From: Vampirovibrio chlorellavorus
GTDB lineage: Bacteria; Cyanobacteriota; Vampirovibrionia; Vampirovibrionales; Vampirovibrionaceae
Reading direction: 5' to 3'
Length of the DNA stretch: 50,153 nt
NCBI GenBank assembly: GCA_001858525.1
Contig: CM007360.1
Location: forward strand, 1 to 50,153
Below, one piece after another: positions 1 through 50,153 of the stretch. The notes below the pieces were generated by a model, which saw only the letters and a program-made list of their open reading frames with translations, made no database searches and was not told the DNA's origin. Each line of letters begins with the position of its first letter. The stretch's first letter is position 1. Both the position numbers and the translations under genes were made by a program.

Positions 1-1338
1 TTATCTCCGGGAGAGGGTTTGCAAGACGGTTCGCTGGTATGCGTTTGCGTTCCCCTCGCCCCAGGGCGGTAAGACCATATCTTTGCTGACCATCACATTA
101 AAGCGATAGCCAGGGCGAATGGTAATGGTGGGGGCCATGTTGGCCCTGCCCTGATAGGTGGAGATTCCCAATTGATTGAGCTGCATACCCAAGGAACCCG
201 CGATCATTTGCTGGCTAGAATAAGAATAGTCCCCTTGTTGCGCGCGGGGTTGGGAGAGCTGGACACCTGCGGTGATGGCCGATAAAAGCAGGGCCTGTTT
301 AAAAATGGAGGCAGTATGATTATTGGTTTTGTCTTTGAACCCGGCATAGCCGCTTTGATCTTGACCGGCCATTGTTTCCAGGTTTAAGGAAGAAGAATCG
401 GGGTAAATAATTCGGTTCCAGGCAATCAAGACCCTTTTTTGTCCTTGATTCACGGCGTGATCGTAAGTGCCTACCAGTTTGGCCCCTTGAGGAACCAATA
501 AATACCGTCCCGTGGCGGAATCGTAGACGTTTTGGCCGACTTGGGCCACAATCTGGCCGGGCAGTTCGCTGTTAATGCCACTGATCATGATGCTGGGAAT
601 CACGGTACCGGCTTTAATTTCATAAGGTGAAATGGCAGGCATCCTGGTATGGGCCAGATAATTGGAACCTTCCAAGGTGCTTAGTCTGCCTTGAATGGTG
701 TTGGGTGTTTCTATCCCATCCAACGTTTGCTCATTGTTGGCTGGAATTGCACTGGCTGTCTGAGCATTCGTGCCGGATTTCAAGGGCAGGGCGGAATAAA
801 CGGTGGAATCGGCTTCCATCGCTTTTTTGAGTGCATCCCGTTGTTCTGCCCGACGTTGGTCCGCTTCCTGTTCCCGCTGCATCTCCATCTGGATTTGCGC
901 CTGGCGTTCATAATCTATGGGCGGCGGAGCATAAGCATTGGTAGGCGGTGGCATAGCGGCATTGGGATTCATGGAGCCATTGCCGGAAGATGGGTTGCCC
1001 GGCAACAGGGAATCTTCTTGGGGCGGCAGGCTAAGCGCAGATTCTTTGACGAAAACCGTATCCGGGGCTTTGGCCATGACTTCAGACGCCGAGCCAGCTG
1101 AGGGCATGTTGGGATTGTCCAGCATGGGGCTTTTAGCCATTGAGGGTTTGGGAATCAGATAGCAGCTCAAACCCAGGACGATGGCAAACAGAAAAACACC
1201 GCCAAAGGCCAATACGGGCCATTTTCGCAATTGTTCTCCCAAAGCAAACGAGGGATTGGCGTTCTCAGAAAATTCATCTGGTTCATTTCCGGCCAATTTG
1301 GGCGATTCTGGGGTATCTCCCGGCTGATGTTCATTCAT
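1..1338 (-). CDS. trbI: TrbI/VirB10-family conjugation channel protein
   Basis: This is the VirB10-type scaffold that spans from the inner membrane to the outer-membrane ring of the type IV secretion channel. The 445-residue protein has a short cytoplasmic N-terminus, one membrane segment at about residues 41-62, a Pro/Gln-rich linker with a charged helix near 142-175, and the conserved VirB10 C-terminal domain from about 242 (AGTVIPSIMISGINSELPGQ). Its ATG has a good AAAGGAG ribosome site and lies 2 bases after the trbH-like gene. It follows trbG and trbH as in RP4. The stop codon is at base 1, and on a circular molecule trbN would begin 6 bases further on. Family assignment is firm. Confidence 0.95.
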   Translation of the reverse strand: MNEHQPGDTPESPKLAGNEPDEFSENANPSFALGEQLRKWPVLAFGGVFLFAIVLGLSCYLIPKPSMAKSPMLDNPNMPSAGSASEVMAKAPDTVFVKESALSLPPQEDSLLPGNPSSGNGSMNPNAAMPPPTNAYAPPPIDYERQAQIQMEMQREQEADQRRAEQRDALKKAMEADSTVYSALPLKSGTNAQTASAIPANNEQTLDGIETPNTIQGRLSTLEGSNYLAHTRMPAISPYEIKAGTVIPSIMISGINSELPGQIVAQVGQNVYDSATGRYLLVPQGAKLVGTYDHAVNQGQKRVLIAWNRIIYPDSSSLNLETMAGQDQSGYAGFKDKTNNHTASIFKQALLLSAITAGVQLSQPRAQQGDYSYSSQQMIAGSLGMQLNQLGISTYQGRANMAPTITIRPGYRFNVMVSKDMVLPPWGEGNANAYQRTVLQTLSRR

Positions 1339-1340
1339 TT

Positions 1341-2159
1341 TTATGGCGCTCCTTTGGATAGGCGGGTGAGCGGGGATGCGGCGGCCAACGCGCCGGTATA
1401 CGTCCGCTCATACAGCCGGGACAGTTCGGTATCATCAATGCGAACCCGGATTAAAACCCATTGGTTTAATGGGGTCACTCGGTAACGAATTTGATGGGCA
1501 TTGGCCACTAAAGAGTGTGGGCCAGCAATGGTATAGCCTGCTTGCTGTAAGGTGTGTTCCAAAGCGGCACTGAAGGAATTACCGGATTGGCTTTGGGACG
1601 GCTGGGCGAAAGCAAGGCTGCGTTGCTGATTGGGCAAATGCCCTTGAATGAGCTGGGCCACCGCCTCAGCCAATTGAGTGGACTCCACGGCGGGGAAGGG
1701 ATCAACCCAGGAGGAGCCAGAAGTGAGGACTTCAGGCCGTAGAGTTGGCAAAGCGCCTTTCGTTTCTGAAAATAAGGTTGCAACACGCTTCCAAAGCCCT
1801 TTACGCGATGTGAAATTGGCCTGCACGGAATGAGATGCTGGCTTAATTGGAACGGGTGTAAAGTTTTCTGGTGCTGATGGCGCTGGGTCAATAGGAGCGA
1901 TGGGCAGGGTGGTTTGAAAGGTTGCCGGTGGGCTTTGTTGTTGCACAATACGGCCTGTTAGAGGTTGTTGTAGCCGAACAATACTTTCCAGCGGCTGTTT
2001 AGCGGGAATAAAGGAAAAGGGTGGTTGGGTTTTCTGAGCTGGTTTGCGGTGATTGCTGGTGTGGTGGGAAGACCGCCGTTTTGCATGGGGCGTAGCGGCT
2101 TCACTATTGAGTGTCAAAAGCAGGCTTAGGCAAACGAAAGCAGTTAGAAGGCGGATCAT
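1341..2159 (-). CDS. trbH: TrbH-like periplasmic conjugation protein
   Basis: The 272-residue protein has a signal peptide (cleavage near SEA-AT at about residue 22), then a basic and Pro/Gln-rich low-complexity stretch to about residue 120, then a folded C-terminal half. That half includes QLIQGHLPNQQRSLAFAQ and ends in a segment rich in VRIDD and SRLYERTYT, which resembles TrbH proteins. It sits exactly where RP4 carries trbH, between trbG and trbI, and abuts trbG (next base). Unlike RP4 TrbH it shows no lipobox cysteine and is longer than the family's usual length of roughly 160 residues, because of the low-complexity insert. The role is inferred from position and weak resemblance: an outer-membrane or periplasmic partner of TrbG and TrbI. 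Confidence 0.6.
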   Translation of the reverse strand: MIRLLTAFVCLSLLLTLNSEAATPHAKRRSSHHTSNHRKPAQKTQPPFSFIPAKQPLESIVRLQQPLTGRIVQQQSPPATFQTTLPIAPIDPAPSAPENFTPVPIKPASHSVQANFTSRKGLWKRVATLFSETKGALPTLRPEVLTSGSSWVDPFPAVESTQLAEAVAQLIQGHLPNQQRSLAFAQPSQSQSGNSFSAALEHTLQQAGYTIAGPHSLVANAHQIRYRVTPLNQWVLIRVRIDDTELSRLYERTYTGALAAASPLTRLSKGAP

Positions 2160-3119
2160 TTAGCTGCCCTCCCGAACAATGTCCACGCGCTCTTGATTGC
2201 GGCCCACACCGCTAATCAGGGTGGCTCGTTGGATCACCTTGTCCACGATGAATTGATCTCCGTCCATCCGGTAATTGACCAATTGCTCCGTTTTGCCTGG
2301 CCCCAGCAGCACCAGAACCGGAATCTCATCGTTTTTAGCGGCGGCGGGCAGTTGAATATAGGTTTTGGCCTGATCGGTATACACCCGTAAAGGATGCCAA
2401 ACGGGCTTATCGCCTTTGAGATGGTAATTGAAATCCAATGCGCGGGTGCTGGTACTGGGGGCAAGATTGGCGGCATAAGTTGCCGATGGTCTGCTTGGAT
2501 GGGCTTCAAAATAGGCTTGCCAGGATTTTTCGGCATCTTCGGGATAGACGAATGCCACTTTGGGCATCCAGGCGCGTTCCCGCTTGCTGAGCAATTGCAA
2601 GTTATAGGTGCGTTTATCGGTAATGGCGATTAAATTGCTGACGATGCTGGTGGCTGAGGGCTTGATAATCAGGTGCGGGGTTTCTACATTGTCAGACAAG
2701 CTGCGGCCCACTTTGACTGACCAGCGCACGGGATCGCCCACTTCCAACTGCTGAATGACCTCACCGGGTTGCAGCCGCACGTCACAGACATGCAGTGGGG
2801 CGCAAATCACAGAAGGCAGATTGGCCCCAAAGGTAAAGGTGAACGACCCATCTTCACCCACCACAGGAGCCATTTCCGGGCGGTTGGGAGCATCAGGCAT
2901 TTGGGTAATGGGGGCAATGGGTTCTGGCTCGGTCTGAAACATTGCTTGTGGCTTGGGTTGGTAGTTGAAATACGTTTTGGCCACTGGAATGGGGGCGTAA
3001 GAGCCAGGCATATAGCTGACATTGCTATAATCAATGGCCGGAACTTGCTGGGCGAAAGCTTGCACAAAGCCGGATAAGGGCAGGATGGCCGCAAGCGCGA
3101 TGAGATTCAGTTTTTTCAT
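2160..3119 (-). CDS. trbG: TrbG/VirB9-family channel protein
   Basis: This VirB9/CagX-type protein forms the outer-membrane ring with TrbH and TrbI. I start it at the ATG at 3119 rather than the longer frame from 3155. MKKLNLIALAAILPLSGF is a clear signal peptide ending at FAQ, AAAGGATTTACCCC gives a ribosome site, and this start leaves 17 bases after trbF instead of overlapping it. The mature part has the VirB9 pattern: an N-terminal beta domain with YNLQLLSKRERAWMPKVAFVYP near residue 190 and a C-terminal domain containing KTYIQLP and RMDGDQFIVDKV. Length is about 319 residues. It is translated with the rest of the trb operon. Confidence 0.92.
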   Translation of the reverse strand: MKKLNLIALAAILPLSGFVQAFAQQVPAIDYSNVSYMPGSYAPIPVAKTYFNYQPKPQAMFQTEPEPIAPITQMPDAPNRPEMAPVVGEDGSFTFTFGANLPSVICAPLHVCDVRLQPGEVIQQLEVGDPVRWSVKVGRSLSDNVETPHLIIKPSATSIVSNLIAITDKRTYNLQLLSKRERAWMPKVAFVYPEDAEKSWQAYFEAHPSRPSATYAANLAPSTSTRALDFNYHLKGDKPVWHPLRVYTDQAKTYIQLPAAAKNDEIPVLVLLGPGKTEQLVNYRMDGDQFIVDKVIQRATLISGVGRNQERVDIVREGS

Positions 3120-3136
3120 GGGGTAAATCCTTTTGC

Positions 3137-3811
3137 TTAAAGTCTTTGTGACCAATTAAACGAATCGATATAGACGCCCAGTGGGTTCAGCATAATAGTT
3201 GCCTCATCCGTGGGCGGACTAATGGCCAAGGTCACGGTAGCTTGCTGATTTTCTACGATACCCACCCGGCCATCTCGGCCCCGATGCGTTTCTTCCCATT
3301 CTAAGCGCCAAGTCTTCTCACTGATGGGTTGCACGGAATTCACCTGGACGCTGACCGATTCTTCTTGCGCCCGTTTAAAGGGTTCATGTTGGGTAAAGTA
3401 GTCGTTGATGGTGGCAAAGGCCGGGCCATTCTTATTGATGAACGCATAAGTTTCCTGAACCGCCCGCTTTTGAGCAGGCACATCCAGGTAGACGCTACGG
3501 GCATTTTCCACCCATTGAGCCAGTTGCGATTTGATGACAGCGGCATTGGGCGCGGCTGGAATATCGGCGCGTTGGACAGACGCCGTGCGGCCCAGCTTAT
3601 CTACTTCTATGACATAAGGCACCAGCTTGTTTTGCGCCCCAATGTAAATCACGCCCAGCACAGCCACAATATTCAGGCTCAAGCTAATGAGCGCCGTTTT
3701 CTGCCAAACTTCTTTTTGGTGAATAAAACCACCGTACTCCTCCTGCCATTGGCGCTTGGCCAGTTTGTGCATGGTCATCACGGCTTCTGTATTGTTTTGT
3801 CGAGTGGCCAT
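3137..3811 (-). CDS. trbF: TrbF/VirB8-family inner-membrane protein
   Basis: This VirB8-type bitopic protein nucleates the inner-membrane part of the channel. It has 224 residues, with a cytoplasmic N-terminus, one membrane helix at about 38-58 (KTALISLSLNIVAVLGVIYIG) and a periplasmic NTF2-like domain that includes VIEVDKLGR and RLEWEETHRGRDG. It starts at an ATG that overlaps the trbL stop (TAATG), implying translational coupling. It lies between trbL and trbG here, whereas in RP4 trbF follows trbE, so the order of the operon is rearranged relative to IncP-alpha plasmids. Confidence 0.92.
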   Translation of the reverse strand: MATRQNNTEAVMTMHKLAKRQWQEEYGGFIHQKEVWQKTALISLSLNIVAVLGVIYIGAQNKLVPYVIEVDKLGRTASVQRADIPAAPNAAVIKSQLAQWVENARSVYLDVPAQKRAVQETYAFINKNGPAFATINDYFTQHEPFKRAQEESVSVQVNSVQPISEKTWRLEWEETHRGRDGRVGIVENQQATVTLAISPPTDEATIMLNPLGVYIDSFNWSQRL

Positions 3812-5049
3812 TAATTCTCCCCTCCAATGGCATTGCTGGCTAATTCTTTTTCGCGCACGTTTACCCCGTCTTTATCGGGCCGCAAACTGGATTGAAAGGA
3901 AGGCGCTGAGCTGGTTGTTTGCCCTGGCATATACTGGCTAAAACTGCCGCTGCTCATGCCCATTCCTTGCGAAAAGGCATCGCTGGCATGGTTGCCAGCC
4001 GCATTGGCCATATTGTTAGACACATTGTCCAGGTTGCGGGCGGCATTATTAAAGCCCAGGAGCCCAACCCCGGCGCTTAAGCCGCCCGTGGCCGTTGCAC
4101 CCACGGCATTCATCATGCCCATCCCTACATGCATTCCGGCCATCGAGGATTGCAGCATGGCTGCGCCGGAAGAATAAGAAGCGCCATTGAGCATGCCTTG
4201 CACCATTTCAGGAATCATTTTGGCCAAGGCCAAAAAGACAACAGCCCCACCTGTGATGCGCATTAAAACAGCCAGATCAATCAAACCCTGACTGCTTCTC
4301 ACTTGGGCTTCCCACTGGTGAACCATGACCACGGCCAATCCCACGATCAATTGAAGTACAAAGAGTTTCGCGCCGACGGCAATAATGCTAAACAGGAAAC
4401 GTTGAGCAATGGTGCGGGTAAAGCGACTGCCTCCAAACCCTAGGAAAATAATGCCTGCGTAAGTAAAAATATAACTTTCCACCAGGACGACCACTTGCAA
4501 GGCGGCAATGAGAGCAAAGCTGATCAGCATGAGAATGCCCGCAAACACAATCGCAATGCTATCGGCCAAGCGATCAATGCGCAGGGACTTAAAGAGGGTG
4601 GCAACAATATTGACGCCTGAATCAAAGATGTCCGATGGCCCAAGCCCACCAGTACCGATATTATTGGCGGCGTCCCCAGCCAACCGGAAGCTTTGGATGA
4701 TGGCATTGGCCCATTGCGAAGAATGGGTAATCAGGGCAAAAAAGAAGCCAATGACCACCAGTTGTTTGGCCAGGTTTAACATCCAGTCGCCCAGGTCGCC
4801 TTTGTTCATCAGGAGTTCAATGCCACCCCAAGCAAAATCGATCAGCACCAGGAGCCAGAAAACCTGGGTGGCAAAGCCTCGCAAAGGCGCTTCCCAGGCG
4901 CTACTGTTGGTGGCGTATTGCGACAAAATGGGGTCAAGAAAGTTATTGTTCGTGGCTTGTGCAAAGCCCAAATCGGCATAACAGAACGCAAACAGCAACA
5001 ATATGAATCGTATATACTGGGTTCTAAAGTGTTTTCTAAAAATATTCAT
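3811..5049 (-). CDS. trbL: TrbL/VirB6-family polytopic inner-membrane protein
   Basis: This VirB6-type protein forms the inner-membrane core of the substrate channel. It has 412 residues. A signal-like N-terminal helix (FCYADLGFAQ) is followed by several hydrophobic segments, for example near residues 65-110, 165-215 and 225-290, then a Gly/Ala/Met-rich C-terminal tail without membrane segments, as in TrbL. The start ATGAATATTTT closely matches the start of the preceding small trbK-like gene, part of the local duplication described separately. The ribosome site is weak (AGAG). The stop overlaps the trbF start. Confidence 0.92.
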   Translation of the reverse strand: MNIFRKHFRTQYIRFILLLFAFCYADLGFAQATNNNFLDPILSQYATNSSAWEAPLRGFATQVFWLLVLIDFAWGGIELLMNKGDLGDWMLNLAKQLVVIGFFFALITHSSQWANAIIQSFRLAGDAANNIGTGGLGPSDIFDSGVNIVATLFKSLRIDRLADSIAIVFAGILMLISFALIAALQVVVLVESYIFTYAGIIFLGFGGSRFTRTIAQRFLFSIIAVGAKLFVLQLIVGLAVVMVHQWEAQVRSSQGLIDLAVLMRITGGAVVFLALAKMIPEMVQGMLNGASYSSGAAMLQSSMAGMHVGMGMMNAVGATATGGLSAGVGLLGFNNAARNLDNVSNNMANAAGNHASDAFSQGMGMSSGSFSQYMPGQTTSSAPSFQSSLRPDKDGVNVREKELASNAIGGEN

Positions 5050-5115
5050 TCAATCAAACTCTAAAACCGTTTGCCATCATTGTTAGGTACAATTTCAATA
5101 TCATGGAAACGTTTG
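5036..5115 (-). repeat. Duplicated junction segment, copy A (trbK end to trbL start)
   Basis: On the minus strand this covers the last codons of the small gene, its stop, the spacer and the trbL start: AATGATGGCAAACGGTTTT, then AGAG, then ATGAATATTTTTAG. It matches copy B at 5298-5376 with an offset of 260-261 bases, roughly three quarters of the bases by eye, with the stop and start codons aligned. Confidence 0.7.
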
Positions 5116-5309
5116 GTTGCTTCCGAGTCCTGAGCTGGAGCTGAGAGACAGGGTGGGCAAACCAAGGATTGACCTGAAAGTACGGGCCGTGACAGTGATG
5201 GAGTATGGACAACTTGATAAGTAGCTAAGCTGGAGAGCAAAGCAGTTGCCAGCAAAGCAACCGCGACAACCCAAAGCTTGAAAGTATAAACCTGGCTGAA
5301 AATATTCAT
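5061..5309 (-). CDS. Small TrbK-like membrane protein, possible entry exclusion
   Basis: The 82-residue protein has one N-terminal membrane helix (LWVVAVALLATALLSSLATY), a CPPC motif near residues 51-54 and a C-terminus ending IEIVPNNDGKRF. The gene lies between trbJ and trbL, where RP4 and Ti-type plasmids carry trbK, the small exclusion protein, so that role is inferred from position and size. No lipobox is seen. The C-terminus is nearly the same as that of TrbJ (VQIVPSNDGKRF) and its first four residues MNIF match TrbL. The gene therefore looks assembled by a local tandem duplication. It has a good AGAGGAA ribosome site, and its stop is 11 bases before trbL. Confidence 0.65.
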   Translation of the reverse strand: MNIFSQVYTFKLWVVAVALLATALLSSLATYQVVHTPSLSRPVLSGQSLVCPPCLSAPAQDSEATKRFHDIEIVPNNDGKRF

Positions 5310-5376
5310 TGATTATTTCCTCTAAAACCTTTTGCCATCATTACTAGGGACTATTTGAACATTCATAAACCGCTGG
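5298..5376 (-). repeat. Duplicated junction segment, copy B (trbJ end to trbK start)
   Basis: On the minus strand this holds the trbJ 3' end, stop, spacer and small-gene start: AATGATGGCAAAAGGTTTT, AGAG, then ATGAATATTTTCAG. It is the probable parent copy, because trbJ needs this C-terminus. See copy A. Confidence 0.7.
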
Positions 5377-6065
5377 TGTGCGGCCTCTGTCGCGTCTTCC
5401 CGGTCTTGCTGCAACTGATAATAGTTGGCCTGCATGGTCAGTTGGCTCATCATTAATTGGCGGAGCTTTTGGATTTGCTCGACCTGTTGCGCGGCCATCA
5501 TATTGGCGATTTGAGCAGCTTGCATGCGCCCCTCGCTGCTTTGGCTCATGGCTTGTAGGCGCTGCATCAGGGCATGCTCATCTTGGAGGCCAGCGTTCTG
5601 TAGATTGGCCGCTTTTAAGGCATACAGCGCGTTATCGCTAGATTCTTGTGACCATTGATTGTATTTACTGCGCCAATCCAGATTTTTAGAGGCTGCGTAT
5701 CCTTGATAGCCTTGATACCGCTTGGCAAATTGAGCGTCCAGGTTCCCGGCGGAATAGGCCAGGGCTTTGCTTTGTTGCAAGAGATTGGACAAGCGTTGCA
5801 ATTGGCCAGCGCCATTGCCCCAAACCTGATTTTTGACGCCTACGGTGTTTTGCACCATATTTTGATACTGTTCAATCTGGTTTTTAATCTGTACGGCCTG
5901 ATTGGCCAACTGCTTGGCCATGCTGAGCTTGTTGGCCAATTGCGTGTATTCTGTGCCGCAGTTGACGCAATACATGGCCCCAGCGCTATAGGATGGGGCC
6001 GGATGCTTACCAGCGGCCAATAAAATCATCGATAAGGCGGCAACACTAACCAGCCAGCGTTTCAT
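5322..6065 (-). CDS. trbJ: TrbJ/VirB5-family pilus-tip protein
   Basis: This VirB5-type minor pilus component has 247 residues. It has a signal peptide (MKRWLVSVAALSMILLAA), a Cys pair in MYCVNCGTEYTQ just after cleavage, then long Gln/Asn-rich helices with coiled-coil character (QLANQAVQIKNQIEQYQNM and MQRLQAMSQSSEGRMQ), as is usual for TrbJ. The start overlaps the trbE end by 20 bases and has a GAGGAG site 6 bases upstream. The C-terminal VQIVPSNDGKRF recurs in the next gene. It is probably exported and placed at the pilus tip for recipient contact. Confidence 0.9.
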   Translation of the reverse strand: MKRWLVSVAALSMILLAAGKHPAPSYSAGAMYCVNCGTEYTQLANKLSMAKQLANQAVQIKNQIEQYQNMVQNTVGVKNQVWGNGAGQLQRLSNLLQQSKALAYSAGNLDAQFAKRYQGYQGYAASKNLDWRSKYNQWSQESSDNALYALKAANLQNAGLQDEHALMQRLQAMSQSSEGRMQAAQIANMMAAQQVEQIQKLRQLMMSQLTMQANYYQLQQDREDATEAAHQRFMNVQIVPSNDGKRF

Positions 6066-8526
6066 AGTCCACTCCTCTCTCTTTTAGCCAGACATAAGGC
6101 CATTGTTGACCATGCGATGCTTTGAGCTGACGCAGGTGGGCCAGCTTTTCTTTGTCAGAAACCGCCACAAACGATAAGGCAACTGGCCCCAAACCTAGGT
6201 CAAACAAGCGTTTTCCTTCTGGAGAGACAAAGTAATACTGCCGCTTTTTGATGGCCGTTTTCAGGATGCCGATTTCTGTATCGTTCAAGCCCATCATGGC
6301 ATAGAGATCCCGTGGGCCGGGATGCTCTGAGGTGCCGGTCTTATCCGCCTCTTCATTGGGCAGCAGGATTTTGGTGGGACAGCTTTCGATCAATACATCA
6401 TAAATTTTGGATTGCACGGCATCTGAAAGGCTTTGGGTGGCCATGACCACGGCGCAGTTTTTCTTTCTCAATTCTTTGAGCCAATGCCGGATTTTTTCGC
6501 GGAACACCGGATGCCCCAGCATGATCCAGGCTTCATCCAAGAGCAATAAGGCGGGCTGGCCTTTCAGAGATTTTTCAAAGCGCCGGAACAGGTAAAGCAG
6601 GACGGGAATGGCAATGGGTTCTTTCATGCCCATTAGTTCTTCAATCTCAAAGACCGTAAAAGCGCTCGATTTCAGCCCATCTTCCCGTGCATCCAGCAAT
6701 TCACCGTATGGCCCGCGTAAGGTATAGTTTTCCAAGGCCAGTTTCAGGTCATCCCCAGGCCCGGTTTTTTGTAGCGTCATCAGATAATCGGTTAAGGTGC
6801 GCTCATGGGGGGCTTGTGTTTCGCGCAACAAGCGCATGGCGCGGTGGATTTCGCTTTTTTGTTCTGCGGTTGGCTTTTTGCCGGTACTGATTTCATACAG
6901 ACTTTGAATCCACTCCTGCGCCCAAATCATGTCGGAATCGGTATCAATTTCAGCCAGTGGGGCAAAAGCCAAGGTTTGGTGATCGCCGCCAATGTCATAA
7001 TGCTGGCCGCCACAAGCTTCCGCCAGGGTCCACATGGAACGGCCCTTGTCAAAGGCCGTAATAGTGGCATTGGGATACCGCTGAAATTGAGCAGCCAGAG
7101 TGGCCAGCAAAACCGATTTTCCCGCCCCGGTTGGCCCCAGAATCAGCGTATGGCCCAAGTCTTCCACATGCAGGTTGAAGCGAAAGGGGGTGGAACCTGT
7201 GGTGACCGTGTGCATCAAGGGCGGTAAATCGGGTGGATTCAGCGGGTTGGGGCAAAACTCATGTCCTGCCCAGATATTGGTGATGGGCACCATGTTGGCC
7301 AGGTGCGTGGAATGAATCAGTGTGCGGCGCACGTTGTGAATTTTGTGACCAGGTAGAGTCCCCAGCCATGCTTCCAAACAGTTGATGCCTTCTAACCGAC
7401 TGTTAAAGCCCAACCGTTTGATTTCACGAGTGGCCAGCCGAGCGTTTTCCAAGACCGTGACCCTATCTAACCCCATTAGGACGATGGTTTGGGTGCAATA
7501 GCCAAAGGCCATCCGCCCGCTATGAACGTCCGCCATGACCTCTTGCACATCCAATGTCAATTCCAGGGCATTTTTATTGATCATGCCGCCACCCAGCTTA
7601 AAAATTTGCCGCAGTGGACTCTTGATCTGCTGCTCAATTTGCATACCCAGCTTTTTCAGGGTGCCAATGGCTTCATGGCTGTCGAGGTAAATCATGCGCG
7701 TGACCCAACGGTAAGTCATTGGCAAATGATTCAAGGCTTCCAGAATATTGGGGTAGGAAGCGTTGGGTTGCCCGGTCAGGCTGACACAAGCCATAAAGGT
7801 GTCCCCCACCTTCAGGACATCGCCTACAAACAATTCTTGCCCCAACATTTGATCCAGATACATGGGGCAGTGCGGCAAATTTATGGGATGATATTCCCCG
7901 CTGATACTAAAATTCAGGAAGTTGATCAGGTCATCCCGTAGATGGAGCAAGCCGTGTGAGTCGATGATTTCATAGCTTTCCATGCGGCGCACAGAAAGAA
8001 CGCTGCTGACAGCGTCGATAAAACTTTCTAGGGTGCGCTCAAAGTAGGCGATGTTGGCCTCTAGCGAGGTGTTGAGCTTTTCCTGCTTGTTCTTGTAAAA
8101 AATGTTGTTGAGTTTGGCGTTATCCAAGGCAGGCGGATGGTAGGTGATGACCAGGATATTGGTGGACTCAAAGTGATTGTCAACTGCCTCAAATTGCTGG
8201 CGACGCTCTTGCTCAATGAGGCGTGTAATCGGTTCCTGAAAATGGGAGTCGTTGAGATCAGGATAGCTGGCCGCAGGCTTTCTAACTACTTCATGGCTGG
8301 TCATCCAGCCGCCTGAAAAATGGCTGGTGATGGCATTATTGAGAATATTAGCGGCATAATTCCGGTTGTTAGGTGTCATGGCCGCGATATCCTGGCCTTT
8401 TATTTCGCAAGCCGTGGTCAGGGAGCCATCCTTATTCAGAATGACCGCATTGGCTACCCGCGCCAGCGCGTTCAAAAAATGATCCAGGCCGTGTGGGTTG
8501 CTCTTAAACAAGTCAGTGGGCTGCAT
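6046..8526 (-). CDS. trbE: TrbE/VirB4-family secretion ATPase
   Basis: This is the VirB4-type ATPase that powers pilus assembly and substrate transfer at the inner membrane. The 826-residue protein has a CagE_TrbE_VirB domain in its N-terminal half, a Walker A GPTGAGKS at about residue 462, a Walker B region ALLLLDEAWIML near 660 and a downstream MATQSLSDA motif. Length is normal for TrbE. It starts at ATG 8526 with AAGGA 6 bases upstream, 9 bases after trbD. No frameshift or missing motif was seen. Confidence 0.96.
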   Translation of the reverse strand: MQPTDLFKSNPHGLDHFLNALARVANAVILNKDGSLTTACEIKGQDIAAMTPNNRNYAANILNNAITSHFSGGWMTSHEVVRKPAASYPDLNDSHFQEPITRLIEQERRQQFEAVDNHFESTNILVITYHPPALDNAKLNNIFYKNKQEKLNTSLEANIAYFERTLESFIDAVSSVLSVRRMESYEIIDSHGLLHLRDDLINFLNFSISGEYHPINLPHCPMYLDQMLGQELFVGDVLKVGDTFMACVSLTGQPNASYPNILEALNHLPMTYRWVTRMIYLDSHEAIGTLKKLGMQIEQQIKSPLRQIFKLGGGMINKNALELTLDVQEVMADVHSGRMAFGYCTQTIVLMGLDRVTVLENARLATREIKRLGFNSRLEGINCLEAWLGTLPGHKIHNVRRTLIHSTHLANMVPITNIWAGHEFCPNPLNPPDLPPLMHTVTTGSTPFRFNLHVEDLGHTLILGPTGAGKSVLLATLAAQFQRYPNATITAFDKGRSMWTLAEACGGQHYDIGGDHQTLAFAPLAEIDTDSDMIWAQEWIQSLYEISTGKKPTAEQKSEIHRAMRLLRETQAPHERTLTDYLMTLQKTGPGDDLKLALENYTLRGPYGELLDAREDGLKSSAFTVFEIEELMGMKEPIAIPVLLYLFRRFEKSLKGQPALLLLDEAWIMLGHPVFREKIRHWLKELRKKNCAVVMATQSLSDAVQSKIYDVLIESCPTKILLPNEEADKTGTSEHPGPRDLYAMMGLNDTEIGILKTAIKKRQYYFVSPEGKRLFDLGLGPVALSFVAVSDKEKLAHLRQLKASHGQQWPYVWLKERGVDYETLAG

Positions 8527-8535
8527 ACGGATTCC

Positions 8536-8823
8536 TTATGATGGGTAACTGGCCCGCGATTGTGCCGGGTAATAGGCTTGATAACGCACCCGGCGCAAAT
8601 AAATGGTGCTCAGATCTGGGTCATGCTTGGCCATGCGACGCAGTAGCGCTACAGAAACCAGCCATAACAGCAGGCCCAGTCCGATTTTGACTAGACTAAT
8701 GTCAGACAGGATCACAATCAAAGCGCTGACGATGACCAGGATGACGAGCTTGCGCTCGCCACCTAGAAGCAAATGAGGTCGATTGAGCGCTGGGGAGAAG
8801 GGTGTTTGGTTCAATCCAATCAT
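8536..8823 (-). CDS. trbD: TrbD/VirB3-family membrane protein
   Basis: This short VirB3-type protein has 95 residues. It has an N-terminal LNRPHLLLGGERK segment typical of TrbD, then two close hydrophobic stretches (LVILVIVSALIVILSDI and IGLGLLLWLVSVALL) and a basic tail ending in YLRRVRYQAYYPAQ. It overlaps the trbC stop by one base and precedes trbE, as in all Trb and VirB operons. It links the pilin to the VirB4-type ATPase. Confidence 0.92.
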   Translation of the reverse strand: MIGLNQTPFSPALNRPHLLLGGERKLVILVIVSALIVILSDISLVKIGLGLLLWLVSVALLRRMAKHDPDLSTIYLRRVRYQAYYPAQSRASYPS

Positions 8824-9173
8824 TAGCCCAACCCAGTGCCCACATTGAAAAGTTGTTGAACGAAGGGCCGAGCAGAAGCCAACACTGAACCGGCCAAGAC
8901 CATCACCACCATTGAGCGGACAAACCCGTTAATTTCTCCGCCGGTCATAAAGCCCCAGACGCCTCCGACCATACCAATCAAGACCATGCCCAATGCAATC
9001 GGCCCTAAAAAGCTATTCACTATGGTTGCAATGGGGGCTTCCCAAGGCAGTCCCGCACCGCCTGGGCTTGTGGCATGGGCGACTTCGGGAAACAGGATGC
9101 TGACTGTGATAAGCCCGCTTGCTAGTAGCATGGGCATGCACTGCGTTAAATGTTTCAGCTTTTTATCATTCAT
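8823..9173 (-). CDS. trbC: TrbC/VirB2-family major pilin
   Basis: This is the pilin precursor, 116 residues, with a long signal peptide ending near HAT-SPGG, followed by a mature part with two hydrophobic helices (GPIALGMVLIGMVGGVWGFM and SMVVMVLAGSVLASA) separated by TGGEINGF, as in RP4 TrbC (FGGELNAF). RP4 TrbC is head-to-tail cyclised by TraF. A TraF-type peptidase is encoded at 44956-45525, so cyclisation is plausible here. AGAGAGG lies about 10 bases before the ATG. Confidence 0.93.
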   Translation of the reverse strand: MNDKKLKHLTQCMPMLLASGLITVSILFPEVAHATSPGGAGLPWEAPIATIVNSFLGPIALGMVLIGMVGGVWGFMTGGEINGFVRSMVVMVLAGSVLASARPFVQQLFNVGTGLG

Positions 9174-9201
9174 ACTCTTATCCTCTCTGATTTTCTCTTA
9201 T

Positions 9202-10176
9202 TTACTCTGTCTCAATCCTTTGGGTCTGATATTGATGGTTGTGATAGCCATCCACCGTGAGTAACTCTTTCACTTGGCGTCCAGTCGCCGTTTTTTCGAT
9301 GTAGACAATGGCATCCACGGCTTCCGCAATCAGCGAACGCATGGGGGACTGTGTGGCCACTTCTAATAATTGCTCCAGGCGCAGAAATGCGCCTTGGGCG
9401 CTATTGGCATGAAGGGAAGCCACCCCGCCAGGATGGCCCGTGGACCAAGCGGTTAGTAAATCAAACGCTTCTGGCCCACGGACTTCACCCACTAGAATCC
9501 GATCTGGACGATGGCGTAAGGTGGTTTTAACCAAGGCTTGCAGAGGCACTTCTCGGCTGCTTTTCATCTGGATGACGTTTTCTGCTTGGCATTGCAATTC
9601 CACCGTATCTTCCAGCACGATGAGCCGGTGCTGGGGACTCACTTGGGCGATTTCGGCGATAACTGCGTTAATCAAGGTGGTTTTGCCGGATGAGGTGCCA
9701 CCCACCACCAAAATATTCTTTCGTTCGAGTACCCACTGAGCGACGATGGCCCGCTGTTGAATGGTCATGACCCCTTGGGCTACATAATCATCCAGGGAAA
9801 AGATTTGGAGTGCCCGCCGCCGGATGCTGATCATGGGGGCACTGACTACTGGTGGAATGGCTGCTGAAAAACGAGAGCCATCGTTGAACTCGCCTTCAAA
9901 AATGGGACTGGCCTCAGTAATGGAAGCGCCCATCACCGAAGCTACCACCTTGATGAGCGATTCAGCGTTGAAGCGATCCATAGTCCCGATTTGGCGGAGG
10001 CCGGATTGAAGGTCGTCTACCAGGAGTTTCCCATCCGGGTTCACCATGATTTCAATGATGCTTGGATCGCTAAAGCAGGCTTGCATACAAGGCGGCATAT
10101 GCTTCCAAATGCGCTCATTCTGACGTTTATGTACCTCTATAGTTGAGGCGCTCTCCAATGCCAAATCCTGAAGCAA
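9202..10176 (-). CDS. trbB: TrbB/VirB11-family hexameric ATPase
   Basis: This is the traffic ATPase at the cytoplasmic base of the channel. Motifs seen are SDPSIIEIMVNPDGKLLVDD near the N-terminus, Walker A GTSSGKTT, the Asp box LIVLEDTVELQ and Walker B DRILVGEVRGPEAFDLL with the His box GHPGGVASLHAN. The frame is open up to a TTG at 10239, but that codon lies only about 14 bases from the probable -10 box and has no ribosome site. I prefer the TTG at 10176, preceded by GGGGAAATTTGGG, which gives 324 residues, close to the 320 of RP4 TrbB. The start remains uncertain. Confidence 0.93.
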   Translation of the reverse strand: MLQDLALESASTIEVHKRQNERIWKHMPPCMQACFSDPSIIEIMVNPDGKLLVDDLQSGLRQIGTMDRFNAESLIKVVASVMGASITEASPIFEGEFNDGSRFSAAIPPVVSAPMISIRRRALQIFSLDDYVAQGVMTIQQRAIVAQWVLERKNILVVGGTSSGKTTLINAVIAEIAQVSPQHRLIVLEDTVELQCQAENVIQMKSSREVPLQALVKTTLRHRPDRILVGEVRGPEAFDLLTAWSTGHPGGVASLHANSAQGAFLRLEQLLEVATQSPMRSLIAEAVDAIVYIEKTATGRQVKELLTVDGYHNHQYQTQRIETE

Positions 10177-10253
10177 CCCAAATTTCCCCAGCTTAAAAAG
10201 CTCGCCAAACAGAAACGAAACTACTCTATGCTTTGCCAATTTATTTACAAAAG

Positions 10254-10282
10254 ACTTTAAGCAAAGACCTGAAGGTTGTCAA
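10254..10282 (-). promoter_or_regulatory. Putative promoter of the trb operon
   Basis: On the minus strand a perfect -35 TTGACA (10282-10277) is separated by 17 bases from TAAAGT (10259-10254). Transcription would start near 10247 and run into trbB. It sits next to the double Xre gene, which may control it, but I could not see a clear palindrome over it. Confidence 0.5.
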
Positions 10283-10331
10283 TATAGGCATGTGTTAAAA
10301 AATATTGCTGCTGCCAGGAAATATATAGCGC

Positions 10332-10868
10332 TTACAACAAAGGGCTTTCAGTAGGGGGTAGTTGGAAAATGGTATAGAGCGGCACTCCAAACAGATGAGC
10401 CAGAGGCAAAATTTTATCTAAGGTGATATTACAGAGCTGGCGCTCCAGCTCAGAGGTGGTGGCATAGCCTGACAGTTCATCCACTTCCTGTTGGGTATAG
10501 TCCGCTTCTTTGCGGAGTCGTTTAACGTTTTCAGCCACCAATTGCCGTTCTAGCGATGCGGGCTTAATCTGATCAATCAGGTTTTTATAACTCAACCATT
10601 CCTGAACATTGCTGAGATCCCAAAACTTATTAAAATTCGGGTTCAGCAAGGCATAGAGTGGGACCTGAACAGCATGAGAAAGCTTGGTCATGGAATCCAG
10701 ACTGATATTATAGGTGAGCCGCTCAACCCCTGAGATATAGGTGACTGTGATCCCCGTTTTGTCACTGAGAGTTTGCAAGGTATAGCCTGCAAATAACCGG
10801 GCTTCTTTTAAATTTTTCGCAAACACTTTGCGTTCAACTGGAAGGGATTTTTTCTCCAGCTTCGGCAT
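10332..10868 (-). CDS. Tandem Xre-type helix-turn-helix regulator
   Basis: The 178-residue protein is built from two copies of a Cro/C1-type HTH domain. The first spans about residues 17-72 (NLKEARLFAGYTLQTLSDKTG) and the second about 112-168 (NVKRLRKEADYTQQEVDELSG). Both end in a similar VPLY segment. It lies directly upstream of trbB, the position RP4 gives to trbA, so control of conjugation is likely, though the sequence is not TrbA. Possible promoter: TTGCAA near 11004-10999 with AATAAT at 10980-10975. A GGCAGG-CCTGCC inverted repeat at 10904-10924 in the leader could be an operator. Confidence 0.75.
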   Translation of the reverse strand: MPKLEKKSLPVERKVFAKNLKEARLFAGYTLQTLSDKTGITVTYISGVERLTYNISLDSMTKLSHAVQVPLYALLNPNFNKFWDLSNVQEWLSYKNLIDQIKPASLERQLVAENVKRLRKEADYTQQEVDELSGYATTSELERQLCNITLDKILPLAHLFGVPLYTIFQLPPTESPLL

Positions 10869-11055
10869 TCAAATTTCCAATCTAATCCAAGGCCCAAGTC
10901 AATGGCAGGCGATTCCCACCTGCCTACTGCTCTATTTTTCGGCCTAGGATAAGCCTATCTCTCTATCATGACTGATTATTAGATCTTTCAGTTTGCGATT
11001 GCAAGGGGTAAAGCTGTCCTTTTCCATTAGCAGCTCAAGTTTTTTTTGAACATTC

Positions 11056-11712
11056 TCAGCCAGGATTGACGGCCCAGATTTTTGGAAAGGTATCCAGTTC
11101 AACAGCCATTGATTTTAAAGGCGCCCCTAAGCCCTCTAGAATGCCGAGTAAGGCTTGATAATCATCATAAAGGGTCTGCCGGTTCCAAATCGCCTCTTGA
11201 TGCGCTATGCGGTTCCGAATGACCCGCACCCGATCCAATTGTGCGTAAGCTTGCTTAGGTGACAACTTCGGATTCCCTTGGAAAACGGTTCTCATGGGTT
11301 TTTCTTTTCGCTGCCAGATAACTGGATGATAATGCGACTTGAAAAGGCTGATCCAGAAACCGAAGTTCAACTCAGCCACAAGCTTTGGGTGGCTCCATTG
11401 CCCGTTTTCCCGGAGGAGCTTTTGTTTTGCCTTTGAAACGGCATCCTGCTCTGGATTGGGAAATCCTTGATTGATCATCCGAGGTGTTCTAATCCAATAG
11501 GTGCCCTCTTTCTCAAGCCATTGTAATCCGTATAGCTGAGTCAAAGCGGCATCCATTTGGTTCCGTAAACCTACTTCCAAAAGGGAAAGCGAAGGATACA
11601 ACGCTTGGGACAGGGCCAAATTCCATTTATATCTCGCAAAAACAAGGGATTCTGGGCTTTTCCCAAGGCCATAGGCCTTAAGACGGGGCTGAGAGAGCAA
11701 ATTGATTAGCAT
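11056..11712 (-). CDS. Abi-like HEPN-domain protein
   Basis: The 218-residue protein resembles the Abi_2/AbiD-F-like family. The N-terminal part (FARYKWNLALSQALYPSLSL, then VGLRNQMD), a central WISLF and the C-terminal RVRVIRNRIAHQEAIW are typical. The last contains an R-x4-H motif (R166, H171) of HEPN ribonucleases. Such proteins act in abortive infection or as RNase toxins, and that function is inferred here. It lies 145 bases downstream of the replication-type gene pair on the same strand and could be co-transcribed with it. No antitoxin partner was seen beside it. Confidence 0.6.
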   Translation of the reverse strand: MLINLLSQPRLKAYGLGKSPESLVFARYKWNLALSQALYPSLSLLEVGLRNQMDAALTQLYGLQWLEKEGTYWIRTPRMINQGFPNPEQDAVSKAKQKLLRENGQWSHPKLVAELNFGFWISLFKSHYHPVIWQRKEKPMRTVFQGNPKLSPKQAYAQLDRVRVIRNRIAHQEAIWNRQTLYDDYQALLGILEGLGAPLKSMAVELDTFPKIWAVNPG

Positions 11713-11713
11713 C

Positions 11714-11742
11714 TTGGATTCTCATAAAAATACTGCTATAAT
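11714..11742 (+). promoter_or_regulatory. Strong extended -10 promoter pointing against the rep-type genes
   Basis: TTGGAT (11714-11719), a 17-base spacer and TGC-TATAAT (11734-11742) form a near-ideal extended -10 promoter on the plus strand. No plus-strand gene follows. The transcript would begin near 11750 with CCCCGG (11754-11759), which can pair with CCGGGG (11791-11796). ATGCCCC (11751-11757) can instead pair with GGGGTAT (11811-11817). It would run antisense into the end of the downstream gene at 11858. Confidence 0.5.
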
Positions 11743-11857
11743 CATAGGGTATGCCCCGGTCTTCTTCCTAGCGCTTTGCGTTTATAGATGCCGGGGATAT
11801 GTCTTTTAACGGGGTATTGAAGTAGAAAGCGATGCTGGATGGATTTCATCTTTGGAA

Positions 11858-12571
11858 TCATGATGGTGAGAGGCGCTCCAGCTTTTGATAGAGGGGATTG
11901 TCTAGCCCAAGCGTGTCAGCCCCTTTAGCGCGACGATACCCAAAATCCCCGGCAGCCAAGCGTTTCAAGAAAAAGGTGCGGGGATTCTGTATTTTAGGCT
12001 TTTGAGCGGCCTCCAGCGCATTAAGAACGGCAACCACGCCATAGTCCTTGCAGGCATTGGTCAGCAATTGTGGGAAGATACCCCAACCACCTTGACCCAC
12101 AGGTTTACTGGCTTCCTTGAACATGGGATGGTTATCCACGATGCCCATAATGTCCCCATAACGGCCATGCAGCTTGGCCAACTCCAGCTCCGCTTCCAGT
12201 TCACCGCGATCTCCGCCTAACAAGCAGTGAACGTTATACACTTCTTCCTCATAGGGAACATCCGGGGACTTAGCCAAGTGCTGAAAACGACTTTTGGTTT
12301 GGTATAACTGTTTTTTGCCCACCGTTACTTTGACGCTTAACGGGTTTTTGGCTTTTTTCAAAATGGCTTGTGTCAGTGCTCGCATCGCCTTTTGTTCAAT
12401 GAGTCGCTGTATATTACGAGTTGGAGCCACAATCAGGACGATGCCGTCATCGATGGAGTCGATATAGCATTGATCCAGAAGCATAAAAAACAGGCCAGGG
12501 TCTAGGGAGTCTTCCGCTTCGGCCAAGATGGCTTTCCAAAGCACTTTTTTATTTGGGATATTCAGCAGCAT
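11858..12571 (-). CDS. DnaA domain I-like protein with QGGWGI domain, second of a pair
   Basis: The 237-residue protein has an N-terminal module at about residues 11-85 (LWKAILAEAEDSLDPGLFF then VLIVAPTRNIQRLIEQK) that follows the pattern of DnaA domain I, which binds the replicative helicase. The AAA+ motor and the DNA-binding domain IV of DnaA are absent. The C-terminal part, from about 130, has HGRYGDIMGIVDN and GQGGWGI (159-165), shared with the gene just upstream. The two overlap by one base (TAATG), so they are coupled. I infer a role in plasmid replication, because no known initiator is present. The C-terminal domain is not one I recognise. Confidence 0.65.
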   Translation of the reverse strand: MLLNIPNKKVLWKAILAEAEDSLDPGLFFMLLDQCYIDSIDDGIVLIVAPTRNIQRLIEQKAMRALTQAILKKAKNPLSVKVTVGKKQLYQTKSRFQHLAKSPDVPYEEEVYNVHCLLGGDRGELEAELELAKLHGRYGDIMGIVDNHPMFKEASKPVGQGGWGIFPQLLTNACKDYGVVAVLNALEAAQKPKIQNPRTFFLKRLAAGDFGYRRAKGADTLGLDNPLYQKLERLSPS

Positions 12572-13467
12572 TACGAGGGCCTCCGGCTTGCTTCCAGACC
12601 CTTGCGCAGGATGTGGTAAAACAATTTGCCCCGGTTATTGGCCCCGCGATAAGCCACGGTCTGTCGAATGGCCCAAAGGACTTGAGCCAAGGTGTGTTGT
12701 TTGCCTGCGGTAATCATAGCCCCCACGCTGATGCCCCAGCCGCCTTGCTCGATTGGCGTACAAGGCTTCTCAAAGAGCTTGCAGTCCAAAATCACGCCGC
12801 GCATATCCCCATAGCGCTCCAGCAAAATAGCGACTTCTGGGTCATTAGTTGGATTCTGATGCGCAGCCCAAGAACTTTTTGCCGGTGCAAGAGCAGTTTC
12901 CGCCTTTTGGGCTGCTTCGCTGGTCGCCCGAGTGGTAGCCGGAAGGGTTGCGGTAGCGGAAGCGTCTACCCGTAAGCACAGTGTTAACGCTTGCCCCGTT
13001 TGGATCAAAAGCGCTTGCTCAATAGTTTTCCGGTAGCGCTTTTGGATCAATTCCCGGTTAAAATCGCTTTCAACCAGAAGGGTGAGTCGGTCATTCTCGA
13101 AGGAGATAGCTTGGCACGAGGTTATCCAGGTCTGGTAAGAAGCAGAACTCATTACCTGTTGGAGAGTTGGCTGGATAGTTTGCCATAAAGCAGCACTATC
13201 ACTTTGGAAAGCCCTAGGATCAATGCGGATTTTTGATTTTTGAGGCTTATAGGACTCAATAAGCAGCGGCTTGGGTAAAGCAATAACTTCAACATCCCTA
13301 CTTCCCTTCTTCCCTACTCCGATAGATCCCTGAAGTAGGGGGTCATTGGTGCTTAGATTCCTTTCCGGCGAGCGCGCGCGTTTTGTGCCCAAGCTGGGGC
13401 TGGCTGGCATTCCAGCTTGACTCTCCAGTGCATCATTAAATACCTCGGTTGTTAGTCGAGTGGTCAT
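12571..13467 (-). CDS. DnaA domain I-like protein with QGGWGI domain, first of a pair; candidate replication initiator
   Basis: The 298-residue protein has a disordered N-terminus to about 90 and a DnaA domain I-like module at about 94-168 (LWQTIQPTLQQVMSSASYQT then LLVESDFNRELIQKRY). An Ala-rich linker follows, then the C-terminal domain shared with the next gene: LLERYGDMRG (216-224) and EQGGWGI (240-246), ending with LFYHILRKG. The start ATG 13467 has GGAG 6 bases upstream. The leader upstream holds a strong promoter, an attenuator and an antisense RNA, the kind of control used for plasmid initiator genes. The initiator role is inferred. It could also be a helicase-loading partner. Confidence 0.68.
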   Translation of the reverse strand: MTTRLTTEVFNDALESQAGMPASPSLGTKRARSPERNLSTNDPLLQGSIGVGKKGSRDVEVIALPKPLLIESYKPQKSKIRIDPRAFQSDSAALWQTIQPTLQQVMSSASYQTWITSCQAISFENDRLTLLVESDFNRELIQKRYRKTIEQALLIQTGQALTLCLRVDASATATLPATTRATSEAAQKAETALAPAKSSWAAHQNPTNDPEVAILLERYGDMRGVILDCKLFEKPCTPIEQGGWGISVGAMITAGKQHTLAQVLWAIRQTVAYRGANNRGKLFYHILRKGLEASRRPS

Positions 13468-13503
13468 TAAAAATCTCCGTCCTTGCTAGCGCCCACAAAA
13501 GTA

Positions 13504-13532
13504 TTGACCGCGCGATCGCAAGGCGGTAAGAT
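13504..13532 (+). promoter_or_regulatory. Promoter of the antisense RNA in the rep leader
   Basis: TTGACC (13504-13509), exactly 17 bases, then TAAGAT (13527-13532). Start is predicted near 13539. It faces the candidate rep gene's own transcript, so its product would be a countertranscript. Confidence 0.55.
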
Positions 13533-13538
13533 CTTATT

Positions 13539-13600
13539 GTGAGCTTAGTCAGCTAACTCTAAATTTTGAAAAAGTCTCTGTTGGCGCAGAGGCTTTTTTG
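13539..13600 (+). ncRNA. Predicted antisense RNA of about 60 nt to the rep leader
   Basis: Between the promoter above and a T-run lie two hairpins. The first is GAGCTTAG/CTAACTC with loop TCAG (13541-13559, one bulged C). The second is GTCTCTG/CAGAGGC with loop TTGGCG (13574-13593), followed by TTTTTT (13594-13599). The second loop contains UUGG, which fits the YUNR loop motif common in antisense plasmid RNAs. No open frame is present. The RNA is fully complementary to the predicted rep-gene leader. Confidence 0.5.
13568..13600. terminator. Bidirectional intrinsic terminator / rep attenuator
   Basis: The stem GTCTCTG/CAGAGGC (7 pairs, one G-T) is flanked by AAAAA (13569-13573) on the left and TTTTTT on the right. 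It therefore ends the antisense RNA on the plus strand and can end the rep leader transcript on the minus strand, about 100 bases before the rep start codon. Confidence 0.6.
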
Positions 13601-13636
13601 TTTGTCAGTTTTTCTTTTCTAGTCCTCCTTTGGTTT

Positions 13637-13646
13637 GAGCTTTTTC
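13637..13646 (-). promoter_or_regulatory. Possible antiterminator element in the rep leader
   Basis: In the minus-strand leader this reads GAAAAAGCTC. It can pair with GAGACTTTTTC (13578-13568), the 3' arm and U-run of the attenuator, over 10 pairs with one bulged A. Formation would disrupt the terminator. An SD-like AAAGGAGG at 13631-13624 has no start codon nearby. Confidence 0.4.
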
Positions 13647-13671
13647 AGGGTGACACTTTGCCGCAGATCCG

Positions 13672-13699
13672 ATCATAGTGATCTTTTACGCCTAGTCAA
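13672..13699 (-). promoter_or_regulatory. Promoter of the candidate rep operon
   Basis: On the minus strand TTGACT (13699-13694), 16 bases, TATGAT (13677-13672). Predicted start near 13665 gives a leader of about 200 bases before the ATG at 13467, covering the attenuator and the antisense RNA. Confidence 0.6.
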
Positions 13700-13748
13700 G
13701 TGTATGTTTAGTAAAGTAAATGTAGAAACTTTTTCCATTTTTGCGCTC

Positions 13749-13777
13749 TTGCCTTACTGATAGCTGTGAACTATTCT
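13749..13777 (+). promoter_or_regulatory. Putative autoregulated promoter of the HTH-coiled-coil gene
   Basis: TTGCCT (13749-13754), 17 bases, TATTCT (13772-13777). The -10 box is overlapped by GAACTATTC (13768-13776), one of the repeats that surround this gene, which suggests repression by its own HTH product. Confidence 0.4.
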
Positions 13778-14484
13778 TGAATAATTCATGAAAAGTTTTG
13801 AGTTTTTCACGAACTGTTCATGTAACAAGATCTAAACAGTTCAAGCTGAATAAGGCAAGGACAAAATGAACAATCCAAATAAAGACATGAATGATCCAGA
13901 AGAGCTAACTGTTGCAGAGTATGCTAAACGCTTTGATATTTCTGAAAATACTGTTAGGACTAGGATAAACCGTAAAAAACTTAAGACAATTAAAGGTGTT
14001 CGCGATGGTCGTGAAACCATTTTTATTATTGTTGAAGGATCTATGGATCATTCAATGGATGATTCAGAACAGTTTGAAACTGTTCATGATGCTATTTATG
14101 AACCATCCATTCCTAATGTGGAACAGTCTGATAAATTGTTCACCTTTATGAGAGAAACTTTTTCAACAGTTCAAGCTTATAATTCCCAAATTGTTGAACT
14201 ATCTAGGGAAAATGAGCGCTATAAGCTTCTTACAGATAGTAGCACCCGTGAAGCACATAGCCTTGAACAATCTCTTGAACAACTCAAGAATCAGTTGTTT
14301 GAAAAGGATGCAAAGATTAAAGAACTTGAAGCTAAAAGTCCAAGTCATGAGCTCAATGCTAAAATTACCCAGCTTGAAGCAGCTTTAGTAGAAAAAGAAG
14401 CCCAGATTCTTTCTTTATCGAAAGAATTGAGTGATGAGCGGGCTAAAGGCATTATTACCAGACTATTTGGTAAGTGAACAGTTC
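13768..14484. repeat. GAACWGTTC repeat family around and inside the HTH-coiled-coil gene
   Basis: Copies of a 9-base palindrome-like element occur at 13768 (GAACTATTC), 13779 (GAATAATTC), 13811 (GAACTGTTC), 13834 (AAACAGTTC), 14067-14085 (a perfect 19-base palindrome of two copies), 14164 (CAACAGTTC) and 14476 (GAACAGTTC). The upstream copies start 11, 32 and 23 bases apart, near whole helical turns. The sequence AACAGTTCAAGCT is repeated exactly at 13835 and 14165. They may be operators, iterons or a centromere-like site. Confidence 0.6.
13866..14477 (+). CDS. HTH plus coiled-coil protein, KfrA/partition-like
   Basis: The 203-residue protein has an N-terminal helix-turn-helix at about 14-60 (LTVAEYAKRFDISENTVRTR), a Ser/Asp-rich linker, a long coiled coil at about 105-195 with heptad Leu/Glu/Lys pattern, and a C-terminal GIITRLFGK tip. 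This architecture is shared by KfrA-type and other plasmid segregation or copy-control proteins, but I cannot assign a named family. The gene is clearly richer in A+T than its neighbours. AAGGAC lies close before the ATG. The GAACWGTTC repeats in its promoter, coding region and 3' end are the probable binding sites. It faces away from the rep operon. Confidence 0.65.
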   Translation: MNNPNKDMNDPEELTVAEYAKRFDISENTVRTRINRKKLKTIKGVRDGRETIFIIVEGSMDHSMDDSEQFETVHDAIYEPSIPNVEQSDKLFTFMRETFSTVQAYNSQIVELSRENERYKLLTDSSTREAHSLEQSLEQLKNQLFEKDAKIKELEAKSPSHELNAKITQLEAALVEKEAQILSLSKELSDERAKGIITRLFGK

Positions 14485-14497
14485 ATGGCTTTCATTG

Positions 14498-15754
14498 CTA
14501 TTCTCCCCACAAACTAGCAATGGGAACGGCCCATAAGTTTTCTCCAAAGGCCACGGTTTGCTCCCCAGTATGCAGCACAATTCCCACGAAACGGGCTGGT
14601 TGATACTTTTCTCGAAACCAGCGTAGGTGGGTAAAGTGTCGGGATGAGAGATTGGCCCCTGCTTTCACTTCAATGGCCAAAATAGCCCCATTCTGCCCTT
14701 CAATTAAAAAATCTATTTCATGGCGATCCCGATCGCGGTAGTGATAAAGCTGATAATCCCGTCCCAAGGTATCAACTTCCGAAGCAAGTTGGGTGTAAAC
14801 GAAGGTTTCGATGAGCTTACCCAAACGGTCATCCGCAAAACGACTTTCCGCTTCTTTCCATCGCAAGGTCGCTGCCAAAAGGCCGGTATCACTCATAAAA
14901 AGCTTATCCTGCTTGCCAATCCGGGCATAATCGTTGTTTGACCAAGCCGGTAATCGGTCAATGAGGTACAGGGCTTCTAGCAAATGGATGTAGCTGCTCA
15001 AAGTGGGCCTCGCCAGCTCCAGAGAAGTACCAATGGCAGAGAGATCCATCAGCTTGCTAGACCAAGCGGCCAGCGCTTGAATCAACCGCCGCATTTCATG
15101 GCGGCGCTTGATTTGTGTGATGTACTGGACATCCTTGTCCAAGAGTGTGTCCAGATAATCCCCATACCAATCAGGCCGGGCGCTTTGGGGCAGTCGAACG
15201 GCTTCGGGAAAGCCTCCTTGAAAGGCTAAAGACACAATGGCGTCTTGGTCATATTGCTTATTGGGTTTGGGAAAATCTTCTTCAAAGGCCCGTTGAACAA
15301 AGCCAGGTGGTTGTTCCAATAATTCGCCTTGAGTCAATGGACGTAAACGAAGTGTCCTAATCCGGCCTGCCAGAGATTCAGTGACATTAGGTAAGGCGTT
15401 GAGGCTGGCAGAGCCGGTTAGGATAAACTGGCCCGGTCGATCATCCTCATCCACTTGCATTTTAATGGCGGGGATGAGGCCTGGCTCCTTCTGGATCTCG
15501 TCAATAATCAGGCATCGCCCGGTATGTTTGAGAAAAGTTTTATAATTAGCGCTGGCCGCTTTAAGCAGTAAATCATCGTCTAGGGTTCGGTATTCGGTAT
15601 CTGCCCCGGCAACGCGTTTTGCCAAGGTAGACTTCCCGGTTTGGCGCGCTCCAGTCAGCAAAATGACGCGTCGCGTCGTCAAAGCACTCTGCAAGTTGGT
15701 CTGCTGCCATCTAGGATAGAACGGATTTTGAGGCAAAGGTAATTCCTCTAGCAT
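14498..15754 (-). CDS. DUF4143-type AAA ATPase (first copy)
   Basis: This belongs to the AAA_14/DUF4143 family. It has Walker A LLTGARQTGKST, Walker B RCLIIDEIQK, a sensor-like FILTGSASLNALP, and a C-terminal DUF4143 region with a nuclease-like EIDFLIEG and AIEVKAG pair. I start it at ATG 15754. The open frame reaches a GTG at 15781 without a ribosome site, and the ATG also has a weak one. A 7-base inverted repeat CTATTCT/AGAATAG at 15781-15801 lies just upstream. The cellular role of the family is not established. A related gene is at 45584-46846. Confidence 0.8.
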   Translation of the reverse strand: MLEELPLPQNPFYPRWQQTNLQSALTTRRVILLTGARQTGKSTLAKRVAGADTEYRTLDDDLLLKAASANYKTFLKHTGRCLIIDEIQKEPGLIPAIKMQVDEDDRPGQFILTGSASLNALPNVTESLAGRIRTLRLRPLTQGELLEQPPGFVQRAFEEDFPKPNKQYDQDAIVSLAFQGGFPEAVRLPQSARPDWYGDYLDTLLDKDVQYITQIKRRHEMRRLIQALAAWSSKLMDLSAIGTSLELARPTLSSYIHLLEALYLIDRLPAWSNNDYARIGKQDKLFMSDTGLLAATLRWKEAESRFADDRLGKLIETFVYTQLASEVDTLGRDYQLYHYRDRDRHEIDFLIEGQNGAILAIEVKAGANLSSRHFTHLRWFREKYQPARFVGIVLHTGEQTVAFGENLWAVPIASLWGE

Positions 15755-15781
15755 CCAAAAGGACCACTGTAAAAATATCAC

Positions 15782-16280
15782 TATTCTAAAGCTAAGAATA
15801 GCGCAATATGTAAAACAAGGCTAGCGCATTTCGGTAATAATTTATCTGGGTAGTTATCCACAATCTTCAGAAATGTAAGCCCCTGCTGCCAGACAGGGTA
15901 ATAAAGCGGCCTCGTCTAACAGGAGCATTTCTGACTTGATAGTAGGCGTCCAAACTTCTTCAATTTTAGTATTAGCGGGCCTGCAAAAGTAGTAGTAGCA
16001 AATTATCAGGAGAGGTTTGCTTGTGATGGGATTTACCGTAGACCCAGCACGGGCCCTTCAAGATGGCATAGGCCGCATTAGTTTTTGGCTATCCTCAACT
16101 GTTTTTCGGGATTTTATCGCTCACAGTTCTTTTTACCAGGGCTTTGCCCTCGACAGGTCAAGGGTAAAGGCTTCGCCCGGCTCCTCGCGTCGCCGCCCTT
16201 GACCCGTCTCACCCGATAGTACGCCAGGAAGGGAGGTCGGCACCAATTGACCGGCATTTAAAAATTAAGGAGTTGAACCC
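15782..16280. other. Non-coding region with DnaA box, candidate oriV
   Basis: This roughly 500-base stretch has no long gene. It contains one perfect DnaA box, TTATCCACA, at 15854-15862 in an A+T-rich part. A large inverted repeat GAC-A-GGTCAAGGG ... CCCTTGACC-C-GTC spans 16152-16208, and a small AGGGC/GCCCT hairpin lies near 16138-16150. A short frame (GTG at 16023 or ATG at 16026, to 16202, about 58 codons) has an AGGAGAGG site upstream. I do not recognise its product and it may be a leader. A vegetative origin is possible here but unproven. Confidence 0.4.
16152..16208. repeat. Large inverted repeat upstream of the LPD29 gene
   Basis: Arms GGTCAAGGG (16156-16164) and CCCTTGACC (16196-16204) are perfect 9-base complements. 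GAC and GTC extend them beyond one mismatch. The 31-base loop is GC-rich. It could be an origin structure or an RNA hairpin in the leader of the gene at 16281. Confidence 0.55.
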
Positions 16281-16802
16281 ATGAGCCAAGTGATCCTTTT
16301 TCCCATCCAGCAAGCCCCCAGCATTGCCCAGCAACCACCCGTTTTCAAAGCGTTTCCTGACTATTCGATTCAGTACGGCAGCAAGTATGAGCGCGGTCTG
16401 GATGTGGCCGAGATTGCCAAGCGAGTGCGGGCGGAACTAAAGGCCCAGGTCAAAGCCAAACAACTGCCAAAGGCCAAGTATTCTGTCACCATTGACCGCT
16501 TTAGCGGCGGCTGTTCCTTGGATGTAAAAATCGATCAGGTGCAAAGCCATCACCTAATGCTGAACCCGAAGCGGGTACGCTTTTGCCATCAGCATCCCGC
16601 TGAGAATCCTTTAAACCTGCCCCGATATACGGAAGCCGGGCAAACGTTGATTAAAGGCGTTGAGGCGATTGTAGCCGCCTATAACTATGACGGCAGCGAT
16701 ACGGCCAGCGACTACTGGAACGTGAATTTTTACAGCAGTGTCTTTTTTGCTGGCTCTTTTGAGCAGGCCCAGCGGGCGCTCATTTTGGAATGGATGGAGT
16801 AA
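16281..16802 (+). CDS. LPD29-domain small plasmid protein
   Basis: The 173-residue protein carries what looks like the large-polyvalent-protein-associated domain 29: LDVAEIAKRVRAELKAQ, then KYSVTIDRFSGGCSLDVKID, then a VEAIVAAYNYDGSD segment and a closing SDYWNVNFYSSVFFAGSFEQ. Such domains occur in plasmid and phage proteins delivered with DNA or acting just after entry. The exact activity is unknown. AAGGAG lies about 8 bases before the ATG. It is the first of three short genes in a row, each ending at its own hairpin. Confidence 0.6.
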   Translation: MSQVILFPIQQAPSIAQQPPVFKAFPDYSIQYGSKYERGLDVAEIAKRVRAELKAQVKAKQLPKAKYSVTIDRFSGGCSLDVKIDQVQSHHLMLNPKRVRFCHQHPAENPLNLPRYTEAGQTLIKGVEAIVAAYNYDGSDTASDYWNVNFYSSVFFAGSFEQAQRALILEWME

Positions 16803-16811
16803 ACACCCCGC

Positions 16812-16850
16812 TAGCGGCCTATCGGCCAGATAGGTCGCTACCTTCCCTTT
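16812..16850 (+). terminator. Hairpin terminator after the LPD29 gene
   Basis: TAGCG-G-CCTATC / GATAGG-T-CGCTA forms an 11-pair stem with one mismatch and loop GGCCA (16812-16840), followed by CCTTCCCTTTT. The weak T-run suggests a terminator or attenuator before the next gene. Confidence 0.5.
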
Positions 16851-16884
16851 TAAAAATCAACATTTAATGAAAGGTATTTTTAAA

Positions 16885-17220
16885 ATGAACTCAGCAGCCG
16901 ATTCCCAGCGCATTGCCGCCCTGAATGACGCATTTCGGCGGTCTTTTTTAGGCGGCCAAGTGGTAATGACCCCAGGGGTGCAATCTTTGGATAGTAAGCA
17001 ACTGCAAGCCCTGATCGGCACTGTTCAAGGTTTTGATACGTTTAATGAGGACAATGACCCTTATCAGGAGCATGATTTTGGCACCGTGACGATTCAGGGC
17101 CAGCAATTCTATTGGAAGATAGATTATTATGCCCCCTCGATGCAAGAGGGGAGCGAAAACCCGGCTGATCCACAGCAAACCCGGCGCGTGCTGACCCTCA
17201 TGCAGGCCCAGGAATATTAA
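16885..17220 (+). CDS. DUF3768 family protein
   Basis: The 111-residue protein matches the pattern of DUF3768: RIAALNDAFRRSF, VVMTPGVQSL, DNDPYQEHDFGTV, FYWKIDYYAP and a C-terminal RRVLTLMQAQEY. The family is common on plasmids and integrative elements and has no known function. I start at the ATG at 16885, because it has AAAGG upstream, while the ATG at 16867 lacks a ribosome site. Confidence 0.8.
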   Translation: MNSAADSQRIAALNDAFRRSFLGGQVVMTPGVQSLDSKQLQALIGTVQGFDTFNEDNDPYQEHDFGTVTIQGQQFYWKIDYYAPSMQEGSENPADPQQTRRVLTLMQAQEY

Positions 17221-17227
17221 TGTTTTG

Positions 17228-17258
17228 CCCTGCCCGCCTGGAAGCGGGCAGGGGTTTT
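17228..17258 (+). terminator. Intrinsic terminator after DUF3768
   Basis: CCCTGCCCGC (17228-17237) and GCGGGCAGGG (17244-17253) form a 10-pair stem with a 6-base loop, followed by GTTTT. It begins 7 bases after the DUF3768 stop. Confidence 0.75.
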
Positions 17259-17284
17259 CCTTGTTGAGACTGAAAGGAATGATG

Positions 17285-17572
17285 ATGAATAACCCCTATC
17301 CTAGATATAAAGGTTTTTCAGCCCGTGTTGCGTATGCAGAATGCAGGCTTACCAAGCTCGGCCAAGATCCGCATTGCCTTATTTTCACCAGGGCCTTTGA
17401 TAACTGCTTTGAGAATAAGGACGGGGACGCTGTTGTTTTTGCCCTAATGCAAAAATCCGCCCGAAACTCTTTATTGCTGAGGGGAATTGAGCAATTGCAG
17501 GGTGGAAAGGTTCCACCGCGCTGGTTAGAGCTATTCAATGGGGAATCTGGTCAGATGGGTCTATTTGAGTGA
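17285..17572 (+). CDS. Small hypothetical protein
   Basis: I do not recognise this family. The short protein begins MNNPYPRYKGFSARVAYAEC and ends NGESGQMGLFE. It is soluble, with no signal peptide or membrane segment, and has a basic central helix (MQKSARNSLLLRGIEQL). The longer frame from 17225 overlaps the preceding terminator hairpin, so I prefer one of the three ATGs at 17279-17285 behind GAAAGGA. It is probably another plasmid housekeeping or antirestriction-type accessory gene, judged only from its neighbours. Confidence 0.6.
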   Translation: MNNPYPRYKGFSARVAYAECRLTKLGQDPHCLIFTRAFDNCFENKDGDAVVFALMQKSARNSLLLRGIEQLQGGKVPPRWLELFNGESGQMGLFE

Positions 17573-17593
17573 GTGCCCATCAAAATATTTTCG

Positions 17594-17621
17594 CCCCGGC
17601 CAGAGGCCGGGGTTTCTCTTT
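17594..17621 (+). terminator. Intrinsic terminator after the small hypothetical gene
   Basis: CCCCGGCC / GGCCGGGG with loop AGA (17594-17612), followed by TTTCTCTTT. This is a strong Rho-independent terminator separating the small plasmid genes from the metal-resistance cargo. Confidence 0.8.
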
Positions 17622-17701
17622 CTGGTGGCTCACTTTTTGATTGCCATTTTTCCAAACTGCCCAACATCTCAAAAGTGACTGAAGCAAAATGAAACCGCTT
17701 A

Positions 17702-17710
17702 TGCTATAGA
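17702..17710 (+). promoter_or_regulatory. Extended -10 promoter of the first RND operon
   Basis: TGC-TATAGA (17702-17710) lies only 7 bases before the ATG at 17718, with no good -35 box and no ribosome site. The predicted transcript start coincides with the start codon, so a leaderless mRNA is possible. Confidence 0.4.
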
Positions 17711-17717
17711 ATCTAGT

Positions 17718-18122
17718 ATGAGCCAAACGTTTCGTTTTTTAATCACAGCAATGATTGCCCTGATCCTGTTTATAGGACAGGGGTTGGCTGCGTTTTCAGC
17801 CGAGAAAATGGCTTGTTGTCAGAAGATGGTGGTGCAAGCAGAACATGCGTGCTGTCAGCACGATGCTTTGAAGGGGATCAAATCAATCAAACCCCTCTCA
17901 TCGAAAGTTCAAGCTTGCTTTTGCGATACCGATGGCAAACAGGCTTTGGCCAATGACGCATACCCAGCGCAAAATCTCAAGCTGGTGGCTGTATCTTCTC
18001 TGAACCCACAACCCTTCCAAAGCCTCCAACTCAGTGATGCCGGTAAACCCATCTGGCTTTATTGGCAGTTTTACCTGGATCAATCCAGGCTTTATCAACA
18101 AAAAAACAGTTGGCTCCTTTAA
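17718..18122 (+). CDS. Secreted Cys/His-rich protein, first gene of the RND operon
   Basis: The 134-residue protein has a signal peptide (MSQTFRFLITAMIALILFIG, cleaved near AAFSA), then paired cysteines and histidines (MACCQKM, EHACCQHD, QACFCDTDG) that suggest periplasmic metal binding. It precedes an RND adaptor, pump and TolC channel, so a metal-sensing or metal-chaperone role is plausible. The family is not one I can name. No ribosome site precedes the ATG, and the promoter nearly touches it. Confidence 0.6.
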   Translation: MSQTFRFLITAMIALILFIGQGLAAFSAEKMACCQKMVVQAEHACCQHDALKGIKSIKPLSSKVQACFCDTDGKQALANDAYPAQNLKLVAVSSLNPQPFQSLQLSDAGKPIWLYWQFYLDQSRLYQQKNSWLL

Positions 18123-18251
18123 AACCGGCAACCTCACCAGTATTTTAGCTGGTCTTGTTTGCGTTTCAGGTTTTAATGGAGCTTTTTTGTATGCTATTTC
18201 TTGCTTTCGTCGAGCTTTTAAATGCTTCCCCTCTTCCTAGGAGGCTGGCTC

Positions 18252-19976
18252 ATGCGTTCTAAAAGTGATAAGCCCTTTTTTCAATGGGCCAAACCGTTTG
18301 CCATTATCTTTGCCTTAGTTTTCCTGGCCTGGCTGGTGCAATGGATTGTTAAAACCTACCAGAAGCCCAATCACATGGGCGTGATCGAATCCCAAGCCAT
18401 GGACATGAGCGTTCAGCCACCCGCTGGGGCCATGCCGGTTCAAACGGAAATCGTGAAATCACAACCGTTCACCAGCAGCGTGACTTATACTGGCAGCGCA
18501 GTCGCCTACAACGATATTGCCATCTTTCCTCGCGTGGAAGGCCGCATTGTGGCCATGTCGGTCTATCCAGGAGATCGGGTGCAGGCGGGCCAATTACTGG
18601 CGCAATTGGATACCCAGGAATTAACCTCCAAAGTCCGGGAAGCTCAATACGGACAACGGGCAGCCACGCAGCAGTATTATGCCTCTCTTAGCCAGCAAGG
18701 GCAGGCTTCCGCGCAAATGCAACGCGCGCAAGAGTCCATTCAGGCCGCTAAGGCCAATCTTGCCTACCGGGAAGCGCAAATCAAACGCTCCCAGGCCCTG
18801 GTTAAAGAAGCGGTGATTACCCAGGAAGAGGCGCAAAAAGATGAGTCAGACTTTAGAACCGCTCAGTCGGAATATCAACAAGCCTTGGCGGAACTGAGAG
18901 CCGCCCAAAGAGGAGCCAGCGCCAGCCAGTACCAAAGCAATGCCCAACGCGCCCAGGCCACCCAAGCCAACGCCGCCTTGCAAACCCAATCCATCATCCG
19001 AGGCTATACCCGCATCACAGCTCCCCAGGCGGGCGTGGTGACCCAGCGGCTGATCAGCCCCGGTACCCTGGTGAGTCCCGGTATGAGCATTCTGCAAGTG
19101 GCCCAGATTAACCCAATTCGCATTCAGGCCAACGTGGCCGAAAGCGATGTGGCCCTCATTCGGCCCGGCGCAACCGTGATTATCCGGGATCAAAAATCTC
19201 AGTCCCAAAAGCCCATTACCGGTAAAGTGAGCGCCATTTTTCCCAGAACGGATCTACAGACCCGCACCACCATTATGGAAGCGGTCATTTCCAATGAGCA
19301 AGCGCAATTCCTGCCCGGTGACTTTGTAAGCGTCAGCATCCACACCGGCCAGCAAGCGCCACGTTTGACGGTTCCACAAACAGCCCTGGTTGAGCGCAAC
19401 CAGCAGCAGGCAGTCTGGGTGGTACGCGATGGAACAGCCCACTTGCAATACGTTAGCACTGGCGATAGTAACGGCCAGCGGATGGCCGTGGTATCGGGCC
19501 TTACTGAAGGCGATGAAGTGATTGTGCAAGGCCAGCGGGATTTAACCGAAGGCGTTTTGGTTGCCCAGGCGGAGTATGGCTCTCAAGGATTAAAAACCCT
19601 GCCCAAACCCAGCAGTTCTAACCGGCTGAGCGCCAATAACCAGTACCAGCTTAAAAAATCCGTGGGCATGTACTTGGCCACCCTAACCCTGAAAAGCAAA
19701 CCGCCTAAGCCGGGAGCCAACACGCTCATGATCGAGCTGGTTTCCGGGCCGGGGATGAGCATGCCCCTGGATAACCTGAACCTGGAAGCCACCACGTTGA
19801 TGCCTTCAATGGCCAAAATGCCCGTTCCCAAGCCAACGGTTCAGAAAATGGGCGCAGGCCGGTTCCAGGCCAACTTAGATTGGATGATGGGCGGCCTCTG
19901 GCAAGTCACGCTAACTGTCAAGGACGGCAATCAGGTCATCGGAAGCATCCCGGTTGAGATTGAGGTGGCCAACTGA
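18252..19976 (+). CDS. RND periplasmic adaptor with C-terminal YtkA-like domain
   Basis: This is the membrane-fusion subunit that links the pump to the outer-membrane channel. It is 574 residues long from ATG 18252, which has AGGAGG 7 bases upstream. After an N-terminal membrane helix it shows the HlyD/biotinyl-lipoyl half motifs (RVEGRIVAMSVYPGDRVQAG and TRITAPQAGVVTQRLISPG), a long helical hairpin between them, and beta-barrel and membrane-proximal domains. The last 100 or so residues (GANTLMIELVSGPGMSMP ... MMGGLWQVTLTV) look like a FixH/YtkA domain, an unusual fusion with Met-rich stretches that may bind copper. Confidence 0.88.
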   Translation: MRSKSDKPFFQWAKPFAIIFALVFLAWLVQWIVKTYQKPNHMGVIESQAMDMSVQPPAGAMPVQTEIVKSQPFTSSVTYTGSAVAYNDIAIFPRVEGRIVAMSVYPGDRVQAGQLLAQLDTQELTSKVREAQYGQRAATQQYYASLSQQGQASAQMQRAQESIQAAKANLAYREAQIKRSQALVKEAVITQEEAQKDESDFRTAQSEYQQALAELRAAQRGASASQYQSNAQRAQATQANAALQTQSIIRGYTRITAPQAGVVTQRLISPGTLVSPGMSILQVAQINPIRIQANVAESDVALIRPGATVIIRDQKSQSQKPITGKVSAIFPRTDLQTRTTIMEAVISNEQAQFLPGDFVSVSIHTGQQAPRLTVPQTALVERNQQQAVWVVRDGTAHLQYVSTGDSNGQRMAVVSGLTEGDEVIVQGQRDLTEGVLVAQAEYGSQGLKTLPKPSSSNRLSANNQYQLKKSVGMYLATLTLKSKPPKPGANTLMIELVSGPGMSMPLDNLNLEATTLMPSMAKMPVPKPTVQKMGAGRFQANLDWMMGGLWQVTLTVKDGNQVIGSIPVEIEVAN

Positions 19977-22900
19977 TGCAGCGCTCTCATTCACCGTTTA
20001 ATATTTCCCAATGGTCAATCCAGCATCCCTATGTGATTTTGGCGTTTTTTGCCGCCATGCTCATTCTGAGTGTGATGGCCATTAAAGACTACATGCCCCG
20101 GCGCATGATGCCTTACGTGGAAAGCCCCATGGTGGGCATTGTTTCCATGATGCCCGGCTTATCGGCGGAAGAGATGGAAACCTATATTGCCAAGCCCGTT
20201 GAGGAGCGAATGACCGCCATTCGCAACGTCCGTTTTATCCGCTCCACGTCTCAGGAAGGCTTTTCCATTGTCTCTCTGGAATTTCCCTACGGGACGAATA
20301 TGCAAAAAGCCCTGGTCGATGTGCAGACCCTGACCAACGTGGTGCAGGCGGATTTGCCAGTGACCGGGGCCAACTTGAAACCCTCGTGGGTGCTACCGAT
20401 TGACCCTTTAAATATTCCAGTGCTGACGGTCAGCTTAACGGGTGATGAGCGTTGGGACAAAGCCCGCTTGCGGCAGTTGGCCGATAACGAGGTCATCAAC
20501 CGCTTGAAAGGGGTGCCCAATGTTTATACGGTGAGCACCTATGGCGGGGCCAAGCGGCAAATGCAGGTGATTGTGGATCGCAATAAGCTGGCCGCTTATG
20601 GCTTGTCCATTCTGGATGTCCGAAAAGCCCTGGATGAGTACAACGTGGCGCGTCCGGCGGGAACGCTAACCAGCGGCACCGAGGAAGCCATTGTGCGCGT
20701 GAATACATTGGCCAGCCAAGCCAGCGATATTTCCCGGATTCCGGTCAAAACCACCCCGGAGGGCCAAGTGGTGACAGTACAAGACATTGGCCAGGTCTTG
20801 GATACCGTTTCAGAACCGCGCAGCGCTTACCATTATGTCAATCAAGGCAAAATTCAGAACGCGGTCGCAATTAACGTACTGCAAAACCCGGAAGCCAGCT
20901 CTCCTAATGTGATTCAGGACACGGAAAAATTACTTCGCCAATTGGAAAAACAACATTCAGGTATTCATTTTGAAGTGGCCTATGACAACGCCCACTTTGT
21001 GAATGTGCTGATGGAAAACATGGTGGAAGAGCTGGCCGTCGCTATTTTGCTCACCGGAATCGCTGTCTTCTTCTTCCTGGGAAACTGGCGGGCCACGATC
21101 ATTTCCCTGATTACCATTCCTGTTTCTCTGGCAATGGCTGTGCTGGGCATGTTGGCCTTGGGGCTGACCCTGAACAGCTCCACGCTCATTGGCCTGTTGC
21201 TTTCCATTGGCCGCCTGGTGGACGATTCGATTATCGATATTCACGCGGTGGAAAAGCACCTGCGCTTGGGGAAAGATCCGGTGAGCGCCACGGTGGACGG
21301 GATTACGGAAGTGCGCCTGGCGGTGGCCGCCTCTACCTTGATGCTGATTTTAGCCTTGACGCCCCTCTTTTTTGCCGGTGGCATTGTCCAGCAAATGTTT
21401 GTGGGTTTGGTCTGGCCGATTATTCTGGGGTTGATCGCGTCTTTCCTTGTCTCTCTGACTTTAACCGCGCTCTTGGCCGCCAAGTTCCTGAAACCGCATG
21501 AAGAAACGGCCACTCAAAAACGGCCCTGGTTTTACCGGACAGTGGTCGATCCATTCCAGCGCTTTCTGGATAAAACGGAGCATCATTACGGGAGCCTGGT
21601 GCGCTGGTCGTTGGGCAATCGCTTTACGGTGGTGGCCATTGCGCTGGCCACCATCATCATTGGCTTTGGATTTTATAACTTCATCGGCAGCGAGATGATG
21701 CCCCTGGCCGATGTGGGGCAGGCTTACGGGATTTTGGAAACCAAGCCCGGCACCACCTTTGCCCGTACTGAACAAATAGTGACTGAGGTAGAAAAGCTCT
21801 TGGCCCAGCAGCCCGAAGTGCTGAAAGTCTCCACCGAGTTGGGTGCGGAATCGGGGCCGGTCTTTTCAGGAACGGGCGCGGTTTATTTTACCGGCTATTC
21901 CATGGGACAAACCAATGGCGCCTCCCTGATGATTACCCTCAGCGATAAGGGGGATCGTCGCCGCACCATATGGCAGGTGATTGACCAAGTGCACCGGGAA
22001 GCCTTGAGGCGATACCCTGATGAGATTCGCCGGTTTCAGATCAAGGAAATGGGTTCCGATGTCATGGCTTCCTCTCAAGCGCCTATTTCGGTGCTGATTG
22101 CAGGCCCGGATCTGGCGGTGCTGGATCAGTTGGGGAAACAAGTGGCCGAGATTGCCCGCAAGACGCCGGGGCTGGCTCAGGTATCGACGGACTGGACGCT
22201 TGGCTTGCCCACCAAGGAGTTGGAGATTGACCAGAAAAAGGCCCAAGCCTTTGGCCTCAGCCCTCAGATGATTTCCGATCAACTCTATTACGCCTTGCGT
22301 GGTGGATTTACTTCGGAATATTACCGCCTACCCAACTTGCGGCAAAATACCGTTTTGCTTCGCTATGCGGATGACCAACGGCGCAACAACGGACAAGATC
22401 TGGCGCAAGCCTATCTCACCAATGCACAAGGGCAATCGGTGCCGGTTAAGTCCGTGGCTACGGTGGTGGAGCGCTCTTCACCCACGGTTATTACCCATGA
22501 CGGGATGCGCCGGGTCATTAGCGTATTAGGGTTTTATCGACCTAACGGGCCACCCAGCATGGATTTGACCATGGATGTGCTACAAAAATCCGTATCTGAA
22601 TTAAATTGGCCGCCCGGTTACAGCATTGAGGTTCGGGGTGATATGACCCAGATGACTGATAGTTTCAAACGGCTTTTAAGTGGCCTAGGCTTGGCGATTC
22701 TGATGATCCTCCTGGTGTTGATTGCTCAATTTCGGGGACTCTTGCAGCCGTTTCAGATGATTTTATCTTTGCCGCTGGAATTAACGGGCGTGTTGATTGG
22801 TTTGGCGGTGATGGGCCAAGCCTTTTCAACTGTGTCTATTATGGCCGTGATTATCCTAACCGGGATGGACATTACTACCGCCATTTTGATGATCGATCTC

Positions 22901-23209
22901 ATGAATCAACACCGCAAAGCCGGGATGTCCGAAGCGGAATCGATTGAAAAAGGGGCCGTGGAAAGGTTGCGCCCCATCTTAATGACATCGATTATCACCA
23001 TTGTGGTCATGTTGCCGGTATCCCTTGCCCCTAAAACCGGCATTGATGCCTATTCACCTCTGGGCACTGTCATTGTTTGGGGCTTGATTGCCGGAACCTT
23101 GCTCAGCTTGCTGGTGATTCCAGTCATGCACAGCCTGACGGATGAAGCTTTGGAGCGCATCCGTAAACGGCAATCCCGCGTTTTAATCAAAGGAAACCAA
23201 CAACTATGA
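19976..23209 (+). CDS. RND efflux pump, CusA/AcrB-like
   Basis: This is a 1077-residue inner-membrane proton-driven efflux pump with 12 predicted membrane helices and two large periplasmic loops. The N-terminal helix is followed by a porter domain beginning PMVGIVSMMPGLSAEEMETY. Membrane segment 4 carries GRLVDDSIIDIHAVEKHLR with the proton-relay aspartates. It overlaps the adaptor stop (TGATG) and the following TolC gene (ATGA). Substrate cannot be read from the sequence. Neighbouring copper genes favour copper or silver, while the helix-4 signature is nearer to drug-type RND pumps than to CzcA. Confidence 0.88.
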   Translation: MQRSHSPFNISQWSIQHPYVILAFFAAMLILSVMAIKDYMPRRMMPYVESPMVGIVSMMPGLSAEEMETYIAKPVEERMTAIRNVRFIRSTSQEGFSIVSLEFPYGTNMQKALVDVQTLTNVVQADLPVTGANLKPSWVLPIDPLNIPVLTVSLTGDERWDKARLRQLADNEVINRLKGVPNVYTVSTYGGAKRQMQVIVDRNKLAAYGLSILDVRKALDEYNVARPAGTLTSGTEEAIVRVNTLASQASDISRIPVKTTPEGQVVTVQDIGQVLDTVSEPRSAYHYVNQGKIQNAVAINVLQNPEASSPNVIQDTEKLLRQLEKQHSGIHFEVAYDNAHFVNVLMENMVEELAVAILLTGIAVFFFLGNWRATIISLITIPVSLAMAVLGMLALGLTLNSSTLIGLLLSIGRLVDDSIIDIHAVEKHLRLGKDPVSATVDGITEVRLAVAASTLMLILALTPLFFAGGIVQQMFVGLVWPIILGLIASFLVSLTLTALLAAKFLKPHEETATQKRPWFYRTVVDPFQRFLDKTEHHYGSLVRWSLGNRFTVVAIALATIIIGFGFYNFIGSEMMPLADVGQAYGILETKPGTTFARTEQIVTEVEKLLAQQPEVLKVSTELGAESGPVFSGTGAVYFTGYSMGQTNGASLMITLSDKGDRRRTIWQVIDQVHREALRRYPDEIRRFQIKEMGSDVMASSQAPISVLIAGPDLAVLDQLGKQVAEIARKTPGLAQVSTDWTLGLPTKELEIDQKKAQAFGLSPQMISDQLYYALRGGFTSEYYRLPNLRQNTVLLRYADDQRRNNGQDLAQAYLTNAQGQSVPVKSVATVVERSSPTVITHDGMRRVISVLGFYRPNGPPSMDLTMDVLQKSVSELNWPPGYSIEVRGDMTQMTDSFKRLLSGLGLAILMILLVLIAQFRGLLQPFQMILSLPLELTGVLIGLAVMGQAFSTVSIMAVIILTGMDITTAILMIDLMNQHRKAGMSEAESIEKGAVERLRPILMTSIITIVVMLPVSLAPKTGIDAYSPLGTVIVWGLIAGTLLSLLVIPVMHSLTDEALERIRKRQSRVLIKGNQQL

Positions 23210-24606
23210 AACCTACTCCACTGATGGCGATGGTAACCAGCCTCTCGCTGTCACTCTCCCTGCCGTTGGGCTTGGCCCAGGAGCCTGATCATACGGCGAT
23301 GCAAATGTCTCATGGTGAAACCACTTTAGAGCATGTTCATTTGGTAGTGCCCAAAGGCTTGTTGTCTGGTTTTCCGGTGGTGGATCAAAGCTTAACTTTG
23401 CCTCAGGCGGTTGAATTGGGCTTAAAAAACAATGTTCAGCTTAGTGTGGCCCAAGCGGAAACCAGTATCCAGCGATCGATTCTGCAACGGGCGCAAGCCA
23501 GGCGCTGGCCTGTTTTCAGCGTGGGAGCGCTTACTTTCATTCGGGCAGGCAACAGCCAAACCCTGATGACCCCGGATATGATGATGAACACGGTTGATTC
23601 AACTGTTTTTCAAGATTTAAACGCCACGGCTAAATTGCCCCTATTCACGGGCGGAGCCATTACCGCTGGCATTCGAGCCACCCGTTCCGCAATGAGCGGG
23701 GCGGAAGCTGAAGCCCGGTTGGCGGCAGTGGAAATGGCCTATCAGGTCAGAGAAACCTATTTAAAGGCGCAATTGTCTCATGCCGAGCATGGGGTGCATC
23801 AGCAGCATATTGACGTGCAACAGGCGTTGCTTAAAAATGCCGAAGCCCGTTTTCAAGTCGGGCGTGGCCTAAAGGCCGATGTCTTGCGAATTCAAACGGA
23901 ACTGGCCGATGCCCAGCGTATGCTCAATGAGGAGCATGCCAGCTTGAATAACCAGTTATTGGATTTAAAAGCGGCTATGGGCATTGATTTGGGTTCCACC
24001 ATTTCCATCGCTGACTCTTTAAAAGCCCAACCCTGGACTGGCGCTCAATTGCCAGCGTTGATTCAAGTGGCGGTTGCCCAGCATCCCATGGTATTGAAGG
24101 CCCAAGCGGCGGTTCAAGAGGCCAACGCCCAAGTTCGTGTTGCTAAAGCCGCTTTATTGCCACAAGTGTATGGCCAAATGACGGGAAACCTACGATTCCC
24201 GACCGAAGCCCCCATGATGGGCAATGGGGTCATTGGCATGCTGAACGCGTCTATGCCCGTGTTTGATAAAAACAGGCTGAGTGAAATTTCGGAAGCCTCA
24301 GCTCGCTTGAAAAAAGCGGAACAGGAATTGAAAGCGCGTCAATTAGAGATCGGTAAACAAGTGGCTCAAGCCTGGAACGAGATGGATTTCGCGAATCAAA
24401 ATATCCAGTTGGCCAATGCGGCCATTACCCAAGCCCAAGAGGATTACCGGCTGATTCAAAGGCGGGCGGACGTGGGCCGCTCCATACAGGTTGAGGTGCA
24501 GGACGCGGCCTTGAAATGGCGCGAAGCGGGCCTGAATCAGGCCACTGCCAATTACAACTATGAATGGGCTAAAGCCAAGCTATTAAGGGCTGCTGGTCAA
24601 GTGTGA
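23206..24606 (+). CDS. TolC-family outer-membrane efflux channel
   Basis: The 466-residue protein has a signal peptide and a Met/His-rich segment just after it (HTAMQMSHGETTLEHVHL), unusual for TolC and suggestive of copper binding. Two repeats of the outer-membrane-efflux domain follow (LTLPQAVELGLKNNVQLSVA at the start of the first). It starts within the pump gene (ATGA overlap). It completes a tripartite export system with the adaptor and pump. Confidence 0.88.
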   Translation: MKPTPLMAMVTSLSLSLSLPLGLAQEPDHTAMQMSHGETTLEHVHLVVPKGLLSGFPVVDQSLTLPQAVELGLKNNVQLSVAQAETSIQRSILQRAQARRWPVFSVGALTFIRAGNSQTLMTPDMMMNTVDSTVFQDLNATAKLPLFTGGAITAGIRATRSAMSGAEAEARLAAVEMAYQVRETYLKAQLSHAEHGVHQQHIDVQQALLKNAEARFQVGRGLKADVLRIQTELADAQRMLNEEHASLNNQLLDLKAAMGIDLGSTISIADSLKAQPWTGAQLPALIQVAVAQHPMVLKAQAAVQEANAQVRVAKAALLPQVYGQMTGNLRFPTEAPMMGNGVIGMLNASMPVFDKNRLSEISEASARLKKAEQELKARQLEIGKQVAQAWNEMDFANQNIQLANAAITQAQEDYRLIQRRADVGRSIQVEVQDAALKWREAGLNQATANYNYEWAKAKLLRAAGQV

Positions 24607-24620
24607 AGCAGATTGCCTAT

Positions 24621-24971
24621 TTACTTCCCATACCAGGCTTTACGCCAAGCTTTTAACTGGCTGATTTCTTTTTCCTGACTATCGATAATGTTTTGGGCCA
24701 TAGTTTTGATTTCAGTATGTTGCGCTTTTTTCTGAGCGTCTTTGGCCATTTTGACTGCCCCTTCATGGTGCGGAATCATGGCATTGATAAAGCGCAAATC
24801 ATAGTTTTTATCGGCTTTACCCAGGTTGCTCATCATCATTTGTTGCGGGCAATGATGCGGTTTCATTCCAGATTCTTTCGACGGGGTATGCGCTGCGTGG
24901 GAATTGACGGAGATCAATGCCAATGCAGTCAGTAAGTTCGTTGCCAACACGGCCAAAACTATTTTTTTCAA
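24621..24971 (-). CDS. DUF305 periplasmic copper-associated protein
   Basis: The 116-residue protein has a signal peptide (cleaved near SHAAHTP) and the DUF305 motif KADKNYDLRFINAMIPHHEG, a ferritin-like helical His/Met-rich fold found in periplasmic copper-binding proteins such as CopM. A HHCPQQMMMSN stretch adds likely ligands. It starts at TTG 24971 with GGAG 8 bases upstream and is read divergently from merR. It probably buffers copper in the periplasm. Confidence 0.85.
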   Translation of the reverse strand: MKKIVLAVLATNLLTALALISVNSHAAHTPSKESGMKPHHCPQQMMMSNLGKADKNYDLRFINAMIPHHEGAVKMAKDAQKKAQHTEIKTMAQNIIDSQEKEISQLKAWRKAWYGK

Positions 24972-25081
24972 AATAAAGTCTCCTCACTCAACCATTACCT
25001 GCATTTTACGGCTTCAAGCAATGGACACTATTCCCCGGCAGGGTAGGCCATTGCACTAAAAGGCTATTTAAACGAATGGGG

Positions 25082-25113
25082 TTGACCCTGTATTATACTA
25101 CAGGGTTTAGAAT
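25082..25113 (+). promoter_or_regulatory. MerR-type operator-promoter
   Basis: -35 TTGACC (25082-25087) and -10 TAGAAT (25108-25113) are separated by 20 bases, the over-long spacing of MerR-controlled promoters. Between them lies the perfect dyad ACCCTGTA-TTATAC-TACAGGGT (25085-25106). It would drive merR and the P-type ATPase. Confidence 0.85.
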
Positions 25114-25141
25114 GACAGGGTAGTAAAAAGGTCAATCCAAG

Positions 25142-25567
25142 ATGAAGCCATTAACGCGAAAACAGGTGGCTGATGCAGCCCAGGTCACAATTGAAGCGGT
25201 TCGATTCTATGAAAAGGAAGTGCTGATTGCGGAACCACCCAGAACTGAGGCCGGTTATCGCCAATATCCGGCAGATACAGTAAAGCGCCTCCGCTTTATC
25301 AAGCGCGCGCAAAGCCTGGGCTTTTCGCTCCCGGAAATCAGGGAATTACTGGCCCTGCGGGTTGATCCAGAAACAACCGCAGCCGACATTCGCCATCGTG
25401 CCCAGCAGAAGATTCAGGAGATTGAACAGAAGATCCAAGCCTTGCATTCCATGAAGCTGGCGCTGGAACGCATCACGGAAACCTGTCATGGCAGTGGCCT
25501 AGCCAGTGAATGCCCGATTTTAGACGCTTTAGACCAGGAAGCAAACAAAGGAGAGCCAAAGCCATGA
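25142..25567 (+). CDS. MerR-family heavy-metal-responsive regulator
   Basis: The 141-residue protein has an N-terminal MerR winged HTH ([20 protein letters not shown]), a long dimerisation helix and a metal-binding loop with C115 and C124 (TCHGSG then SECPIL). The cysteine usually found near position 80 in ZntR, CueR and MerR is absent (TAADIRHR). Its own promoter has a perfect MerR dyad, so it autoregulates and activates the overlapping P-type ATPase gene (ATGA). The effector is probably copper by context, but the Cys pattern is also seen in regulators of other soft metals. Confidence 0.88.
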
Positions 25568-27954
25568 ACCAACCGAAAGAACATCCATGCTGTAGTGCTT
25601 CTCATACCCCAGAAGTAAAGCAGGCAACCGTGAGTGTCGTCGATCCCGTCTGTGGCATGACCGTCAATCCAGAGACAACAGAGCTGAAATCCACTTACCA
25701 AGGTGAAACTTTCCACTTCTGTAGTCCGCATTGCCTGAGCAAATTTGACGCTGATCCCAGGCAAGCGCTGGCTCAAAGCGGGCCGCAAGCCCAATCTGAT
25801 TCAAGCGGTAAGGACGATACTAACCTGTACACCTGCCCCATGCACCCTGAAATTCAGCAGCAAGGCCCTGGCACCTGTCCCATGTGCGGCATGGCCCTGG
25901 AGCCAATGACCATCAGCCTGGAAGATCAGGCCGATCCTGAATTGGCGCAGATGGGGCAACGCTTCAAGTACAGCAGTATTCTAGCCGCCCTGGTGGTTGT
26001 TTTTGCGATGTCCAAGCATATTCCAGGCTTGCCTTGGTCTGACTGGCTTTCAATGCAAACAGGCCAGTGGATTGAATTGGCTTTGACCACTCCCGTGGTG
26101 CTATGGGGCGGTTGGCCTTTTTTCCAGCGGGGCTGGGCCTCTATTTTGAACCGACACCTAAATATGTTTACCCTGATTGCGATTGGCACCGGGGTGGCCT
26201 ACCTTTACAGCGTAGTGGCCACGGTTGCCCCTGAGATTTTTCCGGCCTCGTTTAAGGACGCCCACGGTACGGTCGGGGTGTATTTTGAAGCGGCTGCCGC
26301 CATTACAGCGCTGGTGCTACTGGGACAAGTGCTGGAATTGAAAGCCCGACAGCAAACCAGCGGCGCAATTAAGCAATTGCTGGGGCTGGCCCCCAAAACG
26401 GCCCGGCTGATTGATGAGCAAGGGCAGGAATCCGATATTGCTTTGGAATCGGTACAAGCCGGGGATCGCCTCCGCATCCGTCCCGGAGAAAAAGTACCGG
26501 TGGACGGGCGGGTGATTGACGGAAAAAGTAATATCGATGAATCCATGATCACCGGGGAACCGCTTCCGGTGGAAAAAACGCCCGGTGATCAAGTCACGGG
26601 GGGAACCGTCAACGGGACGGGTAGCCTGATTATGCAAGCTGAGCGGGTGGGTAAAGACACACTTTTGTCTCAAATTGTCCAGATGGTGTCGGAAGCCCAG
26701 CGGAGTCGAGCGCCGATTCAGCGGCTGGCAGATACGGTGGCGGGTTGGTTTGTGCCCTTGGTATTGCTGGTGGCAGTCATCACCTTTGCCATTTGGGCAA
26801 CGGTCGGCCCGGAGCCACGGTTTGCGTATGCCTTGGTGAATGCGGTCGCCGTTTTAATTATTGCCTGCCCGTGTGCCTTGGGTTTGGCCACCCCCATGTC
26901 GATTATGGTGGGAACCGGGCGGGGCGCTTCGGAAGGGGTGTTGATTAAAAACGCTGAAGCATTGGAAACCCTGGAGAAGGTCAACACTGTGGTGGTGGAT
27001 AAAACTGGCACCCTGACTGAAGGCAAGCCGAAACTGGCCCAGATGATCAGCGTATCGCCCGAATTCGATGAAACGCGACTCTTGCTTCTGGCGGCCTCTT
27101 TGGAGCAAGGCAGCGAGCATCCTTTGGCGGAAGCGATTGTGCGAGGAGCCAAAGCCCGTAACTTATCCTTGTTGCCAGTCAAAAATTTCCAATCGATAAC
27201 CGGGCAAGGGGTTATTGGACAAATTCAAAGCCAAACTGTGAAACTGGGCAACCAGCGGATGATGTCAGCGCTTTCCCTGAAAATGCTTAAAAAAGAAACG
27301 CTTGAAAAACAGACTAATGAGATGCGCCAACAAGGCCAGACTGTTATGTATATCGCCGTGGATGAACAATTGGCGGGCCTGGTTTCGGTGGTCGATCCCA
27401 TCAAAGCTTCGACGCAGGAGGCCATTCAGCAACTTCACGCGGAAGGCATCCAGATCATCATGGTAACCGGGGATAACCGGCAAACGGCTGAGGCGGTGGC
27501 TAAAACGTTGGGACTGGATCAAGTCGAGGCGGATGTCTTACCTGAGCAGAAGCATGAAATCATCAAGCGCCTGCAAGCGGAAGGGCGAATTGTGGCAATG
27601 GCAGGGGATGGTATTAATGACGCGCCTGCCCTGGCTCAGGCGCAAGTAGGAATCGCCATGGGTACCGGCACGGATGTGGCCATTGAAAGCGCCGGAATTA
27701 CTTTAGTCAAAGGAGACTTGCGAGGGGTGATTAAGGCCATCCGGCTGAGCCGGGCCACGATGCGTAATATTCGCCTCAACCTGTTTTTTGCTTTTGTCTA
27801 TAACCTGCTGGGTGTCCCGATTGCGGCAGGATTGCTGTATCCGTTCACCGGCATTTTGCTCAGCCCGATGGTGGCTGCGGCGGCCATGAGCCTGAGTTCC
27901 GTTTCAGTGATTGGTAATGCCTTGCTCCTACGAAGAGTAAAGATCCACCCCTGA
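25564..27954 (+). CDS. Copper-translocating P1B-type ATPase
   Basis: This 796-residue heavy-metal ATPase is started at ATG 25564, which overlaps the merR stop and follows AAAGGAG. N-terminal modules are a CCSASH motif, a YHS domain ([10 protein letters not shown], about 27-65) and a short heavy-metal-binding domain YTCPMHPEI...CPMCGM (89-110). No classical HMA domain is present. The core has the transport motif CPC (near 434), the phosphorylation site DKTGT (near 479) and [10 protein letters not shown]. The last helices carry YNLLGVP and [13 protein letters not shown]-type residues of Cu(I) pumps (P1B-1), here as [14 protein letters not shown]. It exports copper across the inner membrane. Confidence 0.93.
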
Positions 27955-27962
27955 TTAGTGCT

Positions 27963-28012
27963 CAACTATAGGGGCGATTTGATACAACTGAGTTTGTTAT
28001 ATAATATAGTTG
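27963..28012 (+). promoter_or_regulatory. Promoter-operator region of the czc-type operon
   Basis: A TTGATA (27979-27984) and TATAAT (28000-28005) pair is spaced only 15 bases, or 17 if TAATAT is used. The perfect dyad CAACTATA (27963-27970) / TATAGTTG (28005-28012) flanks it, with another CAACT at 27985. A repressor site is likely, but its regulator is not evident on this molecule. Confidence 0.4.
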
Positions 28013-28022
28013 CATATCCTAA

Positions 28023-28032
28023 CCCCCCCCCC
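28023..28032 (+). repeat. Run of ten C in the czc-operon leader
   Basis: A homopolymer of ten cytosines lies between the predicted promoter and the TTG start of the next gene. Such tracts slip during replication and could vary expression. Confidence 0.8.
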
Positions 28033-28040
28033 AAGAGAAT

Positions 28041-28496
28041 TTGGCATTGAAATTTTGTTATAAATTTAAAAGGCTGATTGCTTGGTTTGGCCTCATGGCC
28101 CTTCTTGTGATGGGCTTTGCCAATCTTCAGGGGATGGTTCTCTGCTTTGAGCCCGATGGGCGCGTGTCTCTGGAAAATGCTGTTGGCGGTATCTGTAGCG
28201 ATTCTTTCCGGGTTGCCACGCCCCTTCAAAGCCCGGTTGCTTCTTCGGGGAAAGCCAGTCTTCAAGGTCTGCATTGTAAGAAGTGTGTAGACCTTCCAAT
28301 TAGCATGGAAAGCACGGAACAGCAGGATCAAAAGATTCAGCCCTATCAAGGGCCAGTTCAAATGCCTATGCTGGCCGGAGTGCCATCAGCCCCGATAGGC
28401 TACTTGGCAACCATTACCAAACCCCAGATGCCCCAACCGCCGCCTTTGCGCCCAGCGATCCATCGGCTCTTGGGAACCATTATTCTTTTGATTTAA
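28041..28496 (+). CDS. Cys-containing exported protein leading the CzcCBA operon
   Basis: The protein of about 150 residues has an N-terminal membrane or signal helix (LIAWFGLMALLVMGFANLQG) followed by VLCFEPDGRVSLENAVGG, a CSD and a CKKCVDLPIS motif, then a Pro-rich C-terminus. Proteins of this kind often precede czcCBA-type operons. The role is unknown, perhaps periplasmic metal binding. Start is uncertain: TTG at 28041 or 28047, behind AAGAGA. No ATG is available. Confidence 0.6.
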   Translation: MALKFCYKFKRLIAWFGLMALLVMGFANLQGMVLCFEPDGRVSLENAVGGICSDSFRVATPLQSPVASSGKASLQGLHCKKCVDLPISMESTEQQDQKIQPYQGPVQMPMLAGVPSAPIGYLATITKPQMPQPPPLRPAIHRLLGTIILLI

Positions 28497-28565
28497 ACCC
28501 TCCAACACCATCATTGAAGGGCACTTTGCTCTTTTTACGACTTTTGGTTTTGGAGGATATTTGCG

Positions 28566-29846
28566 TTGAAACGTATTTTTATTGGGCTATTGATAGGACT
28601 GACACTTTTTGAGCCTTGGCCTGCTTTTGCCCAATTGACCACACTGACGATTGATCAGGCTATAGAAACGGCGATTAAAAACAACCCGCAACTTCAAGCC
28701 ACTCAGGCACGCTTGGGCGTGAGCGAGGCCGAAATAGTAACAGCGGGTGCCCGTTTGAATCCTTCTATTGTGAGTGATAACGGGGTGGCTGAAAAAACGT
28801 ATCGTTTGGGCGTGGAGCAAACCATTGAGCTGGGTGGGAAACGGAAGCGGCGGGTGGCTGTAGCTCAAGCCCAACGCAATACGGTGATAGCCGAAATCAA
28901 TACCGCCTTGCTTGACTTGCGTTCAGACGTCCGACGGGCCTATACGGGTCTGTATAACCTGCAAGAGCGACAAGGAACGCTTGAAAATATTTTAAAAGTG
29001 GCTCAAGAGCTGGTAACGATCGCTCAAAAGCGAGAGAAAGCCGGGGATATTTCATCTCTGGATGTTTTACAAACCGATATTGTAAGAGTCAATGCCCAAA
29101 ACGATCTGCAATTTCTAGGCGTGGAGTTGGTAAATGCCAAAAATCGTTTGAATACCCTCTTAAATCAGTCGTTGGCCTCAGCAGTCACCTTACTGCCACC
29201 TAACACGACCCCCCAAGTTGTTTCCACGCCTGCGACACCCCCCGCCGCAACTGGAATACTTCAAGGCCGGGTTAGCGAAACAGACATGAATCTGGATGAC
29301 TTGATTGCCCAAGCCCTCTCCCGTAGGCCGGAAATACAGCAGAATCTACGCAATATTGACTTATCACGTCTGCAAGGCGCTTTGGCCAGGACCAACCGTA
29401 TTCCCAACTTGTCTTTAGCTGCCGGGCCGGACTTTGTAGCAGAACCTGGGCAAAAGGAAATCAGCATTTTTGTGGTCGGCACTCTTGAAATTCCATTGTT
29501 TAATCGCCAACAAGGTCCTATTCAAGAAGCGATTGCCCGGCAAACCCAGTTCCAGAAGGAGCAAGTCGGGCTTAAAAACCGTGTCACCCTGGAAGTGGCC
29601 AACGCCTACAATGTTTTTAAAGCGAACCAAGAGCGTATTAAGCGTTATGAAACCATCATTTTACCCATGTCTGTTGCGGTTACAGACAAGTCCAGACTGG
29701 CGTTCCAGGAAGGTAAAACATCTATTCTGATGCCGATTCAAGCGCAGCAAGCCTATATGAATAGTCGACTCGGCTATTTGCAGGCGCTAGCGGATTTTCA
29801 GAATGCAATCAGTGATTTAGAGAGAGCGGTAGGGACAGGGTTATGA
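28566..29846 (+). CDS. czcC: CzcC-like TolC-family outer-membrane channel
   Basis: The 426-residue protein has a signal peptide (LFEPWPAFA) and the outer-membrane-efflux repeats typical of CzcC/CusC (LTIDQAIETAIKNNPQLQAT, then a second repeat starting LDDLIAQALSRRPEIQQN). It starts at TTG 28566 with GGAGG 9 bases upstream. The next gene overlaps by four bases (ATGA). It is the outer part of a tripartite divalent-metal exporter. Confidence 0.88.
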   Translation: MKRIFIGLLIGLTLFEPWPAFAQLTTLTIDQAIETAIKNNPQLQATQARLGVSEAEIVTAGARLNPSIVSDNGVAEKTYRLGVEQTIELGGKRKRRVAVAQAQRNTVIAEINTALLDLRSDVRRAYTGLYNLQERQGTLENILKVAQELVTIAQKREKAGDISSLDVLQTDIVRVNAQNDLQFLGVELVNAKNRLNTLLNQSLASAVTLLPPNTTPQVVSTPATPPAATGILQGRVSETDMNLDDLIAQALSRRPEIQQNLRNIDLSRLQGALARTNRIPNLSLAAGPDFVAEPGQKEISIFVVGTLEIPLFNRQQGPIQEAIARQTQFQKEQVGLKNRVTLEVANAYNVFKANQERIKRYETIILPMSVAVTDKSRLAFQEGKTSILMPIQAQQAYMNSRLGYLQALADFQNAISDLERAVGTGL

Positions 29847-31069
29847 GCCAATCATGCATGACATTGTTTTTCAGTACGTTGTTAGCCGGAAGCATTCTTT
29901 TGGCGGGTTGTTCCGCTCCCAAGCAAGAGGCTGAAGAGGTTGAGGAAAAGGCCATACCTGATGTGATCCAGTTGGCTCCAGAAGCCGTTCGCTCATCTGG
30001 GATCACGACGCTGACGGTGGGCAGCCGCAATGTCAGCGGGCAGCTTATGACGACTGGGGAAGTGAAAGCCAATGAGAACCGGGTCTTCCATATCAATTCT
30101 TTTGTCAGTGGACGGGTCATCCAGGATAACGCCCTGCTTGGTGATGTGATCCGCCAAGGGCAAACTCTGGCCGTTGTTCAAAATCTGGAGGTTGCCAAGG
30201 TTCAAGCCGATTATATTCATGAATTGCACAATAATGAAATCGAGATCGAGCAAGCCAAAACCCGTCTGTCGTTGGCTCAAAAGAATTTGGAGCGGGAGCG
30301 CCGTTTGCTGGCCGAAGGTATTTCCCCCCGCAAGGATTACCAGCAGGCGGAAGCGGAATCGACCATGGCCCGTTCCGCATTGGCAGGGCAGCAGGAGCAT
30401 CGCGTTCATATCAAATCTGAAGGGAAAGCCATGTTGGGGGCTTACGGGATGAAGCCCGGCAAGAGTCATTCCGAGTCCATCCGTACTGGCAGCCCGGTGA
30501 CAGCGATACGATCCGGTGTGATAACCAAGAAAAACATTACCCTAGGTGATATGGTGACATCTGAAATGGTCATGTATGAGGTTGTGGATTTATCGCAAAT
30601 GTGGCTGGATCTGGCCGTTTATCCCAAGGATCTCTCTTCCCTCCAGGTGGGACAGGCCGTTTCTTTTTCCTCGGATAGCTTGCCGGGAAAAACCTTTGCA
30701 GGACGGGTCAACTATATTCAACCCGGCACTAATGAAACCAGCCAAACCTATGTAGCCCGCGCCAACTTGGATAACTCCTCCCGTTTGCTAAAGCCGGGCA
30801 TGTTTGGGCAGGCTCGCATTGAACAGGCAACCCAGCAAGCCAAATCCTTTATTCCCGAAGAAGCCCTCCAAAAATATGGTCGGGAATCTTTTGTTTTTGT
30901 GCGATTGGCGGCAAACCGTTTCCGCAAGCAAACGGTACAACTGGGAGAACAAGTGACTGGCGGCTATCTGGTCAATAGTGGGGTTCAGCCGGGAGATCAG
31001 ATTGTGGGCAAGGGGAGTTTTGTTCTAAAAGCTGAGCTATTGAAAAGCCAGTTTGCGGAGGAAGAGTAA
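29843..31069 (+). CDS. czcB: CzcB-like RND adaptor lipoprotein
   Basis: The 408-residue adaptor has a lipobox LAGC (C23), an acidic segment, and CzcB/CusB-type features: VSGQLMTTGEVKANENRVFH, FVSGRVIQDNALLGDVIRQG as the lipoyl half motif, and ending VQPGDQIVGKGSFVLKAELL. It overlaps czcC and czcA (TAATG at 31069), so the three are translated together. It bridges pump and channel in the periplasm. Confidence 0.9.
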   Translation: MSQSCMTLFFSTLLAGSILLAGCSAPKQEAEEVEEKAIPDVIQLAPEAVRSSGITTLTVGSRNVSGQLMTTGEVKANENRVFHINSFVSGRVIQDNALLGDVIRQGQTLAVVQNLEVAKVQADYIHELHNNEIEIEQAKTRLSLAQKNLERERRLLAEGISPRKDYQQAEAESTMARSALAGQQEHRVHIKSEGKAMLGAYGMKPGKSHSESIRTGSPVTAIRSGVITKKNITLGDMVTSEMVMYEVVDLSQMWLDLAVYPKDLSSLQVGQAVSFSSDSLPGKTFAGRVNYIQPGTNETSQTYVARANLDNSSRLLKPGMFGQARIEQATQQAKSFIPEEALQKYGRESFVFVRLAANRFRKQTVQLGEQVTGGYLVNSGVQPGDQIVGKGSFVLKAELLKSQFAEEE

Positions 31070-34000
31070 TGGAAAGCTTTTTCTCAAACCTGATTACCAA
31101 ACGCCTTCTCATCTGTATTGTCTTTGGGTTTACGATTCTGATTGGGGTGATGGCTTTTCAGAACCTGCCCATTGATGCCTTTCCGGACTTAACCAATAAT
31201 CAGGTGCAGATTTTAACGGAAACCAAAGGAATGTCTCCGGTGGAATCTGAGCAGTTGGTCACGGTTCCGATTGAGTCCATTATGAACGGTTTGCCACGGG
31301 TGGAACAGGTTCGTTCCATTTCTAAATTTGGGCTTTCTGTTGTAACGGTTGTCTTTCAGGATGGCGTTGATACCTATTTTGCCCGGCAATTGGTCAATGA
31401 ACGCTTGCAAAGCGCTAAATCACGCCTCCCCAATGGCCTTAACCCGGAACTGGGGCCTATCACAACCGGCATGGGGGAAATCTATCAATATGTGGTGGAA
31501 GGTCACGGGTATTCCCCATCCGAACTCAAGACCTTGCATGACTGGGACATTAAGTACCAGCTTCGCACGGTGCCGGGTGTCAATGAGATCAATACTTGGG
31601 GCGGCTTTACCCAGGAATACCAAGTGACGGTCTACCCGGATCAACTGATTCAATACAACCTGACCATTGAAGATGTATTCAAGGCGCTTGAAAACAATAA
31701 CGCTAATTTTAGCGGCGGCATCATTGAGCATGGATCGGAACAATTCATCGTGCGCGGTTTGGGCCGGGTGAACAGCTTGAATGACATCGGTAATATTCTC
31801 ATTGAGAAAAAAGGTGAAGCGCCGATTGCCATTAAAAACGTTGCTACCGTGGGATACGGTAAAGCCTTGAGACAGGGAGCCGTTACCAAAGACGGAAACG
31901 GTGAGGTGGTTACCGGCATTGTGATGATGCTCAAAGGCGAAAACAGCCGGGCCATCATTCAACGGGTGAAGGAAAAAATTACTGAGATTAAAAAATCCTT
32001 GCCGGAAGGTGTGCATATCCACCCTTTCTATGATCAAACCCATCTGGTAGAGCAAACCATCCATACTGTTCAAACCAATCTGCTTGAAGGCGGCTTGCTG
32101 GTTATTGCCGTGTTGCTCTTTATGCTAGGCAACCTTCGGGCCTCTTTGATTGTGGCCGCAACCATTCCCCTGTCCATGATGTTCTCATTTATGGGCATGA
32201 AAGCCTTGGGATTGACGGCAAACATTATGAGTCTAGGTGCAATCGACTTTGGGATGATTGTAGATGGCTCAATCGTGATGGTGGAAAACACGCTACGCAA
32301 GCTTTCTCACCGAGACAATCCCAGCCTTTCCAACATGGAGATCATTCAGGATTCCGTTAGAGAGATGGCAAAGCCCATTCTGTTTGGGGTACTGATTATT
32401 ACGGTGGTCTATATGCCGATTCTGGCCTTGGAAGGAATGGAATACAAGATGTTCTCTCCAATGGTCTTTACCGTCACCTTTGCCTTGCTTGGCTCCTTAT
32501 TGATTTCCCTGACACTGGTGCCGGTTTTGTGCAGCTTTTTTCTGCGCGGGAAGGTGACAGAGAAAGAGAGCATTCTGGTCAAAAAGATTCGGCAGCCTTA
32601 TTTGGGCTTACTGGAAAAGGCGCTGAACCATCGTAAAAAAACGGTTGCTATTGCCGTTGTGGCTTTTGTCATGACTGTGTTGTCAGTTCCCTTTCTGGGT
32701 TCGGAATTTGTTCCAGAGCTGGATGAGGGGGATCTCATTATCGAAATGCGAAACCTACCCAGCATTTCGCTTCCTGAAGCAACCCAGATGTCTACAAGGG
32801 TCGAAAAAGCATTAAAAAATATTCCAGAAATTCGAACCATCGTCTCCAAAACTGGACGTCCTGATCTGGCAACCGACCCAATGGGTGTTTACCAAACGGA
32901 TGTCTATGTAAAGTTGAAATCAAAAGACAAGTGGCGGGCCGGACTCTCCAAAGAATCATTGACGAATGAATTGCGGGAGCGTTTAGAAAAGCGAGTGCCA
33001 GGGGCTAACTTCAGCTTTACCCAGCCGATTGCCATGCGGGTAGATGAGCTGGTATCCGGTGTCCGATCCGATATTGCCATTAAACTTTTTGGGGATGACA
33101 TGGAGGTGCTGACTAAAAAAGCGGCTGAAGTGCAGCAAGTCATGGCGACGGTGAAAGGCCAAGCTGATTTGCAGACGGAAAAACTATCGGGTAGCGGCCA
33201 GATCCTGATCACCCCGGATCGAAACAAAATGGCAGCGTATGGAGTGAATGTCTCCAATATTCGCGATCTGGTTGAAACGGCTATTTTAGGCAAAGCCGTT
33301 TCGGAAGTGTTGGAAGGGAAACGGCGTTTTGACCTGCGCGTGAAATTTCCTCAAGGCAGCAGTATCGACCCTTCCGCGATTCAGAATCTTTTGATTGAAA
33401 CTCAAACCGGCCAACGCATTCCCTTGGCTCAGGTGGCCCAGGTGGATGTCGGAGAAGGGTTGGAAGTTGTCAACCGGGAATTTGGCCAGCGTCGGATTAT
33501 TGTGCAAATGAATGTTCGGGATCGGGATATTGGTTCTTTTGTCCAGGAAGGCCAACAAAAAATCGCTCAAAAAGTGAAGTTACCCCCCGGTTACTATATT
33601 CAGTGGGGCGGGCAATTTGAAAATCAGCAACGGGCCATGAGCAAGCTCATGCTGGTAGTCCCTTTATCGATTCTCATTATTTTCTTTCTACTGATGGCCA
33701 CTTTTTCCAATGTCAGGCATGCCTTGTTGGTCATTTTGAACGTGCCCTTTGCGCTGATTGGGGGTGTACTTGCCCTTTGGGTTCGGGGAATGTATTTGAG
33801 CGTTCCAGCTTCAGTGGGGTTTATTGCCCTGTTTGGCGTCGCGATTCTGAACGGGTTGGTCTTAATTTCAACCATTAACAAGCTGAGAGAAGACGGCTTG
33901 GATTTGCATGCAGCCATTCTCCAAGGGGCGGAAACCCGTTTGAGGCCCGTTTTGATGACCGCCCTGGTTGCCATGCTCGGATTTATGCCGATGGCGATTT

Positions 34001-34149
34001 CTCATGGCTCTGGTGCAGAAGTTCAAAAGCCACTGGCAACTGTTGTGATTGGTGGCTTAATTACGTCTACCCTTTTGACGTTAGTGGTGCTGCCAGTGAT
34101 TTATAATTGTATCAGCCAAGCCGAGGAGATGAAGTATACCCATGAGTGA
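31069..34149 (+). CDS. czcA: CzcA-like heavy-metal RND pump
   Basis: This 1026-residue pump of the heavy-metal-efflux RND family has 12 membrane helices. N-terminal NLPIDAFPDLTNNQVQI and EQLVTVPIES are family hallmarks. Membrane segment 4 has DFGMIVDGSIVMVEN, the signature of CzcA-type divalent-cation pumps (cobalt, zinc, cadmium, nickel), not of CusA. This suggests the plasmid covers divalent metals here and copper with the preceding genes. The exact metal is inferred from the family. Confidence 0.92.
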   Translation: MESFFSNLITKRLLICIVFGFTILIGVMAFQNLPIDAFPDLTNNQVQILTETKGMSPVESEQLVTVPIESIMNGLPRVEQVRSISKFGLSVVTVVFQDGVDTYFARQLVNERLQSAKSRLPNGLNPELGPITTGMGEIYQYVVEGHGYSPSELKTLHDWDIKYQLRTVPGVNEINTWGGFTQEYQVTVYPDQLIQYNLTIEDVFKALENNNANFSGGIIEHGSEQFIVRGLGRVNSLNDIGNILIEKKGEAPIAIKNVATVGYGKALRQGAVTKDGNGEVVTGIVMMLKGENSRAIIQRVKEKITEIKKSLPEGVHIHPFYDQTHLVEQTIHTVQTNLLEGGLLVIAVLLFMLGNLRASLIVAATIPLSMMFSFMGMKALGLTANIMSLGAIDFGMIVDGSIVMVENTLRKLSHRDNPSLSNMEIIQDSVREMAKPILFGVLIITVVYMPILALEGMEYKMFSPMVFTVTFALLGSLLISLTLVPVLCSFFLRGKVTEKESILVKKIRQPYLGLLEKALNHRKKTVAIAVVAFVMTVLSVPFLGSEFVPELDEGDLIIEMRNLPSISLPEATQMSTRVEKALKNIPEIRTIVSKTGRPDLATDPMGVYQTDVYVKLKSKDKWRAGLSKESLTNELRERLEKRVPGANFSFTQPIAMRVDELVSGVRSDIAIKLFGDDMEVLTKKAAEVQQVMATVKGQADLQTEKLSGSGQILITPDRNKMAAYGVNVSNIRDLVETAILGKAVSEVLEGKRRFDLRVKFPQGSSIDPSAIQNLLIETQTGQRIPLAQVAQVDVGEGLEVVNREFGQRRIIVQMNVRDRDIGSFVQEGQQKIAQKVKLPPGYYIQWGGQFENQQRAMSKLMLVVPLSILIIFFLLMATFSNVRHALLVILNVPFALIGGVLALWVRGMYLSVPASVGFIALFGVAILNGLVLISTINKLREDGLDLHAAILQGAETRLRPVLMTALVAMLGFMPMAISHGSGAEVQKPLATVVIGGLITSTLLTLVVLPVIYNCISQAEEMKYTHE

Positions 34150-34795
34150 TCATTGCAATGAGCCATGCGGCTCTGAACCGTTGAAAAAGAGTAAATGGCT
34201 CACCATAGCATTTTGGCTGGTTATTTTCACCATTCTTTACAACATTGCGGAAGGCATCATTGCGATTAGATTTGGATACTCGGCGGAAAGTATTGCCCTG
34301 ATAGGATTTGGGTTTGATAGTCTGATTGAAGTGTCTGCCGCCGGGTTGGTGCTTTGGCGTTTATTTGTACAACTCAAGCAGGCCGACGACGAACAAGTGG
34401 ATAAGATGGAAACGACCGTTCATCGATTTGTTGGCATTACTTTTTTTGCCCTGTCTGCTTATATTTTGTTTGAGTCTGTAACCGCCCTGTGGAAACAGGA
34501 GATACCCCATGAAAGCCTATTGGGAATTGCTCTTGCCCTACTGTCTTTGCTGATTATGCCGTTGCTTTCCTGGGGGAAGCTTAGAGCGGCGAAGGAAATT
34601 AACAGTCCTGCACTCCGTTCTGAAGCCAAAGAAACCATTGCCTGCTCACTTTTATCCTTGATTCTGCTGATCGGCTTAGCGGCCAATGCAATGTTTGGTT
34701 GGTGGTGGGCTGATCCAGTTGCCGGGTTAGTCATGATACCTTGGCTACTTAAAGAAGGAATAGCAGGGATTAAGGGTGAAGGCTGTTGTGGATAG
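34142..34795 (+). CDS. CDF-like cation transporter lacking the cytoplasmic domain
   Basis: The 217-residue membrane protein has about six helices of the cation diffusion facilitator type: YNIAEGIIAIRFGYSAESIALIGFGFDSLIE, then a second half with SEAKETIACSLLSL and ADPVAGL. The usual C-terminal cytoplasmic domain is absent, so this is a short form. N-terminal HCNEPCG and C-terminal EGCCG add Cys ligands. It overlaps czcA by 8 bases and closes the operon. It probably moves divalent metal from cytoplasm to periplasm to feed the Czc pump. Confidence 0.75.
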   Translation: MSDHCNEPCGSEPLKKSKWLTIAFWLVIFTILYNIAEGIIAIRFGYSAESIALIGFGFDSLIEVSAAGLVLWRLFVQLKQADDEQVDKMETTVHRFVGITFFALSAYILFESVTALWKQEIPHESLLGIALALLSLLIMPLLSWGKLRAAKEINSPALRSEAKETIACSLLSLILLIGLAANAMFGWWWADPVAGLVMIPWLLKEGIAGIKGEGCCG

Positions 34796-34918
34796 CTCAG
34801 CAATAATTTTACAATCCCCTTAAAACGGTCGTTTTTCGGAAAACTTGCTCCTACCTATGAGCTGGATGGATGGATTCTGAGGTATTGAATCTCTAAAGAC
34901 TCTCCTGAAACTAAGCAC

Positions 34919-34948
34919 CTCAAAACCTCTCCCTTAATTGGTTTTGAG
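34919..34948. terminator. Hairpin between the czc operon and the toxin gene
   Basis: CTCAAAACC (34919-34927) and GGTTTTGAG (34940-34948) form a perfect 9-base stem with a 12-base loop, between two convergent operons. T-runs are weak (AGAAATTTTG on the plus side). The rest of the roughly 200 bases here shows nothing else. Confidence 0.4.
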
Positions 34949-34994
34949 AGAAATTTTGTCCTGGTGGTCAGCAATATGCTTTAGGCAGGGCAAT

Positions 34995-35348
34995 TTATTT
35001 CCGCAGTAAAAATACCACTTTCAACGCGCTTTGGAGTTCCTGATGTAGGAAATCGTCCTGCTCAGACAGTGAGCCTTGCTTACCACGCAACCGGGCCTTA
35101 TCCACAAACCTTAGCTGAGTGAGATCAATCCGCCGTTCCTGATCCAGTTTATTGTCAGCCGTAGGAGAGACATTCACCACATAATGGAACGGCTTATGCC
35201 CCTTTAAAAGCGGAGCAATGGCCACACGGGGGCCATTGGTGTTAATAATATCATTGGATAAAACCACCACTGGGCGGGTTTTCCGTGTTTCCGTGCCTTG
35301 GGTAGGGTCAAGTTCAGCCCACCATATTTCTAGGCGCTTTGGAATCAT
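34995..35348 (-). CDS. mazF: MazF/PemK-family endoribonuclease toxin
   Basis: The toxin of about 117 residues shows the MazF pattern: EIWWAELDPTQGTETRKTRPVVVLS, then RVAIAPLL and a C-terminal IDLTQLRFVDKARLRGKQGSL. MazF toxins cut mRNA at short sequences and halt growth when the labile antitoxin disappears. I start at ATG 35348, which has GGGAGG 9 bases upstream. The ATG at 35357 touches that site. It overlaps the antitoxin gene, so toxin and antitoxin are coupled. It serves plasmid maintenance. Confidence 0.9.
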   Translation of the reverse strand: MIPKRLEIWWAELDPTQGTETRKTRPVVVLSNDIINTNGPRVAIAPLLKGHKPFHYVVNVSPTADNKLDQERRIDLTQLRFVDKARLRGKQGSLSEQDDFLHQELQSALKVVFLLRK

Positions 35349-35592
35349 CCCAGTCATCCTCCCAGTCTTCTAGCCCATCGAGAACAGTAGCGGCCTCCCA
35401 AAGCTTGCTTTCACTAATCACATCAGGGTCAGCGGCATCTTCCAGCAATTGCTGGGCCAGCTCTTTTTCCAAAGTGACTTTTTGGCGCTCCCGCACCAGT
35501 TCATTGATGAACTTACTGCGATTTTTGCCGCCAAAGGATTCAATAAAGGAATATACATCATCATCCACGGTAATGCTCAATTTATGTGCCAT
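35314..35592 (-). CDS. Ribbon-helix-helix-type antitoxin partner of MazF
   Basis: The 92-residue protein has an N-terminal KLSITVDDDVYSFIESFGGKNRSKFINELV, which fits a ribbon-helix-helix DNA-binding fold, and an acidic Trp-rich C-terminus (EDWEDDWDDSKAP) that would neutralise the toxin. It precedes and overlaps mazF, the standard antitoxin-toxin order. AAAGGAGG lies just before the ATG. A perfect 7-3-7 palindrome upstream is the likely operator. Confidence 0.85.
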   Translation of the reverse strand: MAHKLSITVDDDVYSFIESFGGKNRSKFINELVRERQKVTLEKELAQQLLEDAADPDVISESKLWEAATVLDGLEDWEDDWDDSKAPRNMVG

Positions 35593-35623
35593 TATTGGCC
35601 CTCCTTTCTGTATTCTTATATTA

Positions 35624-35640
35624 TCCTACTTTTAGTAGGA
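35624..35640. promoter_or_regulatory. Operator of the MazF-type module
   Basis: TCCTACT-TTT-AGTAGGA is a perfect 7-base inverted repeat about 32 bases before the antitoxin ATG. On the minus strand it is followed at once by TAATAT, a likely -10 box, so binding would repress the operon. Confidence 0.6.
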
Positions 35641-35672
35641 ATTCAAGGAGCCTGCTTTAAGAATACTTATGA

Positions 35673-35834
35673 AATAGTGATTTGATACACTATTGATAAT
35701 TCTGTAACAGCTTTGACGAGGTTGGCCCAAGATTTTTTGATTGGCTGAGCCAGAAATTAGGGTTTTTGGGTCGATCCCGTTTTACAGGCCGGTTCCATTT
35801 TGATACAATATTTTATAAGTAATGTATCAAATGG
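35673..35834. repeat. Inverted repeats upstream of the tyrosine recombinase, candidate core/res site
   Basis: Two dyads lie here: AATAGTG-ATTTGATA-CACTATT (35673-35694) and CCATTTTGATACA ... TGTATCAAATGG (35795-35834, 15-base centre). The word TTTGATACA appears in both, at 35681, at 35799 and reversed at 35823. They may be recombination core and accessory sites, or operators of the recombinase gene. Confidence 0.5.
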
Positions 35835-35843
35835 GTTTTGGTC

Positions 35844-36428
35844 ATGCGAATTCTAGATAGCAATGGACAGCGGCTTTATCTGACTGAGAGTGAACGAAGC
35901 GATTTTCTGGAAACAGCTAGTCGCTCAGATCGAGAAGTACGCACCTTTTGCATGACGTTGGCCTATACCGGGTGCCGGATTTCAGAAGTATTGGCCTTAA
36001 CTGGAAAGAGCATCGATTTTGGCCAACGCGCCATTGTGGTTGAAACGCTCAAAAAACGAACGAAAGGGATCTACCGATCCATTCCAGTACCGGATCAGCT
36101 TTTGGATACTTTAAATATGGTGCATGGCCTGTGCGATAGTACCAAGCCCAAACGTGGGCAACCAGATCGTTTGCTCTGGCCGTGGTCGCGCATGACAGCG
36201 TATCGCCGGGTCATTGAGGTGATGGATGCCGCTGGCATTCCTGATGCCCCGTACAAGACGCCCAAAGGGCTGCGCCATTGCTTTGGGGTGGTGGCCATTA
36301 CCAACGGGATTCCTCTGAATATGGTGAGTAAGTGGATGGGCCATGCATCCTTGGAGGTCACCGCCATTTATGCCAATGCCTTAGGTGAAGAACAACGAGC
36401 AATTGCGGCCAGGATGTGGAAATTTTAA
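35844..36428 (+). CDS. Short tyrosine recombinase (catalytic domain only), plasmid resolvase type
   Basis: The 194-residue recombinase has all the catalytic landmarks: R45 in TGCRISE, K141-x2-R144-H145 in TPKGLRHCFG, H167 in MGHASLEVT and Y176 in TAIYAN. The family's usual HxxR histidine is replaced by lysine, as in the short plasmid-borne recombinases I know. There is no N-terminal core-binding domain, so the protein is about half the length of phage integrases. It probably resolves plasmid multimers at the inverted repeats just upstream. ATG 35844 is chosen over TTG 35838, and both have weak ribosome sites. Confidence 0.82.
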   Translation: MRILDSNGQRLYLTESERSDFLETASRSDREVRTFCMTLAYTGCRISEVLALTGKSIDFGQRAIVVETLKKRTKGIYRSIPVPDQLLDTLNMVHGLCDSTKPKRGQPDRLLWPWSRMTAYRRVIEVMDAAGIPDAPYKTPKGLRHCFGVVAITNGIPLNMVSKWMGHASLEVTAIYANALGEEQRAIAARMWKF

Positions 36429-36535
36429 TAATGTAAGGGGGAGGGAGCCACTTGCTACTGTATCTTAAGCTGTTATGATGGGCTATAATTTTTTATGGTG
36501 GTAATTTACATGGGTATGAGGAAATAAAGATTTAA

Positions 36536-38560
36536 ATGAAATTGTTAAAAGGCCGAGTAACCAATTATCGCAGCGTTAAAGACTCTGGTTGGTTTGAAAT
36601 TGAGGGCGGTAAAACTATTTTTGTTGGTTCTAATGAGGCTGGAAAAACAGCTATTCTTCAGGCATTACAGCAAATAAATCCACCCGTTGATGTGCCAAAA
36701 CTTGATTCTTTAAGAGATTACCCGAGAGGCGATTACAACGATATTACCACTAAAAAAGTAGATCCTGCGGCAACTGATGTTGCAGTAGTACATTTTACAC
36801 TTGAGGATAACGATAAAAAGTTAATTCCTGAAGAATTTCATAAGTGTATTTATATTTATGGCAGAAAGCTAGACAATAAAGCTTGGCATGATTTGGAAGG
36901 TGGCCCTTCTTTAACTACTTACCAATCCATTAAAAAAGATCTTGTTAGGCTAGCAAGTCATATGGATAATCAGTTTTCAAAAAATGAGGAAGTCTCATCT
37001 GCTGCAAATAAGCCCAGTGAGGAATTAGCTTCAGTCACTTTAAACTGGTCTGATTATTATCAAATTCGAGATGAGCGAGTCGCTGCTTTAGAAGCTTGGC
37101 TTAATAAAAATATTATTCATGTAGATGAAGAGAACGAAACTGAAAATAAAAGATTTGATGAGCTTCAAAAGGCTTGTGGAATAAGCAAATCCAGGGCTGA
37201 GGTACTTACTATATTGGCAAGCCGAAAACCTATCTTTGTGCTTTTTAGTAATTATTTTCGAGTTCGGCCTCTAATTCATCTGGAGCATTTAGCAACAAGG
37301 ATTGAACAAAAATTATTGGATGATGCTCAATACGATTATGGGAATGAGTGCCTATTAAAACTACTTGGCTTTTCTGCTAGAGAATTGTCAAAATTGGGGA
37401 AGGTCGCAGAGCCAGATGCGTCGGATTTGGATGGATTGAAAACTTATAGGGACAAACTTGATAAAAGACAATACCAATTAAATTCAGCAAGTGTGAGGTT
37501 GACATCAGAAATTAGGCGTATTTGGAATCCAAATCCAAATAGAGCTGAAGCGGATAAGCTTAGAATATTAGCAGATGGGCAATATCTAAAAGTTGTTGTT
37601 GAAGATGACTTAGGTGTTGAGATAGAACTTGACCAACGCTCAGAAGGCTTTCAGTGGCTGGTTTCATTTTTTGTGGTGTTTTTTGCTGAAGCAATTGGGA
37701 AACATGAGAACGCCATTTTATTGCTTGATGAGCCTGGTCTTAGTTTGCATGGTTTAAAGCAAAGAGATTTTAGGGAAACTATTTCTAGGCTTTCTGAAAC
37801 AAATCAAACTATTTATACAACTCATTCTCCATTTTTAGTTGGGCCAGATGAGCTGGATCTAGTACGTGTAGTAGAGATGACTGATAGGAAAGTTGGTACA
37901 AAGGTTCATACCACTGTTACAGCAGATGATCCAGCGTCGCTTCTCCCATTACAAGAAGCCTTAGGTTACGATTTAGCTCAAAGTTTATTTGCTCAGCAAA
38001 GAAACCTTGTAGTTGAAGGCTTAACAGATCTTTGGTACTTGGAAGCTACTGCCGAGCTTCTTAGGGCCAGCGATATTGTAGACTTAAATAGTAAAATTGC
38101 TTTAATTTCTGCTAACTCTGCAAGTAAGGTGGTTTATTATGCCACAATCTTACATGCTCATAATCTGAAAATTGCAGCGCTTCTGGATTCCGATGCTGCT
38201 GGAGAGCAAGCTGCTACTCAAGAGAATTTGGTTAATACGCTAGGCAACAAGAGTATTCTCCGTTCGAAAGATTTTTATAAGGGCGAAGTGAAAACTCCTG
38301 AAATTGAAGATTTACTTAGGGATACCCTTGTAAGCCTTGCTAAGGAGGCATTTGGCTGGGATGTTCTAACGATAGCTCAAACGCAAAAAGCAAGGCCTAT
38401 TATTGAAATCCTTAATAAGGAAATAAAAGATTTTTCCAAGTATAAGTTGGCAAAAGCATATGTGCGATGGACTAGAGAGCATCTATCTGATGATTTAACG
38501 GTTGATGAGCTTTCTCAATGGAAACTCTTAATTGATAAAGTAAACTCTGTTTTGAAGTGA
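36536..38560 (+). CDS. OLD-family ATPase with TOPRIM nuclease domain
   Basis: The 674-residue protein has an N-terminal ABC-type ATPase (Walker A VGSNEAGKTAI at about 31, with the split other half carrying ILLLDEPGLSLHGLKQ near 397 and YTTHSPFLV). A C-terminal TOPRIM domain follows (VVEGLTDLWYLEA near 492 and LLDSDAAGEQAA near 548). OLD proteins cut DNA and several act in phage defence. No UvrD-like helicase or reverse transcriptase neighbour is present, so Gabija or retron-type assignment is not supported. The gene is much richer in A+T than the tra genes, suggesting separate acquisition. TATAAT at 36484-36489 may be its -10 box. Confidence 0.85.
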   Translation: MKLLKGRVTNYRSVKDSGWFEIEGGKTIFVGSNEAGKTAILQALQQINPPVDVPKLDSLRDYPRGDYNDITTKKVDPAATDVAVVHFTLEDNDKKLIPEEFHKCIYIYGRKLDNKAWHDLEGGPSLTTYQSIKKDLVRLASHMDNQFSKNEEVSSAANKPSEELASVTLNWSDYYQIRDERVAALEAWLNKNIIHVDEENETENKRFDELQKACGISKSRAEVLTILASRKPIFVLFSNYFRVRPLIHLEHLATRIEQKLLDDAQYDYGNECLLKLLGFSARELSKLGKVAEPDASDLDGLKTYRDKLDKRQYQLNSASVRLTSEIRRIWNPNPNRAEADKLRILADGQYLKVVVEDDLGVEIELDQRSEGFQWLVSFFVVFFAEAIGKHENAILLLDEPGLSLHGLKQRDFRETISRLSETNQTIYTTHSPFLVGPDELDLVRVVEMTDRKVGTKVHTTVTADDPASLLPLQEALGYDLAQSLFAQQRNLVVEGLTDLWYLEATAELLRASDIVDLNSKIALISANSASKVVYYATILHAHNLKIAALLDSDAAGEQAATQENLVNTLGNKSILRSKDFYKGEVKTPEIEDLLRDTLVSLAKEAFGWDVLTIAQTQKARPIIEILNKEIKDFSKYKLAKAYVRWTREHLSDDLTVDELSQWKLLIDKVNSVLK

Positions 38561-38609
38561 GGTATTCAAATTTTTTGTGATGGTTCTATTGATAAGGGGC
38601 TCCTTTCTC

Positions 38610-38778
38610 TGACCTAAGCCCAATATGGGGAACCGTTTAGAAGTAGAGGGTTCCCAATGAAGATTAAAGTTTTACGGAAGAGCAGATTATCGTAGTGACT
38701 GAGTCCCATGGCCGGTACCATTCAAAAGTGACCGTCCCCGTTACAACGTTTTTGGCAAAGGGGCTTCCGGTAGTCTAG
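38610..38778 (+). pseudogene. Remnant of an IS3-family element (left end and orfA start)
   Basis: TGACCT followed by AAGCCCAATATGGGGA (38610-38631) looks like an IS3-type left terminal repeat. It is followed after about 25 bases by ATGAAGATTAAA and, in a shifted frame from 38671, codons for FTEEQII, the conserved start of IS3-group orfA proteins. The frame then diverges and stops at 38776. No other part of the transposase is present. The 200 bases between the OLD gene and traM hold nothing else. Confidence 0.4.
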
Positions 38779-39212
38779 GGCCAAATGTAGCTTTTAAAAA
38801 CGAGGCCCAAGGCAAAGAAAATCACGGCTATAAGAGCCTGTGGGAGGATCGTTGCAAGGCTAATCGAGGCTTTGCTATGGCCTTCCGCTTTTTGTTCAAA
38901 CTCGCGAAGTCTGGCGCTCAGGGTTTGATCCAGTTTTTGACAAAGCGCATTCCCGGTTTCCTGAAATGTGCCGTTCATGGCGCTAATCACCTGATTGGCT
39001 TGCTCGCTGACCAGTTCAAACCCTGTATTAATGCGCTCGGCACTGCCTTCATTCAACAGGTTTTTTTGCTGTTCCAAGGCAACCTGAATTTGTTCCATGT
39101 GATTGGCCAGCAATAGTTCATTGAGGGTAAGCACCGCAAAGATGGGATCATTGGGTTTCAGGCTGACTTGGTGCCGTTTTTGAATCTCTTCAACCAGGGT
39201 TTGCGTATTCAC
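38775..39212 (-). CDS. traM: TraM-like conjugation protein
   Basis: The 145-residue protein has a single C-terminal membrane helix (ATILPQALIAVIFFALGLVF). The N-terminal part HQVSLKPNDPIFAVLTLNELLL resembles RP4 TraM, followed by a helical stalk. I start at GTG 39212, because AGGAGG lies 6 bases upstream and the resulting length equals the RP4 protein as I recall it. The longer frame would overlap traL. It follows traL by 10 bases in the traKLM order of IncP plasmids. Its function in transfer is auxiliary. Confidence 0.8.
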   Translation of the reverse strand: MNTQTLVEEIQKRHQVSLKPNDPIFAVLTLNELLLANHMEQIQVALEQQKNLLNEGSAERINTGFELVSEQANQVISAMNGTFQETGNALCQKLDQTLSARLREFEQKAEGHSKASISLATILPQALIAVIFFALGLVFKSYIWP

Positions 39213-39222
39213 CAGCTTCCTC

Positions 39223-39948
39223 CTAGACCGCCACGGCGTCCATTTGTTCAAACAGGGCGCGTTTGACCATCAGTAAGCGCTGTTTGGCCATGAGTTCAAA
39301 GATGGGGTTTTCTTTCACTTCTTCAAAAGTGGCTCGGTGGGTCAGCATCATTTCCACATCCTGGCCAAAGGTAGAAGAAGTTTGGCGGGGAATGCGAATC
39401 AGCCCGTTGATGCGGCTCTTGTGCTTGGTATAGACCTTCATTTCTTCAAAGGACTTGCCCTCTTCACTGATAATGGGGCCAAAGTATTCATTGAGCCAGA
39501 CAATCAGATTTGCGCTTTCCGGTAAATGTTCAGCCAACTTGCTAAAGCCAGTTAAGGTATCCCGAAGTCCTTGAGAACCCGTAATCAGGGTATGGATATA
39601 GACCTCTTTGCCTTTATCAGTCAGCATATTGATGACATCGTTTTCCACAATGTAGCTGGAGAGTGGTAAAAAGGAAGCGGCCCCATTATCAATCACAAAG
39701 TGGCTGTCTTCCTCCACCAGTTGTTTCATCATCTGGTCAAACTGGCGAGCGTTCAGTTCGTTGCCGTCCATCAGCTCCAGGCGTTTCACGTTAAACGCTT
39801 TATAGCCAGAAAACGTGGCATTCACCGGATCGGTATCCAGGCAAATTACATCACGGTCATGTTCTTGATGATATTGAGCCAGTAAGGAGGCCACATAGGT
39901 TTTCCCCACGCCGCCTTTGCCTTGCAATACAAAATGCACCTTTTTCAT
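39223..39948 (-). CDS. traL: TraL-like P-loop ATPase
   Basis: The 241-residue ParA/MinD-like ATPase has an LQGKGGVGKTYVASLLAQY P-loop, CLDTDPVNATFSGYKAFNV, VIDNGAASFLPLS and a closing MVKRALFEQMDA. Each of these has a close match to RP4 TraL, which has the same length. It belongs to the transfer operon rather than to plasmid partition, because it lies between traK and traM and no ParB-like partner is present. Confidence 0.92.
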   Translation of the reverse strand: MKKVHFVLQGKGGVGKTYVASLLAQYHQEHDRDVICLDTDPVNATFSGYKAFNVKRLELMDGNELNARQFDQMMKQLVEEDSHFVIDNGAASFLPLSSYIVENDVINMLTDKGKEVYIHTLITGSQGLRDTLTGFSKLAEHLPESANLIVWLNEYFGPIISEEGKSFEEMKVYTKHKSRINGLIRIPRQTSSTFGQDVEMMLTHRATFEEVKENPIFELMAKQRLLMVKRALFEQMDAVAV

Positions 39949-39973
39949 CTCTTTTGCTCCTATATGCTCTTAT

Positions 39974-40324
39974 CTAAAACAATTCGCTGTCCGATAACGG
40001 GGTGGCATCATTCAAGTTCTTTTTGGTGGAGGGAGGGGCTGAAGCCTTTTGTTTATAGGCTGGAATGTCCAGGCCGGATGAACTCATGCCATTTTTTACG
40101 GGCTTTTTGGGGCTTTCCCCTTTAATGAATTTTTGAACGTAGCGGTGAAACTGCATGTATTGAATATTCAAGCGATCTTTATGGCGATCATAAACGGCTT
40201 GCAATGGCCAGCCCGCTTCCACTTCATTACGAATACTTTCCAGGTTGGCCAGAAAACTGACCCGCCCTTCCCCTTTGTAGTGCCTGGCTGACGCCATGCT
40301 ATTTTCCCCTGGTGTTTTATCCAT
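39974..40324 (-). CDS. traK: TraK-like oriT-binding protein
   Basis: The 116-residue basic protein carries VSFLANLESIRNEVEAGWPL and QYMQFHRYVQKFIKGE, which parallel the RP4 TraK segments VAFLAVRADVEAAL and SYETFRSHARRHIK. RP4 TraK binds and wraps DNA next to the nick site. Here the gene starts 220 bases from nic and points away from it, as in RP4. The start has AGAGGG 5 bases upstream. The tail is Lys/Ser/Pro-rich and probably disordered. Confidence 0.82.
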   Translation of the reverse strand: MDKTPGENSMASARHYKGEGRVSFLANLESIRNEVEAGWPLQAVYDRHKDRLNIQYMQFHRYVQKFIKGESPKKPVKNGMSSSGLDIPAYKQKASAPPSTKKNLNDATPLSDSELF

Positions 40325-40384
40325 GCAGCCCTCTTGCGCTGAAAACCAACTCTCTCAATCCGATAAATGAGAATAGGATAACAA

Positions 40385-40600
40385 ACCAACATGAAAGAGT
40401 AAATAGGGGAATGAACGAGAAAGAACAAAGCAAAAAGAGAGCATAAGAGTAAATTAGAGCAAAAACGATGAAAATGGCTGCTTTTCTCGCAAGCTCCCCT
40501 TTGCTATCATCGAATCACGTCCATTCACGCAAATACGAATGGCAGGACAGGTATTGTTGGCCAACAAGCAAAGCTTGTAGCCCAACAATACAAGGGGGCT
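40385..40600 (-). other. oriT: Origin of transfer (oriT), IncP-like
   Basis: On the minus strand ACCTGTCCTGCC (40552-40541) matches the IncP nick region ACCTATCCTGCC at 11 of 12 bases, so nicking is predicted after TCCTG (between 40544 and 40543). Just 5' of it is an interrupted inverted repeat TATTGTTGG ... CCAACAATA (40552-40590) with inner ACAAGC/GCTTGT arms, the place where TraJ binds in RP4. A second repeat CCATTC/GAATGG (40521-40542) lies beyond nic. Towards traK lies an A/G-rich stretch with AAGAGTAAAT twice, 50 bases apart (40395, 40445), a likely TraK-binding bent region. Confidence 0.85.
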
Positions 40601-40692
40601 TATTCGGCTAACGCCTCAACGACCGTCCTGCTCTGCGAGACTGGCTTGGCTACCGCCAAGAGAGTATCAATTCAGGGTTAAAGAGGGCCATG

Positions 40693-41049
40693 ATGGAAGT
40701 AAATCGGGAAGTCCGAGATCGAAATCGACCTTTGCGGGTCGTGGTTTCAGTAGGGGAACGCGCTCAGATTGAAGCAATGGCCAAAGAATGCCGGATGTCG
40801 GTGTCGGCTTATCTACGGAATGTAGGACTTGGCTTTCAGCCCAATAGCCGTTTTGACCGGGAGGCCATCCGCAATCTAGTTGCCCTTCATGCGGACCAAG
40901 GTCGTCTGGGTGGCTTGTTGAAGCTATGGCTGGCTGAGCGAAATGGCGAAGGAGCCAACGTCCGCGATATACGTTCTGTTCTACAGCAGATCGAAAGCCT
41001 GCAAATGGAGTTAGCCAGAATTGTGATGACTGAAAAAAAGCGACTATGA
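40693..41049 (+). CDS. traJ: TraJ-like relaxosome protein
   Basis: The 118-residue protein belongs to the TraJ/MobC group: VVVSVGERAQIEAMAKECRMSVSAYLRNVGLG is a ribbon-helix-helix DNA-binding unit, followed by NLVALHADQGRLGGLLKLWL and a C-terminal helix. It recognises the oriT inverted repeat and recruits the relaxase. The second of two adjacent ATGs (40693) is best spaced from AGAGGG. Its stop overlaps traI (ATGA). Confidence 0.88.
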   Translation: MEVNREVRDRNRPLRVVVSVGERAQIEAMAKECRMSVSAYLRNVGLGFQPNSRFDREAIRNLVALHADQGRLGGLLKLWLAERNGEGANVRDIRSVLQQIESLQMELARIVMTEKKRL

Positions 41050-43013
41050 TTTCCAAGCGCATTGACCGGGGCAAAAAAACATCAGACTTTGACCGTCTGG
41101 GCCGCTATGTGCTGGAAGCCAAAACCGATGCTGCGGCCATACTCTGGACGCGCACGGCAGAGTATGTGGTGGATCTCAAAGACGATTCCAGTGGAGAAAA
41201 AGTGCTGTGGTATCGTCTCACCAATTGCCAGGCGGATGTACCAGCAATGGCCATTGCGGAAGTATTGGCCACGCAGGCTGAGAACAGTCGCTCTCAAGCG
41301 GATAAGACCTATCATTGTGTGGTATCTTTCCCAGAAGGCGAAGTGCCCACCCGTGCGCAGCTAGAAGATATTGAAGATGCCTTGTGCCAAGCGCTGGGCT
41401 TTCAGGCGCATCAGCGAATCAGCGCGGTACACCAGGATACGGACAATATTCATTTGCATCTAGCCATCAACAAGGTGCATCCGGTCACTTTTAATGTTCA
41501 CGAGCCTTACCGGGATTACTATATCCGGGATCAAGTCTGCCGGGCGATGGAGCAAAAGCATGGCCTGAGTCTGGATAACGGGATGAACCAGGGACAACGC
41601 CAAGGTAAAGCCGCCGATATGGAAGCCTTATCGGGACGGCAATCTTTAGTGGGCTGGATTGAATCGAATGCCAAAGGGGATTTGTTAGAGGCAGTGGCCA
41701 AGGCTTACCAATGGGAAGCAGTGCATGCGGCGATGGCGGAATATGGCCTGGTGATTAAACCCAGGGGAGCGGGCTTGGTTATTGCCCTGCAAGATGGTTC
41801 ACAAGCCGTCAAAGCCAGTGCCGTGGACAAAATGCTCAGTTTTGGCGCTTTGACGCAACGCTTGGGAGCCTATCAGCCGCCCCAATCCGCTACAGAAAAA
41901 GTGGAAAGGGTAGACGCCCGCAAACAATACAGCGCCATGCCCAAACAGCCGAATGCGGAGGCTGCTCAACTTTATGCCGCTTTTCAGGCCGCTAGGCAAA
42001 ACGCCTTGGCTGCAAGACAAACATTACGAGCGCAACAACGTCAAGAGCGCTTGGTGTATGGGGATACCCTGAAGCAATGGCATCACGGGGAACGGCTAAA
42101 AATCAAGGTGTCTTTTGGGCGTGGCGGGCAAAAACGCGCCGCATACCAGCGATTGAGCCAAGACCGGAAACACGCCTGGGCGAGCTACCAACAAAAGGCG
42201 GCAGACGAGAAAAAATCCTTGCAAACCCAGCAACCTTTACTAACCTGGGAGCAATATCTCATACAGAGCGCAGAAGCGGGAAATACCAAAGCCCTGGAAC
42301 TCTTACGAAACCGCAAGATCCGTCAGGAAAAAGCAGCGGAAGCCGTGTTGAGCGCGGATCGTTTAGATACGGCCCGTTCTATTGTCTATGCTGATTTAAA
42401 GCCGCTTATCAAGCGAAATGGGCATATTTTATATCGGGTGCAGGATGGTGGCCAAGTTACCGATGAGCAAAACCGGGTGCGGGTGGATATGCAAACGGCG
42501 GGTTCCGTCTTCTTGGCGCTTACTTTGGCATCTGAGCGATTTACTGGCCAAGGATTAACGGTGAGTGGGAGTGATGAATTTAAGTACCAGGTTGTCCACT
42601 TGGCTGTGCGCTATGGCCTAGAGATTCAATTTAAAGATGCAGGGCTGGAGCAGGAGCGACAACGCCAAGTACAGGCGAAAGTGGACAGCCAAGCCATCGC
42701 TGTTTTACCCGCCCCCTTGCAAGCCTATCTGGATGCCCGGAACCAATTGCGCGCCAAGGTTAAAGATCTACTGAACCACCGTGTCTGGCAGCCGCAGGAT
42801 GCAACTGGAGAGGGCATTTACCAGGGCCGCCGCACGTTAAGTGATGGCTCATTGGTGATGCTGATCGAGAAATCCGCTGAAATGCTGGTAAAACCACTCA
42901 GTTCCGAGCAGGAAGCCTCCGGTTTGAAAGTGGGAACCCGCTTACAACTCGAAGGGTGGGCGTATCAGGCGCATCGAGGGAAAGGGGTGGAACGAGAAGG
43001 ATGGCAGCGATGA
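41046..43013 (+). CDS. traI: TraI-like relaxase (MOBP family)
   Basis: The 655-residue DNA-nicking relaxase has motif I DFDRLGRYV with catalytic Y21 at the RP4 position, and the metal-binding motif HQDTDNIHLHLAINK (H129, H136, H138). The middle is Gln/Arg-rich. A C-terminal region (KRNGHILYRVQDGGQVTDEQ then FTGQGLTVSG) looks like an LPD7-type domain common in IncP-like relaxases. It overlaps both traJ and traG by four bases. It nicks oriT on the minus strand and pilots that strand into the recipient. Confidence 0.94.
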   Translation: MISKRIDRGKKTSDFDRLGRYVLEAKTDAAAILWTRTAEYVVDLKDDSSGEKVLWYRLTNCQADVPAMAIAEVLATQAENSRSQADKTYHCVVSFPEGEVPTRAQLEDIEDALCQALGFQAHQRISAVHQDTDNIHLHLAINKVHPVTFNVHEPYRDYYIRDQVCRAMEQKHGLSLDNGMNQGQRQGKAADMEALSGRQSLVGWIESNAKGDLLEAVAKAYQWEAVHAAMAEYGLVIKPRGAGLVIALQDGSQAVKASAVDKMLSFGALTQRLGAYQPPQSATEKVERVDARKQYSAMPKQPNAEAAQLYAAFQAARQNALAARQTLRAQQRQERLVYGDTLKQWHHGERLKIKVSFGRGGQKRAAYQRLSQDRKHAWASYQQKAADEKKSLQTQQPLLTWEQYLIQSAEAGNTKALELLRNRKIRQEKAAEAVLSADRLDTARSIVYADLKPLIKRNGHILYRVQDGGQVTDEQNRVRVDMQTAGSVFLALTLASERFTGQGLTVSGSDEFKYQVVHLAVRYGLEIQFKDAGLEQERQRQVQAKVDSQAIAVLPAPLQAYLDARNQLRAKVKDLLNHRVWQPQDATGEGIYQGRRTLSDGSLVMLIEKSAEMLVKPLSSEQEASGLKVGTRLQLEGWAYQAHRGKGVEREGWQR

Positions 43014-44959
43014 AAACCGCAAAAGACAAAGCGGCAACCCGTAGGCAGGCTCAGCAGGATTGCATGGTGATGGGCGGCATTGTGCTGGCCGCTAGCATTG
43101 GGGCTACCCAATTTGTGGCTGAGCGGTTTCATTATCATCCGGCGCTGGGTGCGCCCTGGTTGGATCATCTGTATGCCCCTTGGAGCTGGTTGGTCTGGCA
43201 AACCCAATTTGAGGTGCGGGGGCCGCAGACCTTCGCCTTGGTGCGGATTGCTTTCATCCTGATCCTAGGCGGCACGGCGTATGGTTACCTCACCATTCTC
43301 AGCATGCGCCAGCGTTCGCTCAAGGCCCATACCGATACTCATGGGACCGCGCATTTCGCCACTCAAGAAGAAATTGAAGAGTCAGGGCTTTTGACGTTGC
43401 CCGGAGAAAAGGGCGCCGGGGTTTATGTGGGGGGCTGGCTGGATTCAAACGGCAAATTGCGTTATCTGCGCCATGATGGCCCCGAGCATATTGCGGCCAT
43501 TGCCCCCACCCGTTCCGGGAAAGGGGTGGGTTTGGTGGTTCCCACGCTATTGACCTGGCCCCATTCGGCACTAATCCATGATATGAAAGGGGAATTGTGG
43601 AATTTAACAGCGGGATATCGTAAAGCCCAGTTGGGTGGCTTGGTGCTGAAGTTTGATCCGGCTGCTGCGGAAGGCAGTTGCGCGTTTAATCCCTTGCAAG
43701 CCATTCGTCGAGCCGGGGACAATGAAGTGGGGGATGTCCAGAATCTGGTCAGTATTATCGTTGATCCCGATGGAAAGGGGTTAAATGATCACTGGATGAA
43801 AACGGCGCATGCCTTTATTACTGGCGTTATCCTGTATTTGCTGCATACCAAAGCCGGACAAGCCAACCTGTTTGATGTGGCCTTATCGCTGTCTGATCCT
43901 CAGCATCCGGTGGATCGCTTGTATGAGGCCATGTTGGCTAATACACATCCCAATCCAAAAACCCGCATGGTGATTGCCGCTGCGGCGAGAGACATGACCA
44001 ACCGGCCCGAAGCCGAGCGAGGCTCTGTTTTATCGACCGCCATGAGCTTTCTGGCCCTATACCGTGATCCCTTGGTGGCCAGGAATATCAGCCATAGCGA
44101 CTTTGCCATTCAGGATCTGATGAACCACGTACAACCAGTATCCCTGTATCTGGTGGTGCGTCCAGCCGACAAAGACCGCCTGAAGCCTTTGATGCGCTTA
44201 TTGCTCAATCAAATTGTGCGGGTGCTGACCGGTGGCAATTTAGAATTCAAGAACGGTTTGCCCGACCCTCAATACAAGCACCGCTTGCTTTTGATGCTGG
44301 ATGAGTTCCCGTCCTTTGGCAAATTAGAGGTGTTTCAGGAATCGTTGGCCTTTATCGCAGGCTATGGCTTGAAAGCCTATCTCATTATGCAGGATATCGC
44401 TCAATTGCAAGCGGCCTATGGCCCCAATGAGAGCATTATATCCAATTGCCATATTCGGATTGCCTATGCGCCCAATAACTATAAAACGGCGGAGTGGTTA
44501 TCGAACATGTTGGGGCAAATAACGGTCAGCCGTAAGGAAACCACAGTGTCCGGCAAACGCTTGGGTGGGTTGCTCAAAAACGTGAGTGAATCCATGCACA
44601 CCAGCGCCCGCCCCTTGATGACCCCGGATGAGGTCATGCGGCTGCCTGGCCCTAAAAAAAATAAGAAAACGGGTCAAATTGAGCGGGCAGGAGAAATGCT
44701 GATTTTTACGGGCGGAGGAACGCCCATTCGGGGAACGCAAATTCTTTATTTCCGCGACCCGTGGTTTCAGAAGGCGTCTCAGATTCAGCCGCCTACTGGC
44801 ACCGATACCCTTCAAGCCCGCATTCCCTGGGTCAATGCGGTTAAAGTCGAGTTGAGTAAACCGCAGGAAGCCACTGAAGCGCAACCGGAACCGGAATCAA
44901 ATGATCCAGAGCGAGCCGGGCAACAACAAAGCATTCTAGTAACGGTTCAAACCCGATGA
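43010..44959 (+). CDS. traG: TraG/VirD4-family coupling protein
   Basis: The 649-residue inner-membrane ATPase delivers the relaxase-DNA complex to the Trb channel. It has two N-terminal membrane helices, Walker A IAPTRSGKGVGLVVPTL, Walker B LLLMLDEFPSFGKLE and the C-terminal TIQILYFRDPWF-type ending of TraG (here GTQILYFRDPWF). I start at the ATG overlapping the traI stop (ATGA) with GAGAAGG upstream, not at the longer frame from 42956. Confidence 0.95.
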   Translation: MKTAKDKAATRRQAQQDCMVMGGIVLAASIGATQFVAERFHYHPALGAPWLDHLYAPWSWLVWQTQFEVRGPQTFALVRIAFILILGGTAYGYLTILSMRQRSLKAHTDTHGTAHFATQEEIEESGLLTLPGEKGAGVYVGGWLDSNGKLRYLRHDGPEHIAAIAPTRSGKGVGLVVPTLLTWPHSALIHDMKGELWNLTAGYRKAQLGGLVLKFDPAAAEGSCAFNPLQAIRRAGDNEVGDVQNLVSIIVDPDGKGLNDHWMKTAHAFITGVILYLLHTKAGQANLFDVALSLSDPQHPVDRLYEAMLANTHPNPKTRMVIAAAARDMTNRPEAERGSVLSTAMSFLALYRDPLVARNISHSDFAIQDLMNHVQPVSLYLVVRPADKDRLKPLMRLLLNQIVRVLTGGNLEFKNGLPDPQYKHRLLLMLDEFPSFGKLEVFQESLAFIAGYGLKAYLIMQDIAQLQAAYGPNESIISNCHIRIAYAPNNYKTAEWLSNMLGQITVSRKETTVSGKRLGGLLKNVSESMHTSARPLMTPDEVMRLPGPKKNKKTGQIERAGEMLIFTGGGTPIRGTQILYFRDPWFQKASQIQPPTGTDTLQARIPWVNAVKVELSKPQEATEAQPEPESNDPERAGQQQSILVTVQTR

Positions 44960-45525
44960 CAACCCTATTTGGTGTCTTAAAGTGGATTGGGGTGACTGGC
45001 TTGTGCCTGTATGCCTTACTTTGGGGCTTGATTGCTTGCGGATACCGGATTGTTACCACCCATTCTGTCCCGATGGGGCTATGGAAAACGGAACCGCTGA
45101 CAAGGCCGTTGCAAAAAGGCGATATAGCTTGGTGGTGTCCGCCGGATACGGCGGTTTCCAGGCTGGCCAAGCAGCGGGGGTATTATCCTGAAGGGGACTG
45201 CCCCGGCGGGTACCCCCATGTCATGAAGCCAGTGGCGGCCTTACCGGGGGATACTGTGGTTATTGACAATCAAGGCGTTAAGATCAATGGCCAGCGGCTT
45301 GCCAATAGCGAAAGCCGGGATCGAGATCTTCGGGGCAATGCGCTTCAGGCCATGCGCTCAGGAGCGTATCAGGTTGCGTCAGGTTCAGTTTGGCTGCTCT
45401 CATCTTTTACCGCTGAGAGCTTTGATAGTCGTTATTTTGGGCCGGTTTCAATGACGCAGGTTCACGGATTGGCATACCCCGTTTGGGTTGCTGAAACCAA
45501 GCCCGTATCCGCTCCTGGAATTTGA
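44956..45525 (+). CDS. traF: TraF-like S26 peptidase (pilin maturation)
   Basis: The 189-residue membrane-anchored peptidase of the signal-peptidase S26 family has an N-terminal helix, the serine motif THSVPMGLW and the lysine motif HVMKPVAALPGDTVVIDNQG, then LLSSFTAESFDSRYFGPV near the end. RP4 TraF joins the ends of the TrbC pilin. The TrbC here fits that substrate. It overlaps traG by four bases. Confidence 0.93.
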   Translation: MTTLFGVLKWIGVTGLCLYALLWGLIACGYRIVTTHSVPMGLWKTEPLTRPLQKGDIAWWCPPDTAVSRLAKQRGYYPEGDCPGGYPHVMKPVAALPGDTVVIDNQGVKINGQRLANSESRDRDLRGNALQAMRSGAYQVASGSVWLLSSFTAESFDSRYFGPVSMTQVHGLAYPVWVAETKPVSAPGI

Positions 45526-45583
45526 ACCTATAATTCATGGCAGGGTATTATAAAATCTAAAGCCTCGTGTTAGAATTTCAAAC

Positions 45584-46846
45584 ATGCTTTACCCTCGTAA
45601 TTTAAAGTCCGGCTTAAAAGCGGCTTTGCTCGATACGCCCATTCTGTTGCTGAATGGGGCTAGGCAGACTGGGAAAAGCACCCTGCTGGATGCACTAGGC
45701 AATGAGCGGGCAACCCGTGTGGTGAGTTTGGATGACTTGATGACCCTACAATCCATCCGGGAGAATGCTCAAGCCTATTTGGCGGGGCTATCCGAGGAGC
45801 GCATCATTATTGATGAAGTCCAACGCGCCCCAGAGCTTTTTTTACCACTCAAAGAAAGCGTGGATCGCCATCGGGTGCCGGGACGGTTTCTTTTAACGGG
45901 TTCCGCCAATGTGCTGATGCTTCCCAAGCTAGCGGATACGTTGGCGGGCCGGATGGAAATATTGACCTTGTGGCCGTTATCCCAAGGGGAGCTGCGGGAG
46001 AAACAAGAAGGCTTTATTGACCTTCTCTTTTCAGATAAACCCTTGCCCCCAGTGCCTGAAGTCACTTTGCAAGTATTGCTCCAGATGCTCATAACCGGAG
46101 GGTACCCAGAACCAGTGGGACGGAGTGATAATAAACGCCGGGACGCTTGGTTTCAATCTTATATCAACACCATTTTGCAGCGCGATGTACAAGAACTTAG
46201 CCGGATTGAAGGCTTGGCCGCTTTGCCCAACTTGCTCAAGCTGATTGCCACCCGCAGTGGCGGCCTTTTAAACACGGCGGATCTCTCCCGGAGCTTGAGT
46301 TTAAGTAGCCCGACCTTGCTGCGGTATATCCGATTGCTGGAAGCGGTTTTCTTACTGGTCAGCATCCCGCCTTGGTACTCGAATCTCGGCAAACGTCTGG
46401 TCAAGGCTCCTCGGCTTTATTTGAATGATACGGGCCTGCTTTGCCACTTGCTGGCCTTGGATCAAGAGAGCCTGAGTCAGAACCATAACCATTTGGGGCC
46501 GGTGCTGGAAAATTTCGTGGTGCTGGAGCTAATGAAGCAAGCAGGTTGGAGTGATAAAACGGTTCGCCTCAGCCATTATCGAACCCATGCGGGGCAAGAG
46601 GTCGATTTGATTTTAGAAATGGGGGTTCAGATGGTGGGGGTCGAAGTTAAAGCCGCCAGTAGCCTCACCTCAGACCATTTTAAAGGGCTTCGTCATTTAC
46701 GGGATGAGTTAGGGGCTGCGTTTCATCGGGGGATTGTCCTGTACACGGGCCGTCAAACGGTTGCCATTGATGATCGCATTTGGGCCGTGCCCATTTCGGC
46801 TTTATGGGAGGCCAATGCTTTTCCTGCTGAACGTCTCACTGTTTAA
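45584..46846 (+). CDS. DUF4143-type AAA ATPase (second copy)
   Basis: The 420-residue protein has Walker A LNGARQTGKSTLL, Walker B RIIIDEVQ, FLLTGSANVLMLP, and a C-terminal DUF4143 region with EVDLILE and GVEVKAASS, a nuclease-like pair. It has the same architecture as the gene at 14498-15754. It starts 58 bases after traF. TTGAAC and TATTAT in the gap may be its own promoter. No role in transfer is known for the family, and it may be a passenger or stability gene. Confidence 0.8.
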   Translation: MLYPRNLKSGLKAALLDTPILLLNGARQTGKSTLLDALGNERATRVVSLDDLMTLQSIRENAQAYLAGLSEERIIIDEVQRAPELFLPLKESVDRHRVPGRFLLTGSANVLMLPKLADTLAGRMEILTLWPLSQGELREKQEGFIDLLFSDKPLPPVPEVTLQVLLQMLITGGYPEPVGRSDNKRRDAWFQSYINTILQRDVQELSRIEGLAALPNLLKLIATRSGGLLNTADLSRSLSLSSPTLLRYIRLLEAVFLLVSIPPWYSNLGKRLVKAPRLYLNDTGLLCHLLALDQESLSQNHNHLGPVLENFVVLELMKQAGWSDKTVRLSHYRTHAGQEVDLILEMGVQMVGVEVKAASSLTSDHFKGLRHLRDELGAAFHRGIVLYTGRQTVAIDDRIWAVPISALWEANAFPAERLTV

Positions 46847-46924
46847 GCAAACAAAAAACGCTCCTTTTGGACAAACTGTAGTGGACTGTACCCAAGAGCT
46901 TTTTGCTATATTCATCAAGAAACG

Positions 46925-46965
46925 AAAAAGGGTTGTAATTCTGGAGCAGTCGTCCAGAATTACAA
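46925..46965 (-). terminator. Long perfect inverted repeat, probable end of the trb-ardC operon
   Basis: TTGTAATTCTGGA (46933-46945) and TCCAGAATTACAA (46953-46965) are perfect 13-base arms around GCAGTCG. On the minus strand the stem is followed by CCC and TTTTT (46929-46925), so it can end the transcript that leaves the ArdC-type gene. The 13-7-13 layout also resembles a recombinase core site. Confidence 0.55.
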
Positions 46966-47019
46966 GGCATTGCCAATAAATTACACTTGAGGCAAAAGTC
47001 TCACATTTCTTGCTGAATT

Positions 47020-49257
47020 TTATCGTGATAATCCCCGACTCCCTGTTTGCACTAAGGACTTGTCGGGTTTTAGGGTTGTCCCTTTCAAAGCCTGTTGCTG
47101 TTTAAGCGTTAGCTGGTCTGCCAAAAGTTTGGTTTCACTGGCCTTCAAACCACTTTGAATTTGGCTTAGAACCTCATCTTTCCCTTTGGCCAAACAAAGA
47201 TCGTTCCAGTCGGTGCCACAAGCGCCTTTCTCAAACTGGGGAAGCAACACATTGCCTTTCACCAGTTGAGCCGCTTCCTGGGCCTTCTGGAGGCCAACGT
47301 TTTGCTCTTTGGGCTTGTGATGATCGTTATCGCCCGCTAGAAACAACATTTTTTCTGGGTGCTTGGCTTTAAGGGCTTGGGCGACCGGAGCCAGGTTCCC
47401 AGCATTGAAGGCCACGGCCACGGGCAGTCCTGAAACCTCATGGAGGGTAGCTCCGGTGGCATAACCCTCAGTAATCAGGATTTTATCTGAGCCATTGAAT
47501 TGGCCAAGGGTATGGAATCCGCCTTGCAGTTTTCCACCAAAAGGAAAACTTTTCTGCCCCTGAGCGTCAATAGATTGAGCGCTCCACAGGACGCCCTCGG
47601 CATCTTGAACGGGAATCAGCAATTGCCCTAGGCCGCTCCAGTGGTGGCTTGTTCCGTCCGGCTTGGAAAACGCCAGTGCCCCTTGGGTGTTCAAGCGTAG
47701 TCCATGGGCAGCCACCCCTTTGCTGCTCAAATAGGGGTGTTGATCCGCTGGGTTTAGCGTATTCCATATTTCACGCACCTGGTCTGCGGTTTGGGCTTGC
47801 CGCCGATTTGTCTCTAACTCTCTTAATGCTTGCTTTTGGGCCGCTTCGGCGGCCAGCCTGGCTTTATCCGCCTCGCTGAGAGTTGTGACCGCGCCCTCAT
47901 ATTTCCAATTGGTTTTCTGACCGGTTTTATAATTCTGGATAAAGCCTGCTGGATGACCGTCCAGGAATCCCGCATAGGCTCCGCTTTTTTGCTGCTGGGT
48001 ATCCCCTTGCACTTTCACCCGGTACAGTTTGCCATTCATGATGGGGCTGCTATCCATAATCAATCCCGCCGCCTGTAAGGCATTGGCGAAGGCTTCTACC
48101 GGCTCTATCTGATCTGATTGATTTTGTTTAGGTTCAACTTGCCAACGACTCAGGGGGTCCAGATCAAGCCCCGAAGGGGCGTACCAACACTTGGCTTGCC
48201 GGTCATATTGAGCGCCATGCTTTTTGGCCTCCTCCTTTTCAGAATAGGGCACGGCCAGATAAACCCGTTCCGAGGCCATTGTTTGGGGGATTTTCGGCAT
48301 GTCTATCGTTCCCCCTCTATTGACCGATTCATCCGGTCGGCCAGCCAATTCATGCGTCTGGCCTTGCTCCTGAGTGAACGCCAGAACAAACCGTTGAATT
48401 TTCTCGGCGTCTGACGCTGCCCGGAAAATTTCATAGGGATCTTCTTCCAGGGCTTTGACCCAGGAGCCAATGTAGGCCACATGTTGTGAGGGATCATGCC
48501 CAATACTCAAGCGGTCGCCCAGCATGAGGGAACTGATCTCAGCCCGGAGTTCTTCCTTGGCATAGCCATCAGAGCCAAACGGATGAACTAAATCCCGGTT
48601 TAATCGGGATTCATGCCCTGTCCAATGGCCCAATTCGTGTAAGGCGGTGGCATAAAAGTTATCTGCCGTTGGGAATTGACCCCGTTCCGGCAATACAATC
48701 CGATCCGTTCTGGGTTGATAAAAGGCCCGGTTGCCAGCTTGGAACTGAATATCGGCCTCAGATTGCGACAAAATGCGTTCTGCCTGTTCATGCCGTTCCC
48801 AAGCGGGCAAGGCCGAACGGGTTTCAGGTTCTATGCCGCTCATTTGCGAAGCATTAAAAACGGTGGCGTTAAAGCAGCGAGGCACTTGCAGACGAACGGT
48901 TGCCAAAACAGGCTTGCCGTCCGGGTCTTTGAGTGGCTTCCCCTCCGCGTCGGTGGCGGGCACTTGTTTATCCCATTGCCAATACTGGATGGTTGTGCCT
49001 TTTTCGCCTTTGTTAATCCGGGCATCGACTTGACTGGCCTGTTTGAAGGTCATCCATCTGGAATCCTGATAGCCACGGTTGTCCGCTTGGCTCATCAGCC
49101 AGAGGGCATTCATGCCCTTGTAATCATTGCCGGTGGTGGGATTATAGGGCATGCTGCGCTGGCCGGGTTCCCAGGGTTTGATCCAGGGAGCGGTGCCGGT
49201 TTTAAGCTGCTCAATGATGCGACTGGCCACCTGATCCACGTATTCATGGTTATTCAT
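47020..49257 (-). CDS. ArdC-like antirestriction protease fused to TOPRIM primase-like domain
   Basis: The 745-residue multidomain protein starts at ATG 49257, which has AAGGGGA 7 bases upstream and overlaps the preceding gene. Domains in order are an ArdC/DUF1738 ssDNA-binding part (YVDQVASRIIEQLKTGTAPW), a zincin with ALHELGHWTGHESRL (HExxH near 207), a DUF5710-like module (LAVPYSEKEEAKKHGAQYD, about 332-375), and a C-terminal TOPRIM region as in TraC-type primases (ILITEGYATGATL near 590 and LAGDNDHH near 638). ArdC proteins travel with or protect incoming single-stranded DNA. The primase-like part may prime the second strand, but activity is inferred. Confidence 0.85.
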   Translation of the reverse strand: MNNHEYVDQVASRIIEQLKTGTAPWIKPWEPGQRSMPYNPTTGNDYKGMNALWLMSQADNRGYQDSRWMTFKQASQVDARINKGEKGTTIQYWQWDKQVPATDAEGKPLKDPDGKPVLATVRLQVPRCFNATVFNASQMSGIEPETRSALPAWERHEQAERILSQSEADIQFQAGNRAFYQPRTDRIVLPERGQFPTADNFYATALHELGHWTGHESRLNRDLVHPFGSDGYAKEELRAEISSLMLGDRLSIGHDPSQHVAYIGSWVKALEEDPYEIFRAASDAEKIQRFVLAFTQEQGQTHELAGRPDESVNRGGTIDMPKIPQTMASERVYLAVPYSEKEEAKKHGAQYDRQAKCWYAPSGLDLDPLSRWQVEPKQNQSDQIEPVEAFANALQAAGLIMDSSPIMNGKLYRVKVQGDTQQQKSGAYAGFLDGHPAGFIQNYKTGQKTNWKYEGAVTTLSEADKARLAAEAAQKQALRELETNRRQAQTADQVREIWNTLNPADQHPYLSSKGVAAHGLRLNTQGALAFSKPDGTSHHWSGLGQLLIPVQDAEGVLWSAQSIDAQGQKSFPFGGKLQGGFHTLGQFNGSDKILITEGYATGATLHEVSGLPVAVAFNAGNLAPVAQALKAKHPEKMLFLAGDNDHHKPKEQNVGLQKAQEAAQLVKGNVLLPQFEKGACGTDWNDLCLAKGKDEVLSQIQSGLKASETKLLADQLTLKQQQALKGTTLKPDKSLVQTGSRGLSR

Positions 49258-49474
49258 GGCGTTCCCCTTGGGTTTGAATGCTATCAAAGCTCGATTCCCA
49301 GGCATCTTCTGAGGAAAGAGCATCCTCAACAAAGGCTCCCATGGTTTCAGCCGTTTCCAAATCTACTTCCACCATCACCCCAGGCTGGCCCCAATCCTCC
49401 AGGCTTTGGCTAATTACGGGCAATTGCTCCGGTTCTCTCAGATCCAGTTCTTTTTCTCGTCGGCTGTCCGTCAT
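49250..49474 (-). CDS. Small acidic protein upstream of the ArdC-type gene
   Basis: The 74-residue, strongly acidic protein (EVDLETAETMGAFVEDALSS) has no signal or membrane segment. It overlaps the ArdC-type start by 8 bases and lies 43 bases after trbN, so it is part of the same transcript. I do not recognise the family. Its charge would fit a DNA mimic or an ArdC partner, but that is speculation. A GGAG ribosome site precedes the ATG. Confidence 0.6.
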   Translation of the reverse strand: MTDSRREKELDLREPEQLPVISQSLEDWGQPGVMVEVDLETAETMGAFVEDALSSEDAWESSFDSIQTQGERHE

Positions 49475-49517
49475 GAAAATTGGCTCCTTTGCTGCGTTGT
49501 TTTGACCTGCGGGCCTG

Positions 49518-50147
49518 TTATTGCTCGGTTCCTTGGCCTGATGTCCAGATGGAATACACGGTTGAATCCGCCGTATAAATATCCGGTGGCCCTTTTAGGG
49601 GATCAACCGGAAGGGACGGCTTTTCGGATTTGGGTGTTGCCGTGGCTAGAAAACGCGCTGGCCATTGTTGGATTGAGGCCCGCACGGTTACTTGCAGCCC
49701 TTTTTTGCCATAGTATTTGGCCACATACCCGTTGTGAAAGCCCCGCTCGTAATTGCCGGTATTGTAGGCAGACAAAGCGGCGCGCAGAGCATCTTGTCCG
49801 TGTCCATACCGTTTGACCGCGCCCGCATAGCCTCGGCTCAAAATACGGCTTCCTGCGGCCAGGTTGTGGCAAGGCTCCAAGACTTGCTCCAACGTAAGCC
49901 CCAAGCCTTTGAGATTCTGGCTATTGATTTGCATCAGGCCCAAATCCACGCTGTAGCCTAAGCCGATATAGTAACGTGCCAATTGAGCGGCTTCAGTGGC
50001 GTTTTGGGGCCGGGGACGCTTTGCAATAGGGCCATTAATACCCAGCGCATAGGGATTGCCGCCCGATTCTACCCGGATAATGGCGGCAATGGTTTCAGGG
50101 GCCACGGTAGGGGCGCAGTGGTGCATCAGTTCAAGAGAAGGCAGCAT
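49518..50147 (-). CDS. trbN: TrbN/VirB1-family lytic transglycosylase
   Basis: The 209-residue SLT-type enzyme opens peptidoglycan for the channel. It has the catalytic glutamate in AAIIRVESGGNPYALGIN, the SVDLGLMQINSQNL motif and ALSAYNTGNYERGF. There is no clear signal peptide. The start is 6 bases from the window end. On a circular molecule the trbI stop would be just upstream in the same frame, with GGAG inside trbI about 10 bases before the ATG. The order trbI-trbN is then part of the same operon. Confidence 0.92.
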   Translation of the reverse strand: MLPSLELMHHCAPTVAPETIAAIIRVESGGNPYALGINGPIAKRPRPQNATEAAQLARYYIGLGYSVDLGLMQINSQNLKGLGLTLEQVLEPCHNLAAGSRILSRGYAGAVKRYGHGQDALRAALSAYNTGNYERGFHNGYVAKYYGKKGLQVTVRASIQQWPARFLATATPKSEKPSLPVDPLKGPPDIYTADSTVYSIWTSGQGTEQ

Positions 50148-50153
50148 AGCGCG

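Follow-up and report, generated by a model that had tools for sequence, protein, structure and literature searches.

Which genes start the replication of a plasmid in which no familiar initiator is seen? Vampirovibrio chlorellavorus is a non-photosynthetic, algae-eating relative of the cyanobacteria and a predator of Chlorella. The stretch of DNA analysed here (50,153 nucleotides, hereafter the window) is the complete contig C2 of its genome (G000; 3,030,228 bases in 28 contigs) and, judging by its size and gene content, a plasmid of ~50 kb. The published assembly, according to an excerpt of its description, comprises 26 contigs and two plasmids of ~72 and ~50 kb, with a total of 3,030,230 bases; the ends of both plasmids join, i.e., they are circular, and their coverage is that of the chromosome, so they are low-copy (PMC4451040). 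In that excerpt the word DnaA is absent and no plasmid replication gene is discussed. The first-pass annotation had taken the window for apparently a whole plasmid in which a pair of tandem genes was the only initiator visible, and both ideas are borne out: the window is an entire contig that agrees in size with one of the two circular plasmids (PMC4451040), and no second initiator family was found among the 44 window proteins scanned with Pfam. The best reading of that pair, which we favour with moderate confidence, is a replication-initiation operon under antisense control (Table 1).

Table 1. Coordinates, strand and description of the features discussed, in positions of the window
Feature	Position	Strand	Description
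Two-XRE protein	10332-10868	-	two XRE-type HTH domains; sister-plasmid relative at 34% identity
Abi_2-like protein	11056-11712		64% identical to sister-plasmid counterpart
Short protein, 237 aa	11858..12571	-	divergent DnaA domain I and QGGWGI domain
RYGD/QGGWGI helical domain, short protein	11933..12163	-	AlphaFold model covers 11912-12208
Divergent DnaA domain I of short protein, aa 12-101	12269..12538	-	NCBIfam partial match; hhalign
Long protein, 298 aa	12571..13467	-	variable N-terminus, DnaA domain I, linker, QGGWGI domain
RYGD/QGGWGI helical domain, long protein	12586..12816	-	six-row profile A6
DnaA domain I of long protein, aa 93-153	13009..13191	-	Pfam PF11638
Predicted antisense-RNA promoter	13504..13532	+	TTGACC-17-TAAGAT; 9/12 consensus bases
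Inverted repeat ACCGC-N11-GCGGT	13507..13527		within antisense promoter
Predicted antisense RNA, ~64 nt	13539..13602	+	hairpin and U-run end; MFE -20.9 kcal/mol; ends inferred
Predicted promoter of pair	13672..13699	-	TTGACT-16-TATGAT; leader ~200 nt
Cluster of 11 TGAACNGTTCA-like palindromes	13767..14485		up to 2 mismatches; centromere- or iteron-like
Divergent gene, 203 aa	13866..14477	+	HTH-like N-terminus, coiled coil, amphipathic C-terminus (..GIITRLFGK)
AAA_14/DUF4143 ATPase gene, first of two	14498-15781	-	
Perfect DnaA box	15854-15862		in replication region
Metal-efflux island	17718-34795		two RND systems, P-type ATPase, MerR regulator, cation diffusion gene
PemK/MazF-type toxin	34995-35357		
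OLD-like ATPase	36536-38560		TOPRIM match
AAA_14/DUF4143 ATPase gene, second of two	45584-46846	+	
ArdC-type/Toprim protein	47020-49332	-	ArdC-type N-terminus, metallopeptidase, Toprim; also on sister plasmid

Are these genes, as was initially proposed, overlapping tandem paralogues that each join a DnaA domain I to a shared C-terminal domain, with neither an AAA+ motor nor a helix-turn-helix (HTH)? According to the coordinates of the open reading frames (ORFs), the two minus-strand genes overlap by one base, and BLASTP identifies their products as paralogues (E 1e-10, 22% identity over 187 aa). Neither of them has a match to AAA+ domain III, domain IV or HTH families (Pfam, E up to 1). Tandem paralogy, overlap and lack of a motor all stand. 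With regard to domain I, profile and structure comparisons of the N-termini, which had been suggested as a check, uphold it clearly for the long protein and only in a divergent form for the short one. The former matches Pfam DnaA_N (PF11638) at E 2.6e-12 and 46.7 bits (cut-off 24.6) over aa 93-153, and the DnaA domain I structure 4tps_B of the PDB at E 1e-6. The latter has no DnaA_N match (Pfam, E up to 1); its match to the NCBIfam DnaA model (E 9.2e-5) covers model positions 1-90 and stays far under the whole-protein cut-off, and in a single hhalign comparison its N-terminus together with the sister-plasmid protein aligns with a DnaA domain I profile at a probability of 95.6 (E 1.3e-8). Its N-terminus shows the element order a-a-b-b-a-b in a low-confidence single-sequence model (mean pLDDT 44); a fold search with such a model of the whole short protein was dropped, the model being too poor.

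The domain I of the long protein apparently derives from a Vampirovibrionales DnaA. In a tree of 18 rows it sits among the DnaAs of that order, where its partner, at 95/98, is a DnaA of the same family, and the domains I of the two short proteins (that of the window and that of the sister plasmid) form a separate, very long branch; its exact position is unsure because the alignment has 83 columns and the end branches are long, and the tree is compatible with a single origin of all three plasmid domains I. The alignment column that we equate with E. coli Phe46 contains F in the long protein and in the host DnaA, and N and S in the two short proteins; the long protein also preserves, in the alignment, the helix that the host DnaA has in its domain I. 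In E. coli DnaA, Glu21 and Phe46 of domain I constitute the DnaB/DiaA site (PMC5742627, in excerpt). By analogy, the long protein of the window plasmid is likely to recruit the helicase via domain I, in which case the plasmid would need no motor of its own, because the domain would bring the DnaB of the host; the short paralogue, in which the conserved surface residue is lost, would probably act as a partner or regulator. The same retained helix could, on the other hand, make the protein a decoy that competes for DnaB or for partners of DnaA and stops the chromosome from out-competing the plasmid, for which there is a precedent in the cryptic-prophage protein YfdR, which, like others, binds the domain I surface in E. 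coli (PMC5742627, in excerpt). This seems quite improbable, since it would leave the plasmid without an initiator and the copy-control-like antisense layout described below unexplained, and the operon is conserved on a sister plasmid even though no domain I is seen in the long protein there.

The C-terminal domain is shared by both proteins as originally described, with RYGD and QGGWGI motifs ~20 residues apart. The six-row profile A6 matches that of the long protein at E 4.0e-34, this row being itself part of the profile, and an AlphaFold model built on the two window sequences consists of six helices, with a pLDDT of 80 in the best of five models and of 50-57 in the other four. The structure search envisaged for this domain returned no significant match, either with Foldseek (best E 3.7 in the PDB and 2.1 in BFVD) or with VIA-align (Z 3.8 at most), and a check for a DnaD/DnaB DDBH2-type relationship yielded, at no better than E 8.8, a single phage fragment whose name refers to replication initiation and membrane attachment. 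This helical domain would be the plasmid-specific part of the proteins, and it probably binds the origin or a partner.

Is the pair found elsewhere? The same operon is present on the sister plasmid (contig C1, 71,965 bases), whose short protein is 39% identical over 221 aa to that of the window and whose long protein is 40% identical over 108 aa in its C-terminal part. Both plasmids have in common, in addition, conjugation genes, an XRE regulator, an Abi_2-like gene, a DUF4143 ATPase and two small genes. No initiator was found among the 14 C1 proteins scanned with Pfam, the remaining C1 ORFs being compared with the window only. The IstB protein of an IS21 element on C1 matches the DnaA ATPase family and was read as a transposition helper instead of an initiator. 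Pfam and NCBIfam show no domain I in the C1 long protein, where a very divergent one could be hidden, given that the domain I of the short proteins escapes Pfam as well.

Beyond the two plasmids, a four-row profile of the C-terminal domain searched against the 382 genomes of the class recovered both of them, a weak match in genome G012 and a spurious one in G290. With the G012 match added to the profile, the 18 genomes of the order gave a second G012 locus, itself absent from the profile, at E 1.9e-18. The resulting six-row profile found no further credible genome in the 382 of the class or in the 386 of the phylum (E up to 0.001; G012 was not matched there), two sets that overlap. The matches in G290 (E 8.4e-4, four internal stops) and G372 (E 4.5e-4, inside an unrelated large protein) were dropped as chance, as were, for their weakness, four genomes of the order search (best E 0.095-0.365) and a third G012 match (E 0.47); eight further genomes at E 0.007-0.1 in the six-row class search were not counted. 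In the public collections, the long protein and the C-terminal profile had no relative in genome_contigs. In viral_contigs the C-terminal profile, the short protein and the sister-plasmid orthologue of the latter matched nothing, and the long protein had no match among phage records. Among plasmid records, the long protein retrieved three dnaA genes only, the sister-plasmid short protein three arsA genes only (E 0.4), and the short protein and one G012 protein nothing, so the pair was met on no further plasmid with these four queries; the long protein of the sister plasmid and the second G012 protein were left out of the public-collection searches. A literature search had no paper on this gene pair among the matches listed.

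The two G012 proteins (128 and 129 aa) have ~50 residues ahead of the shared domain, which is not enough to hold a domain I; neither a Pfam match nor a recognisable domain I was found in them. As these relatives and the C1 long protein show none, domain I is not the defining part of the family, the common part being the C-terminal domain, and helicase recruitment by domain I cannot be general to it. The second G012 copy (contig C150) lies between a methyltransferase and an isocitrate-dehydrogenase-like gene, with hemJ-like and epimerase genes near (ORFs read by eye), neighbours that make it look chromosomal; the first (C179) is on a 7.8 kb contig, where no plasmid gene was found in the five ORFs scanned. 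Their G+C contents are 0.48 and 0.52, versus 0.55 and 0.56 for their contigs. No empty site could be read at C150, as each of the three relatives compared has a different neighbourhood upstream of icd. A TTATAATTATAA palindrome occurs twice inside each G012 gene (L038:2422-2463 and L050:9315-9356), where it codes for NYNYK-like repeat peptides, with no copy in those stretches of the Vampirovibrio plasmids that were compared; pairs of DUE-like TATAATTATAA are likewise present in both G012 genes, with none in the fetched sister-plasmid stretches or in the replication region of the window.

The chromosomal-looking G012 copy is what speaks most strongly against the pair being a plasmid initiator and nothing else. 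The G012 copies may possibly be integrated replicons, or they may reflect a wider use of the module. Could the pair and its antisense RNA then be a mobile or chromosomal regulatory cassette, concerned with maintenance or resembling a toxin-antitoxin system, while the plasmid replicates via an unrecognised gene? Two G012 copies without domain I, at least one of them chromosomal-looking, with a lower G+C content than their contigs, would be in agreement with it. We nonetheless regard it as rather unlikely: no other initiator family appears in the 44 window proteins scanned with Pfam, the pair adjoins a Par-like gene on both plasmids, domain I links the long protein to replication, and PADLOC had no match for the four pair-type proteins tested.

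Upstream of the pair, a predicted antisense RNA faces the leader of the mRNA of the pair. At all four loci (those of both plasmids and of G012) the plus strand contains TTGACC followed, after 17 or 18 bases, by TAAGAT, TAGAAT, TACAAT and TACAAT, respectively, and the distances from this predicted promoter to the start codon are 36, 33, 39 and 32 nt, taking as start codons a GTG at one G012 locus (L046:1857, by homology) and, in C1, the ATG at L009:7457 instead of an upstream TTG. The proportion of shuffles with a promoter scoring at least 9 in the same 100 nt is 3.2, 5.2, 3.8 and 6.4% per locus, and the loci are not four independent events, because they are two related pairs. The two plasmids have the same 25-base promoter core save for two free bases at its centre, AT in one and TA in the other, a change that keeps the palindrome, and this core is absent from the other 57 genomes searched (up to 3 mismatches); the ACCGC-N11-GCGGT repeat inside the promoter is a candidate operator or leader hairpin. 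The predicted RNAs are 64, 56, 58 and 54 nt long and end in a 3' hairpin in every case, according to folding; a scan tool flagged a plus-strand terminator at two of the four loci, and Rfam gave no family at gathering score at any of them. Farther out, a minus-strand promoter-like site with a 16-base spacing occurs at all four loci, leading to leaders of ~180-390 nt that include the antisense target, and since 0.6-1.2 promoter-like sites are expected by chance per region in such scans, a single one proves little. RNA folding at the four loci gave no clear access switch at the start region when the antisense target was blocked (unpaired values of 0.32/0.31, 0.48/0.40, 0.41/0.32 and 0.07/0.08).

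By analogy, this layout is that of antisense-controlled plasmid rep genes (PMC5703833, in excerpt). In pSK41/pSK1 and pT181/pIP501 there is also a short RNA counter-transcribed to the rep leader (PMC5703833, in excerpt), here a predicted one; their initiator families differ from the pair. The predicted RNA of the window would, through its action on the leader (possibly by attenuation, or on translation by sequestration of the ribosome-binding site), set the initiator level and the copy number.

Each of the four loci also has a coiled-coil protein gene, oriented divergently from the pair. The window protein matches HTH_17 at E 3.8e-4 and 21.1 bits (under the cut-off of 27), one G012 protein matches sigma-70 region 4 at E 0.009, below the Pfam cut-off, and the other two have no Pfam HTH match, their HTH-like N-terminus being read by eye. 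A strong amphipathic moment is present at the extreme C-terminus in two of the four, and that of the window protein presumably resembles the MinD tail. DUF536 was matched neither by three of the divergent proteins (E up to 1; for that of the window, in the best 25 of 29 matches) nor by the fourth (E up to 0.01), and two of them tested with PADLOC gave weak HTH and coiled-coil matches. In pSK1, par is divergent from rep. Both pSK1 Par and RocS act as one protein without an NTPase partner and have an N-terminal HTH, a coiled coil and an amphipathic C-terminus, the part order of the divergent protein (PMC11500499, in excerpt). The divergent proteins, however, show no DUF536 match, with an HTH below cut-off in two of the four and an amphipathic end clear in two, and because DUF536 was not found they are called Par-like in layout and not members of that family. 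The TGAACNGTTCA-like palindromes number 11 in 0.7 kb versus 24 in the other 49.4 kb, the motif having been chosen from the same region; as a control, 60 random palindromes gave at most 4 sites in such a span, and at the remaining three loci a similar palindrome scan showed nothing of the sort. Judging by this layout, the divergent protein and the palindromes might serve partition or copy control in the fashion of pSK1 Par or RocS.

Does all this amount to a new type of initiation, as the first-pass annotation had it? A plasmid search with the domain I of the long protein matched 60 records, and among the 40 listed are dnaA genes, chance hits and Bacillus proteins annotated as DnaA N-terminal domain-containing or HTH, including proteins on pBS72 (KX711616) and on the vector pHT01. 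We take this gene of KX711616 to be pBS72 repA, and pHT01 presumably uses the pBS72 replicon. The proteins of pHT01 and of B. licheniformis pCR3 have HTH_36 followed by a C-terminal DnaA_N (Pfam). KX711616 is pBS72, a theta-replicating plasmid according to reference titles (PMC8708921, in excerpt). The RepA-type protein of pBS72/pHT01 (344 aa) resembles the long protein in being plasmid-encoded and in having a DnaA domain I but no AAA+ match, this domain being 39% identical over 57 aa, whereas it has it at the C-terminus, joined to HTH_36 and without a QGGWGI domain, and no significant similarity to the long protein was found beyond domain I. In addition, as excerpts of the literature have it, all sequenced Rickettsia plasmids encode a DnaA_N-bearing protein (DALP) taken as the initiator (PMC4316617), a ‘Ca. 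Megaira’ plasmid has two DnaA_N-like paralogues (PMC4316617, PMC9098888), and Rickettsia parA plus dnaA-like regions support shuttle vectors (PMC3244465). By its published description, as excerpted, DALP has a variable body that ends in DnaA_N; the matches listed (40 of 60) included none from Rickettsia, and the collection may contain none. Motor-less DnaA_N plasmid initiators are thus a known kind, given these Bacillus and Rickettsia examples, and the claim of a new type was too strong (PMC4316617, PMC9098888, in excerpt). What is new here is the partner domain, the tandem operon, the host lineage and the domain order: compared with both the pBS72 type and DALP, DnaA_N is internal in the long protein (298 aa, DnaA_N at aa 93-153) and is followed by another domain, and the HTH_36 of the pBS72 type is missing.

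It could also be argued that the host DnaA initiates at an unrecognised origin on the plasmid and that the pair merely regulates this process, considering the perfect DnaA box in the replication region. However, there are 2 exact boxes in the 50 kb of the window versus 1.2 expected, and 14 versus 9.5 with one mismatch, so neither enrichment nor clustering is supported, no exact box was found near the pair of the sister plasmid, and we hold this explanation to be very improbable. No origin was located in the window by its boxes, and its GC skew was not decisive.

We return to the pair as the probable replication-initiation operon of a low-copy conjugative plasmid, a context made stronger than it first seemed by the operon on the sister plasmid, the antisense layout and the adjacent Par-like gene. 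A more far-reaching proposal, which we put forward as speculative, is that the QGGWGI domain, seen without domain I in the relatives, is the ancestral, origin-acting core of a new initiator class, that DnaA domain I was acquired on the Vampirovibrio plasmids, perhaps twice independently, to plug into the helicase loading of the host, and that an antisense RNA controls this module, next to which a single protein sees to partition. If the pair does start replication, it would be a replication module for plasmids of a non-photosynthetic cyanobacterial lineage, with a C-terminal domain met in no plasmid record searched, and a natural experiment on what portion of DnaA suffices for starting a replicon, with domain I alone placed on an unrelated domain. 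The question is testable by cloning because the module is small (~2.6 kb, the divergent gene included), and a vector for a Chlorella predator could come out of a replicon that works.

Some other features of the plasmids deserve mention. The only other replication-flavoured protein noticed in the window is the ArdC-type/Toprim one, which is primase-like. The two-XRE protein has a weak TrbA match and is a possible transfer or copy regulator, while the OLD-like ATPase, the PemK/MazF-type toxin and the Abi_2-like protein are possible defence or maintenance genes. The first AAA_14/DUF4143 gene adjoins the replication region, and a relative is placed likewise on the sister plasmid. An Rfam traJ-II RNA (E 5e-5) precedes a NikA-like gene on the sister plasmid (L009:17395-17492, plus strand). 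Finally, a conserved non-coding stretch rich in inverted repeats (..AGGGCTTTGCCCTCG..AAGGGTAAAGGCTT..CGCCC..) is found at ~16139-16215 of the window and at ~10001-10079 of L009 on the sister plasmid, upstream of a DUF3768 gene on both, with one intervening gene in the window.
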